Shown here: in pieces, positions 1 to 64,000 of the stretch
How the letters are laid out: every line of letters begins with the position of its first letter
Position numbering within the stretch: the stretch's first letter is position 1
Assembly: GCF_000715075.1 (NCBI RefSeq)
Contig: NC_134097.1
Location: 72,201,190 to 72,265,189, forward strand
From: Nicotiana tabacum
Lineage: Eukaryota; Streptophyta; Magnoliopsida; Solanales; Solanaceae
Length of the DNA stretch: 64,000 nucleotides
Direction: 5' to 3'
Notes under the pieces: generated by a model
What the model was told of the DNA's origin: nothing
Seen by the model: the letters and a program-made list of their open reading frames with translations, nothing else
Databases searched by the model: none
Made by a program: the position numbers and the translations under genes

Positions 1-3000
1 ATTTTTAAAGCAAATATTTACTGAGGGCCCCGCAATTTGTATTTTATTTGGCGAGGCTCATCTCATTCTTATTTTTTAAAATGAATTTGCAACGTCATGG
101 ACACGCATCTCGAACCACGTCACAATCAATGTACCCGTGATTAGAAACACATTTCGACTCTGTTGAGAATTGGATTTGGGTCACATAAATGTGCACCCGA
201 GTTTAAGAAAGTAAGATTTATTAAGGCGCGTCCTAAAGAGTCTAACGTATTGTTTATTTTAGGAAGAGGCCGTGAAGGTTCATTAAACGGCCAAATCCAA
301 AGTCTAGTCAATGGTTATGTATTTTATTGAGGGCCCCGGCGGTTTGTGATTTATTTGGCGAGGCTCGTCTCATTTTTATTTTAAAGGATAAACCTATAGT
401 GACTATATTTTCTATTAAGTTCGTCTCTAAAATAAAAGAAAATCTCTTAATTATTTACATGCTGAAAACGTAACTTATTAGTTACTAGTTTATGGCTAAT
501 GCGATTGGAAAATTGCGATCGAGTTTGTACAAAGAAAAAACTGCTTTCATTTTTATATTCTATTATTTAGTAATGCTAGAACATGAGAGGGATACACAAT
601 AATATCAAAGCAGATTAACTATTCTTCAAATAATTTAAACTAGCATTATTAGATGAAGAAATCATACATATGCAGCCTCATTAATCATTAATTAATCGAC
701 TACATTTTTATACAAAGAGAGAAAAATTAATATTCAAACACAGATCCAAACAAAAGAATTCAACAGGAACAGGAGCCTGATTAATATTTCATTTTTCGCT
801 TCAAGCCAAGAGTGTACAAATGTGCACCTGGAAACAGCAGTACAAGAACAAAAGAAGTAGGAGTCAGCAACAGTAATAACGCGGCAACAGCAGGTTCAGC
901 AACACCGCAAAACCAGTAACAACCAGTAGAATGACCCAGTAACAGATTGAAAACTCAGCAGTGCAAAAGTACAATCGCAGTCAAAGCAGAAGAGAGAAAA
1001 GATACGAGATGCAGTAGTTTCTGACTTTTGAATAACACTCAAAGAAAAGCAAACAAAATTGTTCGAGTGAAAGTTCAAATTGTCTTTCTCTTTTACTATC
1101 ACAAACTCTCTCAAGTATAAAAGTATGTCAACTCTCAAGTGTAAAAAAAATCTGTCAACTCTCCACCCTTTTTCTCTCAATCTTCAAGTTCTAGTCCCCC
1201 TTTAATGTGTCAAATGACCATATATATATAACAAGACCTTGTCTTGAATTCCCACCCCCAAAATTATTCCCCCAATGGCATGTTTTGTCTCACTAATTAA
1301 TGTTTTCTTTATTTTAAACTTTGTCCCCCATGCCTACATTAAATAACTAACACATTCCCAACCCATTACAATTTGTCCCACATGCCTAAATTAAAAAAGT
1401 ACAAGATTCCTCGACATTATAATTTGTCCCCCATGCCTATATTAAAAAAAAGTACAAGATTCCTCCCCATTATGTTTTGTCTTGTCCCCCATTACATTAA
1501 ACAAGTACATCAAAAACCCTACCCCAATATATTTGTCTCCCATGCTTAACATAAAGAATCAAAATAATTTTCAATTACCAAATTACCCCCTCCGACCTTA
1601 TTGCAATTACAAATCTACCCCCCGAATGCAATGCAATTTACCAAATTACCCCTCTGCTCTAAACAATCAATTAATCATAACTCAACCAAAATATAGTCAA
1701 GATGACCAATTTCTCAATAATCTTCAACAACAAATCATATGAACATGATGAACAACACAAACTCCAAATTAATGGAAATAAATCAACCATATCGGGAACC
1801 AATCCTGGTTAATTTTGATCATCAATGGATGAGCAAAGATACAATAATACCAACAACAATATGCATGATTCAATTAAATCAACAAATCACAAACAAACAT
1901 AAACTCACATTAAATCACTGGATTTAAACATGAACTTCAAACAAAGATGAACATGAATTAAATCTGTTTTTTAAGCAACAAATATGACGGATTCTAACGA
2001 TTCAAACAACATTAACATTTTCTGGAAAATTCATAACAACATGAAACAAATTGAAGAAATAATTAATTAAATTTCACTTTGAATCTAACAAGCATTAAAC
2101 TAACAAATATTCACTTAAACAACAACAAAGATTCACTTAAACAACGATACGAACATGAAATAAACATGAAAAACAATTAATTAATCTTTCATTTTGAATC
2201 TGAAAAATTAATTTAACAAACAACACATGAACATGAACTAAAAATTAATTCAAACGATAAACAAAACAAACATTTGCCGATTTTAGATTCGAAAATATCA
2301 AAACAAAATACGGACAAAATAAAACTCAAAAATCTACTAACCGAATCGAACAATCATACGTACGAACTGTTTCGGCGACCCTCGACCAAAGCTCAACCAA
2401 ACGACGACGAACCCGAACCTAAGAAGTTGACGCCGAAGCCACAGCCACAGTTGATGCGGCAGAAGTGCTGAAACAGAAGCAACTGGGGGGGTGCGTCGGG
2501 TTCGCCTGCAGCTGAAAGCAGAAGAGACAGCTAAGGAATAGCTCGGCCATGGCGAGCTCGAGCTTTGAAGAAGATGAAGTGCAAGCAGCAGCGTGGCAGC
2601 AACCAACGGCGAAGAACTCCACAGCAGCAGCCCGCAACACGTTTGGAACGGGAAGACGAAGCAGCAGCTGTTGAAACAATGGTGTTTGCCGGAGCAACTG
2701 TGGAGGGTCGTTTGAGCAGTGACGACGTCGGGGTAGTGACAGCGTCCATGGCGGACTGTCTGGGCCATCACTGGTCGTCGACTGTTATGGCATGGATGGT
2801 GGTTGACAACGAGGGTGAGGGCAGCCATGGACGTCGAGCTCGAACTCGAGCTTGACGTCGAACGACGAAGATGAAGTCGCGATGGATGGTGAAGCAGAAA
2901 GAGCAGCAATGGTGTGAAGGAGAAGAAGCTGGTCGTGGGGTGGAAGGGAAGTAACGAGGGCAGCCATGAATGGGGTCTTTGAGATTTTGGAGAAGAAGGA

Positions 3001-3653
3001 GCCAAAAATGGGTGTGGGGGGCGGACCATCTTTTAGGGTTTTTTAGGTTTTTTTTCTTTTGTTTTTTCCTTTTTTGTGTTTTGAATGAAGAGGGGTGTTG
3101 GGTCAATGGGTCAATGGGGTGGACCGGGTCGACCCGTGTGAAGTGGACTGGGTCGTGGATAATTGTTTAGGCCTGGGGTTGAAAATTGAAGAAGTGGCCC
3201 AATCCGATTTTTATTTGTATTTTTGTTATCTTTTCTTCTTTTATTTTCTAAAACTAAATTATAAAAATACTTAAATTATTAATAAGAACTAAATTAAGTT
3301 ATAAAAGCGCAAATTAACTACCAATAACAATTAACGCACAATTTAGTAATAATTAAGCATAAAATTGTTTATTTGGACATTAAATGCTAAAAATGCAAAA
3401 GATGCCTATTTTTGTAATTTTTAATTTTTGTAAAACTAATTTAATTACTAACAATTATAGAATTAAATTCTACATGCAAATGCGATATATTTTTGTATTT
3501 TTTATTAATTTAGCAAATAAACAAACACAGACAAATACAAATAATAATCCAAAAATATCACAAAAGTACTCAAAATTGCACACCAAGGAAAATCATTTTA
3601 TTTTGCATTTTTTGGGAGTATTACTCATATAGGGCAAAAATCACGTGCTTACA
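1..3653 (-). repeat. E1 3' LTR (partial)
   Basis: Matches 13277-16925 nearly base for base. On the minus strand it starts TGTAAGCACGTG (complement at the 3653 end), directly after the polypurine tract. About 590 bp of its 3' part lie left of the window. It has an AT-rich outer part, a GC-rich CAG/GAC-rich core at 2400-3000, and a block near 1-400 with two GC-rich stem candidates (23-59 and 329-366). ORFs in the GC-rich core are discussed under rejected items. Confidence 0.9.
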
Positions 3654-3670
3654 GCTGCCCCTCTTTGCCC
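3654..3670 (-). other. E1 polypurine tract
   Basis: On the minus strand this reads GGGCAAAGAGGGGCAGC immediately before the LTR start TGTAAGC. That is the expected position and composition of a plus-strand primer. E3 has the same tract before its 3' LTR. Confidence 0.85.
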
Positions 3671-3762
3671 GAAGACACGAAGGGTTTTCGTGCAAAGATA
3701 AAGCGAGCGATTTTTGCCTATCCGAGTACTCCGTGTGAAGCATTTTTTTTTTTGAAAAAGAT

Positions 3763-3834
3763 TTAACCGAACCTTTGCTTCAAAGGTTTCCTACATATCC
3801 CTGGCTAAAGGGGAATCAGGTTAATGTAGTTCGG
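3763..3834 (-). other. Pseudoknot-like RNA module, copy d of E1
   Basis: Minus-strand reading: helix 1 CTACAT/ATGTAG, helix 2 GGTTAA's partner TTAACC interleaved with it, inserted hairpin 1 TCCC/GGGA and inserted hairpin 2 AACCTTTG/CAAAGGTT. In the matching E3 copy helix 2 is TTGACC/GGTCAA, so one pair changed on both sides. See findings. Confidence 0.6.
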
Positions 3835-4359
3835 GAAGCTTTGGTAGCTGGGACTACCGTGGGACTGCAATGTTACTGCTGTTGCATGCTGTTATCACTG
3901 CTTACCGATCTCTTTATTACACCATGTTTAAAAGAAAACAAGAAGCTAGGCTAGACTGTAACTTGTTCTTGTTGCCTTGCTTTCTTTTCGGCTTGTGTTT
4001 CCTCCGATGCTTTTCTTCCTTGAAATTTGAAATGATACTGGCCCTTTGCTTTTCTGAATACCAGTTTTCATCATTTTGCTCGGTCCGCTGGGGACATGGC
4101 TTTCTTCATTAAGCTTTTTGGCGGTTCCTCTGGTGGGTACGATTTTCTTCATCAGACTTGTTATGTTGGGCATGATTTAATGTTCACCATCTGCTTCTTT
4201 CAAGACGCCTCTTTTCTTCCTTTTGACTCATGCGTCTGAATTTGTGCTGGGATCTCTTGTTGCAACCTTCTGCTTCCCGGTGTTGGGGATTTTTATTGTT
4301 TCCTGTAGTGGATTCCTGCTGTAACCCTCTATTTTATTGTCCTATGACTTGATCTTGAA
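3835..4359 (-). other. E1 3' untranslated region, no gene
   Basis: Sequence homologous to E3 56020-56465 in reverse orientation. The short ORFs here are open by chance and are matched by stops in E3. No coding signal is seen. Confidence 0.6.
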
Positions 4360-5490
4360 ACGTATGCCTCTGTTGTATGGGCGGGCTCCCAACTTCAACA
4401 CTTGAAATATAAAGACTGAATGTATGCCTCTGTTATTATGGGCGGGCTCCCAACTTCAATGCTTGAAAATAAAGACTGGAATGTATGCATCTATTATCTG
4501 GGCGGGCTCCCAACTTCAATACTTGAAAATTAAAGACTGAAATGTATGCCTCTGTTATCTGGGCGGGCTCCCAACTTCAACACTTGAAAAGTAAAGACTG
4601 AATGTATTCCTCTGTTATTATGGGCGGGCTCCCAATTTCAACACTTGAAAGTAAAGACTGAATGTATTCCTCTGTTATTATGGGCGGGCTCCCAACTTCA
4701 ACACTTGAAAGTAAAAGACTGAATGTATGCCTCTGTTATCTGGGCGGGCTCCCAACTTCAACACTTGAAAAGTAAAGACTGAATTTATGCCTCTGTTATT
4801 TGGGCGGGCTCCCAACTTCAACGCTTGAAAGTAAAGACTGAATGTATTCCTCTGTTATTATGGGCGGGCTCCCAACTTCAATGCTCGAAAATAAAGACTG
4901 AATGTATTCCTCTGTTATTATGGGCGGGCTCCCAACTTCAACTTTGGAAATATAAAGACTGAATGTATGCCTCTGTTATTATGGGCGGGCTCCCAATTTC
5001 AACGCTCGAAAGTAAAGACTGAATGTATTCCTCTGTTATTATGGGTGGGCTCCCAACTTCAACTCTCGAAAATAAAGACTGAATGTATTCCACTGTTATT
5101 ATGGGCGGGCTCCCAACTTCAACTTTGGAAATATAAAGACCGAATGTATTCCTCTGTTATTATGGGCGGGCTCCCAACTTTAATACTGGAAAGGTAAAGA
5201 CTGAAATGTATGCCTCTGTTATTATGGGCGGGCTCCCAATTTCAACACTTGAAATGAAAAGACTGAATGTATGCCTCTGTTATCTGGGCGGGCTCCCAAC
5301 TTCAACTCTTGAAAGTAAAGACTGAATGTATTCCTCTGTTATTATGGGTGGGTTCCCAACTTCAACGCTTGAAAGTAAAGACTGAAATGTATTCCTCTGT
5401 TATTATGGGCGGGCTCCCAACTTCAACACTTGAAAGTAGTACTAAAATGTATTCCTCTGTTATATGGGCGGGCTCCCAACTTCAACATTC
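4360..5490 (-). repeat. Tandem array of about 60-bp units, 19 copies, in the E1 3' region
   Basis: Each unit carries GGGCGGGCTCCCAACTTCAA followed by a short variable stretch and AAAGACTGAATGTAT. I count 19 occurrences of the GGCGGGCTCC core (two with GGTGGG) at 59-62 bp spacing. Units differ by a few substitutions and single-base indels. E3 has only two single units of the same sequence (about 55674-55720 and 55910-55955), so the expansion is specific to the E1 line. Confidence 0.9.
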
Positions 5491-6448
5491 CTTAAAGTAT
5501 AACATTCTGTTGGCATTATTCTTTCCTGCCTCCTCAGTCATTTTTCCTCTTACTTGAATCATCTCCCTTCAGACTTCTTTCCTCAAAATTAGTGTTTCAT
5601 TCCTCCGAAAATTGCTCGGGATATCACTTTATCCAGACCTGCGCTGCCTTCCATCCTTCCCCAAGTGGGTACCTGATTTTTGAGAAAAATTTTGCGATAA
5701 GAAAATTTTCTGCCCCGGTTTGATGATCTTCTTTATGGCATGTCCTTCCGCCATCTGTAACATTTCTTTTCCCTGCTTCAAATCAAAGAAAGATTTTGTT
5801 AGTTAAAAACATGGTGGGTGGTCGTGCCACTCCTGCTGGGGATGTTTGTTTGTTTGGATTTTTTTTTTTCGGTGTTCCAGTACACTATCAGAACTTGCTG
5901 GGGATGGTACTATTTATTGGGGGATGATATTACTGCTGGGGATCACGTCCCTACTAGTGATCACATTCCCGCTGGGGGTGGTTTTCCCCCTCTTCTTTCC
6001 TTGCTCCGCATTGTCCGACCTTTTTGGAATTTGGTCGATGATCGGCCAAGGATGCTCTTGCATCTCGACCCCTTTTTCATTATACCCCCTTGACATTTAG
6101 GCCAACTCATCATTCGGTCTTGCAACAAATGTCTTTTCCGTTTCATTGTATTATCTTTGGCATGTCCTATTCGCCTTTTGCTTCGCAGCATTTTGGCAAT
6201 TAGTAGTAAGCTCTGAAAAACAAAATCCTTATAAAAACAAACTACTGGAGAAAAACACTATAAACCCAAAATAAAAAGTGATGACTTTAAAAAGATGAAA
6301 GAAAAAGTCTTTCTGAACAAATGTTGGGGAAAGAAAAAAAAGAAAAGAACTTATCTGAATGGTAGAATCAATCCCAATGATCATGTCATGCATTTCTGGA
6401 TTAACCAACTCAGTCTATTTATATCGATCAATTTTTTTGACGACCTTA

Positions 6449-6603
6449 CTTTGCTGGGGATGTGCAGAAGCCCAACTTTCGCCGGATGCGGATCTTATCT
6501 TGCTAGCCCCCTTTATATCCTTGTCGCCTCATAGTGCCCTTCGAGGGGTTTTCACTGATGAGGCTCTCTCATTTCTCTCAATTCTCGTCGCCTTATGGTG
6601 CCT
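6449..6603 (-). repeat. Direct repeat, copy 1 (about 155 bp) in the E1 3' region
   Basis: Starts near CTTTGCTGGGGATGTGCAG and ends near CGCCTTATGG. Nearly the same sequence recurs at 6677-6843, where it holds one extra 12-13 bp insertion after GGATGCGG. A local tandem duplication. Confidence 0.75.
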
Positions 6604-6676
6604 GTGAAGGTTTTCACCGATAAGACTCTTCTCATTTTATTTTCTAAGCTGGAGATTGGAGTGTTACCGACATGAC

Positions 6677-6843
6677 TCTTTGCTGGGGATGTGCAGAAGC
6701 CCAACTTTCGCCGGATGCGGCCCATTTTTTGCCAATCTTATCTTGCTAGCCCCCTTTATATCCTTGTCGCCTCATAGTGCCCTTCGAGGGGTTTTCACTG
6801 ATGAGGCTCTCTCATTTCTCTCAATTCTCGTTGCCTTATGGCG
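6677..6843 (-). repeat. Direct repeat, copy 2 in the E1 3' region
   Basis: Second copy of the 6449-6603 block, with a short insertion (CCATTTTTTGCCAA region). Confidence 0.75.
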
Positions 6844-7138
6844 CCTGATATGACTATTTGCTGGGGATTCTTTAGGTTATCAATTCGTTGCCGACTTTCT
6901 CTGCTTTTATTTGCCTGACTTGTCTTTCCTCGGATTCTGATCAGGAGGTCTTTTTTGGACATCAACATGGGTTTTTTGCTTACGGCCAAAAGAAAAAGAG
7001 GGCATCAAAAAGGGTTCAAAATAATTCTGATGGGTAAAAACCATTACAACTCTTGGAATCGAACTTCTTTCCCAACATTACAAACACAACTTCTGCCCCA
7101 GTTTCTCGCTTGGGGATTCTTATTTTTTGGTTACACTA

Positions 7139-7197
7139 TGACCGAGCCGTGAGGCGCCTACGTATCCTTCTTTGAGGAATCAGGTCAAACGTAGTTC
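7139..7197 (-). other. Pseudoknot-like RNA module, copy c of E1
   Basis: Minus-strand helix 1 CTACG/CGTAG, helix 2 TGACC/GGTCA, hairpin 1 TCCT/AGGA, hairpin 2 GCC/GGC with a 4-nt loop. Lies just downstream of the pol remnant, the same place as copy c in E3. Confidence 0.6.
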
Positions 7198-7451
7198 ACA
7201 ACTCCCTTTTTCTTTTTTTTTCTTTTTTTTTCTTTTGTTTTGTGACTTTTCTTTTGTTTTTATTATCATTATATTTTCTTCTCTTTTTTTTTTCTTATTT
7301 TCATTATTGATTCCAAAAGAGGGGTATGAAAGAATAAATAAGGCTCAAAAGGGGAAGCAAAGGTTAAAATGTTTGGATAGAAGAAAAAATTGCCTCCGTC
7401 ATTTCATTCTCCGATAAATGCCAAGTATAAACAAACAAACAACAATTAATA

Positions 7452-7870
7452 GCCATGTCGATGCATCTTCCCTCGACATCTGTCTGACATGAAGTGCAAC
7501 TGGATAACATCTTGGTCACAATAGACGGCCACTGCCAATTCGGGACAAATTTGCCATTTTGTTTTGGCCTGATGTGGGAGGATCCGTTTCAACACTTGTT
7601 GTCCCTCTTTAAATTTCCTGATATCGTCTGCATCCCCTAAATTGATGTCTTATGCGTCATTTAAGTTGGGCTTGGATTTCTTTTCCAACTAGCTTAACTC
7701 ACTGTTTGTCTCTTTGAAGGCTTTATTATCATCGTATCCCAATTCGTCATCGTGATTGACCTTTTGTATAATCAGTTCGAAATCAGATTGATTTTTAGAC
7801 TAAGTTGAAGATCCGTTATGCATGCCATGTCATTGGAATCAGTATAAAGAGCATTGTTTAGAAAGAGAAA
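7452..7870 (-). pseudogene. E1 pol remnant (start of exon 2 fused to integrase C-terminus)
   Basis: Reading the minus strand, the first part matches the pol start seen in E3 (Thr-Asp-Leu-Gln-Leu-Ser, later Asn-Leu-Gly-Asp-Ala-Asp-Asp-Ile-Arg). It then jumps to a typical gypsy integrase C-terminal stretch (Gly-Gln-Gln-Val-Leu-Lys-Arg-Ile-Leu), ending near Asp-Met-Ala-Ile-Asn. The reverse transcriptase, RNase H and integrase catalytic regions are missing between them. Several in-frame stops occur. The last dozen codons, still present in E3, are deleted. The putative splice acceptor upstream (about 7855-7860) reads ACAA where E3 has ACAG. This is a deletion derivative, not a working polymerase. 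Confidence 0.7.
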
Positions 7871-8082
7871 AGGAAGAAAAATAGACTCAAAACAAAATAA
7901 GAAGAGAAGCTTTCACTTTATAAAAATACGGGATAACAGAGTTTCACACTAAAACAAAATTGGATTACAACTCTGCAATAATCCAAAACAAGAAAGAAAA
8001 ATCAGAGCTCACTACCAAGACTCCCTTCGGATAGGAAGAGGAGTAGCCGTCCAATTGTTGATTTTTTTTTTTGGAACTATTT

Positions 8083-9834
8083 TCACCGGCACGGATCGTC
8101 ATTAATGTTTGGCGGCTCTGGAACCTGAACCTCGATCCTATTTGTGTTGATGAGGTCTTGCACGACATTCTTCAACATCCAACATCTCTCAGTATCGTGT
8201 CCGGGAGCCCCCGAACAATATTCACAACTTGCTAAAGGGTCAATATTTTCAGGAAGGGGATTTGGTAATTTGGGCTCAATAGGATTCAATAGGCCTAACT
8301 GCCTCAATTTGTGGAACACGGTAGTATAGGATTCTCCCAGCGGAGTATATTTCTGCTTCCTCTCATTCTTAAAAGCTTGATTCCCCCGGAAACCTGACCC
8401 TGGAGGATTTCTATAGGCCCTCAGAAGTGGATATATGCTTGGTGGAGGTGGGTATGTATTTTGGGGAGCCGGCGCACGCCATTGTGCGTGTGCTGGAGAG
8501 TGGGTATAGGTTTGTGCATGATGAACGGAAAAATGGGGATCTGGCAGTGGGTAATAATGTTGTGGAGGGCTATATGGAGTGCGGGGGTAATTTTGGTAGT
8601 AGGGTCGTGGTTGGCTATAGTATGGTGATGGGCCTCTAGATCCGAACCATGCTCCCGACTCAACAGTCGTGACATCTTCTTTCTTCTCCTTCCCCAGTAC
8701 ACCCTCAGTGCCGCTCTGGATGGCCTGAGTGGTTGCTTTAATTGCCGAATAGCTCAGGATTTTGTTGGACCTGAGTCCCTCTTCGATCATACCGCCCATT
8801 TTTACTACTTCGTTGAAAGATTTACCAACTGTCGTCACTAGATGACCAAAGTAAGTTGGCTCCAAGGTTTGTAAGAAGTAGTCCACCATCTCTCCCTCTC
8901 TCATGGGAGGATCGACTCTGGCTGCTTGCTCTCTCTAGCGGAACCCGAACTCACGAAAACTTTCCCCGGGCTTCTTCCCGGTCCTCAACAACGTGAGACG
9001 GTCAGGGACTATCTCGAGATTGTATTGGAAATGACCTGCGAAAGACTGCGCCAGATCATCCCAAGTGTACCATCTGCTGGAATCCTGCCTGGTATACCAT
9101 TATAATGCTGATCCGCTCAGACTTTGGCCGAAATAAGCTATCAGCAGCTCATCCTTGCCGCATGCCCCTCTCATTTTGCTACAGAATCCCCGCAAATGCG
9201 CCATGGGATCACCGTGCCCTTCATATAGATCAAACTTAGGCATCTTGAACCCAGCCGGGAGTTGGACATCCGGAAAAGGGCATAGATCTTTGTAGGCCAT
9301 GCTGACCTGGTTGCCCAATCCGTGCAGGTTCCTGAAGGACTGCTCCAGGCTTTTGAATTTCCTCAATACCTCATCTTGTTCTGGGGCTTTAATCGGCTTT
9401 TCAATTTCTGCCGGTGCCTCCAAATGTAGATTGTAGGCATGTGGTTCGGGGGCATGGAATGTAGGCTCAGGGGGATAGTATTGCGTATCGGGAGCCTGAA
9501 GCAATGGCTCGCTGTTTGATCTTTGCAGGGTAGCTGATATGGGTCCCATAAAAGTGGGAACATTTGGTATTGGGAGAGGTTGATGGGGCGGTGGAGCTTG
9601 GGAATCATGGGGGCTTCTCTCCTGATGATAACGGTGATTCGGGAGGCTTGTTGAAGGGCCGGAGTGAGGGTATTCCGACATGTGCCCCAACGGCTCAGGG
9701 CTCTTTTGTGCTTTGGCTAGAGCTAGCTGCATTGCATTCATCTCTAATCCCATCCTTTCTATCTTTTCCATTGCTTCCTTTAACAACTGGCTCACCGGCC
9801 TTTCTTCCTCGGTACTATTCTCTGAAGTAGTCAT
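8083..9834 (-). pseudogene. gag: E1 gag, two nonsense mutations
   Basis: Encodes the capsid/nucleocapsid precursor of an Ogre-like gypsy element. It starts at the ATG at 9834, the same position relative to conserved sequence as gag in E3. Order: N-terminal helix-rich part; Pro/Gln/Tyr-rich linker; retrotransposon gag core (Phe-Lys-Met-Pro-Lys-Phe-Asp-Leu-Tyr-Glu-Gly-His-Gly-Asp-Pro, later Leu-Ser-Gly-Ser-Ala-Leu); a second Tyr/Pro-rich linker; and a knuckle-like Cys-X2-Cys-X5-His-X4-Cys near the end. Two in-frame stops break it: at about 9098 (Glu codon to TAA) and about 8937 (Trp TGG to TAG, a G-to-A change in a CTG context). The frame is otherwise open to 8083. Without the two stops it is collinear with E3 gag, so decay is slight and recent. 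Confidence 0.85.
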
Positions 9835-10118
9835 GCTTGTTGTTATCGGTCCTTTAGATATAGTTTGGTAAGGGTGTGTTGCCAGAATTCTTTAACAACT
9901 AATTGTTTGAGATTCGGAAAACAACAAACTTGTTAGCGTTTAGAGTTTAACAGATTTGACAGCAACATATTGAGGATGCAATGCCCCTAGGCAGTTAACC
10001 GTTTCTAACATGCTTTGCTTTAAACAACATGCGTCACCCCGGCTTGCTTATTTGCCCCTTTGAAGTACTTTGGGAACCCCTGTATTTATTTTGTATTTTC
10101 TTTTTCTTTATTACTGGT

Positions 10119-10183
10119 GGTCGAATCTTATGTGGATTGCCTACGTATCACGTCCCCGCGTGAATCAGACCTTGCGTAGTTCG
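10119..10183 (-). other. Pseudoknot-like RNA module, copy b of E1
   Basis: Minus-strand helix 1 CTACG/CGTAG; helix 2 GGTC/GACC; hairpin 1 TCACG/CGTGA (E3 copy: TCATGC/GCATGA, a compensatory change); hairpin 2 AATC/GATT. Confidence 0.6.
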
Positions 10184-10609
10184 GACCACTAAAAGATAAA
10201 CAATACTAAACATTTTTCATATTAGAACAAACTGGGTTTCAAAGGTTTGAAGATGACCTACAAACTCGAAAATCAAACAACCCACATATTCTAATCAAAA
10301 GCTTTACAAACTCAAAAACAAATGGCCAGCTTCCTTTCTCCGTTTGACAAATGCAACCCAACGGTTATTTTTGCAAATGTGGCCCCTTCCAAACTTCACA
10401 TGAATTTTGAGGCCGGGGAGGATTATTTGGACATTTTACAAACTTGTTCATTCTTTTACGAAAATAACCTTTCGACAACTGAAAGATACTCTAAGGCTAT
10501 TTCGGCAAGAACGGTTTAAGACGCGGCCGAAGCTGGCTCGGCTTATTATGACAAAATTTGAACGGTATTCACCTGACCGTCGACTTTTTTTCAAATTATA
10601 ATAAAAACT

Positions 10610-11010
10610 TGGTGTTGCAAAACACGGCCATTCAGCGTCTCGGGGACGAAGGTTTAAAAGGCTGTGTGGGTCAACTAGACCAAAAATCCTAAACATGACC
10701 CCAAAAGGTGGCCATTTATGCAAAGTCAGCCTTCCGGCGTCCCTTTCGGGAACATTCGGCTATTTATGACAACAACATCACCCGACTTATTTATGACTCT
10801 TTTTATCGTTTTTCAAATTAGAAAAGTCAATATTGCAAACACGGCCTTTCAACGTCTCGAGGACGAAGATTTTTAAGGCTGTGTGGGTCAACTGGACCAA
10901 GTCTTAAAAATGACCCAAAGGTGGCTGTTTATGCAAAGTCAGCCTTCCGGCGTCCCTTTCGGGAACATTCGGCTATGTTTTGACAAAACAGCGTCACCCA
11001 ATTTCTTTAT
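10610..11010 (-). repeat. Duplicated leader block of about 215 bp (2 copies in E1)
   Basis: The two copies share the phrase from the genome-strand ACACGGCC...TTCAACGTCTCG through GGAACATTCGGCTAT. E3 has the same block three times (48965-49617). Each copy has the adjacent hairpins GTTCCC-GAAA-GGGAC and GCC-GGAA-GGC on the element's sense strand. Confidence 0.8.
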
Positions 11011-11085
11011 GACAGAACTAAAATTTGACATATATATTTTTTGATTATTATTTATTATCTGTTTTTGGCTATTTTAGCAAAATGG

Positions 11086-11152
11086 GGGTTGGACCCGATG
11101 AGGGTTGCCTACGTATCTCACATCCGGTGAGAATCAAACCCGCGTAGTTCGG
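11086..11152 (-). other. Pseudoknot-like RNA module, copy a of E1
   Basis: Minus-strand helix 1 CTACG/CGTAG; helix 2 GGGTT/AACCC; hairpin 1 TCTCAC/GTGAGA with loop CGGAT; hairpin 2 ACCC/GGGT. First copy after the primer site, as in E3. Confidence 0.6.
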
Positions 11153-12663
11153 GCATCGTGAATAAGTAAATGAACTAACACATATTTTTTATTTTTTATT
11201 TTTTTAATTGGAATTTGTGAAAGAACTGCTTCAAAAGAAGAAAAGAAATATATATTTTTTTGATTGATTTCTTTTGAAAGAAAGACTTGTAAAAGTTCAT
11301 TTTCTTTTGATTTGAACTTTGAGAATTTCAAAAGTAAAAGGAAGATATTTTTTTTCTGAATTTTCATTTGCTTTTTTTTCTTCTTATTCTAAAGAAAAAA
11401 AAAGAAAATATTTTTGAAATTTTACTTTTAATAAAAGAAATGCTTCTAAAAGTATTTTTTTTGAATTTTGAATTTTCTTTCAATTTTGAAAGAAGAATAA
11501 AAATATTTTCGGATTTTTTTTTTAAAAGAAAACATTTTTATTATTTTTGTTTTATCAACAATGGAAAATAAAGATATTTATATTATTTTTTTGCAAGACA
11601 TATCTTTTTTGGAATTTTAATTTGAATTTTCTTGGCAAGACAAATACTCCTTGCAACAAATAAAGATATATATATCTTTTGAAAATAAAAAAAAAACTTT
11701 TCGGATTTATATATATATATATATATTTGCGACAGATAATGAAAGACTTTTTTTTTATTTTTTTTTATTTTTTATTTTTTACGTTTTCATAAGCAAATAA
11801 ATAAAAAACCATTTTAAAAATAAGACTCTTTTTCATTTTCATTTTCATGGCAAGACAAACTATATATTTTTTCTATTTTTATTTTTGAAAAACAAAACAG
11901 AACAACGACTCTTTTTTTTCTTTTCTTAGCTTTTAATAAAACAAACTAATAAGACATTTTTTTTCATTTTCTCAAAATTTCGGCAGAGTTTTGACAGTAT
12001 TGGGGCATTTGTTTTCTTTTCAAAAATAAACAATCAATTCCCTAACCGCTATTTCTTTTTTTCAATTTCAAAATATTATTCCTGATATTCACAAGTCAGT
12101 CAGCACACAAGTCCGAATCAAATAAATGCGCAAGTAGTAGCAAGTAAGATGCATCAGGATGGTCATTTTCATTTTTGGTACACCTGTCCTAGACAGACCC
12201 AACCCCTGTGTTGGGCCTCCAAAGTCAAATGCACGTGATGCAAACAAACGTTCCTACTAGGGATCCGGCATGTAGCTGAGTTTTTCTAAGTGAAAAACCT
12301 GAGGCATATTGTTCTAGCCCTGGCTTACCCAAGTGGACAGCTTGAGCCGAAATGGGGGCAACGTACCGGGAGCACGAAAGTCTGCCCGGCCTAGTTACTT
12401 GTCCCAACTTCGTCTTATTTGGTATGACTTCTAACAGAAAGGTGGGTCACGCGCACGTGTACACCATAAGTTCAGAAGACTCAGAAAGAAGAAGGGTTTC
12501 GTAGCAGTTGTATGTACACAATTCAGATAATATTAAAGCGGTAAAAGCATCATTTAGCACATTAGGCATATATCATGTAAAAATCAGATAATAAATAAAG
12601 CCAACTATAACAATTATTTTAAGCTCGAATTCTTGAACCCTGAACCAGTGGTTCTGGGTTACA

Positions 12664-12683
12664 TGTCCCCAGCGGAGTCGCTA
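12664..12683 (-). other. E1 primer binding site, tRNA-Arg type
   Basis: On the minus strand TAGCGACTCCGCTGGGGACA begins 4 nt after the LTR end. It is complementary to a tRNA 3' end of the form TCCCCAGCGGAGTCGCCA, which fits plant tRNA-Arg from memory and is the primer class reported for Ogre elements. The second base (A for G) is a mismatch; E3 has TGGCGACTCTGATGGGGACA. Confidence 0.7.
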
Positions 12684-12687
12684 GAGC

Positions 12688-15600
12688 TGTCACACCTCCT
12701 TTTTCCGTACCCGAGAGGGTACAAGGGAGTTTTTCCAATTAAAGGACAATCGAAACGGGATTGGTTTATTTATTTCAGAGTCGCCACTTGGGAGATTTAG
12801 GGTGTCCCAAGTCACCAATTTTAATCCCGAATCGAGGAAAAGAATAACTCCATACTACAGTCTGCGTACCAGAAATCCGGATAAGGAATTCTGTTAACCC
12901 GGGAGAAGGTGTTAGGCATTCCCGAGTTCCGTGGTTCTAGCACGGTCGCTCAACTGTTATATTTGGCTTGATTATCTGATTTTATACAAATGTGAACTTA
13001 TGTGCCAATTTTATCTTTTAACCGCTTTTATCATTTACTGTTATTTTTATCAAGAATTGCAACGTTATAAAAATGTATCTCGAACCACGTTACAATCAAT
13101 GTACCCGTGGTCGTCGACACACTTTGACTCCGTTGAGATTTGGATTTGGGTCACATCAATTTGCACCTGAGTTTAAGGAAATTAAATTATTAAAGGCGCG
13201 CCTAAAGCGACTAGCGTATTTATTTTGGGTAGGACCGTGGAATTTTACTAAAACGGTCCATCCCGAAGTCTAAACAATTTTTAAAGCAAATATTTACTGA
13301 GGGCCCCGCAATTTGTATTTTATTTGGCGAGGCTCATCTCATTCTTATTTTTTAAAATGAATTTGCAACGTCATGGACACGCATCTCGAACCACGTCACA
13401 ATCAATGTACCCGTGATTAGAAACACATTTCGACTCCGTTGAGAATTGGATTTGGGTCACATAAATGTGCACCCAAGTTTAAGAAAGTAAGATTTATTAA
13501 GGCGCGTCCTAAAGAGTCTAACGTATTGTTTATTTTAGGAAGAGGCCGTGAAGGTTCATTAAACGGCCAAATCCAAAGTCTAGTCAATGGTTATGTATTT
13601 TATTGAGGGCCCCGGCGGTTTGTGATTTATTTGGCGAGGCTCGTCTCATTTTTATTTTAAAGGATAAACCTATAGTGACTATATTTTCTATTAAGTTCGT
13701 CTCTAAAATAAAAGAAAATCTCTTAATTATTTACATGCTGAAAACGTAACTTATTAGTTACTAGTTTATGGCTAATGCAATGTAAAAATTGCGATCGAGT
13801 TTGTACAAAGAAAAACTGCTTTCATTTTTATATTCTATTATTTACTAATGCTAGAACATGAGAGGGATACACAATAATATCAAAGCAGATTAACTATTCT
13901 TCAAATAATTTAAACTAGCATTATTAGATGAAGAAATCATACATATGCAGCCTCATTACTCATTAATTAATCGACTACATTTTTATACAAAGAGAGGAAA
14001 ATTAATATTCAAACACAGATCCAAACAAAAGAATTCAACAGGAACAAGAGCCTGATTAATATTTCATTTTTCGCTTCAAGCCAAGAGTGTACAAATGTGT
14101 ACCTGGAAACAGCAGTACAAGAACAAAAGAAGTAGGAGTCAGCAACAGTAATAACGCGGCAACAGCAGGTTCAGCAACACCGCAAAACCAGTAACAACCA
14201 GTAGAATGACCCAGTAATAGATTGAAAACTCAGCAGTGCAAAAGTACAATCGCAGTCAAAGCAGAAGAGAGAAAAGATACGAGATGCAGTAGTTTCTGAC
14301 TTTTGAATAACACTCGAAGAAAAGCAAACAGAATTGTTCGAGTGAAAGTTCAAATTGTCTTTCTCTTTTACGATCACAAACTCTCTCAAGTATAAAAGTA
14401 TGTCAACTCTCAAGTGTAAAAAAAATCTGTCAACTCTCCACCCTTTTTCTCTCAATCTTCAAGTTCTAGTCCCTCTTTAATGTGTCAAATGACCATATAT
14501 ATATAGCAAGACCTTGTCTTGAATTCCCAACCCCAAAATTATTCCCCCAATGACATGTTTTGTCCCACTAATTAATGTTTTCTTTATTTTAAACTTTGTC
14601 CCCCATGCCTACATTAAATAACTAACACATTCCCAACCCATTACAATTTGTCCCCCATGCCTATATTAAAAAAGTACAAGATTCCTCCCCATTATAATTT
14701 GTCCCCCATGCCTATATTAAAAAAAGTACAAGATTCCTTCCCATTATGTTTTGTCTTGTCCCCCATTACATTAAACAAGTACATCAAAAACCCCACCCCA
14801 TTATATTTGTCTCCCATGCTTAACATAAAGAATCAAAATAATGTTCAATTACCAAACTACCCCTCCGACCTTATTGCAATTACAAATCTACCCCCGAATG
14901 CAATGCAATTTACCAAATTACCCCTCTGCTCTAAACAATCAATTAATCATAACTCAACCAAAATATAGTCAAGATGACCAATTTCTCAACAATCTTCAAC
15001 AACAAATCATATGAACATGATGAACAACACAAACTCCAAATTAATGGAAATAAATCAACCATATCGGGAACCAATCCTGGTTAATTTAGATCATCAATGG
15101 ATGAACAAAGATACAACAATACCAACAACAATATGCATGATTCAATTAAATCAACAAATCACAAACAAACATAAACTCACATTAAATCACTGGATTTAAA
15201 CATGAACTTCAAACAAAGATGAACATGAATTAAATCTGTTTTTTAAGCAACAAACATGACGGATTTCTAACGATTCAAACAACATTAACATTTTCTGGAA
15301 AATTCATAACAACATGAAACAAATTGAAGAAATAATTAATTAAATTTCACTTTGAATCTAACAAGCATTAAACTAACAAATATTCACTTAAACAACAACA
15401 AAGATTCACTTAAACAACGATACGAACATGAAATAAACATGAAAAACAATTAATTAATCTTTCATTTTGAATCTGAAAAATTAATTTAACAAACAACACA
15501 TGAACATGAACTAAAAATTAATTCAAACGATAAACAAAACAAACATTTGCCGATTTTAGATTCGAAAATATCAAAACAAAATACGGACAAAATAAAACTC

Positions 15601-16925
15601 AAAAATCTACTAACCGAATCGAACAATCATACGTACGAACTGTTTCGGCGACCCTCGACCAAAGCTCAACCAAACGACGACGAACCCGAACCTAAGAAGT
15701 TGACGCCGAAGCCACAGCCACAACTGATGCGGCAGAAGTGCTGAAACGAAAGCAGCTGGGGGGTGCGTTGGGTTCGCTTGCAGCTGAAAGCAGAAGAGAC
15801 AGCTAAGGAATAGCTCGGCCATGGCGAGCTCGAGCTTTGAAGAAGATGAAGTGCAAGCAGCAGCGTGGCAGCAACCAACGGCGAAGAACTCCACAGCAGC
15901 AGCCCGCAACACGTTTGGAACGGGAAGACGAAGCAGCAGCTGCTGAAACAATGGTGTTTGCCGGAGCAACTGTGGAGGGTCGTTTGAGCAGTGACGACGT
16001 CGGGGTAGTGACAGCGTCCATGGCGGACTGTCTGGGCCATCACTGGTCGTCGACTGTTATGGCATGGATGGTGGTTGACGACGAGGGTGAGGGCAGCCAT
16101 GGACGTCGAGCTCGAACTCGAGCTTGACGTCGAACGACGAAGATGAAGTCGCGATGGATGGTGAAGCAGAAAGAGCAGCAATGGTGTGAAGGAGAAGAAG
16201 CTGGTCGTGGGGTGGAAGGGAAGTAACGAGGGCAGCCATGGACGGGGTCTTTGAGATTTTGGAGAAGAAGGAGCCAAAAATGGGTGTGGGGGCGGACCAT
16301 CTTTTAGGGTTTTTTAGGTTTTTTTTTCTTTTATTTTTTCCTTTTTTGTGTTTTGAATGAAGAGGGGTGTTGGGTCAATGGGTCAATGGGGTGGACCGGG
16401 TCGACCCGTGTGAAGTGGACTGGGTCGTGGACAATTGTTTGGGCCTGGGGTTGAAAATTGAAGAAGTGGCCCAATCCGATTTTTATTTGTATTTTTGTTA
16501 TCTTTTCTTCTTTTATTTTCTAAAACTAAATTATAAAAATACTTAAATTATTAATAAGAACTAAATTAAGTTATAAAAGCGCAAATTAACTACCAATAAC
16601 AATTAACGCATAATTTAGTAATAATTAAGCATAAAATTGTTCATTTGGACATTAAATGCTAAAAATGCAAAAGATGCCTATTTTTGTAATTTTTAATTTT
16701 TGTAAAACTAATGTAATTACTAACAATTATAGAATTAAATCCTACATGCAAATGCGACATATTTTTGTATTTTTTGTTAATTTTGCAAATAAACAAACAC
16801 AGACAAATACAAATAATAATCCAAAAATATCACAAAAGTACTCAAAATTGCACACCAAGGAAAATCATTTTATTTTGCATTTTTTGAGAGTATTTCTCAT
16901 ATAGGGCAAAAATCACGTGCTTACA
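12688..16925 (-). repeat. E1 5' LTR, 4238 bp
   Basis: Bounded by TGTCACACC at 12688 and GCTTACA at 16925, that is TG...CA on the minus strand. Its centre differs strongly from the E3 LTR but resembles solo LTR E4, so E1 and E4 form one LTR subfamily. It contains a 306-bp tandem duplication (13061-13366 and 13367-13660) and a copy of the primer-site core 12 nt long (12775-12786). Confidence 0.9.
13061..13660 (-). repeat. Tandem duplication (about 306-bp period) inside the E1 LTR
   Basis: Both halves carry ATCTCGAACCACG, AATCAATGTACCCGTG, GGATTTGGGTCACAT, AAGGCGCG and then GAGGGCCCC...GGCGAGGCTC. The E3 LTR has a single copy. The halves have diverged by substitutions, so the duplication is older than the insertion. 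Confidence 0.8.
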
Positions 16926-18063
16926 ATAAACAACTATCTTTACAAAAGGACATTCGGCGGCCCTTTGGCTAAATGCCTAGGACCAAATCAAACAAGGTGT
17001 GTGCTCGAAGAAATACACGAAGGTCACTGCGGTGCCCATACAAGCAACCGGGCCCTCGTCAGATGCCTCATTTGGACAGGATACTACTGGCCCACTATGA
17101 AAAAGTAAGCAACGGATTACGTCAAAAAATATGAGCAATACCAAAAGTACGCACCGATGATACACCAAGTGGGCGAACTCCTGCACTCCGTTACTTCGCC
17201 ATGGTCGTTCATCAAATGGGGAATGGACATCGTCAGACCCCTCCATATGGGTCGAGGTAAGATACACTTCCTTTTAGTTTTAACTGACTACTTTTCCAAA
17301 TGGGTGGAAGCAGGTGAATTCGCCTAAATACGCGAACAGGAAGTCATCACCTTCATATGGAAAAATATCATATGTCGTTTCGGCATCCCCAAAGAAATCA
17401 GCTGCGACACTATACCTCAGTTTGTTGAAAAAAAAAACGACCAAGTTATTTGACAAATAGCGCATCAAGCAAATACTCTCCACGCCATATCATCCAACTA
17501 GCAACGGTCAGGCAGAATCCTCCAACAAAACAATACTAAATATACTAAAGAAAAAGCTCGAGCATGCCAAAGGGCTGTGGCCGGAATTGCTACCGGAGGT
17601 ATTATGGGCCTACCACACCATGCCAAAGACCAGCACAGGCGAAACGCCATATTCATTAGTCTACGGGACTAACGTCGTTATACCCGTTGAAGTCGGAGAA
17701 CCTAGCCTAAGATACTCCAATGAAAGTGGACCAAATAATGACGAAAACAGAATATAGGACCTCGACGAAGTAGAGGAACGGAGAGATATGGATCATGTAA
17801 GGATGGTAGCCCAAAAACAACAAGCGGAAAGGTACTAAAACAAGAAAGCAAAAATACGTCCGCTCAAAGTGGGAGACTACATCCTCAAGGCCAAAATACA
17901 AGCGACTAAAGACCCAAAAGAAGGAAAATTGGGAACCAATTGGGACGGACCATATAAAATTACAGCGGCGGCAAGCAAAGGGGCATTACAACTAGAAACA
18001 ATGGAGGGAAAACTGCTATAGAATAACTAGAATGTTGTCAACCTTAAATACTTCCACTTCTAA
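16926..18063 (+). pseudogene. E2 unit A integrase fragment
   Basis: Begins exactly at the E1 insertion point in Leu-Ile-Asn-Asn-Tyr-Leu-Tyr-Lys and runs to the pol end. Visible parts: zinc-binding HHCC region (Gly-His-Cys-Gly-Ala-His, then Glu-Gln-Tyr where unit B has Cys-Glu-Gln-Cys), catalytic core start (Trp-Gly-Met-Asp-Ile-Val) and a C-terminal part (Leu-Lys-Val-Gly-Asp-Tyr, Leu-Gly-Thr-Asn-Trp-Asp-Gly-Pro-Tyr-Lys). Multiple in-frame stops and frame changes. The second catalytic Asp motif is Cys-Asp-Thr-Ile-Pro-Gln-Phe, not the usual Ser-Asp-Asn-Gly. Dead copy. Confidence 0.85.
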
Positions 18064-18329
18064 AAAAGGACGCTGCACGAGTCGTACTCTTTTTCCCTCA
18101 CCCGAATTTTGTCCCAATTAGGTTTTCCCGGAGAGGTTTTTATTGAGGCGACGAGGGGGATGTCTCGGAGTTTAAAGTATAATTCATTGCCCCGCCTGTC
18201 GATGATGTCTCCAGGCCGAATGATGAAGGGACTAGATACAAGGAAACTTCTCCAATGTGTATGAAACTGACATGTACAATACTCCAATAAATGAAATAAA
18301 GCAACATTTTACTCAACATTTCACTCTCC

Positions 18330-19250
18330 TCGATCTCCGTTTAAAAAAAAGAGTTCGACTTCGTTTGAACCACAACGGGTTAGCATTTCGACCAGCTCGA
18401 AATAACACCCTTATGGCAAAGGGCCATCGCCAAAAAAAAGAGTTTGACCTCGTTCGAACCACGACTGGTTAACATCTCGACCAGCTCAAAATAACACCCT
18501 GACGACCAAGGGCCACGCCAAAAAGAAAAGTTCGACCTCGTTCGAACCACAACGGGTTAACATGTTGACCAGCTCGAAATAACACCCCTATGGCCAAGGG
18601 CTATCGCAAAAAGAAGATTTCGACCTCGTTCGAACCACAAAGGGTTAACATTTCGACCAGCTCGAAATAACACACCTATGACCGAGGGCCATCGCCAAAA
18701 AGAAGAGCTCGACCTCGTTCGAACCACAACGGGTTAACATTTCAACCAGCTCAAAATAACACCCCTACAGCCAAGGGCCATCGCCAAAAAAAAGAGTTCA
18801 ACCTCGTTCGAACCACAACGGGTTAACATTTTGACCATCTCGAAATAATACCCCTATGGATAAGGCTATCGCAAAAGAAAAGAGTTCAACCTCGCTCGAA
18901 CTGCGACGGGTTAACATTTCGATATTAGCTCGAAATAACACCCCTACGGCTAAGGCCATCACCAAAGAAGAGAGTTTGACCTCGCTCGAACCGCGACGGG
19001 TTAACATTTTGCATTAGCTCAAAATAACACCCCTAAGGATAAGGTCATCGCCAAAGAAAAGAATTCGACCTTGCTAGAAATGCAACGGGTTAACATTTTA
19101 ACATTTACTCGAAATCACACCCTTACGGCAAAGGCCATCGCCAAAGGCAAGAGTTTGACCTTGCTCGAAACGCAATTGGTTAATGTTTTGACATTAACTC
19201 GAAATAACACCTTTGCGGTAAAGGCTGTAGCCAAATAAAGAGCTGGACCT
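18330..19250 (+). repeat. Tandem array of about 88-bp units, about 10 copies (E2 unit A)
   Basis: Units carry TTCGACCTCGTTCGAACCAC, GGGTTAACATTTCGACCAGC, TCGAAATAACACCCC and GGCCATCGCCAAA. They lie between pol and the antisense ORF. The array in unit B is homologous, with about 11 units. Units towards the right end drift in sequence. Confidence 0.9.
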
Positions 19251-19506
19251 TGCTCAAATCATTTAATAGTCGATGTCACATAGATTACTTGACATCCGAC
19301 GTCGCCCGGATTACGATAAAATATCTCACAAGGCTGGGCAGTCCAGGGCCCCCTTGCAACAAAAAAACACACAACGAGAAAACAGTTCAGAGGTATGCCA
19401 CAAAAAGTAATTGCTCCATTACAACTGATATATTACAAAAGTTTTTTACAAAGGGCTCAAGGACACCCCCACAAAATAGCAAACCAAAAATAAATACAAC
19501 CAAGTC

Positions 19507-22158
19507 CTACTCCATATCATCCCTCGTGGCATACTCCTCAATGAACCAAGAATTGGAGGCGAGCTTGTCCGCATCGTCATAGTCAACATTGTCTTTGCCA
19601 GGCGTGTCGGGGTTGTAACCACACGCCTCACGAGCGGCACGTGCTTTAATATGCACCTCTCAAGGTTCTACCTCAGACACTTTCTCATCGGCACAAAGAG
19701 ACTTATACACGTCAAGTTGAGCTTCGGCATAAACCCACAACTCATATTAATCCCGTGGCACGACATGGTCGGCTGAAGCATGAGACGTAAAGGGTTGCAA
19801 CTGCCGTCACATAACCTCCGCTTTTAAAGCGACAACTTTTTTATTTAACACAGACAACTCCGCTTCCAGATCTCGGATACATCCCTCAAAGCTCGTTGTC
19901 TCAAACGCCTCCACCTCTGCCTCCTTGTCCCGCTCTGATATACAAACACGAAGGGCATCTTGCAAAGCCACTACCTATGAGATGGCAGCCGCCCTATCCC
20001 TTTCAGTATGGGTCAATCCATAAGCCTTAAAGCTCAGCTCACCCCTAAGGTCGATAACCTCCGCCTCCCTCTTGTCAAGCTCAGCCATTAAGACGACATT
20101 CTACATTTGAAGGTCGGCGTTCTCAGCCATCACCCCCTTACTCATATCGAGTTTATCTTCTTTGGCCTTAAAAGCCGCCTTAAGTTCACTGCATCGGGCA
20201 ATGGCCTTCACTAAGTCTTCGTCCCACTCCTTCAACTCTTCGATTTTCTGTGCCAACTATTTCTCCTTCTGCTTGAGTCCATCACGGAACAACTGAAAAT
20301 AGATGTCCTGACTGAAAAGGTCGACCAATGCATGATGTTTGGTATGGTATTCCTTATATTTGGAGGCCACTCTCCCAAAAATTGCCGTACTCTGCCTATC
20401 CTTCCGATCGTGCTCAGCCTCCTTGATAAGGGTCTAGTATGCAAAGCAAATACAAAACAAAGAAGGGGTTAAGTATAGAAAAACAAACCCATAAACAAAG
20501 AGAAGAGATAAGCGCTTACCCGCAGAGTCATACCAAAAATGCTCCGCGACAGATCTACATCGATCATTGCCTTAAGCACCGCGCTCTGGGAAGCAGCACA
20601 TAAAGGGGCAAACGCCGATGCTTCCTATTCGCAATTTGCCAATAAATCATAGTCCACTTAAGGACCTTCCATCCTCACCTCTACGTGAGTATGCCGCTCC
20701 AAATAAGCTCGCACATATTCTGGTTCGATATCTGAACCTAAACTGTCGTCCTCGACATGCTCAATCCCGCCTCCTCCGACGACAGACGATATGCCACCCT
20801 CGACAGATCATACAGATCCCCCCTTGATATATTCCTTCGGTCATGGGGGAACTCCTTGCCAAAATAGCGTCCGCCATAAGAACTACACAAGTGCCTGACC
20901 TAGGCAAAGATGCCGCCCCCGCAACATCAGTTCTGTTCTTTCCAGTATCGGAGGCGACGACCTTCCCAAACTCTAACCTCCTCGTCTTCCTCGACTGTGA
21001 TTCATCCCCGTTAGATGGATCATCCATGAGGTGATAGATGGGTTTAGAGGAGATCTCTTCCCGTACAACGATGTCATGGAAAGAGTCTCTAGCTGGTACA
21101 GATTGAGCACGGCCTCCTCGAACAGACTCGGCCAGGGAAAACTGCATCCTTGCTGACGCGATGGCCTGGAGAAATGCTGGGAGTAGAGCCTTCTTCTTGG
21201 AAGCCTTACAACATATCATCACGAAGAGGTCGTATCAATAAACGACAACAAACATCCAAAGGTTAAAGAAAAAGGAACACATACCGGATGGAATTTTCGG
21301 CCCAAAGCGTTTAAGGAAAGTAGGCCAATCTCGAGTCCCCGCCACATAATCAAGTACGCGAGCTACCTAGTCTTCGATACCGGCAATGGGATGGGGTGTA
21401 CGCCTCATAGCTACATGGGAAAGTTACAAATAAGTACAAAATTGGAAAGAACAAAAGTAAACAACGAGTACTAACACCTACGGTTACAATTCCACCGCTC
21501 TGGGAATCCAGCTGGGTCTGACACCAAGTGCTCGGTTATAATGAAGAAGTATTTGTGCCAAAATTTGCGGCTTGCCCAGTCGTCCATTCCGACCACCAGC
21601 CCCCTGGTCCCACGATGCCTCAAGTGTATCATATTGCCCCTGTGAAAACTCGGGGAAAACAAAGGTAAAAGGTGATGAAGGCCAACTTCACACCCCGCCA
21701 ACTCTGCATACTTCGTCAATATTGGAAAAATCTTATACATATACGGAGATAGCTGCGCTGTGCAGACCTCGTAAAACCAACATAATTCCTTCGCCAACGG
21801 AACAAGAGGGGGTTTTGGCCGATTACAAAGGGATATACGTAAAAAGCATAATATTCCGGTCTATGGACCTCCATAAGGTCCCTCCTAGACGGAACCATCT
21901 CAACATGGGGAGAAATGTTGTACGTAGACCGAAGGTCATCTATATGAGCCTGCTTAGCCTTAGAAACCACCGGGACGGGGGAAGAGGCAGGTTCTTTGTG
22001 AAAATCATTCTGGGACATAGGATTTCCCGGGAGTATCTCCTCCACGGTGGGAAAGTTATCCCCTCCTCCACCGCCATATCCTCACCACCAGAAGGAGATA
22101 CCATGGATAATAGGGTGGAATCAGAAATTTCTTCTTGTGACCGACGCGTTCTAGGCAT
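19507..22158 (-). pseudogene. E2 unit A antisense ORF (aORF), multi-exon, decayed
   Basis: A gene-like unit running opposite to the element, between pol and the 3' LTR, as known for several Tat-lineage elements. Starts at the ATG at 22158. The first exon has a region resembling the putative gypsy-type transposon family (PF04195-like: Val-His-Arg-Pro-Glu-Tyr, Phe-Tyr-Glu-Val-Cys-Thr-Ala, Phe-Pro-Glu-Arg-Trp). Candidate introns: 21411-21487 (GTAACC...TAG, joins in frame to Met-Arg-Arg-Thr-Pro), one starting at 21284 (GTATGTG) with unresolved acceptor, and 20434-20519 (GTAAGC...CTAG, joins in frame). The last exon encodes a charged coiled-coil of about 140 residues and an acidic tail ending at 19507. 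Two frame changes in exon 1 and an in-frame TAG before the coiled-coil, shared with unit B, break it. Function unknown; host regulation or structural roles are only guesses. Confidence 0.65.
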
Positions 22159-22622
22159 CTTGATGGCAGAAGGTATGACGGTAAAACGCAAAACAAAGAA
22201 TGATGAACGGAAAAGATGAGAAGAAGAATTACAAAAACAGAATTGAAGACCCAAGAAGAGATGACCAAAGAAGACAATACATATACAAGAAAGGAAATTG
22301 CTAAAAGTTCTTGAAAAAACAAAACCTTTACCTATTTATAGGGTTGGGTGGTGCTAGAATCGAAGCGGAGGGCTGCCAATGGCACCAAAACCAAAGCGAC
22401 AAGCAATCAGTCTCTACCTTGGGAAGATGCATAATGATGGCGCACGTGGGAGTGATGTAATTTCCCAATATGCTACACCATCCAGGATACTGTGGAACGC
22501 ACCACTCATTCTTTCTTGGTCAAACCGGTGTAATTCAATAGCCAAATTTCTCCGCGAGTATAGGCGATGTCCGCTTATCGAGGACGTATATGGCCACGAC
22601 CTCAACAAGTGGAGGGACTAAC

Positions 22623-23238
22623 TATATGGGTCCAAATTTGGCAACTATGATAGTTACCGAATAGGATGAGGAACGAGGTTATCATGATGCAATGTCTGAT
22701 GGTTGCAGTTATTAAAGACGACAACCAAAAGCGATCAGTCGAGACAAGATGTCAACGGTAGTGTAAACTTAGTAGAAAACAGTAAGAATATACTTTTCGA
22801 ATATTCTTTATGTAGTACTTTTTAGGGTTTCTTGGAAGATTGACTTTTATAAATAGGAAGAGTTAGTAAAGAAAAGGGGGATCCGGGAAAAGAGACAAAA
22901 GAACACTTTGTGAAAGAACTTATAAGAGTGGCCTGATTCATTGATTGCATAACTCAAAGTGTACATTATTGTTCTATACTGACAAGATCCGAGAAATCAT
23001 CAACCATCTGATATCTCCTTCTTTTCTACCCTATTGTCAGGGGAAGAGGCTTCCCAAAAGATCACAATAATTGAGTAATAACTTCCTTATATTACATTAT
23101 CCATATTTATCTATATCCATTGCACATTGATATTGTAGCATTCATGAGCACCTAATCGGCTCAACATATTAGCTAATGTCTTTCATCTTGCCTACATCAT
23201 TTATTAAATGATCTTGATTTTATTATCTTTAACTAAGA
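22623..23238 (+). repeat. E2 unit A LTR, 3' end truncated
   Basis: Matches 33240 onward of unit B. Its first bases read TATATGGGTCC where unit B has TGTATGGGTCC, so the terminal TG is mutated. A purine-rich tract (GTGGAGGGACTAAC) precedes it. It includes a TATA-like TTTATAAATAGG near 22848. The match to unit B stops near 23238, where the sequence jumps directly into reverse transcriptase coding DNA. Confidence 0.75.
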
Positions 23239-23239
23239 T

Positions 23240-25692
23240 TTACCACGCCTTCGAAGTAACCTTAGGTGAATTCCTCGGTTTTTTTGTATCACAGAGAGGC
23301 ATCGAGGTCAATACAGACCAAATCAAAGCCATCGAAGGAATACACGAAATAATGACCAGCAAAAAACAGGTGCAAAAATTGACGGGCTGGATAGCCGCCC
23401 TGTCAAGGTTTATCTCACTGTCATTCGACAAATGCCATAAATTTTTTAACGTGCTGAGGAAAGACAATGAGCTCCAGTAAAATTCTGATTGCATCGAGGC
23501 CCTGTGAAAACTAAAAGCGTACTTATCCTCACCGCCATTACTCGCTAAAGCGGACCCCGGTGAATGCCTTCTGATCTACCTGGCCATCTTATAGGTTGCA
23601 GTGAGTGCAGTTTTGGTCCGCAAAAACAAAGGTACACAATCCACGATTTATTATATTAGCAAAACCTTGATTGACGCTGAAATGAGGCATCCTCACCTCG
23701 AGAAACTGGCTCTAGCATTGGTCATAGCTTCACGAAAGCTTAGACCATATTTTCAATGTCACCCCATATCGGTGGTGATGACTTTTCCCCTTAGAAACAT
23801 CTTACATAAGCCCGAGCTATCGGGAAGATTGGCCAAATGGGCCATAGAATTAAGCGAACATGATATCACTAATAAGTTGCGAACAACGATAAAATCGCAG
23901 GTACTTGCTGACTTCGTCACCGAATTTAGTGCCGGAATATTGTCCGAGGTCGAGTAGGAAGCGCTTTACACCTCCCCTAGGCAACCCGACCTCTGGGTCC
24001 TCTACACCGACGACTCATCTAATGCGTCAGGATCTGGACTGGGACTCATACTTGAAGTCCCTAAAGGCGAAGTAATTCGTCAGTCCATACGGTGCCCCGA
24101 TATGACTAACAATGAGGACGAGTATGAGGCCGTAATCACAGGATTGAAACTGGCCCTCAAATATGGTGCACGACGAGTCGTCCTCAGGTGCGACTCACAA
24201 CTCGTTATCAATCAAGTTACTGGGACTTTCCAAATCAAGGAACAAATGCTACAGAAATACCGTGCAGAAATCGATAAGCTACTGCCAGAATTCGATGAGT
24301 GTCGACTGATCAGATACCGCAGTTGCAAAACATCGCAGTAGATGGCCTCGCCATACTAGCAACAGCAACCAAAAATATCACCAAGGAGAACATGGTCACC
24401 CTCCTCCACTCGTCAATAGACCAAGTAGAGGTACATTATATAAATTTAACTTGGGTTTGGCACAACAATATCATGACATATTTGTAGGAAGTAACACTCC
24501 CGCAAGACAAAAAGGAAGCTAAAAAGCTTCGAATACATGCAGCCAGGTACAGACTCATAAACAACTATCTTTACAAAGGATACTCGGCGACCCTTTGGCT
24601 AAATGCCTAGGACCAAATCAAACAAGGTGTGTGCTCGAAGAAATACACAAAGGTCACTGCGGTGCTCATACAAGCAACCGGGCCCTCGTCAGATGCCTCA
24701 TTTGGGCAGGATACTACTGGCCCACTATGAAAAAAGAAGCAGCGGATTACGTCAAAAAATGTGAGCAATGCCAAAAGTACGCACCGATGATACACCAAGT
24801 GGGCGAACTCCTGCACTCCGTTACTTCGCCATGGTCGTTCATCAAATGGGGAATGGACATCGTCAGACCCCTCCATACGGGTCGAGGTAAGATACACTTC
24901 CTTTTAGTTTTAACTGACTACTTTTCCAAATGGGTGGAAGCAGGTGCATTCGCCTAAATACGCGAACAGGAAGTCATCACCTTCATATAGAAAAATATCA
25001 TATGCCGTTTCGGCATCCCCAAAGAAATCAGTTGCGACACTATACCTCAGTTTGTTGAAAAAAAAACGACCAAGTTCTTTGACAAATGGCACATCAAGCA
25101 AATACTCTCCATGCCATATCATCCAGCTAGCAAGGAGCAGGCAGAATCCTCCAACAAAACAATACTGAATATACTAAAGAAGAAGCTCGAGGATGCCAAA
25201 GGGTTGTGGCCGGAATCGCTACCGGAGGTATTATGGGCCTACCACACCACGCCAAAGACTAGCACAGGCGAAACGCCATATTCATTAGTCTATAGAACTA
25301 ACGCCGTTATACCCGTTGAAGTCGGAGAACCTAGCCTAAGATACTCCAATGAAAGTGGACCAAATAACGACGAAAACAGAATACAGGACCTCGACGATGT
25401 AGAGGAACGGAGAGATATGGATTATGTAAGGATGGTAGCCCAAAAACAACAAGCGGAAAGGTACTAAAACAAGAAAGCCAAAATACGTCCGCTCAAAGTG
25501 GGAGACTACGTCCTCAAGGCCAAAATACAAGCGACTAAAGACCCAAAAGAAGGAAAATTGGGAACCAACTGGGACGGGCCATATAAAATTACAGCGGCGG
25601 CAAGCAAAGGGGCATTCCCACTAGAAACAATGGAGGGAAAACTGCTATAGAATAACTGGAATGTCGTCAACCTCAAATACTTCCACTTTTGA
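23240..25692 (+). pseudogene. E2 unit B pol remnant: RT end, RNase H, second RNase H, integrase
   Basis: Order: end of RT with connection (Gly-Phe-Phe-Val-Ser-Gln-Arg-Gly-Ile-Glu); gypsy RNase H (Tyr-Tyr-Ile-Ser-Lys-Thr-Leu to Leu-Arg-Pro-Tyr-Phe-Gln); a second, archaeal-like RNase H (Tyr-Thr-Asp-Asp-Ser-Ser, Asn-Asn-Glu-Asp-Glu-Tyr-Glu-Ala, Leu-Arg-Cys-Asp-Ser-Gln-Leu-Val), a hallmark of the Tat lineage; integrase HHCC (Gly-His-Cys-Gly-Ala-His ... Cys-Glu-Gln-Cys), core (Gly-Met-Asp-Ile-Val; Cys-Asp-Thr-Ile-Pro-Gln-Phe; Glu-Gln-Ala-Glu-Ser-Ser) and C-terminus, ending with TGA at 25690. At least eight premature stops and several frame changes. Gag, protease and the RT palm are missing: the coding DNA begins abruptly after the unit A LTR. 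Confidence 0.9.
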
Positions 25693-25976
25693 AAAAGGAC
25701 GTTGCACGAGTCGTACTCTTTTTCCCTCACCCGAATTTTGTCCCAATTAGGTTTTCCCGGAGAGGTTTTTAATGAGGCGACGAGGGGGATGTCTCGGAGT
25801 TTAAAGTATAATTCATTGCCCCGCCTGCCGATGATGTCTCCAGGCCGAATGATGAAGGGACTAGATACAAGGAAACTTCTCCAATGTTTATGAAACTGAC
25901 ATGTACAATACTCCAATAAATGAAATAAAGCAACATTTTACTCAACATTTCACTTTCCTTGATCTTTGTTTAAAAA

Positions 25977-26970
25977 AAAGAGTTCGACCTCGTTCGAACC
26001 ACAACGGGTTAGCATTTCGACCAGCTCGAAATAACACCCTTATGGCCAAAGGCCATCGCCAAAAAGAAGAGTTCGACCTCGTTCGAACCACAATGGGTTA
26101 ACATTTCGGCCAGCTCAAAATAACACCCTTTATGGCCAAGGGCCATCGCTAAAAAGAAGAGTTCGACCTCGTTCGAACCACAATGGGTTAACATTTCGAC
26201 CAGCTCAAAATAACACCCTTATGGCCAAGGGCCATCCCCAAAAAGAAGAGTTCGACCTCGTTCAAACCACAACGGGTTAACATTTCGACCAGCTCAAAAT
26301 AACACCCCTATGGCAAAGGGTCATCGCCAAAAAGAAAAGTTCGACCTCGTTCGAACCACAACGGGTTAACATTTTGACCAGCTCGAAATAACACCCCTAC
26401 GGCCAAGGGACATCGCCAAAAAGAAGAGCTCGACCTCGTTCGAACCACAATGGGTTAGCATTTTAACCAGCTCGAAATAATACCCCTACAGCCAAGGGCC
26501 ATCGCCAAAAAGAAGAGTTCGACCTCGTTCGAACCACAAGGGGTTAACATTTTGACCAGCTCGAAATAACACCCTTATGGATAAGGCTATCGCCAAAGAA
26601 AAGAGTTCGACCTCGCTTGAACCGCGACGAGTTAACATTTCGACATTAGCTCGAAATAACACCCCTACGGCTAAAGCCGTCGCCAAAGAAGAGAGTTTTA
26701 CATCGCTCGAACCGCAACGGGTTAACATTTCGCATTAGCTCGAAATAACACCCCTACGGCTAAGGCCATCGCCAAAGAAAAGAATTCGGCCTTGCTCGAA
26801 ATGCAACGGGTTAACATTTCGACATTTACTCAAAATCACACCCTTACGGCAAAGGCCATCGCCAAAGGCAAGAGTTCGACCTTGCTCGAAACGCAACAGG
26901 TTAATATTTCGACATTAACTCGAAATAACACATTTACGGCAAAGCCCGTAGCCAAATAAAGAGCTCGACC
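25977..26970 (+). repeat. Tandem array of about 88-bp units, about 11 copies (E2 unit B)
   Basis: Homologous to 18330-19250 and in the same place relative to pol. Copy number differs by about one between the two units. Confidence 0.9.
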
Positions 26971-27226
26971 TTGCTCAAATCATTTAATAGTCAACGTCAT
27001 ATAGATTACTTGACATCCGGCGTCGCCCGAATTACGATAAAATATCTCACAAGGCTGGGCAGCCCAGGACCCCTCGCAACAAAAAAACACACAACGAGAA
27101 AACAGTTCAGTGGTACACCAAAAAAAGTAACTACTCCATTACAAGTGATATATTACAAAAGTTCTTTATAAAGGGCTTAAGGACGCCCCCACAAAAGAGC
27201 AAAACAAAAATAAATACAACCAAGTC

Positions 27227-30200
27227 CTACGCCATATCATCCCCCGTGGCATACTCTTCAGTGTACCAAGAATTGGAGGCGAGCTTGTCCGCATTGTAGA
27301 CATGTGATTTTTGACCCTCCCCAAGATTTTTCATATTTTAGCACGTAAATATTTAATTTAGGTCTAATATAGCTATTTTAATTAATTTTGACTCTTTTAT
27401 TTTATTTTATTACAAGAAAATAAAAATTACAAAAAATAATTGCATTTTATGCATGTTTAAGTTTTATTTAAATCATGAAAAAAATACCAAAATATCATGC
27501 ATTGCATTTAGAATTTGTTCTTAAAATTTTAAAATTAATCAGTAATTATTTGTTTTATAGAAATTCGAAAATCACAAAAATAGCTCAAGTTTACATTTTT
27601 TGTCTTTTAATTTTTAGCTTATTCACTTTTCTCTTTTAATTTAGAATTAAGTATTGTTTATTATTTTTATAATTAGCTAACTAGTTTAATTTCACATTTT
27701 TAGATAATCTAGGATTTTAACTTTGGAATTTTTAAATTAAAGAAAAAAAAAGAAAAAATTGAATAAAAAGAGGGGTCTTTCAATTGGGTTGATGTTATAC
27801 CCAATTAAGCCCAAAATCCCAACCTAAAAACTACCCAAACCACTCAGCCCAAAGCCGAACCGGCCCAATCCCTTCCCCATTAAAAGACAGAGAGAACATC
27901 GAATCAAAGGATCCCTTACCTTCAGAAAATATAGAGAAACGGCGGATCTCAAAGGAGGACCCTTCTTCTTATTCTCCTTCAATCTCACTGCTCTCTCTGA
28001 CCCCTCTCTATCTTCAACAAGAAACGACCCTCCTCCTCATCCCGTCATCACCTAAAGCGCATACACAAGAACCTAAATGGAACCACTTCCATCTTAAACC
28101 AGAACCCCTTAGAATTCCGGCAGCCTTCATGAACTCCGTTTGGTTCCGCCAGATCTGATCACCGGTAAGAGATTCTGTCCGAGGTTCTGTTCTTCAAAAA
28201 AAATCTAGAAACTGGATTGCTGTTCATTTGTTGATTGTTGTTGATTTCGCTGTTGATTCTGCGTTTAGTAGTTGAGCTCCAGCTTTAAAGTGTAGACCTT
28301 ATTTGGTCATTTCTTTTTGTCGATTTTTCGTTTAAGGTTCGCTATACTCATCTATGACCCCTTTGTTGAATTCATAGATAAAAATCTGGATTTATTCGTG
28401 TTACAGATTTGTTTTGAATTCACGGAGCCATCATGTTTAGCTGTTAAATTTGTTTACTGATTTTCGCTTTGGTATTTACTGTCACATGGGTGTTTGAAAA
28501 GCCAATTGTTTCAACTATTGAACTTATGATGTCTGGGTTTGGATTTGCTGAAATAGTGTGTCATACAACAAGAAATTAATTCCTTACATCTTCGGTTGTT
28601 TCTGTTTCTAGCTAATGTAAATTGTGTGATCCGACTAGTGGTTATTCAAGTGCATTTGTATCTCCCACTAGGCAAATCAGTAGCATTTATAGAGCTAATA
28701 TAAGTTGTACGACATCTCCAGATTCATTTCCATTTGCAATCGTTAAAGTGATGCTAAAGAATAATAGGAAGAAATTAAAATGAAGATGCTGCACATGTAG
28801 CCATTTTGTTTTTGTAAGGGCTTTTAAAACAGAGGGATGAGTTATAATATCGATTCTTCTATTCAATGCCTCAATGATAGCATAGATTATTTTATTCATA
28901 TCCATTCAGACTTATTCCTTGATGTTGGTTTTTTTTTTTTTTTTTTGCTTAAAAGGTGCATTTGACAATTGGATTTGAATCAGCTGATGTGTAAATGACA
29001 AAACTAAGCAAGTTGCATGTAGTAAGGTTCTTTGTGAAAGGGACGTTAATTTCCGCTTTTGCTTTCTGAATGTTTTGAGCATTGATAGGAATTGTTTTCC
29101 TTGATCATCATGTTCCCAGGAAGTTAAGCTATTTAGAAAAGCATCAATTGTTTGACATGTACTGTTAATCAAAAGAGTGTTAAAGCCAAAAATGATCCTA
29201 AAAATGGTTACAAGTAGTCATGAGACTAACCTCAGGAATGAGTTCTCCATTTTCCCTTGAGAACGTGAGACTTTGGGATTTAGTTATGTATTGGAATTTG
29301 GTCTATATGACACAGAAGTTGAAGCATAATTTGCTACCAAGTTCGCTGCCATTAGCGATTTGCTATTTGATCGTTTGATTGAAATGAAGCTGTTATTTAT
29401 TATAAATTGCCATGGTAAGTTATCCAAATATTTCTAGCTTAGTAGGGTAATTGAGCTTCTTTAATTAGTGGGGGGTGAGCCATACTAGATAACATAAATA
29501 GTTCATGGCCCTCCAAATATAACTTGAATTCTTTTTCTTTAAATTAGAATTGAGGTGCGTTGTACCAAACAAAAATGACAAATGCATGGCCCTCGTTTAA
29601 TTAGTCTTGTTTATCCTCAGAAATTGAGGCGTGCCATTTAGCGAATTTTCATGGCCCTCGTAAAGTTAAAAACGTGTAGTTGCTTTAGGCGCGTTATTTT
29701 AATAATATTACCTTCCTAAACTCGGGTGTGCATTTCATGTGACCCAAATCCAAATCTCAACAACGTTAAATAAAATGTGTCGCGGACCGCGGGTGCATTT
29801 CATGTGGTGTGGTTCAAAGACATGTTTTAGATAGCGTTGAATCTTCCTAAAATTAATTAAAAGCGGTTAATAAGTTAAAATGCACATAGGTTTAAACATG
29901 TATTAAAATTAGATAATGGGTCATTTATAACAGTTGGGCGACCATGCTAGAACCACGGAATTCGGGAATGCCTAACACCTTCTCCCGGGTTAACATGATT
30001 CCTTACCTAGATTTCTGATTCGCGGACTGTAATACAAAGTCAATCTTTTCCTCGATTCGGGATTCTAAACCGGTGACTTGGGACACCATAACTTATCCCA
30101 AGTGGCGACTCTGATTTTTTTAAAATAAAATAATTTCATTTCGATTGTCACTTTAAATTGAAAAAAAACTCCCTTATATACCCTTCTGGGGGGTATAGTA

Positions 30201-32776
30201 AAAAAAGAGGTGTGACACGCATCATCATAGTCAAAATCGTTTCTGTCAGGCGTGCCGGGGTCGTAACCACATGCCTCACGAGTGGCACGTGCTTTAATAC
30301 GCACCTCTCAAAGTTCTACCTCAGACACTTTCTCATCGGCACAAAGAGACTTATACACATCAAGTTGAGCTTCGGCATAAACCCACATCTCATATTAATC
30401 TCGTGGCACGACATGGTCGGCTGAAGCATGAGAGGTAAAGGGTTGTAACTGCCATCACACATCCTCTGCTTTCAAAGCGACAAATTAATTATTTAACACA
30501 GACAACTCCGCCTCCAGATATCGGATACATCCCTCAAACCTCGTTGTCTCAAACGCAGATGCCTCCGCCTCCTTGTCCCGCACTGATATACAAACACGAA
30601 GGGCGTCTTGTAAAGCCACTACCTCTGAGATGGCAGCCACCCTATCCCTTTCAGCATGGGTCAATCCATAAGCCTTAACGCTCAGCTCACCCCTAAGGTC
30701 GACAACCTCCGCCTCCCTCTTGTCAAGCTTAGCCGTTAAGACGGCATTCTGCACCTCAAGGTCGGCATTCTCAAGCATCACCCCCTTACTCATCTCGAGT
30801 TTATCTTCTTTGGCCTTAAGAGTCGCCTTAAGTTTACTACATCGGGCAATGGCCTTCATCAGGTCTTCATCCCGCTCCTTCAACTCTTCGATTTTCTGCG
30901 CCAACTATTTCTCCTTCTGCTTGAGTCCATCACGGAACAACTGAAAATCGATGTCCCGAGTGGAGAGGTCGGCCAATGCATGAGGTTTGGTACGGTATTC
31001 CTTATATTTGGAGGCCACTCTCCCAAAAACGGCCGTACTCCGTCTATCCCTCCAATCGTGCTCAGCCTCTATGATAAGGGTCTAGTATGCAAAGCAAATA
31101 CAAAACAAGGAAAGGGTAAAGTATAGAAAACAAACCCATAAACAAAGAGAAGAGATAAGCGTTTACCCGTAGAGCCATACCAGAAATGCTCTGCGACAGG
31201 TCTACATCGGTTATTGCCTTAAGCACCGCGCTCTGGGAAGCATCACATAAAGGGGCAAACGCGTGCTGCCTGTTTGCAATTTGCCAATAAATCATAGTCC
31301 ACTTAAGGACCTTCCGTCCTCACCTATACGTGAGTATGCCGCTCCAAATAAGCTTGCACATCTTCTGGTTTGATATTCGAACCTGAACCGTCGTCCTCGA
31401 CATGCTCAATCCCGCCTTCTCCGACAGCAACCAACGTGCCACCCTTGATATATTCCTTCGGTCATGGGGGAACTCCTTGCCAAAATAGCGTCCGCCATAA
31501 GAACTACACATGTGCCTGACCTAGCAAAGATGCCGCCCCCGAAGCATCAGTTCTGTTCTTTCTAGTATCGGAGGCGACGTCCTTCCCAAGCTCTAACCTC
31601 ATCCTCTTCCTCGACTGTGATTCATCCCCGTTAGATGGCTCATCCATAAGGTGATAGATGGGTTGGGAGGAGATCTATTCCCGTACAACGACGTCACGAG
31701 AAGAGTCTCTAGTCGGTACATATTGAGCACGACCTCCTCGGACAGACTCGGCCAGGGAAAACTACATCACTGCTGACGCGATGGCCTGGCGAAATGCCTG
31801 GACTGGAGCCTTCTTCTTGGAAGCCTTACGACATATTATCACAAAGAGGTCATATCAATAAACGACAACAAACAACCAAAGGTTAAAGCAAAAGGAACAC
31901 ATACCGGATGGAATTTTCGGCCCAAAGTGTTTAAGGAAAGTAGGCCAATCTCGAGTCCCCGCCACATAATCAAGTACGCGAGCTACCTAGTCTTCGATAC
32001 CGACAATGGGACGGGGTGTACGCCTCATAGCTACATGGGAAAGTTACAAATAAGTACAAAATTGGAAAGAACAAAAGTAAACGAGTACCAACACTTACGG
32101 TTACAATCCCACCGCTCTGGGAATCCAGCTGGGTCCGACACTAGGTGCTCGGTTCTAATGAAGAAGTAATTGTGCCAAAATTTACGGCTTGCCCAGTCGT
32201 CCGTTTCGACCACCATCCCCCTGGTCCCACGATGCCTCAAGTGTATCATAGTGCCCCTGTGAAAACTCGGGGAAAACAAATGTAAAAGGTGATGAAGGCC
32301 AACTTCACACCCTGCCAACTCTGCATACTTCGTCAATTCTGGAAAAATCTTATACATATACGAAGATAGCTACGCTGTGCAGACCTCGTAAAACCGACAA
32401 AATTCCTTCACCAATGGAACAAGAGGGAGGGTTTGGCTGATTACAAAGGGATATACGTAAAAAGCACAATATTCCGGTCTATGGACCTCCACGAGGTCCT
32501 TCCTAGCCGGAACCATCTCAATATGGGGAGGAATGTTGTACGCAGATCGAAGGTCATCTATATAAGCCTGCTTAGTCTCAGAAACCACCAGAACGGGGGA
32601 AGAGACAGGTTCTTTGTGAAAATCATTCTGGGACATTGGGTTTCCCGGGCGTATCTCCTCCACGGTGGGAAAGTTATCCCCTCCTCCACCGCCATATCCT
32701 CACCACCAGAAGGAGGTACCATGGATAATGGGGTAGCATTAGAAATTTCTTCGTGTGACCGATGCGTTCTGGGCAT
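27227..32776 (-). pseudogene. E2 unit B antisense ORF, interrupted by a solo LTR
   Basis: Same gene as at 19507-22158. Starts at the ATG at 32776. The PF04195-like part lies at about 32080-32660. An intron candidate homologous to unit A is 31082-31166 (GTAAAC...CTAG). The coiled-coil exon (30485-30904) is open for 139 residues with clear heptad character (Lys-Ile-Glu-Glu-Leu-Lys-Glu-Arg, Lys-Leu-Asp-Lys-Arg-Glu-Ala-Glu-Val). A solo LTR (27295-30217) sits within the acidic tail, whose last residues resume at 27227-27294. The TAG before the coiled-coil is shared with unit A. Confidence 0.65.
27295..30217 (+). repeat. Solo LTR, 2923 bp, with perfect TSD CGCAT
   Basis: Begins TGTAGACATGTG and ends GAGGTGTGACA. 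CGCAT occurs immediately on both sides (27290-27294 and 30218-30222), and removing the insert restores the sequence seen in unit A. Its termini and right-hand part (CGGGAATGCCTAACACCTTC, GGCGACTCTGA) show it belongs to the same broad family as E1, E3 and E4, as a third LTR subtype. No internal region is present, so it arose by LTR-LTR recombination. No gene inside. Confidence 0.92.
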
Positions 32777-33239
32777 CTTGATGGCAGAAGGTATGACGGT
32801 AAAACGCAAAACAAAGAATGATGAACGGAAAAGATGAGAAGAAGAATTACAAAAACAGAGCTGAAGACCCAAGAAGAGATGACCAAAGAAGACAATACAT
32901 ACACAAGAAAGGAAATTGCTAAAGTTCTTGAAAAAATAAAACCTTCACTTATTTATAGGGTTGGGTGGCACTAGAATCGAAGCGGAGGGCTGCCAATGGC
33001 ACTAAAACCAAAGCGACAAGCAATCAGTTTCTACCTTGGGAAGACGCATAATGATGGCGCACGTGGGAGTGACGTCGTTTCCCGATAAGCTACACCATCC
33101 AGGATACCGTGGAACCCACCACTCATTCTTTCCTGATCAAACCAGTGTAATTCAATAGCCAAATTTCTCCGCGGGTATAGGCGATGTCCGGTTATCGAGG
33201 ACGTATATGGCCACGACCTCAACAAGCTGAGGGACTAAC

Positions 33240-33887
33240 TGTATGGGTCCAAATGTGGCAACTATGATAGTTACCGAATAGGATGAGGAACGAGGTTATC
33301 ATGACGAAAGGACGACAACCAAGAGCTGTCAGTCGAGACAAGATGTCAACGGTAGTGTAAACTTAGTAGAAGACAGTAAGAATATACTTTTCGAATATTC
33401 TTTATGTTGTACTTTTTAGGGTTTCTTGGAAGATTGTCCCTATAAATAGGAAGAGTTAGTAAAGAAAAGGGGGATCCAGGAAAAGAGACAAAAGAACACT
33501 TTGTGAAAGAATGTACAAGAGTGGCCTGATTCATTGATTGTACAACTCAAAGCGTACATTATTGTTCTATACTAACAAGATCCGAAAAATCCTCAACCAT
33601 CTGATATCTCCTTCTTTTCTACCATATTTTCAGGGGAAGAGGCTTCCCAAAAGATCACAATAATTGAGTAATAACTTCCTTATATTACCTTAGCCATAAT
33701 TATCTATATCCATTGCACATTGATATTGTAGCATTCATGAGCACCTATTCGGCTCAACATATTAGCTAACGTCTTTCATCTTGCCTACATCATTTATTAT
33801 ATGATCTAGATTTTATTATCTAGATTTTACCCCTCTTCTCATCATTAATTGATTTAATCATAAGGTTCAGTACTTTTTGGTCAAACA
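33240..33887 (+). repeat. E2 unit B LTR, 648 bp
   Basis: Starts TGTATGGGTCC after a purine-rich tract and ends TTTTGGTCAAACA, giving TG...CA. Contains CCTATAAATAGG near 33439-33450, a plausible TATA box. No primer site follows, so this is the right end of the element as it stands. Confidence 0.75.
33439..33450 (+). promoter_or_regulatory. TATA-like box in the E2 LTR
   Basis: CCTATAAATAGG about 200 bp into the 648-bp LTR, with a GAAAAG-rich stretch after it. Position and sequence fit a plant LTR promoter. The unit A LTR has TTTATAAATAGG at the same place. Confidence 0.5.
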
Positions 33888-34270
33888 ATTATAGAGGTGA
33901 TAGACATGCTATTAGTTGCCACATAATTATATGCTGAACTTGTTTATATTCTTAATTGAGCGTGCCAAAACCTAAAACGACAAATTAGTTAAAGAACAAA
34001 AGAGGGTACGATAATCATAAATTTAGTTTATATTTTAATACTCTTTCTTAGAATGTATTGATTTAAGTATTGTAACATTTTCCAACTTTTTGAGCACCCA
34101 ATTAATTTTGAGGTTCAGTTATTATGATTGAAAACTCTTTAATTAATTTTGAGTTTAGATTAACTCTTGTGATGGGAAACTCAAAATATCCATAATGTTA
34201 CCATACTTAAATCATACTATTCATTTGGAACGTGTTAATCAAATGTTACAATACTTAAATCATACTATTC
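33888..34270. other. AT-rich DNA without recognised features
   Basis: No ORF of note. The stretch TGTTACNATACTTAAATCAT occurs twice (about 34196 and 34243), and 34150-34260 resembles 35481-35590 on the other side of E5. Confidence 0.5.
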
Positions 34271-34287
34271 ATTGTGAGTAATACATG

Positions 34288-34659
34288 TCATTGGAGGAGG
34301 AAACTGGTCATGTTGCTCGTCTGCTGGTGGTATAACACAAGTCTTGAATTTTCTGTAGTCGTGTCCCGAGCGGGCTTATGGAGGATGCTAGTTAGCGTGT
34401 CAGTTAGCCAAGTCTCAAGGAGCTTTTTTACTGCTAGTGGCGTCTTATCCACCACGGATGCGGAGGCTCCTTTACCTAGAGATTTTGTGATACTACAGTG
34501 AGGAGGGGGTGACCCAGCTTGCCTGGGGGAGGCATTGGGCGTTGTGTCCTCGTGCACTGCTTCAGATCTCTCATTGATTGTATTCATGAGGTTGGTTGGG
34601 ATGTCACCCATTATTCTCGTTATTTCTTCTCTGTTACCTGTCATGTTAGATCTATGCAT
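34288..34659 (-). pseudogene. E5 gag N-terminal fragment
   Basis: A 123-codon frame starting with ATG about 100 nt after the primer site, the expected place of gag. It is Ser/Thr/Asn-rich (Met-His-Arg-Ser-Asn-Met-Thr-Gly) and has no recognisable domain; the N-terminal parts of plant gypsy gag proteins are poorly conserved. Truncated at about 34288. The call depends mainly on position. Confidence 0.4.
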
Positions 34660-34755
34660 ACAAAGAAATGAGATCTTATTTTTGCTTTTTTTTTTTTATG
34701 TTAGTGGTCTGTGTTAGTTATAAGTCTAGAGAAAACTAAAAATTTAACTAGAAAA

Positions 34756-34773
34756 TTCTCATAGACGGCGCCA
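34756..34773 (-). other. E5 primer binding site
   Basis: Minus strand reads TGGCGCCGTCTATGAGAA, 3 nt after the LTR end CA. This TGGCGCC-type site is common in plant gypsy elements. I do not name the tRNA. Confidence 0.6.
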
Positions 34774-34776
34774 AAT

Positions 34777-35480
34777 TGTTTGACCAAAAGGTGTTAACTT
34801 TCGGTTAAAATGATTATACTTATATAATGATGGATTAAACCTAGTTAATGATAAAATTTCTAGATGAGGGTTTCGAAAAAATGACTAATGTTAGATAGAT
34901 CTAGTGTGAAGTTGGCAAAAATATTTATTAAATATTTCACAAGGTGTGAGCAATAATGGAGAGATAACTAGCAATAAATAATAATAAATGATATTTAAAT
35001 AAATATGAGAAAGTAGTTCACCCAATAAATGATGAACTAGATGATTGTTGCTCCTGAGCATGATGAGTGATAGATAAATCTAAGAGCATTCGATATATTC
35101 TCGGATCTGATGGAAATGTGTGGAATAATATGAATAAGAATCTTGATAAAAATATAGTGTTTGTATCTTTATTAGAGAGAATCTTTATCAGAGATCTGTT
35201 CTTATCAAATGAATGTCACATGCCCTTATTCATTATCTTTTTTCCTATTTATATGATACATAATCCCCAACAAATTCTAATAGTACAATTGCAAAGAATA
35301 TTCAATGGTATATTCTCTTTAATATCATATTCTAAAAGCTACCTGTTACAGTTTTCTATGTGGTACTTGTCCTCGGTCGTTGTTGACGTCTTGACCACGA
35401 ATCTCTCTAGTTCTTGATCGACCTTGGTTGACTCTTTCCTCCCGCTTGCCCTAAATATTCCGAGACAGATTTCGATTACA
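34777..35480 (-). repeat. E5 LTR, about 704 bp
   Basis: Ends in GGTCAAACA at the primer-site side. Has a TATA-like CATATAAATAGG on the minus strand near 35244-35258. Short frames inside are not genes. Confidence 0.5.
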
Positions 35481-36876
35481 AGTTTAGATGAACTCTTGTG
35501 ATAGGAACCTCAAAATATCGAAAATGTTACAATACTTAAATTATTTATTCATTTGGAACGTGCTGTTAATCAAATTTGTCGGTTAACTAGATTCTCTTTC
35601 ACCCCATTTTTATTTTACTATAGTGATGTGTCATGTACCTGCTCATATGAATGGACAAATAGTGGGATTTGGAAATATTGGGTCGCGTCGTATGAGTCTG
35701 TGCTACAAATCCATTCATAAATTCCATGCATCCCAAATCTATCACGTTCACCAGCGACAAAATTCACGAGATCGAAATTCAACTTTGATCCCTAATTTGG
35801 TTCTACTCTAGACCCTACGCTCTAGACACCAGATAGTATAATAGGACTAGTGCTTCGATTCGGTATATTTACATATTTATTTATGGTAAATCATACCTCG
35901 AACCAAAAATAAATAGATTAATCACACCTGTACGTTATGTAATATGTTAAACATTATTTAACATGCTCACTCGTCCCTATTAAACAACATTAAGCATAAT
36001 AGTATTTCTTTAGTTTTCATTCAACGTCCTGAATTCACTAATATGAATTTGCATCCAGGAAATTTACTATGGGGGTTTTAGTAAACGACAACTGTTGTTG
36101 CTGTCTTCCTACAGTCCTACTGCAATAATAGGATAAAAGTGTATCTTCTGTAATCTGCATGGAGGAGTCTATCAATACTCGACGGTCAATCCCAGCAAAC
36201 AAAATTTCTATCAAGACAAATTAAAGGACCTCTGGTTTCATGTCTACATAAATTTCCAACATCCAACTCAACGTCCTTCTAATTACCTTTGCTTTTCTTT
36301 TTTCGCAATATATCCTAGTTTCAATTTTTCCTGAATTAATGTTTTCATACTATAATCATTTTGTATATAAAATTCATTGACCCGATTAATTTAGATTCTC
36401 CTTGTCAAATAAGAGGGTAAAGCTCTCCCTAATGCTTCTTTTTTCACCAGGCTCAAAATGGAAAGAATTAAGGAATGTTAGTCATCCCATGATTTTTCCC
36501 TAAATCATATTCTACACTCCTACAAACACATATATCGCATCTAAATTTCTAAGACCTAGTAAGAAATTTGTTAAGAAAATAGGGTACCAATAAAAACCCG
36601 TCCCGTCATGATCACATGAACACTTAGAAAGAGTTTTAATTTGACTACGGAGGAAATTTCGATTCATAAGCTGAAAGATCTTCCTCCCTTGATTTAAATG
36701 ATTAGAAGAGGAAATTAAGCTCTTTTTTATTTTTTGATTATATACAGTGTAGAGTTAGAAATTGGTAGTAGGGTGATAGTGAGTTAAACAGTGGATAAGC
36801 TTGTATTTGTTGAAGAAAAGGAAAACTGACATAACTTTTATTGATATTTATTTGATAGTAATAATTTGCAGGGGTT

Positions 36877-36934
36877 GCTTTAAAGCTGTTATTGTTCTGT
36901 TTATTGCTTTAAAGCTGTTATTGTTCTGTTTATT
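36877..36934. repeat. Perfect 29-bp tandem duplication
   Basis: Unit GCTTTAAAGCTGTTATTGTT plus CTGTTTATT, repeated once without change. Confidence 0.9.
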
Positions 36935-37032
36935 TACAACTGTGCAGTTTGTAATTTGTAACGGAAAGTACTCTTATGTCTCTTACTATGCATCTACACT
37001 GTTATATGTTTTCCTTTTTGGTCTTCGGAGGA

Positions 37033-37135
37033 GTGAGGCCTTTTTTATCTCACGTATTTGTGAGATAAAAAGTGACACATTAGGGTCCACAAAATTCTAC
37101 AACCTACACAGTTGTGAGATAAAAAAGAGGTCTCA
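37033..37135. repeat. Inverted repeat, possible small MITE remnant
   Basis: GTGAGGCC(T6)ATCTCAC at the left pairs with GTGAGATA(A6)GAGGTCTCAC at the right, with a second GTGAGATAAAAAG (37060-37072) between. No flanking duplication was established. Confidence 0.4.
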
Positions 37136-37336
37136 CATCATTAATATCAGTTGTGTGAGGCACAAAATAAAAAATTTTGTCTTTTGAGGTTCACGAGTTA
37201 TTAACCAATGAGTAATTTTCTTTACACATGCCTCCCTTTGGCCTTTACGCACATTTAATTTAATTTTCTTCTCTTCAGCAAAAGTAGATTTTTTAGTAGC
37301 TACTATACGTTAACAGATAATTTTTTTTTTGCTACT

Positions 37337-40300
37337 TGTCACACCTCCTTTTCACATACCTGAGGGGGTACGTAGGGAGTTTTTTCCAATTAAAGGACAA
37401 TCGAAACGAGATTTATTTATTTATTTATTTCAGAGTCGCCACTTGGGAGATTTAGGGTGTCCCAAGTCACCAATTTTAATCCCGAATCGAGGAAAAGAAT
37501 GACTCTGTTTAACAGTCTGCGCACCAGAAATCCGGATAAGGAATTCTGTTAACCCGGGAGAAGGTGTTAGGCATTCCCGAGTTCCGTGGTTCTAGCACGG
37601 TCGCCTAAAGCGATTAGCGTATTATTATTTATGGGTAAGACTGTGAAATTCACTAAACAGTCCATCCCGAATTCTAAATACTCAATTAAATATTTATTGA
37701 GGGCCCCACAATTTTGTATTTTTTATTCGGCGAGGCTCGTCTCATTTATTTTTAAAAGACAATCCTAAAATGCCTACATTATTCTCTATTAAATTTGTCT
37801 CTACAAAATAAAATAAAATAAAAACGTCTTAATTTATTTACAGGCTGAAATTGACCAATAATATTTAATTAAACAACATTCTTCCAAGTTCCAAAATGGT
37901 CTATTTTGATAAACTAACGTGTTTTTTGAGACATGATAATCATCCAACAATAGCGAATTAACTAGACGAAGTTACTACACCATTTATTTATTTTTAGGCA
38001 ATATATAGGTAGTTCGTCTGTTAAGCTATCATCCGATGTTTCACTATATGTATTAAATATCTACATGATTCTGATTTTTTGCAAGCTAAATAATTTATAC
38101 ATACAAATAAAATTCAGAATATAATTAAATATAATTCAGAATTTCAACTCTTCATTTTTCGTATTCATACTTCATATTTCGGATTACAATAACCAGCGCG
38201 TCAGTTGTGTACCTGATTTGGAAGCAAAAGAAAATGAAAGATGAGAATCAGCAGCAGTAATAACAATACAGCACAGCAGCAACAATCCAGCAACAGTAAC
38301 AACCCAGGAACAGCGTTTGCAAACCGGTGGAGTATTAATCCCAAAACAAAAACTTCAAGCTTTGATGATACAACAACAATTAATGTTAATTTCAAACAAT
38401 GAAAGAAAGCAGAATATTTTTTAGTTTTTTTTTTATTTGAAAGTTTAAATAATTTTTCGGAATTTTCTCTCTCTTAAATGTTCAGCCTTTTTTTCTCTCT
38501 CTTATTCTCTTTCTGTCAGATTTTTTCCTCTCTTTTTTCTCTATCTGTTTGTCCCGTTTAAAATCTGATTTCAAGACTTCTACTTATATCTCATCCCATA
38601 AATCTTTTAATCAATTAAAATCAACTCATTTTCTCTACCAAACTCATTATCTTCCCACTCATCCACATTACATTAAATAAATATATCATCACTACCCCAT
38701 TATATTTTGTCCCACATGCTTCATTAAACAAATACAAGATTCCTCCCCACTAAATTTTGTCTTGTCCCCCCTTTATATTAAATAACTATATCATAACTCA
38801 CTCCATTACATTTTGTCCCCCATGCTTCATATAAAAAATTACAAAATGTACAATTCCTAAACTACCCTTCCGACCTTATTGCAAATTACTATTTTACCCC
38901 CGAACGTATTACAAATTACCAAACTACCCCATCAGCTATAACAATCAATTAATCAAACTTAACCAAAATATAGACAATATGATCAATTTCTAGCAATGTT
39001 TAAACAACAAATCACATGAACATGATTTCTTCAATATTTCAACAACAAATCACATGAACACAAATTGAACAACAAAGAACAACTAAAAATTGATTGAACA
39101 ATATTTTAGCAACAAACAATCCTATTTTCGGATTCAACAACAACAACAAACAAGTATATTTAGATTTCTAAATTCAATCATATTGAACTTAAAATTAACT
39201 CTAACAACATTACAACCAACAATTCCTATATTAAACTTAGACAAGATTATGAGACAAATTCAAGAAATAATCATAAATGATAAACAAGAAATCAAACTAT
39301 ACAAATTTCGGATTCAAGATCAACCAAACAAAGTATGAACATGAATGAATCTATATTTTTTTTAAAACAACAAACATGACGGATTAAATGACTAAACCAA
39401 CATATTTCCCTAACACAACTAAATTCTTTTAGGCAAATAACAAAACAAAACCTAAGAAGAAACAATTATGAATTTAAACTTGAACTTAACAATATTAACA
39501 ATTTCTGGAAAATACAAAAAATACACGAAACAAATTGAAGAAACAATTAATTAAACTTCAATTTGTATCTAACTAACATTAAACTAACAACGTTTACCTA
39601 AACAATAAAACAAACATGAAATAAACATGAAAAAAACACTAATTAAATTTCCATTTAAAATCTGAAAATTAATTCAACAAAACACATGAACAAACTAAAA
39701 AAATTATTTCAAACGATAGACATGATCAAAACAAACATTTGTCGATTTTAGATTCGAGAAATATCAAAACCAAAATACGGACAAAATAAAACTCAAAAAC
39801 TACTAACCGGATTGAAACGAAATATGTACGGACTGTTTCGACAGACCTCGACCAAAGCTCGACCAAACGACGACGAACATGAACAAATGAAGCCGCGCCG
39901 AAGCAGCAACAGTAGTTGACGCGGCAGAAACGCTGCTCGAGCAGCAACACGACGACGGGGAAGTACAGACCCACATGATGGACTGTTCGTCATCGACGAC
40001 TGGATGTAGCGAAGAAGAAACAGCTGGTCGACGCAGCATCAATGGAGTAAAAGAAACAGTGGTCGTCTACTTGCTGCTGCGTTCAGCAGCTATGAGAAAC
40101 AACGGAGCAACAGCGCGAGCTTGACGCAGCAGCAGTTGGGTCCGTTCGAAGAAGGTCGATTTATGGGCAACAGCTGTGACGAGGAAACATCAGCAGCATG
40201 GAGGAGCTGGAGCAGTTGTTGGCTGCGTCAATGGTGGATGTTCACGATGGTGAGGTCGAGGAAGAAGGAGAAGCAGCAGCCATGGACGGGCTGCTGCGTG

Positions 40301-41109
40301 TGTGCTTGTGTGTTTTGTTGTGTATGTGTGTGTGAGTGTGACGACGTGAGGGGGTGTTCGTGGGGGAGGGTGGTCGACGTTGCAGGCTGGGGTTTGTGGG
40401 GGGGCAGCCATGGATGGGGTGTTTTGGAGCTTGAGGAAGAAGAAGGAAAATGAGGGGGGGTGGCGGATGACTTAGTATAGTTTTAGGGTTTTTGGCCTTT
40501 TTTTTTTGTTTTGTAAAAATGAAAAATGATAGGATGTTGGGTTATGGACTGGGTCGACCCAGTTCGAAATGGACTGGGTCGACCCAGTTCGAAATGGACT
40601 GGGTCGTTTGGGAAGATTGGGCCATTTTTTGGGCCTGAGGCTTGAAATCGAAGAAGAGGCCCAATTCCGACTTTCTTTATATTTTTGCTCTCTTTTCTTC
40701 TTTTATTTCTCTAAAACTAAATTATAAAAATACTTAACTTATTATTAAGAACTAAATTAAGTTATAAAAACGCAAATTAACTCCAAATAACAATAAACGC
40801 ATAATTAAGCAATAATTAAGCATAAAATTGTATATTTGGACATTAAATGTTAAAAATGCAAACGATGCCTATTTTTGTAATTTTTAATTTTTGTAAAACA
40901 AATTTAATTACTAACAATTGTATAATTAAATCCTACATGCAAAAATGCGACATATTTTTGTATTTTTTATTAATTTAGCAAATAAACATGCAAAGACAAA
41001 TACAAATAATTATTCAAAATATCACAAAATTGCACTCCAAGAAAAATTATTTTATTTTTGAATTTTTTTGGGAGTAATTCTCATAGAGGTCAAAAATCAC
41101 GTGCTTACA
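37337..41109 (-). repeat. E4: solo LTR of the E1 subfamily, 3773 bp
   Basis: Starts TGTCACACCTCC and ends CACGTGCTTACA, the reverse complement of the E1 LTR ends. Flanks are CTACT (left) and CTACC (right), a TSD with one mismatch, so it is older than E1. It shares the E1 core: GTCCCCCATGCTTCAT blocks, the CAG-rich GC-rich part (39850-40450) and the AT-rich outer part. Two 28-bp copies of a GGTCGACCCAGTTCGAAATG block lie near 40545-40605. No internal region or gene. Confidence 0.85.
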
Positions 41110-41536
41110 CTACCTACTATGTCACAAGAGTCCAGAACCAAAATGTGGTTCTTTTAGACTCAAAGAACAAAAATATATAAAAAAAAATAAAGTGACCAAA
41201 ATATATATAGCGTCTTTTTAAAAGATGCTATACCTTAACAACCGATTGGCCAGTTAAGTATATCGTCTTTTAAAAATACGCTATATATAGCGTTCTTTAC
41301 TAAGACGCTATACATATTATGTGGGCCCACAAATAATTCTTTTGTGCTTAACTGACATAACAATAATTTAACATGGTATAACATTTTTTAAAAATACACT
41401 ATACCTTAAATAATTGAACCCCCGGACTGTTTTTTGCCTTATTTAAAGAGGTGAAGGATTTTGTAAAAATCCATTCATAAACATTTTCAAGTCTTCTGAA
41501 ATTTTTCTTTGTTAAGTTGTTTTGCATTTTGTCATA
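41110..41536 (+). other. Probable 5' part of a Mutator-like element
   Basis: Non-coding. Carries several inverted copies of a TAGCGTCTTTTTAAAAGATGCTAT type sequence (about 41207-41312). These may be subterminal repeats of the element whose transposase follows. No clear terminal inverted repeat or TSD was found. Confidence 0.4.
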
Positions 41537-43880
41537 ATGTCTGAAGAGCGAAGAATTAGGGTTTCATTATATTGGGGGGTGAGGTCGTGGTGGCGAATAA
41601 CTCAGTAAGCTATAGTTAATCTCCACAGTCTCATGTTAAGTTATCACTTACAATGGAGTACGATACATTAGTATCGTTGTTATGTAAAAAAATGAGTGTG
41701 AGCAAATGTTCGGTGAATCGTAAAATAACCGAAAGATATCTGTATTTTGTGACTCCGCAAGGGGTTGCTTGTTATGTTGAGTTTAACATCAAAGACGATG
41801 ATACTCTGAGAGATTTTTTGAGGACTCCGGATGAATACCAGGAATTTATTGTGATAAAACGGTTGAAAATATACGTCAAGGCTAAAGACGTTCGCAATAA
41901 TGAGGTTGCGCAAAGTAGGGAAATCCCCAATCATCGGGTGGTTATTTTGGAGCGGTTTTAGCCGAACATGTTCTAGCTGAAAGTGTTTGGCCAGATCTAA
42001 ACTTATCTCCACGGGCGAATGAGGAGCGAGGAAATAATTTCTCCCATAGTATACATAATCCACAAGTCGAGTGGTAAACTTCAATTTTCCTTTGTGTTAC
42101 GATGTATACTTTTATGTATTGTATTTGTATTAACACTCATATATTCCACAAGGGGTACCGACCAAATATGAATTTCACAAGTTATGAACTAAAGGCAAGT
42201 TGGAATATGCCTAGTTTTGGTGTGTTGGATCATGGTGGTCCATTCAGGAGTCGGCATCAATAAGATAATGTGCATCATGGGATACCAACACATTATGATT
42301 TGTAAGTGAATATATAAAGTTATATGTATTGTTTGGACCAATTTCAGTAACTCATTATTTTTTTGGTTGTGCAGTAAAAACAAGTAACTTGATGGTCCTG
42401 CCCTTACTCAATTGCCTAAAGACGACGTATTTACTCGGGATTTGATAACAACGCCGATGAGTATTGAGATGACACACACTTCCCTAACGAGGGTGATGAG
42501 AAGGAGGAAGAGAATGTCGAACCTGATTTGACGAGGGAGCATGCTTCATACCCCGTTAGACCAAAAGTGTACGAGTCCCACGTGCCGTTTCATTCAAGGC
42601 ATATTCCCTACCTTGATAATTTGCCAAGTACGCCGGATATGGATGCCCTCACAAGGGATATTGATGAAATTCGGGCAACAATGTGGGATGAACCTAAACC
42701 AACAGTGCTGTCAAAGGACATGTTTTTTCCTGATAAGGCGTGCCTAATCAAGGCGGTGAAAATATATAGCGTAAAAGAGTGTCGTGAGATGATGGTATGA
42801 GAGTCATCTCCGGATGTATACAAGGCTGTTTGTCGTAGATGGTTTACGGGTTGTAATTAGATGCTGCGTGCGAGGAAAAAGAAAACAAATATATGGGTTG
42901 TGGGTAAATACATTGGTGGTATTTGTCAAATATCTAACCGCAATGGTGGTATTTTAAGTTCTGTATAGCATTTGCCTGAATGGCAGGAACCGTATGCATA
43001 CCATCGTTACTGTGTGAGGCACCTGAAGGCCAATTTACAAAAGGCACATCCCAATAAGGACTTACATGATTTAATGTGGATGGCTGCAACTGATCACCAA
43101 GAGGGCCAATTCAGGAGGCGCATGGAATCGATCAGGCAGGAAGACGAAAGAGCCTATCATTGGTCGATGTGACATGAGCTTGACAAGTGGACATTGCATG
43201 CGGATGGTGGCAGACGATGGGGAACTCTGACTACAAATGTGTCAGAGTGGATTATTGAAGTCTGCACGTGAATTGCATGTCACTGCCATGGTGCGGATAT
43301 CATTCAAATAGATGGCGAAGAGGTTTGATGAAAGGCATAGAGGTGCATCGAAATTGATGGAGAGGGTGTTGAATTTATGCAAATACCAATAAAAAGATTT
43401 GAGAAATATAGGAGGCAAGCACATTGACATTCATTTTTAAAGTATTGTAACGAGCGAAATATTTTTGAAATTCGCACCGCTATCCATCAAAATCGGGGGA
43501 ATAATACACACACTGTAAATGAAGCCAGCAGGTTATTTTCTTATGGGAAATGGTTCATCTACCACATGCCATGCTCGCATGCCATGAAGTGCATTCAATA
43601 TACAGGTTTTGAGGCAACTCGGTACGTTGCTAAGGAATATAGTGTTGTTGCATACTTAAACACATATAGTGGGCAGCTGTAGCCAGTGGGTGCTAAGCAT
43701 TATTGGCCGTCGGAATGCATATACAGAACCAAAAAGATGTTGGTGATACCGTTTATGTGTCTGTAAATGTGGCATATGCTCGCAAACAGGACTCGACCGT
43801 CGTAAATGTCCTTCAACTGGTTTGGGTGGCGGTGGTAATCCAACTCCTGATGAAAGTTCATCTAATGTGCCCAACTATCA
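41537..43880 (+). pseudogene. Mutator-like (MULE) transposase, decayed and deleted
   Basis: Starts at ATG 41537 (Met-Ser-Glu-Glu-Arg-Arg-Ile-Arg-Val-Ser-Leu-Tyr-Trp). An N-terminal part follows at 41653-41961 after a frame change. Next is a MuDR DNA-binding-like region (Phe-Phe-Pro-Asp-Lys-Ala-Cys-Leu, about 42700-42880). Then the DDE core is largely lost: the frame passes from Val-Gly-Lys-Tyr-Ile-Gly straight to Ile-Ser-Asn-Arg-Asn-Gly-Gly-Ile. A post-core part follows (Tyr-His-Arg-Tyr-Cys-Val-Arg-His-Leu; Trp-Thr-Leu-His-Ala-Asp-Gly-Gly-Arg-Arg-Trp-Gly), then a SWIM zinc finger (His-Met-Pro-Cys-Ser-His-Ala-Met-Lys-Cys; the first Cys pair is lost) and a CCHC-like end (Lys-Cys-Gly-Ile-Cys-Ser-Gln-Thr-Gly). 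At least six stops. Not functional. Confidence 0.85.
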
Positions 43881-44154
43881 AGGATACACATAGTGTTTTA
43901 TTTCCGTAATGTGGTTGTAATAAGTATATGTACTTGTTTATCTTGCAGAATGTATGAAATAAAATTATGTTTCCATTGCTTAAATTTTTTGATATTTAAC
44001 ATTAATACTTCAGTACAACAATCTAACATAAACCTATTTAATACACATAATGGCATTTTTTTAATGGATGTTGAATGTTTATTCAAAAGGTCATTGAAAT
44101 ACATATGGCTTGGTTCAGTTTAAGAAGCTTTCTTATACCTCAAATAATTATTAT
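43881..44154. other. No feature seen
   Basis: AT-rich spacer after the transposase remnant. Short frames on both strands have no recognisable content. Confidence 0.5.
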
Positions 44155-44450
44155 CACACGAAGCATGGCGCAGTTACATACCACGTTACGTATATTGTCT
44201 TGTCGACCTGAAAAAGCTGTCATCCTGGAAAAGCTGTCTTTTGGAAAAACATTATTGTACCATAAAGAATCATTAGCACGCGAAGCATAGCGTGGTTACA
44301 TACCACAATAAGTGTATTGTCTTGTCGACCTGATAAAGCTGTCGTTATGAAAAAGCGGTCTTCTAGAAAAGCTGTATTGTACCGTAAAAAATCATTAGCA
44401 CGCGAAGCATAGTACGGTTGCATACCATGTTATGTGTTTTTTTCTTGCCT
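44155..44450. repeat. Degenerate tandem repeat, about 120-bp unit, 2-3 copies
   Basis: Units share CACGCGAAGCATAGCGTGGT, TACATACCAC, TTGTCTTGTCGACCTG and AAAAGCTGTC. Spacing is about 115-125 bp, with substitutions and small indels. Confidence 0.75.
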
Positions 44451-44530
44451 ATAAATGACTATTTTCTGCGCTTAACCAAAACAAATAGCAAAACTTTCCA
44501 TAAATTTTTCATTTTTCTTGCATTAACAAA

Positions 44531-44880
44531 TGTATGGACACAATGATGCACCAAGGCACTATTGAGGCAAACGTGCGATTATGAAGGTATGTTGGTCCGA
44601 TGGTAATGTTGGGTGCATATACTGGATGTGTCTATAAAGGTTTGGAGGCAATGATGGAAATCATTGTATGTTTAAGGAATGTTATGATGAACTCATTAAC
44701 CAGGAATACTACAAATCAATTTTGCAGTATGTTTGGAATATGAATGCTAAATACCAACGCCAGATCTCTGAAATGCAATAACAAATTGCAGTACTGCATG
44801 AGAAACTAAAAGAGTCAGAATAAGCAAAAAAATAAAATAGAAGAGAAATTTAAGTGGTTAGAGCGGAGAATAATGGGCGG
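44531..44880 (+). pseudogene. Small decayed ORF of unknown identity
   Basis: From the ATG at 44531 one frame stays readable over about 115 codons if five stops are ignored (Met-Tyr-Gly-His-Asn-Asp-Ala; Cys-Trp-Ser-Asp-Gly-Asn-Val-Gly-Cys; Tyr-Asp-Glu-Leu; a Gln/Glu/Lys-rich helix at the end). The Cys/Trp pattern followed by a coiled coil faintly recalls small GRF-type zinc finger proteins that travel with plant transposons, but the match is weak. It ends at the E3/E6 insertion point. Confidence 0.35.
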
Positions 44881-44884
44881 TAGT

Positions 44885-47559
44885 TGTAAGCACGTGATTT
44901 TTGCCCTATATGAGAATTACTCCCAAAAAATTCAAAAATAAAACAATTTTTCTTGTTGTGCAATTTTTGTGATATTTTTGTGATATTTTGTGTAACTATT
45001 TGTATGTTTGTCTATGCATGTTTATTTGTTAAATTAATAAAAAATACAAAAATAGGCATCTTTTGCATTTTTAGCATTTAATGTCCAAATGAACAATTTT
45101 ATGCTTAATTATTACTTAATTGTGCGTTAATTGTTATTGAAAGTTAATTTGCGCTTTTATAACTTAATTTAGTTCTTAATAATAATTTAAGTACTTTTAT
45201 AATTTAGTTTTAGAAAAATAAAAGAAGAAAAGAGAACAAAAATACAAAGAAAAATCGGATTGGCCCACTTCTTCAATTTCAAACCACAGGCCCAAATAAT
45301 TGCCCAACTTTCCCCATGACCCGGTTCACTTCAAACCGGGTCGACCCGGTCCGCTCCATTAACCCAACACCCCTTCTTCATTTTTGTCCAACACAAAACA
45401 AAACCAAAAAATAAAAAATAAAAGGTGAATTATCACTATTAATAGTTTTTTTTTGTTTTTTTATATATATAAAACATCCGAAAATATTTTATTTTATTTT
45501 ATTTTTATTTTTATTTTTTTAAAAAAATATATATAATAATTTCGGGAATGATTTAAAAAAAATAAGAAAAAAGGGAAATATTGAATAAAAGAAATATAAA
45601 AGTAAAAATAGGTGAAATTCTCTTCTTTTTTAAAAAAAAAAAGTAAAAGAATGTAGAAAATTTAAAAAATAAAAAGTTTTGTGGAAATTTTTAAAAAATT
45701 TAAAAGTAAAAGAAGGTTGAAATTAAAAAATAAATATAAATGTATCTGAAAATTTAAAAAATTTAAAGTAATTGAAAGTAGCATTTTTAAAAGAAAAAGA
45801 AAAGATAGTGGTTTGTTTTTTTAAAGAAAAGTTAAATAAAGTGAGATTCTCTTTTAAAAAAATAAAAAGTGGGATTTTAAATAAGATAAAGTAATTAAAG
45901 TTGGAATTTTAAAAATAAAAGTAAATAAAGGTGAGATTTCTTTTTCTAAAAAAATAAAAGCAATTTGTAAGTGGGATTTCTTTTAATTAAAAAAATAATA
46001 AAATAATAAAAAACAAATTTGAAAAATTCGAAAATTTTGCTATAAATAGAAGAGAAAATTTAGGAAGAAGGTGGAAAAAAGAGGAAAAACTAGATAGAGA
46101 GAAGAAGAAAAGAGGGGGCGGAGAGAGCAGTATACACTCGATATACACTCTGGATACACAGAATATACGAGGACAGAATCATTTTGGAGAGAGTAAAAAA
46201 GATAGAAACAAATTTTCTGAAATATTTAGAGCGGAAGAACACCATAGAGAGTTCAAATCTAGAAAGAAAAAATAAAGAGAAATTTCCACACTATTTGTCT
46301 TCTCCATTTTTACTAGTTTTCTCCGTGTTGCTGGGATTTCTGGACTGAGGTGTTGAAGCTACTGTGTTGGGCTTTCTGCTGCTGTATGTTGCTGTGTTAC
46401 ATACTACTTTACTGATCTTCTTCTTCTTGTACTGTCATTTCCAGGTACACATTTGTACACTCTCCGCTTGAAGCGAAATGAAATAATAATCAGGTTTTGT
46501 TCCTGTTGAATCCCTCCTGTTTAGATTTGTGTTTGAATATAATTTTCCTTTCTTTGTATAAAAATGTAGTCGATTAATTAATGAGTAATGGGCTTGCATA
46601 TGTATAACTTCTTCATCTAATAATTTTAGTTTAAATTAATCAAATACTAGTTAATTTGTTTTTGATATTATGGTGTGTCAATCTCATGTTCCAGTATTAT
46701 TGAATAATAGAATATAGAATGAAAGCAATTTTTCTTTGTACAAACTCGATCGCAATTTTCCATTCACATTAGTCGTAAACTAATAACTAATAAGTTATTT
46801 TTTTTCAGCATGTAATTAATTGAGAAATTTTATTTTATTTTTAGAGACAAACTTAATAGAAGAAATGTAGTCACTATAGGTTTATCTTTAAAAATAAGAA
46901 TGAGAGGAGCCTCGCCAAATAAAAATACAAAATTGCGGGGCCCTCAGTAAATATTTACTTTATATTGCTTAGACTTCGGGATGGACCGTTTAGCAAAATT
47001 CCACGGTCCTACCCAAAGTAGATGATACGCTAGTCGCTTTAGGTGCGCCTTTAATAATTTAATTTTCTTAAACTCGGGTGCACATTGATGTAACCCAAAT
47101 CCAAATCTCAACGGAGTCAAAGTGTGTCGAAGACCACGGGTACATTGATTGTAACGCGGTTCGAGATACATTTTCGCAACGTTGCAATTCCTTGTAAAAA
47201 ATAATAATAATTATTATGAAAGCGGTAAAAAGTTAAAATTTGCACATAAGTTCATATTTGTATAAAATCAGATAATCAAGCCGAATATAACAGTTGAGCG
47301 ACCGTGCTAGAACCACGGAACTCGGGAATGCCTAACACTTTCTCCCGGGTTAACAGAATTCCTTATCCGGATTTCTGGTACGCAGACTGTAATATGGAGT
47401 CATCCTTTTCCTCGATTCGGGATTAAAATTGGTGACTTGGGACACCCTAAATCTCCCAAGTGGCGACTCTGAAATAAATAAACCAATCTCATTTCGATTG
47501 TCCTTTAATTGGAAAAAACTCCTTGTACCCTCGCGGGTACGGAAAAAGGAAGTGTGACA
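44885..47559 (+). repeat. E3 5' LTR, 2675 bp
   Basis: TGTAAGCACGTG...GTGTGACA. The first 550 bp and last 650 bp resemble the E1/E4 LTRs, while the middle (45420-46300) is an unrelated AT-rich block, defining a different LTR subfamily. Contains a TATA box and a 12-nt copy of the primer-site core at 47461-47472. Confidence 0.93.
46041..46049 (+). promoter_or_regulatory. TATA box of the E3 5' LTR
   Basis: TATAAATAG in a TTGCTATAAATAGAAG context, followed by a purine-rich stretch. The same box is at 57814-57822 in the 3' LTR. Best promoter candidate of the element; transcription should start about 30 nt downstream. Confidence 0.65.
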
Positions 47560-47563
47560 GCTC

Positions 47564-47583
47564 TGGCGACTCTGATGGGGACA
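47564..47583 (+). other. E3 primer binding site, tRNA-Arg type
   Basis: TGGCGACTCTGATGGGGACA begins 4 nt after the LTR end. It fits the 3' end of a plant tRNA-Arg with two mismatches, judged from memory of tRNA sequences. Confidence 0.7.
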
Positions 47584-48834
47584 CAGACCCAGAACCACTG
47601 GTTCAGGGTTAGAAATTCGAGCTTAGATAAATTGTTATATTTGGCTTTATCTGATTTTTACATGTTTTGAGCCTAATGTGCTAAATGCTGCTTTTAACGC
47701 TTTGATATTATCTGAACTGTATATAAACTGTGCCGAAACCCATCTTCTCTCTGAGTCTTCTGAATCATGAAGAAGGGTGTACTTCGTACGACTTCTTTTC
47801 TGTATAGCGTCAAGTCCCAATTTAGAACGAGGTTTGGATACCAAGGTTCTGAACCTAGCATAACAAAGCCACATGCCGGATCCCTAGTAGAAACGTTTGT
47901 TTGCATCATGTGCATCTGACTTTGGACGCTCAACGCAGGGGTTGGGTCTGTCTAGGACAGGTGCACCAAAAATAAAAATGACCATCCTGATGCATCTTAC
48001 TTGCTACTACTTGCGCATTTATTTGATTCGGACTTGTGTGCTGACTGACTTGTGAATATCAGGAATAATATTTTGAAATTGAAAAAAAAAACGAAATAGC
48101 GGTTAGGGAATTGATTGTTTATTTTTGAAAAGAAAACAAAAGCCCAAATACTGTCAAAACTCTGCCGAAATTTTAAGAAAATAAATGAAAAAAATGTCTA
48201 ATTAGTTTGTTTTATTAAAAGCTAAGAAAAGAAAAAAAAGTCGTTGTTCTGTTTTTGTTTTTCAAAAATAAAAATAGAAAAATATATAGTTTGTCTTGCC
48301 ATGAAAATGAAAATGAAAAAGAGTCTTGTTTTTAAAAATGGTTTTTTTTATTTCCAAAAGATATATATATCTTTATCTGTTGCAAGAACATTTGTCTTGC
48401 CAAAAGTCTAGAAAAGTTTTTAGAACCCCAATTTTCAAAACAAAAAAAAAAATCCAAAAATATTTTCCATTATTGACTTCTTTAGAAAGTCTTTCTAATT
48501 GTTTTAAAAAAAATGATAATAATAATATAAAAAAAACGAAAATAAATCCAAAAATATTTTGATTCTTCTTTCAAAATTGAAAAGAAAATTCAAAATTCAA
48601 AAAACATTTTTTTAAAGCATTTCTTTTATTAAAGGTAAAATTACGAAAAATATTTTTTTCTTTTTCTTTAGAATAAAAAAGCAAATGAAAATTCAAAAAA
48701 TATATCTTAGAAGTATTTCTTTTAAAAAGAAAATCAATCAAAAATCCAAAAAAATAGTTCCTTTCTTCGTGTAAAGTAGTTCTTTCACAAATTCACACAA
48801 AAAAAGGGTTAGTTCATCTACTTATTCTTTATTG

Positions 48835-48901
48835 CCCGAACTACGCGGTTTTGATTCTCACCGGATGTGAGATACGTAGGCAACCCTCATCGGCTCCAAC
48901 C
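48835..48901 (+). other. Pseudoknot-like RNA module, copy a of E3
   Basis: Helix 1 CTACG (48841-48845)/CGTAG (48875-48879); helix 2 GGTT (48847-48850)/AACC (48898-48901); hairpin 1 TCTCAC (48856-48861)/GTGAGA (48867-48872). The downstream hairpin is weak here (ACCC/GGCT) but perfect in E1. Confidence 0.6.
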
Positions 48902-48964
48902 CCCATTTTTGCTAAAATAACCAAAAACAAATAAATAATAATAAAAATAATATGTCATAAAGAA

Positions 48965-49617
48965 GTCAGGTGATGTTGTTTTGTCATAAATAGCCGAATG
49001 TTCCCGAAAGGGACGCCGGAAGGCTGACTTTGCATAAACAGACACCTTTGGGTCATTTTAGGATTTTGATCCAGTTGACCCACTCAGCCTTAAAAATCTT
49101 CGTCCCCGAGATGTTGAAAGGCCGTGTTTGCAATATTGAGTTTGCTAATTTGGAAAACGATAAAAAGAGTCATGAATAAGTCAGGTGATGTTGTTTTGTC
49201 ATAAATAGCCGAATGTTCCCGAAAGGGACGCCGGAAGGCTGACTTTGCATAAACAGCCACCTTTGGGTCATTTTAGGATTTTGATCCAGTTGACCCACTC
49301 AGCCTTAAAAATCTTCGTCCCCGAGACGTTGAAAGGTCGTGCTTGCAATATTGAGTTTTCTAATTTGAAAATTGATAAAAAGAGTCATAAATAAGTCAGG
49401 TGATGCTGTTTTGTCATAAATAGCCGAATGTTCCCTAAAGGGACGCCGAAAGGCTGACTTTGCATAAACAGCCACCTTTTGGGTCATGTTTAGGATTTTT
49501 TGTCCAGTGGACCCACACAGCCTTAGAAATCTTCGTCTCCGAGGCGCTAAAGGGCCGTGTTTGCAACACCAGTTTTTTTCGTAATTTTGAAAAGAAAAAA
49601 AAACAAAGAGTCAGCGG
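48965..49617 (+). repeat. Leader tandem repeat, about 215-bp unit, 3 copies, with paired GNRA hairpins
   Basis: Units begin GTCAGGTGATG at 48965, 49180 and 49395, with a fourth partial start at 49618. Each contains GTTCCC-GAAA-GGGAC directly followed by GCC-GGAA-GGC (49000-49024, 49215-49239, 49430-49454). In the third copy the second loop is GAAA, still of GNRA type, while the first loop became TAAA. Confidence 0.85.
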
Positions 49618-50018
49618 TCAGGTGAGTACCGTTTGAATTTTGTCATAATAAGCCGAGCCAGCTTCGGCCGCGTCTTAAACCGTTCTCGCCGAAATAGCCT
49701 TAGAGTATCTTTCAGTTGTCGAAAGGTTATTTTCGTAAAAGAATGGACAAGTTTGTAAAGTGTCAAAATAATCCTCCCCAACCTCAAAATTCATGTGAGA
49801 TTTGGAAGGGGCAACATTTGCAAAAATAGCTGTTTGGTTGCATTTGACAAACGGGGAAAGGAAGCTGGCCGTTTGTTTTTGAGTTTGTAAATCTTTTGAT
49901 TAGAATATGTGGGTTGTTTGATTTTTGAGTTTGTAGGTCATCTTCAAACCTTTGAAACTCAGTTTGTTTTAATATGAAAATTGAAAAAAAATGTTCATTA
50001 TTGTTTATCTATTATTGG

Positions 50019-50085
50019 TCCGAACTACGCAAGGTCTGATTCATGCGGGGGCATGATACGTAGGCAATCTCCATAAGATTCGACC
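50019..50085 (+). other. Pseudoknot-like RNA module, copy b of E3
   Basis: Helix 1 CTACG (50025-50029)/CGTAG (50059-50063); helix 2 GGTC (50033-50036)/GACC (50082-50085); hairpin 1 TCATGC/GCATGA (50041-50056, loop GGGG); hairpin 2 AATCT/AGATT (50066-50080). Confidence 0.65.
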
Positions 50086-50385
50086 ACAACAAAAAAAAAG
50101 AAAAAAAGAAAAAGAAAGTGAATAAATAAAAAAGGCACAAAGAATAAATAAAAAAGGGTGGAATGAAGGGTTTCACGCGGGAGGATGCACGCGGTAGAAA
50201 AAAAAACATGTTAGAAATGGTTAACTGCCTAAGAAAATTGCGTTCCCCAACATGCAATTGCAATATCTGTTAAAACTTTAACGCTAACAAGTTTGTTGTT
50301 TGTCCAAATCCAAACAGTTAGTTGTTAAAGCGTACTGGCACCATACCATTATCAAACAATATCAAAAGGGATTATACCAGAAAGC

Positions 50386-52271
50386 ATGACTGGCTCAGAA
50401 AATAGTGTTGAGTCGGAAGGGGCGGCACATCAGATACTGAAGGAGACGATGGCCAATATAGAAAAAATGAGATCGGAAATGCATGAAATGCAGCTAGCCA
50501 TGGCTAAGGCGCAAAAGGGGCCCGAACCACTCGTCACTCCTACTTCCCCACCGGGATACACACCGAAATACCCTTTACCCGGCCCTTCAACGAGCTTCCA
50601 CGTTGCCCAATACTACCAAGGGGATACTTCCTATAATCCCCAAGCTCCACCACCCAAACAAAACCCTCCTCCGCCAATCATCCCCGTCGTCGGGGCACCT
50701 CCGCCAGCCACGTTGCAAAGATCCTCCAACGAGCCATTGTTTCAGGCTCACGATACGCAATACTATCCCCCTGAGCCCACATTCCATGCCCCCGAACCAC
50801 ATGCCTACAATCCACACTTGGAGGTACCGGCAGAGATTGAAAAGCCGGTTAAAGTCCCAGAAGAAGAGGAGGTATTGAGGAAGTTCAAAAGCCTGGAGCA
50901 GTCCTTCAGGAACCTGCACGGATTGGGCAACCAGGTCAGTGTGGCCTACAAAGATCTATGCCCTTTCCCGGACGTCCAACTCCCGGCTGGGTTCAAGATG
51001 CCTAAGTTTGATTTATATGAAGGGCACGGTGACCCCATGGCACATTTGCGGGGTTTCTGTAGCAAAATGAGAGGGGCAGGCGGTAAAGATGAACTGCTGA
51101 TAGCCTATTTTGGCCAAAGTCTGAGCGGATCGGCACTCGAATGGTATACCAGGCAGGATTCCAGCAGATGGTACACTTGGGATGATCTGGCGCAGGCTTT
51201 CGCAGGTCATTTCCAATACAATCTCGAGATAGTCCCTGACCGTCTCACGTTGTTGAGGACCGGGAAGAAGCCCGGGGAAAGTTTTCGCGAGTTCGGGTTC
51301 CGCTGGAGAGAGCAAGCAGCCAGAGTTGATCCTCCCATGAGAGAGGGAGAAATGGTGGACTACTTCTTGCAGACACTGGATCCAACTTACATTGGTCACT
51401 TGGTGACGACGGTTGGGAAATCCTTCAATGAAGTAGTAAAGATAGGTGCATGATAGAGGAGGGTCTGAGGTCTGACAAAATCCTGAATTACTCAGCACTC
51501 AAGGCAACAACCCAGGCTATTCAGAGCGGCACGAGAGGTGCGCTGGGAAGAAAGAAGAAAGAAGAAATTGCCACGATTGAGGCAAGCAGTTGGTCCAGGT
51601 CTGGTAAACCATACTACAACCAACCCAGACCCCACAGGCCAAACTACCCATACAGCCCACCACAATACTACTATCCACCTCAAGAACCACACTTCTCCGT
51701 GTACCAAGCCCAAACATACACTCAGCCTCCGGTTCACCCGCAATGGCGTGCGCCGGCTCCCCATAACACACATACACCATCGCAAAACACCTATCCACCG
51801 CCAAGAGCTTATAGGAACCCTCAAGGGGCAGGTTTCCGGGGAAATCAGGCTTTCAGAAATGAAAGAATACAAAGAACATTCACTGAGTTGGGAGAAACCT
51901 ATACTGCCGTGTTCCACAAATTAAGGCAGTTAGGCTTGTTGAGTCCTGTTGAGCCCAGATTGCCAAATCCCCTTCCCAAAAATATGGACCACTCGGTAAG
52001 CTGTGAGTATTGTTCGGGGGCTCCCGGACATGATACCGAGAAGTGTTGGAAGTTGAAACATGTAGTACAAAATCTTATTGACACCAACAAGATTGAGGTT
52101 CAGACACCAGAGGCGCCCAACATCAATCAGAACCCGTTGCCGGCACACCTTGAAACCCACATGATTGAGCTAGTGCACGAAGGAGGGGAGCTAAAGAAAC
52201 CCTCACAAACAGTGATGATGATTCGTGTCGGTTCAAAAGAAATGTTAACCAGTGGAAAAACGGTGGTATAG
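50386..52271 (+). pseudogene. gag: E3 gag, one 1-bp frameshift
   Basis: Capsid/nucleocapsid precursor of an Ogre-like element. It opens at ATG 50386 and runs 355 codons. Domain order: N-terminal helical segment (Met-rich, residues 1-45), Pro/Tyr-rich linker (46-150), gag core (about 180-355; Lys-Phe-Asp-Leu-Tyr-Glu-Gly-His-Gly-Asp-Pro, Leu-Ser-Gly-Ser-Ala-Leu-Glu-Trp-Tyr, Phe-Gln-Tyr-Asn-Leu-Glu). At about 51447 one G is missing compared with E1, moving the rest into another frame (51450-52271). That part has a Tyr/Pro/His-rich linker and a knuckle-like Cys-X2-Cys-X5-His-X4-Cys (Cys-Glu-Tyr-Cys, Gly-His-Asp-Thr-Glu-Lys-Cys). Apart from the frameshift, about 628 codons stay open. The protease that should follow is gone. 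Confidence 0.88.
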
Positions 52272-52583
52272 TTGGAAAAGGTGGATGACAAGCCAGTTAT
52301 GGTGTTGGAAAAGGGTCCAACGAGGCAGATGTGCAGTTTGTGGGGTTGAAAGCAAAAATCAACAATTGAACGGCTACTCCTCTTCCTATACGAAGGGAGT
52401 CTTGGTAGTGGGCTCTGATTTTCTTTTTTGTTGTCTGGATTATTCCAGGGTTGTAATCCAGATTTTTCTTGTGCTCGCCAAAGTGTGAAACCTTGCTATC
52501 CCGTATTTTAATAAAGTGAAAGTTTTTTTTTCTCATTCCTTATTTTGTTTTAATTTTTCTTCTTATTTTTCTCTTCTGAACAG
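52272..52583 (+). other. Segment between gag and pol, candidate intron
   Basis: Ogre elements are known to carry a spliced intron between protease and RT. Here a pyrimidine-rich run ends in CTTCTGAACAG (to 52583), directly before readable pol sequence, a good acceptor. A possible donor is GGTAGTGGGC at about 52408, conserved in E1. A Leu-Glu-Lys-Val stretch at its start may be a protease leftover. Confidence 0.45.
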
Positions 52584-53250
52584 TTCTCTTTATACTGGTT
52601 CTAATGACATGGCATGCACGACGGATCTTCAACCTAGTCTAAAAAATCAATTTGATTTCGAACTTATAGTACAAGATTGTGATGATAAGTCGGAATACGA
52701 TAAGGATGAAGCCTTCGAAGAAATTAACAGAGAGTTGAGCCAATTTGAAAAAGAGCCCAACTGACACGGAAACTGTCAATCTAGGGGATGCGGATGACAT
52801 CAGGGAAGCTAAGATAAGCGTCCATATGGAACCAAACATCAGGGAAGAACTAATCAAAGCACTTACTGAATTCAAAACATTTTGCATGGTCATACGACGA
52901 CATGCCGGGTTGAAGCACCAATTTAGTGGTTCAAAAATTGCCCACTGACCCAGCATTTCACCCCGTCAAGCAAAATTGAGGAAGTCCAAAACCGACGTAA
53001 GTGTGAAGATTAAGGAAGAAGTAACCAAAAAGCTGAACGCTAAGGTTATTCGGGTCGCTCGATATCCTGATTGGTTGGCTAATGTGGTGCCAGTGTAAAA
53101 AAAAAATAGGAGATGGAAAATCCGGGTGTGTGTTGATTATTGCAATCTAAACAGAGCAAGCCCAATGACGCTTTGTGATCAACAAATATCTAAGGGAAAT
53201 GCGTCGACATGGCTATCAATTCTGACGCAGTTAAGAGATATTATGTATGA
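52584..53250 (+). pseudogene. E3 pol remnant: RT N-terminus fused to the last pol codons
   Basis: Starts after the candidate splice acceptor. An acidic stretch (Asp-Phe-Glu-Leu-Ile-Val) is followed by a typical gypsy RT lead-in (Asn-Ile-Arg-Glu-Glu-Leu-Ile-Lys-Ala-Leu), then Trp-Leu-Ala-Asn-Val-Val-Pro-Val and Arg-Val-Cys-Val-Asp-Tyr-Cys-Asn-Leu-Asn-Arg-Ala-Ser-Pro. Right there (about 53175-53200) it jumps to Asp-Met-Ala-Ile-Asn-Ser-Asp-Ala-Val-Lys-Arg-Tyr-Tyr-Val and stop at 53248, the C-terminus of pol. The RT YxDD box, RNase H and integrase catalytic parts are missing. Three frame changes also occur. The breakpoint differs from that in E1. Confidence 0.75.
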
Positions 53251-54810
53251 TTGTAATTGTTGTTTGTTTGTATTTAGCATTTATCAGAGAATGAAATGAT
53301 GGAGACAATTCTTTCTTCTATCCAAACACTTTAACCTTTGCTTCCCCTTTTGAGCCTTATTTATTCTTTCATACCCCTCTTTTGGAATCAGTAATGAAAA
53401 TGAAAGAAAGAAAAAAAAGTAATGATAATAAGAACAAAAGAAAAGTCACACACAAAAAAAAAAGGAATTGGGAACTACGTTTGACCTGATTCCTCGAAGA
53501 GGATACGTAGGCGCCTCACGGCTCGGTCATAGTGTAACATAGGCATAAGATAACATAGTGTGACAAAATAAAAATCCCCAAGCAAGAAAAACTGGGGCAG
53601 AAGTTGGCGCTTGTAATTTTGGCAAGAAAGTTTGATTCCAAGAGTTGTACTATCTTACCCCTAAAAATTATTTTTGAACTTTGGATACCCTTTCTCCTTT
53701 CAGCCATACACAAAAACCCCTATTGATGTCCAAAAAGACCTCCCGATCAGTAACTGAGAAGTGCTAAGTCAATGCAAATGGAAGTCGGGAATAACACTCT
53801 GATCCCCAGCAAAGAAGAAGATCATAAGCTGGAAATGAATTGATAGCCGAAAGAATCCCCCAACAAAGAGAGTCATATCGGCAGCACTCCAATCCCCAGC
53901 TGAAATCCCCAGCTGAAAAATAAAATAAAATGAGAGAGTCTTATCGGTGAAAACCTTCACAGGCACCATAAGGCGACGGGAGTTGAGAGAAATAAGAGAG
54001 TCTTATTAGTGAAAACCCCTCGAAGGGCACTATGAGGCGACAAGACAAGATTGGCGGGAAGGATCCAAATTTGGCAAAGAGTTGAGTGCCTATTTATCCC
54101 CAGCAACATGAGGCTGTCTGAAGGGTTGATTGATATAAATAGACTGGGTTGATTAATCCGGAATGCGTGACATGATCGTTGGGATCAGTTATATCATTCA
54201 GATAAGTTCTTTTCTTTCCTTTTCCCCAACATTTTGTTCAGAAAGACTTCTTCTTTTTCTATTTTTGCAATTCTTCACTTTTTCATTTCTTGGTTTAAAG
54301 ATTTTACCTCCCCAACAGTTTGTTTTTGAAAAGGATTTTCAGAGTTTACTACCAGTTGCCAAAATGATGCAAAGCAAAAGGCGAATACAATGGGCCAAAG
54401 ATAAGGCGATAAAGTGAAAAGAAGTTGGTCGCAAACACAGAGTGGGGAAGGAAGAAAAGGAAAATTCATCCCCAACAAGTTTTGATAGCTTAATGAAGCA
54501 CAGAGCGGGGAAGAGGGAAAGGGAAAAACCATCCCCATCAGGAGTGGCACGACCACTCACCATGTGTTAAAACTAACAAATTTTCTTTGATTTGAAGCAG
54601 GAAAAGAAAATCTTGTTAATGGCGAAAAAACATGCCACAAGGAAAAGCACCAACACTGGGGCAGAAAATTTTCTACCATTTGTCGAAAATTTTCTCGAAG
54701 GAACGAGGAAATCAATTCAAGTTTTAAGAGATAGCAAGACAACACGATTCTAAGAAAGACAGTCGGAGGTAAGACAATTCCAAGTTTTTGAATAGGATAA
54801 CAAGACAACT
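53251..54810 (+). other. E3 3' untranslated region, no gene
   Basis: Homologous in parts to E1 5491-7450. Contains pseudoknot module c and short purine-rich tracts. Frames here are broken in E1. Confidence 0.65.
53471..53530 (+). other. Pseudoknot-like RNA module, copy c of E3
   Basis: Helix 1 CTACG (53475-53479)/CGTAG (53506-53510); helix 2 TGACC (53482-53486)/GGTCA (53525-53529); hairpin 1 TCCTC/GAGGA (53491-53503); hairpin 2 GCC/GGC (53513-53522, loop TCAC). Confidence 0.65.
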
Positions 54811-55240
54811 CGAATAGGATATTCTGGGTTCATCCGCCCTCGAATAGGATATTCTGGGTTCATCCGCCCTCGAATAGGATATTCTGGGTTCATCCGCCCT
54901 CGAATAGGATATTCTGGGTTCATCCGCCCTCGAATAGGATATTCTGGGTTCATCCGCCCTCGAATAGGATATTCTGGGTTCATCCGCCCTCGAATAGGAT
55001 ATTCTGGGTTCATCCGCCCTCGAATAGGATATTCTGGGTTCATCCGCCCTCGAATAGGATATTCTGGGTTCATCCGCCCTCGAATAGGATATTCTGGGTT
55101 CATCCGCCCTCGAATAGGATATTCTGGGTTCATCCGCCCTCGAATAGGATATTCTGGGTTCATCCGCCCTCGAATAGGATATTCTGGGTTCATCCGCCCT
55201 CGAATAGGATATTCTGGGTTCATCCGCCCTCGAATAGGAT
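54811..55240 (+). repeat. Perfect 30-bp tandem array, 14 units plus 10 bp
   Basis: Unit: CGAATAGGATATTCTGGGTT followed by CATCCGCCCT. All 14 units appear identical, so the expansion is very recent or the copy number was affected by assembly. A partial, diverged unit (AATAGGATAACAAGACAACT) precedes it. Because 30 is a multiple of 3 and no stop lies in one reverse frame, a spurious long ORF results. Confidence 0.97.
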
Positions 55241-55250
55241 TTTATTTTCT

Positions 55251-55680
55251 AAATTGTTGTTGAAGACAGGCGCCCACCTGAATAACATGAGGAATACTTT
55301 TTGTCTGTTCATTTCATATATTAGGCGCCCACCTGTATAACAAGGGAATACATTCCACGCCTTTACCAATAGGAGACGCACTTCCTAGGTCTAGTTTTGC
55401 CAATAGGAGACGCATTTCCTAAGTTTTACCCATAGGAGAGGCATTTCCTCCTAACTTTATTTTATCCTTAGGAGACGCACTTCCTAAGTTACTTTTACCT
55501 CAGAGGAGACGCACTTCCTAAATTAAAGATTTCATTAATGGGAGACGCAACTTCCTAAGTTTAGTTTTACCGATAGGAGAAGCACTTCCTAAGTTCATTT
55601 TACCCATAGGAGATGCATTTCCTCCTAAGTTTAGTTTTACCCATAGGAGATGCATTTCCTCCTAAGTTAGTATTGAAGTT
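55251..55680 (+). repeat. Degenerate tandem repeat of about 37-40-bp units
   Basis: About nine units with AGGAGACGCACTTCCTAAGT and TTTTACCCAT variants from about 55362, preceded by two GGCGCCCACCTG units. Each unit is imperfectly self-complementary (AGGAG...TTCCT), so it could form short hairpins. Confidence 0.8.
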
Positions 55681-55727
55681 GGGAGTCCGCCCATATAACA
55701 AAGGCATACATTTCTGTCCTTTCATTC

Positions 55728-55890
55728 TGTTCTAGGTCGCCCACCAGTAAAATGCGGGAATACTTTCTGTTCTAGGTCGCCCACCAGTAAAATGCGGGAA
55801 TACATTCTGTTCTAGGTCGCCCACCAGTAAAATGCGGGAATACATTCATGTTCTAGGTCGCCCACCAGTATAATGCGGGAATACATTCAG
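55728..55890 (+). repeat. Tandem repeat of about 41-bp units, 4 copies
   Basis: Units carry TTCTAGGTCGCCCACCAGTA and AAATGCGGGAATAC and are nearly identical; the last has TATAATG for AAAATG. Confidence 0.9.
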
Positions 55891-56464
55891 TCTTTTTCAT
55901 TACAAGCATTGAAGTTGGGAGCCCGTCCATATAATAGAGGCATACATTTCAAGATCAAGTCAGAAAATAATAAAATAGAGGGTTACAACAAGAATCCCCA
56001 GCAGGAAACAATAAAAATCCCTAGCACCGGGAAACAGAAGGTTGCAACAAGATGTCCCAGCACAAATTCAGGCGCATGAGTCAAAAGGAAGAAAGGACGC
56101 GTCTTGAAAGAAGCAGCTGGTGAACATTAAATCATGCCCAGCATAACAAGTTTGATGAAGAAAGCCGTACCCACCAGAGGAACCGCCGAAAAGCTTGATG
56201 AAGAAAGCCATGTCCCCAGCGGACCGAGCAAAATGATGAAAACTGGTATTCAGAAAAGCAAAGGGCCAGTATCATTCCAAAATTCAAGGAAGAAAAGCAC
56301 CGAAGGAAACACAAGCCGACAAGAAAGTAAGGCAACAAGAACAAATTTTAGTCTAGCCTAGCTTCTTGTTTTCTTTTAAGCACGGTGTAACAAGGAGATC
56401 GATAAGCAGTGATAACAGCATGCAACAACAGTAACATCGCAGTCCCACGGTAGTCCCAGCTACC
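55891..56464 (+). other. E3 3' untranslated region, no gene
   Basis: Matches E1 3835-4400 in reverse. One unit of the sequence that forms the 60-bp array in E1 sits at about 55910-55955. Confidence 0.6.
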
Positions 56465-56474
56465 AAAAACTTCC

Positions 56475-56545
56475 CGAACTACATTGACCTGATTCCTGTT
56501 TAGCCCAGGATATGTAGGAAACCTTTGAAACAAAGGTTCGGTCAA
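56475..56545 (+). other. Pseudoknot-like RNA module, copy d of E3
   Basis: Helix 1 CTACAT (56479-56484)/ATGTAG (56512-56517); helix 2 TGACC (56485-56489)/GGTCA (56540-56544); hairpin 1 TCCTG/CAGGA (56494-56510); hairpin 2 AACCTTTG/CAAAGGTT (56520-56538). Confidence 0.65.
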
Positions 56546-56637
56546 ATCTTTTTCAAAAAAAAAAATGCTTCACACGGAGTACTCGGATGGGCAAAAATTG
56601 CTCGCTTTATCTTTGCACGAAAACCCTTCGTGTCTCC

Positions 56638-56654
56638 GGGCAAAGAGGGGCAGC
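56638..56654 (+). other. E3 polypurine tract
   Basis: GGGCAAAGAGGGGCAGC directly before the 3' LTR start TGTAAGC, identical to E1. Confidence 0.85.
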
Positions 56655-59308
56655 TGTAAGCACGTGATTTTTGCCCTATATGAGAATTACTCCCAAAAAA
56701 TTCAAAAATAAAATAATTTTTCTTGGTGTGTAATTTTTGTGATATTTTGTGATATTTTGTGTAACTATTTGTATGTTTGTCTATGCATGTTTATTTGTTA
56801 AATTAATAAAAAATACAAAAATAGGCATCTTTTGCATTTTTAGCATTTAATGTCCAAATGAACAATTTTATGCTTAATTATTACTTAATTGTGCGTTAAT
56901 TGTTATTGGAAGTTAATTTGCGCTTTTATAACTTAATTTAGTTCTTAATAATAATTTAAGTACTTTTATAATTTAGTTTTAGAAAAATAAAAGAAGAAAA
57001 GAGAACAAAAATACAAAGAAAAATCGGATTGGGCCACTTCTTCAATTTCAAACCACAGGCCCAAATAATTGCCCAACTTTCCCCATGACCCGGTTCGCTT
57101 CAAACCGGGTCGACCCGGTCCGCTCCATTAACCCAACACCCCTTCTTCATTTTTGTCCAACACAAAACAAAACCAAAAAATAAAAAATAAAAGGTGAATT
57201 ATCACTATTAATAGTTTTATTTTTTGTTTTTTTATAAATATAAAAAATCCGAAAATATTTTATTTTATTTTATTTTTATTTTTTATTTTTTAAAAATATA
57301 TATATAATAATTTCGGGAATGATTTAAAAATAATAAGAAAAAAGGGAAGTATTGAATAAAAAAAAATATAAAAGTAAAAATAGTTGAAATTCTCTTCTTT
57401 TTTTTTTAAAAAAAAGTAAAAGAATGTAGAAAATTTAAAAAAATAAAAAGTTTTGTGGAAATTTTTAAAAAATTTAAAAGTAAAAGAAGGTTGGAATTAA
57501 AAAATAAATATAAAGGTATCTGAAAATTTAAAAAATTTAAAGTAATTGAAAGTAGTATTTTTAAAAGAAAAAGAAAAGATAGTGGTTTGTTTTTTAAAGA
57601 AAAGTTAAATAAAGTGAGATTCTCTTTTAAAAAAATAAAAAGTGGGATTTTAAATAAGATAAAGTAATTAAAGTTGGAATTTTAAAAATAAAAGTAAATA
57701 AAGGTGAGATTTCTTTTTCTAAAAAAATAAAAGCAATTTGTAAGTGGGATTTCTTTTAATTAAAAAAATAATAAAATAATAAAAAACAAATCTGAAAATT
57801 TCGAAAATTTTGCTATAAATAGAGGAAATTTAGGAAGAAGGTGGAAAAAAGAGGAAAAACTAGATAGAGAGAAGAAGAAAAGAGGGGGCGGAACTCTGGA
57901 TACACAGAATATACGAGGACAGAATTCATTTTGGAGAGAGTAAAAAAGATAGAAACAAATTTTCTGAAATATTGAGAGCGGAAGAACACCATAGAGAGTT
58001 CAAATCTAGAAAGAAAAAATAAAGAGAGATTTCCACACTATTTGTCTTCTCCATTTTTACTAGTTTTCTCCGTGTTGCTGGGATTTCTGGACTGAGGTGT
58101 TGAAGCTACTGTGTTGGGCTTTCTGCTGCTGTATGTTGCTGTGTTACATACTACTTTATTGATCTTCTTCTTCTTGTGCTGTCATTTCCAGGTACACATT
58201 TGTACACTCTCCGCTTGAAGCGAAATGAAATAATAATCAGGTTTTGTTCCTGTTGAATCCCTCCTGTTTAGATTTGTGTTTGAATATAATTTTCCTTTCT
58301 TTGTATAAAAATGTAGTCGATTAATTAATGAGTAATGGGCTTGCATATGTATAACTTCTTCATCTAATAATTTTAGTTTAAATTAATCAAATACTAGTTA
58401 ATTTGTTTTTGATATTATGGTGTGTCAATCTCATGTTCCAGTATTATTGAATAATAGAATATAGAATGAAAGCAATTTTTCTTTGTACAAACTCGATCGC
58501 AATTTTCCATTCACATTAGCCGTAAACTAATAACTAATAAGTTATTTTTTTTTCAGCATGTAATTAATTGAGAAATTTTCTTTTATTTTTAGAGACAAAC
58601 TTAATAGAAGAAATGTAGGCACTATAGGTTTATCTTTAAAAATAAGAATGAGAGGAGCCTCGCCAAATAAAAATACAAAATTGCGGGGCCCTCAGTAAAT
58701 ATTTGCTTTATATTGCTTAGACTTCGGGATGGACCGTTTAGCAAAATTCCACGGCCCTACCCAAAGTAGATGATACGCTAGTCGCTTTAGGCGCGTCTTT
58801 AATAATTTAATTTTCTTAAACTCGGGTGCACATTAATGTGACCCAAATCCAAATCTCAACGGAGTCAAAGTGTGTCGAAGACCATGGGTACATTGATTGT
58901 AACGCGGTTCGAGATACATTTTCGGAACGTTGCAATTCCTTGTAAAAAATAATAATAATAATTATGAAAGCGGTAAAAAGTTAAAATTTGCACATAAGTT
59001 CATATTTGTATAAAATCAGATAATCAAGCCGAATATAACAGTTGAGCGACCGTGCTAGAACCACGGAACTCGGGAATGCCTAACACCTTCTCCCGGGTTA
59101 ACAGAATTCCTTATCCGGATTTCTGGTACGCAGACTGTAATATGGAGTCATCCTTTTCCTCGATTCGGGATTAAAATTGGTGACTTGGGACACCCTAAAT
59201 CTCCCAAGTGGCGACTCTGAAATAAATAAACCAATCCCATTTCGATTGTCCTTTAATTGGAAAAAACTCCCTTGTACCCTCGCGGGTACGGAAAAATGAG
59301 GTGTGACA
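56655..59308 (+). repeat. E3 3' LTR, 2654 bp
   Basis: Near-identical to 44885-47559; lacks the 28-bp GAGAGAGCAGTATACACTCG segment of the 5' LTR. TATA box at 57814-57822. Primer-site-like 12-mer at 59209-59220. Followed by TSD GTAGT. Confidence 0.93.
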
Positions 59309-59312
59309 GTAG

Positions 59313-62104
59313 TGTGACGACCCGGCCAGTCATCTCATAAGTTACTGCTCCGTTTCCCCCATTTCTGCTTCTTATTGCTTTGTCTACCGATTCTATATGT
59401 GATCGGGTTGGTTGGCTCGGGTTCGGAAAGGATTTGGTAAGGTTTGAGACACTTAGTCTCTTCTGAGAAAGTTTAAGTTGGAAAAGTCAACCGGATATTG
59501 ACTTATGTGTTACAGGGATCAGATATGAGTTCCGATGGTTCAGATAGTTTTGGGAGGTGATTTGGGACTTAGGAGCGTGATCGGAATGTATTTTGGAGGT
59601 TCGGAGTAGATTTAGGCATGAATTGGCGAAGTTAAGATTTTGGCGATTTTCGTTGGTAGGAAGATTTTGATATAGGGGTCAAAATGGAATTTTGAGAGTT
59701 GTAGTAGTTTCGTTGTGTCATTTGGGATGTGTGTGCAAAATTTTAGGTCATTCGGACGTGGTTTGGTTGGGTTTTTGATCAAAAGCGGAATTCAGAAGAT
59801 TTTTAAAAACTTAGGCTTGAATCTGATATGTTTTGGTTGATTCGATGTTGTTTGAGGGTTTTGAATATTGGTACAAGTTTGAATAAGGTTTTAGAATATG
59901 TTTGTACTTTTGGTTGAGGTCCCGGGGGCCTCAGGGTGATTTCGGATGGTTGACGGAGAAGTTTGGAATTGTGGTGAGCTGCAGATTTTTCTGCTTCTGG
60001 TATTTTCGCACCTGCGGATTGGGGACCACAGGTGCGATGCCACAGAAGAGATGAAAGGTACTGCAGAAGCGGAAAATGGCTAGAAAGGGCAGGAACCGCA
60101 GATGCGATTGTGGGACCGCACCTGCGAAGGCGCAGGTGCGGAATGTTCATCGTAGATGCGATTTTAGCTCGTTAAGTGAAGAACCGTAGAAGTGGTTCGT
60201 TGATCGCAAATGCGGTACCGCAGAAGCAGGAATTGGGTCGCAGGTGCAAAATCCCTAGGCCAGAAAGTATAAATTGTTTCCTTCGCGATTTTTGAGCTAT
60301 TCCACCATTTTTAAGTCGGTTTTGGAGTTTTTTGGACGATTTTGAAGAAATATTTCAAGGGAACTTCACTGAGGTAAGGATTTTGGACCTAAAACTCGTT
60401 TCGATGGTATTATTTCACGGATTAGGCTTGTAATTAATGGAATTTAAGGATCAAAGTTTGGGGAAACTAGGGCTTGGAAAATTAGACCTTTGATAGAGTA
60501 TTTGAAGGACTATTTGAGGTCGGATTTCAGAACTTTTGATATGTATGAACTCTTGGGGAGATATGCAATCTATTGATGTAAAAATTATCAAATTTCGAGA
60601 CGTGGGCCCAGGGGTCGAGTTTTGGTAATTTCGGTATTTATGTTGTAAATTGATTATTTTTGCTTGGGCTTCGTTCCCTCAGCATATTTTGATGCCGTGA
60701 TTCTGATTTTGGTTAGATTCGATGCGAGCGGAGGCCGATTCGAGGGGAAAAGGCATAATGGGCTAGATTTGGACCGGATTGAGGTGAGTAATGATTGTAA
60801 ATGATGTTCTGAGGGTATGAAACCCCAGATTTGCATATCGTTATGCTATATTGAGGTGACGCACACGCTAGATAATGAGCGTGGGGTCGTGCACCGTTGG
60901 GGATTGTGACTTAGTCCGTCCCGAATGACTATTTTACCATGTATTTGACTGAAACTTATTTGTGAACATCATGTTTTGGGCTGAATGTCATATTTGGGCC
61001 TAGTACTAACTATTTGAACCCTTAGGGAATTTTTATTGATATTTCCTCACTTTTTGACTTTATACTTAAACTCAGTCCTGTTATATTCCACTATTTTCGT
61101 AACTCAGCCATGTTTTCTCTATTTTTAACACTTAAATGATCTTTAAATGATATTTTGGGCTGAGGATCATGTTTTACTGTTGCCCGATGGCTTGTGAGGA
61201 TTTTGACTGAGTAAGGTCGAGGGCCTATGTTGTGAGGAAACATTGACTATAATTATGAGGCCGAGGGCCTGAGATATGTACGCCACGAGGTGGCTTTTTG
61301 ATATGAGGCCGAGAGCCTAGTGATGATGTCACGAGATGGCTTGATATTGCGCTTGGGTCGTAAGGGTCCCCTCCAGGAGTCTGCACACCCCCAGTGAGCG
61401 TGGGTACCCATTGTGATGTGAGATATACCCCGAGGGGCTGGTATTGTTGACATTGTGCTCGAGGGGCAATCCTTTATGTGCTTATTTGTCTTATTTGTCT
61501 GTCATTTACCTGTTTAATTGTTGAATATGCATTTCTTGAAGTTTAAACTGAACTTATATGATTTTACATATCTTTACTGAATCATTGTTCTTACCTGTTT
61601 TACTGCTTCATTATAGCCTATAATGTGCCTTACGTGATTTCATGTTTTCAGTCTTTATTTATGATTATTACTCACTGAGTTGGAGTACTTACTTCACTTT
61701 CTGCACCGCGTGTGCAGATTTAGGCATTGCTGATCCTGCTAGTGCGAGTTAAGAGCTCCCGGCAGATTTCGGAGACCATGAGGTCGTTGCTTGGCGTCCG
61801 CAGTCCCGTATTTCTTCCCCTTTATCATTTCTATCTCTTTATCAAACACTTTGTAATAGCTTACAGACTTTTCATACTTGTATTAGGATTGATAGAGCTC
61901 ATGACTAGTGACACCCCGGTATCGGGTTGTGTGGGGTTATATTCCGCAAATTATGCTATTATCTGCTACTTTGAGATTCTATCTATTATGCTTTAGACTT
62001 ATTTCTTGTGGTTTAATTGCTAAAAATTGAAATGGAAAGTGTCGGCTGGCCTTGTCTTCACGAGAAGCGTCATCACAACCAGGTCTAGATTTAGGGTCGT
62101 GACA
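59313..62104 (+). repeat. E6 5' LTR, 2792 bp
   Basis: TGTGACGACCC at the start and GGGTCGTGACA at the end form an imperfect 11-bp terminal inverted repeat. No long ORF is shared with other parts. Two short CGCAGGTGCG-type repeats cluster at 60000-60250. The first T of this LTR is also the last base of the E3 target duplication. Confidence 0.85.
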
Positions 62105-62107
62105 AGT

Positions 62108-62119
62108 TGGTATCAGAGC
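62108..62119 (+). other. E6 primer binding site, initiator tRNA-Met type
   Basis: TGGTATCAGAGC 3 nt after the LTR end, the classical initiator-Met primer site of plant LTR retrotransposons. Confidence 0.9.
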
Positions 62120-62305
62120 CTAGGTTATATAGGTCTCACAAGTCATGAGTAGGTTTAGTAGAATCTCGTGGATCGGTATGAAGACGTCTGTATTTATCCT
62201 CGAGAAGCTGCAGAACCTTTAGGAAAAACTTCTTATTCTTGAGATTCTTGTCGTGCGAATTTTTTGATCCGAGTACTAAAATTCTGTCATTCTATTCTCT
62301 CACAG

Positions 62306-64000
62306 ATGGTGAGGACACGCGCTATCGGTCAGGATGGACGACCACTAGTACCACCAGCCATGGCCGATGATGCGGTCGAGGTAGGGGCAGGGGTGTAGCC
62401 CGCACAATAGCTAGGGCAGCACTTGCAGATCCACCAGTCGCCCCAGTTCAGGATCAGGTCCCAGTTATGGATGCTCCAACAGCACCAGCTCAAGCACCAG
62501 CTATGCCCATTGTGATTTCGAGTCTTCAGGAGGCCCTGGATCAGATTCTATCAGTATGCACTGGCCTAGCTCAGGCAGTTTCAGCCACTACAGCCGTAGC
62601 TACTTCTCAGGCCGGGGGAGGCAATCAGACTCCCGTTGCTCGCACACCTGAGCAGGTCGTGCAGGGACTTCAGACACCGGGGGCACATCCAGCCCAGCCG
62701 GTTGCAGCTGCTCAGGACTATGTAGTTCCTGCCATGCCAGAGGACGAGCAACATAGGTTGGAGAGGTTTGGTAGACTTCAGCCTCCGACCTTAAGTGGTG
62801 CAGAGGGCGAGGATGCCCAGGGTTTCTTAGATAAGTGTCAGAGGATGCTTTGTACAACAGGTATTCTATAGACCAACGGGGTTGCTTTCACTACTTATCA
62901 GTTTTTTGGAGCTGCTTTTACTTGGTGGGAGACTTTTGATAGGCGTAGGCCTGTTGGTGCAGCACCCCTTACCTGGCAGCAGTTCTCCATTCTCTTTTTG
63001 GAGAAGTATGTGCCGCAGTCTCGTAGAGAGGATCTACGCAGGCAGTTCAGGTGGTTGCGTCCGGGAGAGATGACTGTGACGTAGTATAAGATGAGGTTAT
63101 CCGAGTTAGCTCATCATGCTATTTGGTTGGTTCCGACAGAGAGAGAGAGGATTAAGAGGTTTGTTGATGGCCTCACTTATCAACTTCGTATTTTCATGAC
63201 TAGGGAGAGGGTGAATGGTGCTACTTTCGAGGAGGTTGTGGACATTGCTCGTGAGATTGAGTCTGTTCGTCACTAGGAGCGAGAGGAGAGGGAGGCCAAG
63301 AGGTGTCTAGGATCTGGTAGCTATAGTGGTGCTCCTTCGAGAGGTCAGTTTCAGCATGCAGAGGCCGTCCATTCAGGCATACTCAGCCAGCTCTCCCAAG
63401 TTATCGTGGGGCATCATCGGGTCATGGATCTCACAGTTCTCATCAGGACCAGTCCTCACTTAGTGCCCTTCCAGCTCAGAGTTCATCTCGTGCTCCATCA
63501 GTTTAGGGCTCTTCTATGTCGAGTGCATCTGCTAGTTATTCCAGTGCTAAGGGTTCCCTTCAGTCCTCTCCTCTAGTACCTGAGGGTTGCTATAAGTGTG
63601 GAGAGATGGGTCATATGTGGAGGTAGTGCCTTCGTTGTCTTGTGAGTTCATCTCAGCAAAGGGGTGAGTCATCGGCTTCAGCGCCAGTTACTTCATCATC
63701 ACCCACCCAGCCAGCTAGGGGTAGAGGTCACTCAGCTAGGGGTCGCCCTAGAGGGGGAGCTCGCTCAGGTGGCGGTCAGGTCCATTTCTATGCACTTCCA
63801 AATAAACCTGATGATATTGCTTCATATGTTGTTATCACAGGTACTGTATCAGTCTGCCACAAAGATGCCTCTATATTATTTGATCCTGGTTCCACCTTTT
63901 CTTATGTGTCATCATACTTTGCTCGCTATTTGGGTACATCCCGTGAGCTTCTTGCTTCACCTGTTCATGTATCTACCCCGGCCAATACTATTATTGTAGA
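62306..64000 (+). pseudogene. E6 gag and start of protease, decayed and incomplete
   Basis: Starts at ATG 62306 (Met-Val-Arg-Thr-Arg-Ala). A frameshift within 90 bp moves the frame; the main frame resumes before 62467. Parts: Ala/Pro/Gln-rich N-terminus; gag core (Phe-Leu-Asp-Lys-Cys-Gln-Arg-Met-Leu; Trp-Glu-Thr-Phe; Phe-Leu-Glu-Lys-Tyr-Val-Pro; Arg-Phe-Val-Asp-Gly-Leu); Ser/Gln-rich linker; zinc knuckle Cys-Tyr-Lys-Cys-Gly-Glu-Met-Gly-His-Met-Trp-Arg-stop-Cys (about 63586-63630); and protease start Ile-Leu-Phe-Asp-Pro-Gly-Ser-Thr (near 63875) at the edge. Stops at 62869, 63082 and 63274 look like GAG or CAG to TAG. A second frameshift is near 63360. Confidence 0.85.

Follow-up and report, generated by a model that had tools for sequence, protein, structure and literature searches.

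The window analysed here, 64,000 nt of Nicotiana tabacum contig NC_134097.1 (positions 72,201,190 to 72,265,189), contains two LTR retrotransposons, E1 and E3, that each carry four copies of a small RNA module. E3 lies on the plus strand between a 5' LTR (44885..47559) and a 3' LTR (56655..59308), which are 96.9% identical over 2,690 nt and flanked by a 5-bp target duplication (GTAGT). Inside are a gag region in two reading frames (50386..52271, PF03732 Retrotrans_gag) and, downstream of it, remnants of RT and INT (52609-53244). E1 lies on the minus strand: its 3' LTR (1..3653) is cut by the window start, and the part of its 5' LTR that can be aligned to the 3' LTR (13277..16925) is 98.2% identical to it over 3,655 nt; by comparison with E3, the 5' LTR probably continues to about 12690. 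Protein matches place its gag region (two ORFs) at 8083..9834 and RT/INT remnants at 7445-7793. Neither element has an ORF1 match, and pol is present in both as remnants only.

The module is an RNA of about 65-75 nt in which the helices follow each other in the order P1, P2 5' strand (x), P3 hairpin, P1', P4 hairpin and P2' (x'). A search for the pattern GAACTAC..TGATTC..TA(C/T)GTAG, allowing at most one substitution per block, gave eight matches in the window, all without substitution. These lie at most 3 nt from the starts given in a preliminary description, and the covariance model R1 (trained on a set that included all eight) likewise finds the known modules and no ninth at E up to 0.5. 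The plus-strand modules of E3 are a (48838..48902, x' at 48898-48902; 68.5 bits with R1), b (50022..50085, P2 GGTC/GACC, x' at 50082-50085; 84.6 bits), c (53472..53529, P2 TGACC/GGTCA, x' at 53525-53529; 59.5 bits) and d (56476..56545, P2 TTGACC/GGTCAA, x' at 56540-56545; 67.2 bits). Their minus-strand counterparts in E1 are a (11086..11150, with a perfect P2 of GGGTT/AACCC; 74.2 bits), b (10119..10182, GGTC/GACC; 77.9 bits), c (7139..7197, TGACC/GGTCA; 57.1 bits) and d (3763..3832; 58.9 bits), the last with a P2 of TTAACC/GGTTAA that is compensated relative to E3. Both d copies lie about 110 nt upstream of the 3' LTR. The helices are as first described, except in E3 copy a: its P2, in the register of the family, pairs GGTTT with AACCC around an internal T.C mismatch, and the GGTT/AACC pairing proposed earlier requires a one-base shift.

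Several unpaired letters are kept, namely GAA, TGAT (J2/3), T, G(C/A) and YC, the last forming J4/2 directly before P2' in most aligned rows. RNAalifold recovered P1, P3 and P4 unaided. At 31 hand-chosen sites the module forms an island of conservation, with a mean identity of 0.73-0.81 against 0.43-0.62 in the flanks and 0.48 in shuffled sequence.

For the pairing tests, modules were collected with patterns in which GAACTAC, TGATTC and TACGTAGG are fixed or nearly so, and the constancy of these letters and of most of P1 is therefore partly a matter of choice; P2, P3 and P4 are absent from the pattern, except for TC at the start of P3. Most aligned modules lie within the first 4.7 Mb of contig C1; to these were added the eight of the window and one from a deer-gut contig (discussed below). 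The 117 matches were reduced to 115 for a swap test by dropping the copy on a duplicate of the deer contig and a module with more than two mismatches; 114 modules (the deer module being dropped by the anchor rule) were aligned and gave 92 distinct rows. A separate alignment, A1, holds 38 hand-chosen modules, among them the deer module, which is misaligned at x'.

In A1, 92.6% of 712 cells are paired against 81.3% after shuffling (the observed value was reached in 0 of 500 shuffles), and sliding the partners by 1-3 columns leaves only 21-39% paired. For P2, with its four pairs, 95.4% of cells are paired, and each pair shows two-sided changes. Of the 1,830 column pairs in the alignment of 92 distinct modules, the six that covary most strongly all coincide with predicted pairs (in the order P2, P4, P3, P2, P3, P2). 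P2 thus holds ranks 1, 4 and 6, with E-values of 0.01, 0.18 and 2.7 under a tree-aware null; over all pairs this null leaves one at E<0.05 and four at E<0.2. In the swap test, 98 of the 115 modules have a Watson-Crick run of at least 4 between x and their own downstream part; when partners were swapped in from modules having another x, 13.6% of 10,530 combinations do, though in the largest group (33 modules with x ending in GACC) 41.5% of swaps reached a run of 4. An earlier version that allowed G-U pairs discriminated weakly (mean run 4.54 own, 3.90 swapped). Two-sided changes are seen even inside single classes and without any mispair: in class b at P2 (GC 20, AT 7) and P4 (TA 23, CG 4), in class c at P2 (CG 17, TA 7) and in class a at P2 (TA 26, CG 5). 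Since the letters of P1 and P3 were used to assign the classes, independence of the class rule holds for P2 and P4 alone.

These tests bear on whether there is an RNA function at all, since the modules could instead be DNA-level sites (for protein binding or recombination) or plain duplicates, with the pairing a by-product of common ancestry. Related sequences do share changes by descent, and few pairs survive the tree-aware null; in two of the five measures on A1 the shuffles were not beaten (two-sided-change pairs 53/500, further pair types 446/500), and pairs drawn further out than the core do not hold (sixth pair of P1, 36/92; outer pairs of P2, 5/54 and 52/92). Nonetheless, the compensatory changes within single classes, the swap test, the poor pairing of the slid controls and the constancy of strand and position make this explanation highly improbable. 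Pairing is kept while letters change, and therefore the module RNA very probably serves the element in some way. The earlier proposal that this pseudoknotted RNA acts in cis and is under selection is supported by the pairing in P2, the covariation ranks and the conservation island. The conditions named beforehand as refuting it (helix 2 without covariation above phylogenetic background, or unpaired in most copies) do not refute it, albeit at modest tree-aware E-values.

The hosts are Ogre-type (Tat clade) Ty3 LTR retrotransposons. An additional RNase H in pol is a mark of the Tat clade, and an extra ORF with a plant mobile domain occurs in 57% of Ogre (PMC6317226). The relative L017 has both: RVT_1 and RT_RNaseH_2/RT_RNaseH are followed by a further RNase H match (PF13456, 580-698), and its ORF1, upstream of gag, matches PF24924 (1.3e-24) and PF10536 (5.2e-19).

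Across 21 fetched pieces, which span subfamilies with Gags 32-48% matching a reference copy, the modules are on the sense strand and in constant order: a precedes ORF1, b precedes gag, c follows integrase and d lies further along. There are up to four per Ogre RNA, and apparently five in some copies. Module b follows the end of ORF1 by about 190-250 nt in all five pieces with enough sequence past ORF1, and c follows the integrase end or remnant by 37-385 nt in all nine Ogre copies whose piece covers this stretch. One of the two copies assigned at first to the leader, b, follows ORF1 and precedes gag in those relatives where an ORF1 is present. The modules do occur in elements that have lost pol (E1 and E3), but they are not peculiar to these, since pol-bearing relatives carry them too. 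Two pieces without detectable ORF1, gag or pol keep three (L020) and four (L023) modules, so the need for the module is probably in cis, on the element's own transcript. The full set is not found in every copy, because the gag match of L031 (8098, 41%) has no module upstream, even with filters off, and L019 has no d in 4.9 kb past c; in L015, L020, L027, L028 and L030 there is no d within the piece in the 2-4 kb past c.

These positions could point to translation control (internal entry, shunting or reinitiation), by which ORF1 and gag would both be made from one RNA. Module b starts 348-364 nt upstream of the gag ATG in four copies (E1, E3, L017 and L032), and the distance from the start of a to ORF1 is 229-624 nt in five pieces. 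This is an improbable role, however, as c and d lie downstream of the coding sequence and modules persist in pieces without detectable genes.

In the genome of 4.0 Gb a module pattern has 56,263 matches and the reversed pattern none, which is more than expected by chance. Three combinations of class d helix 2 were counted: TTGACC/GGTCAA 6,520 times, TTGACC/GGTTAA 190 times and TTAACC/GGTTAA 1,835 times. The R1 search that covered the window and the deer-gut contig gave 58 matches in all, 57 of which score 47-85 bits; the remaining one (L025, 27-94, 31 bits) is a copy before ORF1. Four pattern matches in IMG/VR (L009-L012) were rejected as homologues, with no fitting x' or hairpins on reading; by hand estimate about ten chance matches are expected, and R1 scored L009 at 19.9, L011 at 16.4 and L010 at 10.5 bits, with nothing for L012 at E up to 1. 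IMG/VR scans by protein gave no pattern matches for hAT or integrase, and five for gag, none of them a relative. No description of the module was found among the matches listed in the CC-licensed PMC literature; the main Ogre papers appeared in subscription journals.

The module fits no Rfam family: none matched in the window at the gathering score, and at E up to 1 the 14 module-bearing loci gave a single match, to an unpaired lncRNA model (16.8 bits against a cut-off of 50), and none to a ribozyme family. In L033, two weak Rfam matches lie elsewhere in the locus and none at the module. The lack of such matches counts against a self-cleaving ribozyme of the HDV kind, which forms a nested double pseudoknot in the order P1 P2 P3 P1' P4 P2', the same as in the module. 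HDV ribozymes further require P1.1, between L3 and letters past P1', and a catalytic C in J4/2 several letters before P2'. In contrast, the P3 loop of the module varies in length and letters without a constant partner for P1.1, J4/2 has just two letters (YC) and J2/3 has four (TGAT). The module moreover occurs several times in an RNA that has to remain intact, and four cuts would destroy the genomic RNA. With helix order alone in common, we rejected this identity as extremely improbable.

One module was found outside Ogre, 52 nt past the stop of a hAT transposase on the deer-gut contig (x GGCCTT against x' AAGGCC; 51.2 bits with R1, though it is in the training set). This is a single case, and the contig is visibly chimeric with Bacilli DNA. 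As carriers in the window's genome, hAT elements were rejected: of 69 listed homologues 20 were examined, and none has the module by pattern in 0.3 kb past the match, nor by R1 at E up to 1. Neither RNA packaging nor reverse transcription is part of the hAT life cycle, so this copy favours a general mRNA function.

We tentatively regard the module as a cis-acting RNA-fate element, giving protection or export to the Ogre transcript, with packaging as a close rival. Each copy, by its rigid fold or by binding a host factor, would prevent the retention or degradation of a transcript that is very long, partly spliced and multi-ORF. The placement of b and c within a few hundred nt past the ends of ORF1 and pol is cited for this reading. 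In Nicotiana benthamiana, an NMD-sensitive reporter is stabilised by a readthrough structure and by a frameshift element (PMC6277124), and PMC12786077 describes export of MusD RNA through a pseudoknot-bearing element. Against protection or export, PMC6277124 also indicates that absence of structure past the stop protects from NMD as well; a and d do not adjoin a known stop codon, b and c outlast the loss of ORF1 and pol, and the hAT case is a lone chimeric contig. It is unlikely that the module is a more general passport for plant transposon RNA, used at Ogre ORF boundaries and in another plant's hAT, with a host factor engaged so that RNA of both classes escapes decay or nuclear retention.

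Alternatively, the modules could be packaging (or dimerisation or retrosome-targeting) signals bound by Gag or its zinc knuckle, several copies raising the specificity for full-length RNA; this is a plausible, if still doubtful, account. Non-autonomous copies keep modules but lose coding sequence, as expected for mobilisation in trans, and according to PMC4974528 Ty1 RNA has a 5' pseudoknot that contains a major binding site for Gag, and retrotransposition is impaired when this pseudoknot is disrupted. The same text adds that a packaging role of this pseudoknot could not be demonstrated; redundant sites would not obviously be retained individually at four positions, and the copy beside a hAT transposase gene does not fit. 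Dimerisation through kissing loops was rejected, as reading alignment A1 gave no constant palindromic P3 loop.

For plant LTR retrotransposons, little is known about cis-acting RNA signals. With a covarying module whose pattern is matched more than 50,000 times in a single plant genome, leaf assays can directly test how a major genome component is packaged, exported and stabilised, and structural work gains a small pseudoknot.

Among the closest known systems, ENE triple-helix stability elements lie close to the 3' end in RNAs of plant transposable elements, have been reported in hAT elements and are defined by a U-rich internal loop that pairs with an A tract; the module has no such loop on reading of A1 and also occurs in the leader. 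Viral xrRNAs are small, compact pseudoknotted folds, often in tandem copies, and resemble the module in this, but its pairing order is unlike the flaviviral kind and it has no Rfam match. The MusD transport element (MTE) and the IAP RTE are, like the module, cis RNAs of LTR elements, the MTE with a pseudoknot; they differ in being mammalian and acting via NXF1, a receptor not employed by plants according to a review (PMC12786077). Finally, the 5' pseudoknot of Ty1 and the UTR packaging determinants of Ty3 likewise place a pseudoknot or UTR signal in the genomic RNA of an LTR element, but (PMC4974528, PMC11381356) Ty1 has a single pseudoknot running from the RNA 5' end to a stretch downstream of the PBS, whereas the Ogre module is local and repeated.

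The module, a pseudoknotted RNA of about 65-75 nt, is very probably a functional cis-acting RNA. All eight copies that the preliminary description reported in E1 (minus strand) and E3 (plus strand), two Ogre-type Ty3 retrotransposons, were located, with positions agreeing to within 3 nt. A covariance model (R1) trained on 38 modules, the window's eight included, retrieves these eight and none besides in the 64 kb at E-values up to 0.5, so that E1 and E3 carry four each, as had been claimed. Across 4.0 Gb of the genome (700 contigs) the module pattern gives 28,534 + 27,729 matches, and the reversed pattern 0.

The 5' half of the module consists of GAA, the 5' strand of helix P1 (CTAC(G/A)), a short joiner and x (the 5' strand of the pseudoknot helix P2), which abuts TGAT. 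In the 3' half follow hairpin P3 (closed by TC/GA), a single T, the 3' strand of P1, a G followed in most cases by C or A, hairpin P4, usually YC, and lastly x' (the 3' strand of P2). P1 and P2 are interleaved with one hairpin in each of two loops, which bears out the proposed H-type pseudoknot with two inserted hairpins. RNAalifold, run on a MAFFT alignment of the 38 modules, predicts P1, P3 and P4 unaided; it is unable to predict pseudoknots, and a four-pair P2 was added to its structure for the pairing counts. With this P2, 92.6% of 712 cells are paired (against 81.3% in shuffles, 0/500 as high), compared with 21-39% when the partners are slid out of register. Two-sided changes number 113 (against 40.7 in shuffles, 0/500 as high), and two of the five measures are no better than shuffles (pairs with a two-sided change, 53/500; further pair types, 446/500). 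P2 itself is 95.4% paired in this alignment, and each of its four pairs shows two-sided changes.

Covariation was assessed on 92 distinct modules using APC-corrected G statistics over all 1,830 column pairs; in the null, the parsimony changes of each column were placed randomly on a FastTree tree (100 simulations). Covariation in helix 2, which had been proposed as a check, is found: the six highest ranking of the 1,830 pairs belong to P2, P4, P3, P2, P3 and P2, at tree-aware E-values of 0.01, 0.06, 0.09, 0.18, 1.3 and 2.7, respectively. Most of these are not significant singly, and the match of the top six to the fold model is the stronger result. P1 contributes little evidence because it is nearly constant (its single varying pair ranks 24, with GC 76, AT 9, AC 5 and others 2), a constancy partly due to the search pattern. 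Pairs drawn beyond the core are unsupported for P1 (sixth pair, 36/92 paired) and P2 (outer pairs, 52/92 and 5/54), as are the innermost P3 pair (34/71) and the P4 end pairs (58/92, 10/73 and 7/16).

Counts were redone inside the four sequence classes a-d (defined by P1 and P3 letters) to reduce class identity as a driver. Exchanges persist within class a (P2 TA 26/CG 5; P4 CG 27/AT 3, one mispair), class b (P2 GC 20/AT 7; P4 TA 23/CG 4), class c (P2 CG 17/TA 7) and the ten rows of class d (P4 CG 8/TA 2); those in P3 of class b (TA 18/CG 9) are not independent of the class rule. Watson-Crick runs of at least 4 form between x and its own module in 98/115 cases, against 13.6% of 10,530 when x is swapped among modules, although the swap test is weak for the largest group (x ending GACC, 41.5% when swapped) because its complement is common. 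For helix 2 of class d, three of the four combinations of x and x' were counted genome-wide: TTGACC occurs with GGTCAA 6,520 times, TTAACC with GGTTAA 1,835 times, and TTGACC with GGTTAA (G.U) 190 times.

The LTRs of E3 (44885-47559 and 56655-59308, plus strand) are 96.9% identical to each other and the target duplication is 5 bp (GTAGT); the LTRs of E1 are 98.2% identical over the alignable part. An LTR fragment at 40402-41109 (minus strand), beginning TGTAAGCACGTG, shares about 80% identity with the LTR of E1. In the pol-bearing relative L017, ORF1 carries a plant mobile domain and is accompanied by a gag-pro ORF, RT with an additional RNase H, and integrase; PMC6317226 gives these features for Ogre and Tat.

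Placing the L017 proteins on 21 10-kb pieces and the window yields the coding-strand order module a, ORF1, module b, gag-pro-RT-integrase, module c, module d. ORF1 is present in seven pieces, that of L017 being cut upstream of it; module a starts 229-624 nt upstream of ORF1 in five of the remaining six, and the sixth (L025) has a weak copy (31 bits) about 500 nt upstream. Some subfamilies have two class a modules in the leader (L028 at 2184 and 3001; L036 at 48 and L037 at 53), which differ in P2 (GGGTC/GACCC or GGCCC, and CGGTT/AACC). Module b lies about 190-250 nt downstream of ORF1 in all five pieces with enough sequence behind it, and upstream of gag in 13/14 gag-bearing copies. In L031 (gag match 8098-9387, plus strand, 41% to L017) the piece shows no module upstream, even when the filters of the model are switched off; this copy either is without module b or is truncated. 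Module c is located 37-385 nt past the integrase end or remnant in 9/9 Ogre copies with that stretch in the piece, and nine copies (L014, L016, L017/L018, L021, L023, L024, L026, E1 and E3) have d 1.8-4.0 kb further on. No d is seen within 4.9 kb downstream of c in L019, nor in L015, L020, L027, L028 and L030, where the pieces stop 2-4 kb past c. The L031 and L019 exceptions leave our assessment unchanged, as truncation or decay is to be expected in individual old copies. The 3' untranslated part of the elements has tandem arrays between c and d, in E3 (54810-55240, plus strand, 30-bp unit) and E1 (4360-5490, minus strand, unit about 60 bp).

Modules are retained in distant pieces (L015, L016, L028 and L030, with a Gag identity to L017 of 32-48%) and in two pieces where neither ORF1 nor gag nor pol is detected (three in L020, four in L023). 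Among hand-chosen diverged copies the module forms an island of conservation: mean pairwise identity is 0.81 for a, 0.79 for b, 0.73 for c and 0.79 for d, against 0.43-0.62 for the 70-nt flanks and 0.48 for shuffled sequence. Further Ty3-like DNA of the window (about 16926-33800) comprises repeated blocks and 89-bp tandem arrays (18253-19280 and 25882-27001), with integrase matches (39-43% to L017) between 16.9 and 25.7 kb. It is without a module, showing that the module is not common to all Ty3 elements.

Two IMG/VR contigs (L009 at 5902, L011 at 10358) share a near-identical stretch matching the three sequence blocks of the pattern without hairpins or x', probably by chance (R1 scores of 20 and 16 bits). 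When the genomes of 84,980 prokaryote species were scanned with the pattern, the single match fell in a contig of a Bacilli MAG that came from the jejunum of roe deer (JAFUBK010000065.1; L033 7650-8000 / L095). The contig end encodes a 637-aa hAT transposase (PF05699, PF14372), and 52 nt past its stop lies a module in which x is GGCCTT, x' is AAGGCC, and both P3 and P4 are clear. Beyond it come AT-rich DNA and then bacterial-type genes, which we take to be a truncated ssb and rpsR. With its plant-type hAT gene and Bacilli genes the contig looks chimeric, and we regard it as dietary plant DNA joined to bacterial DNA. In the genome of the window, 20 hAT homologues were inspected and none has a module, and the link between hAT and the module rests on this single chimeric contig. 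If real, it would imply a function that is not packaging or reverse transcription alone.

Among the possible readings we tentatively place first a role in RNA fate (stability or export), given the hAT copy, the sites past the ORF1 and pol ends, and the retention in gene-less pieces. No Rfam family matches the module and, in line with the preliminary description, no account of it was found among the openly licensed papers listed in literature searches. The module forms a new family within a broad kind of RNA that is already known, the cis-acting retroelement RNAs, and its unusual feature is that it recurs at set positions in the element.
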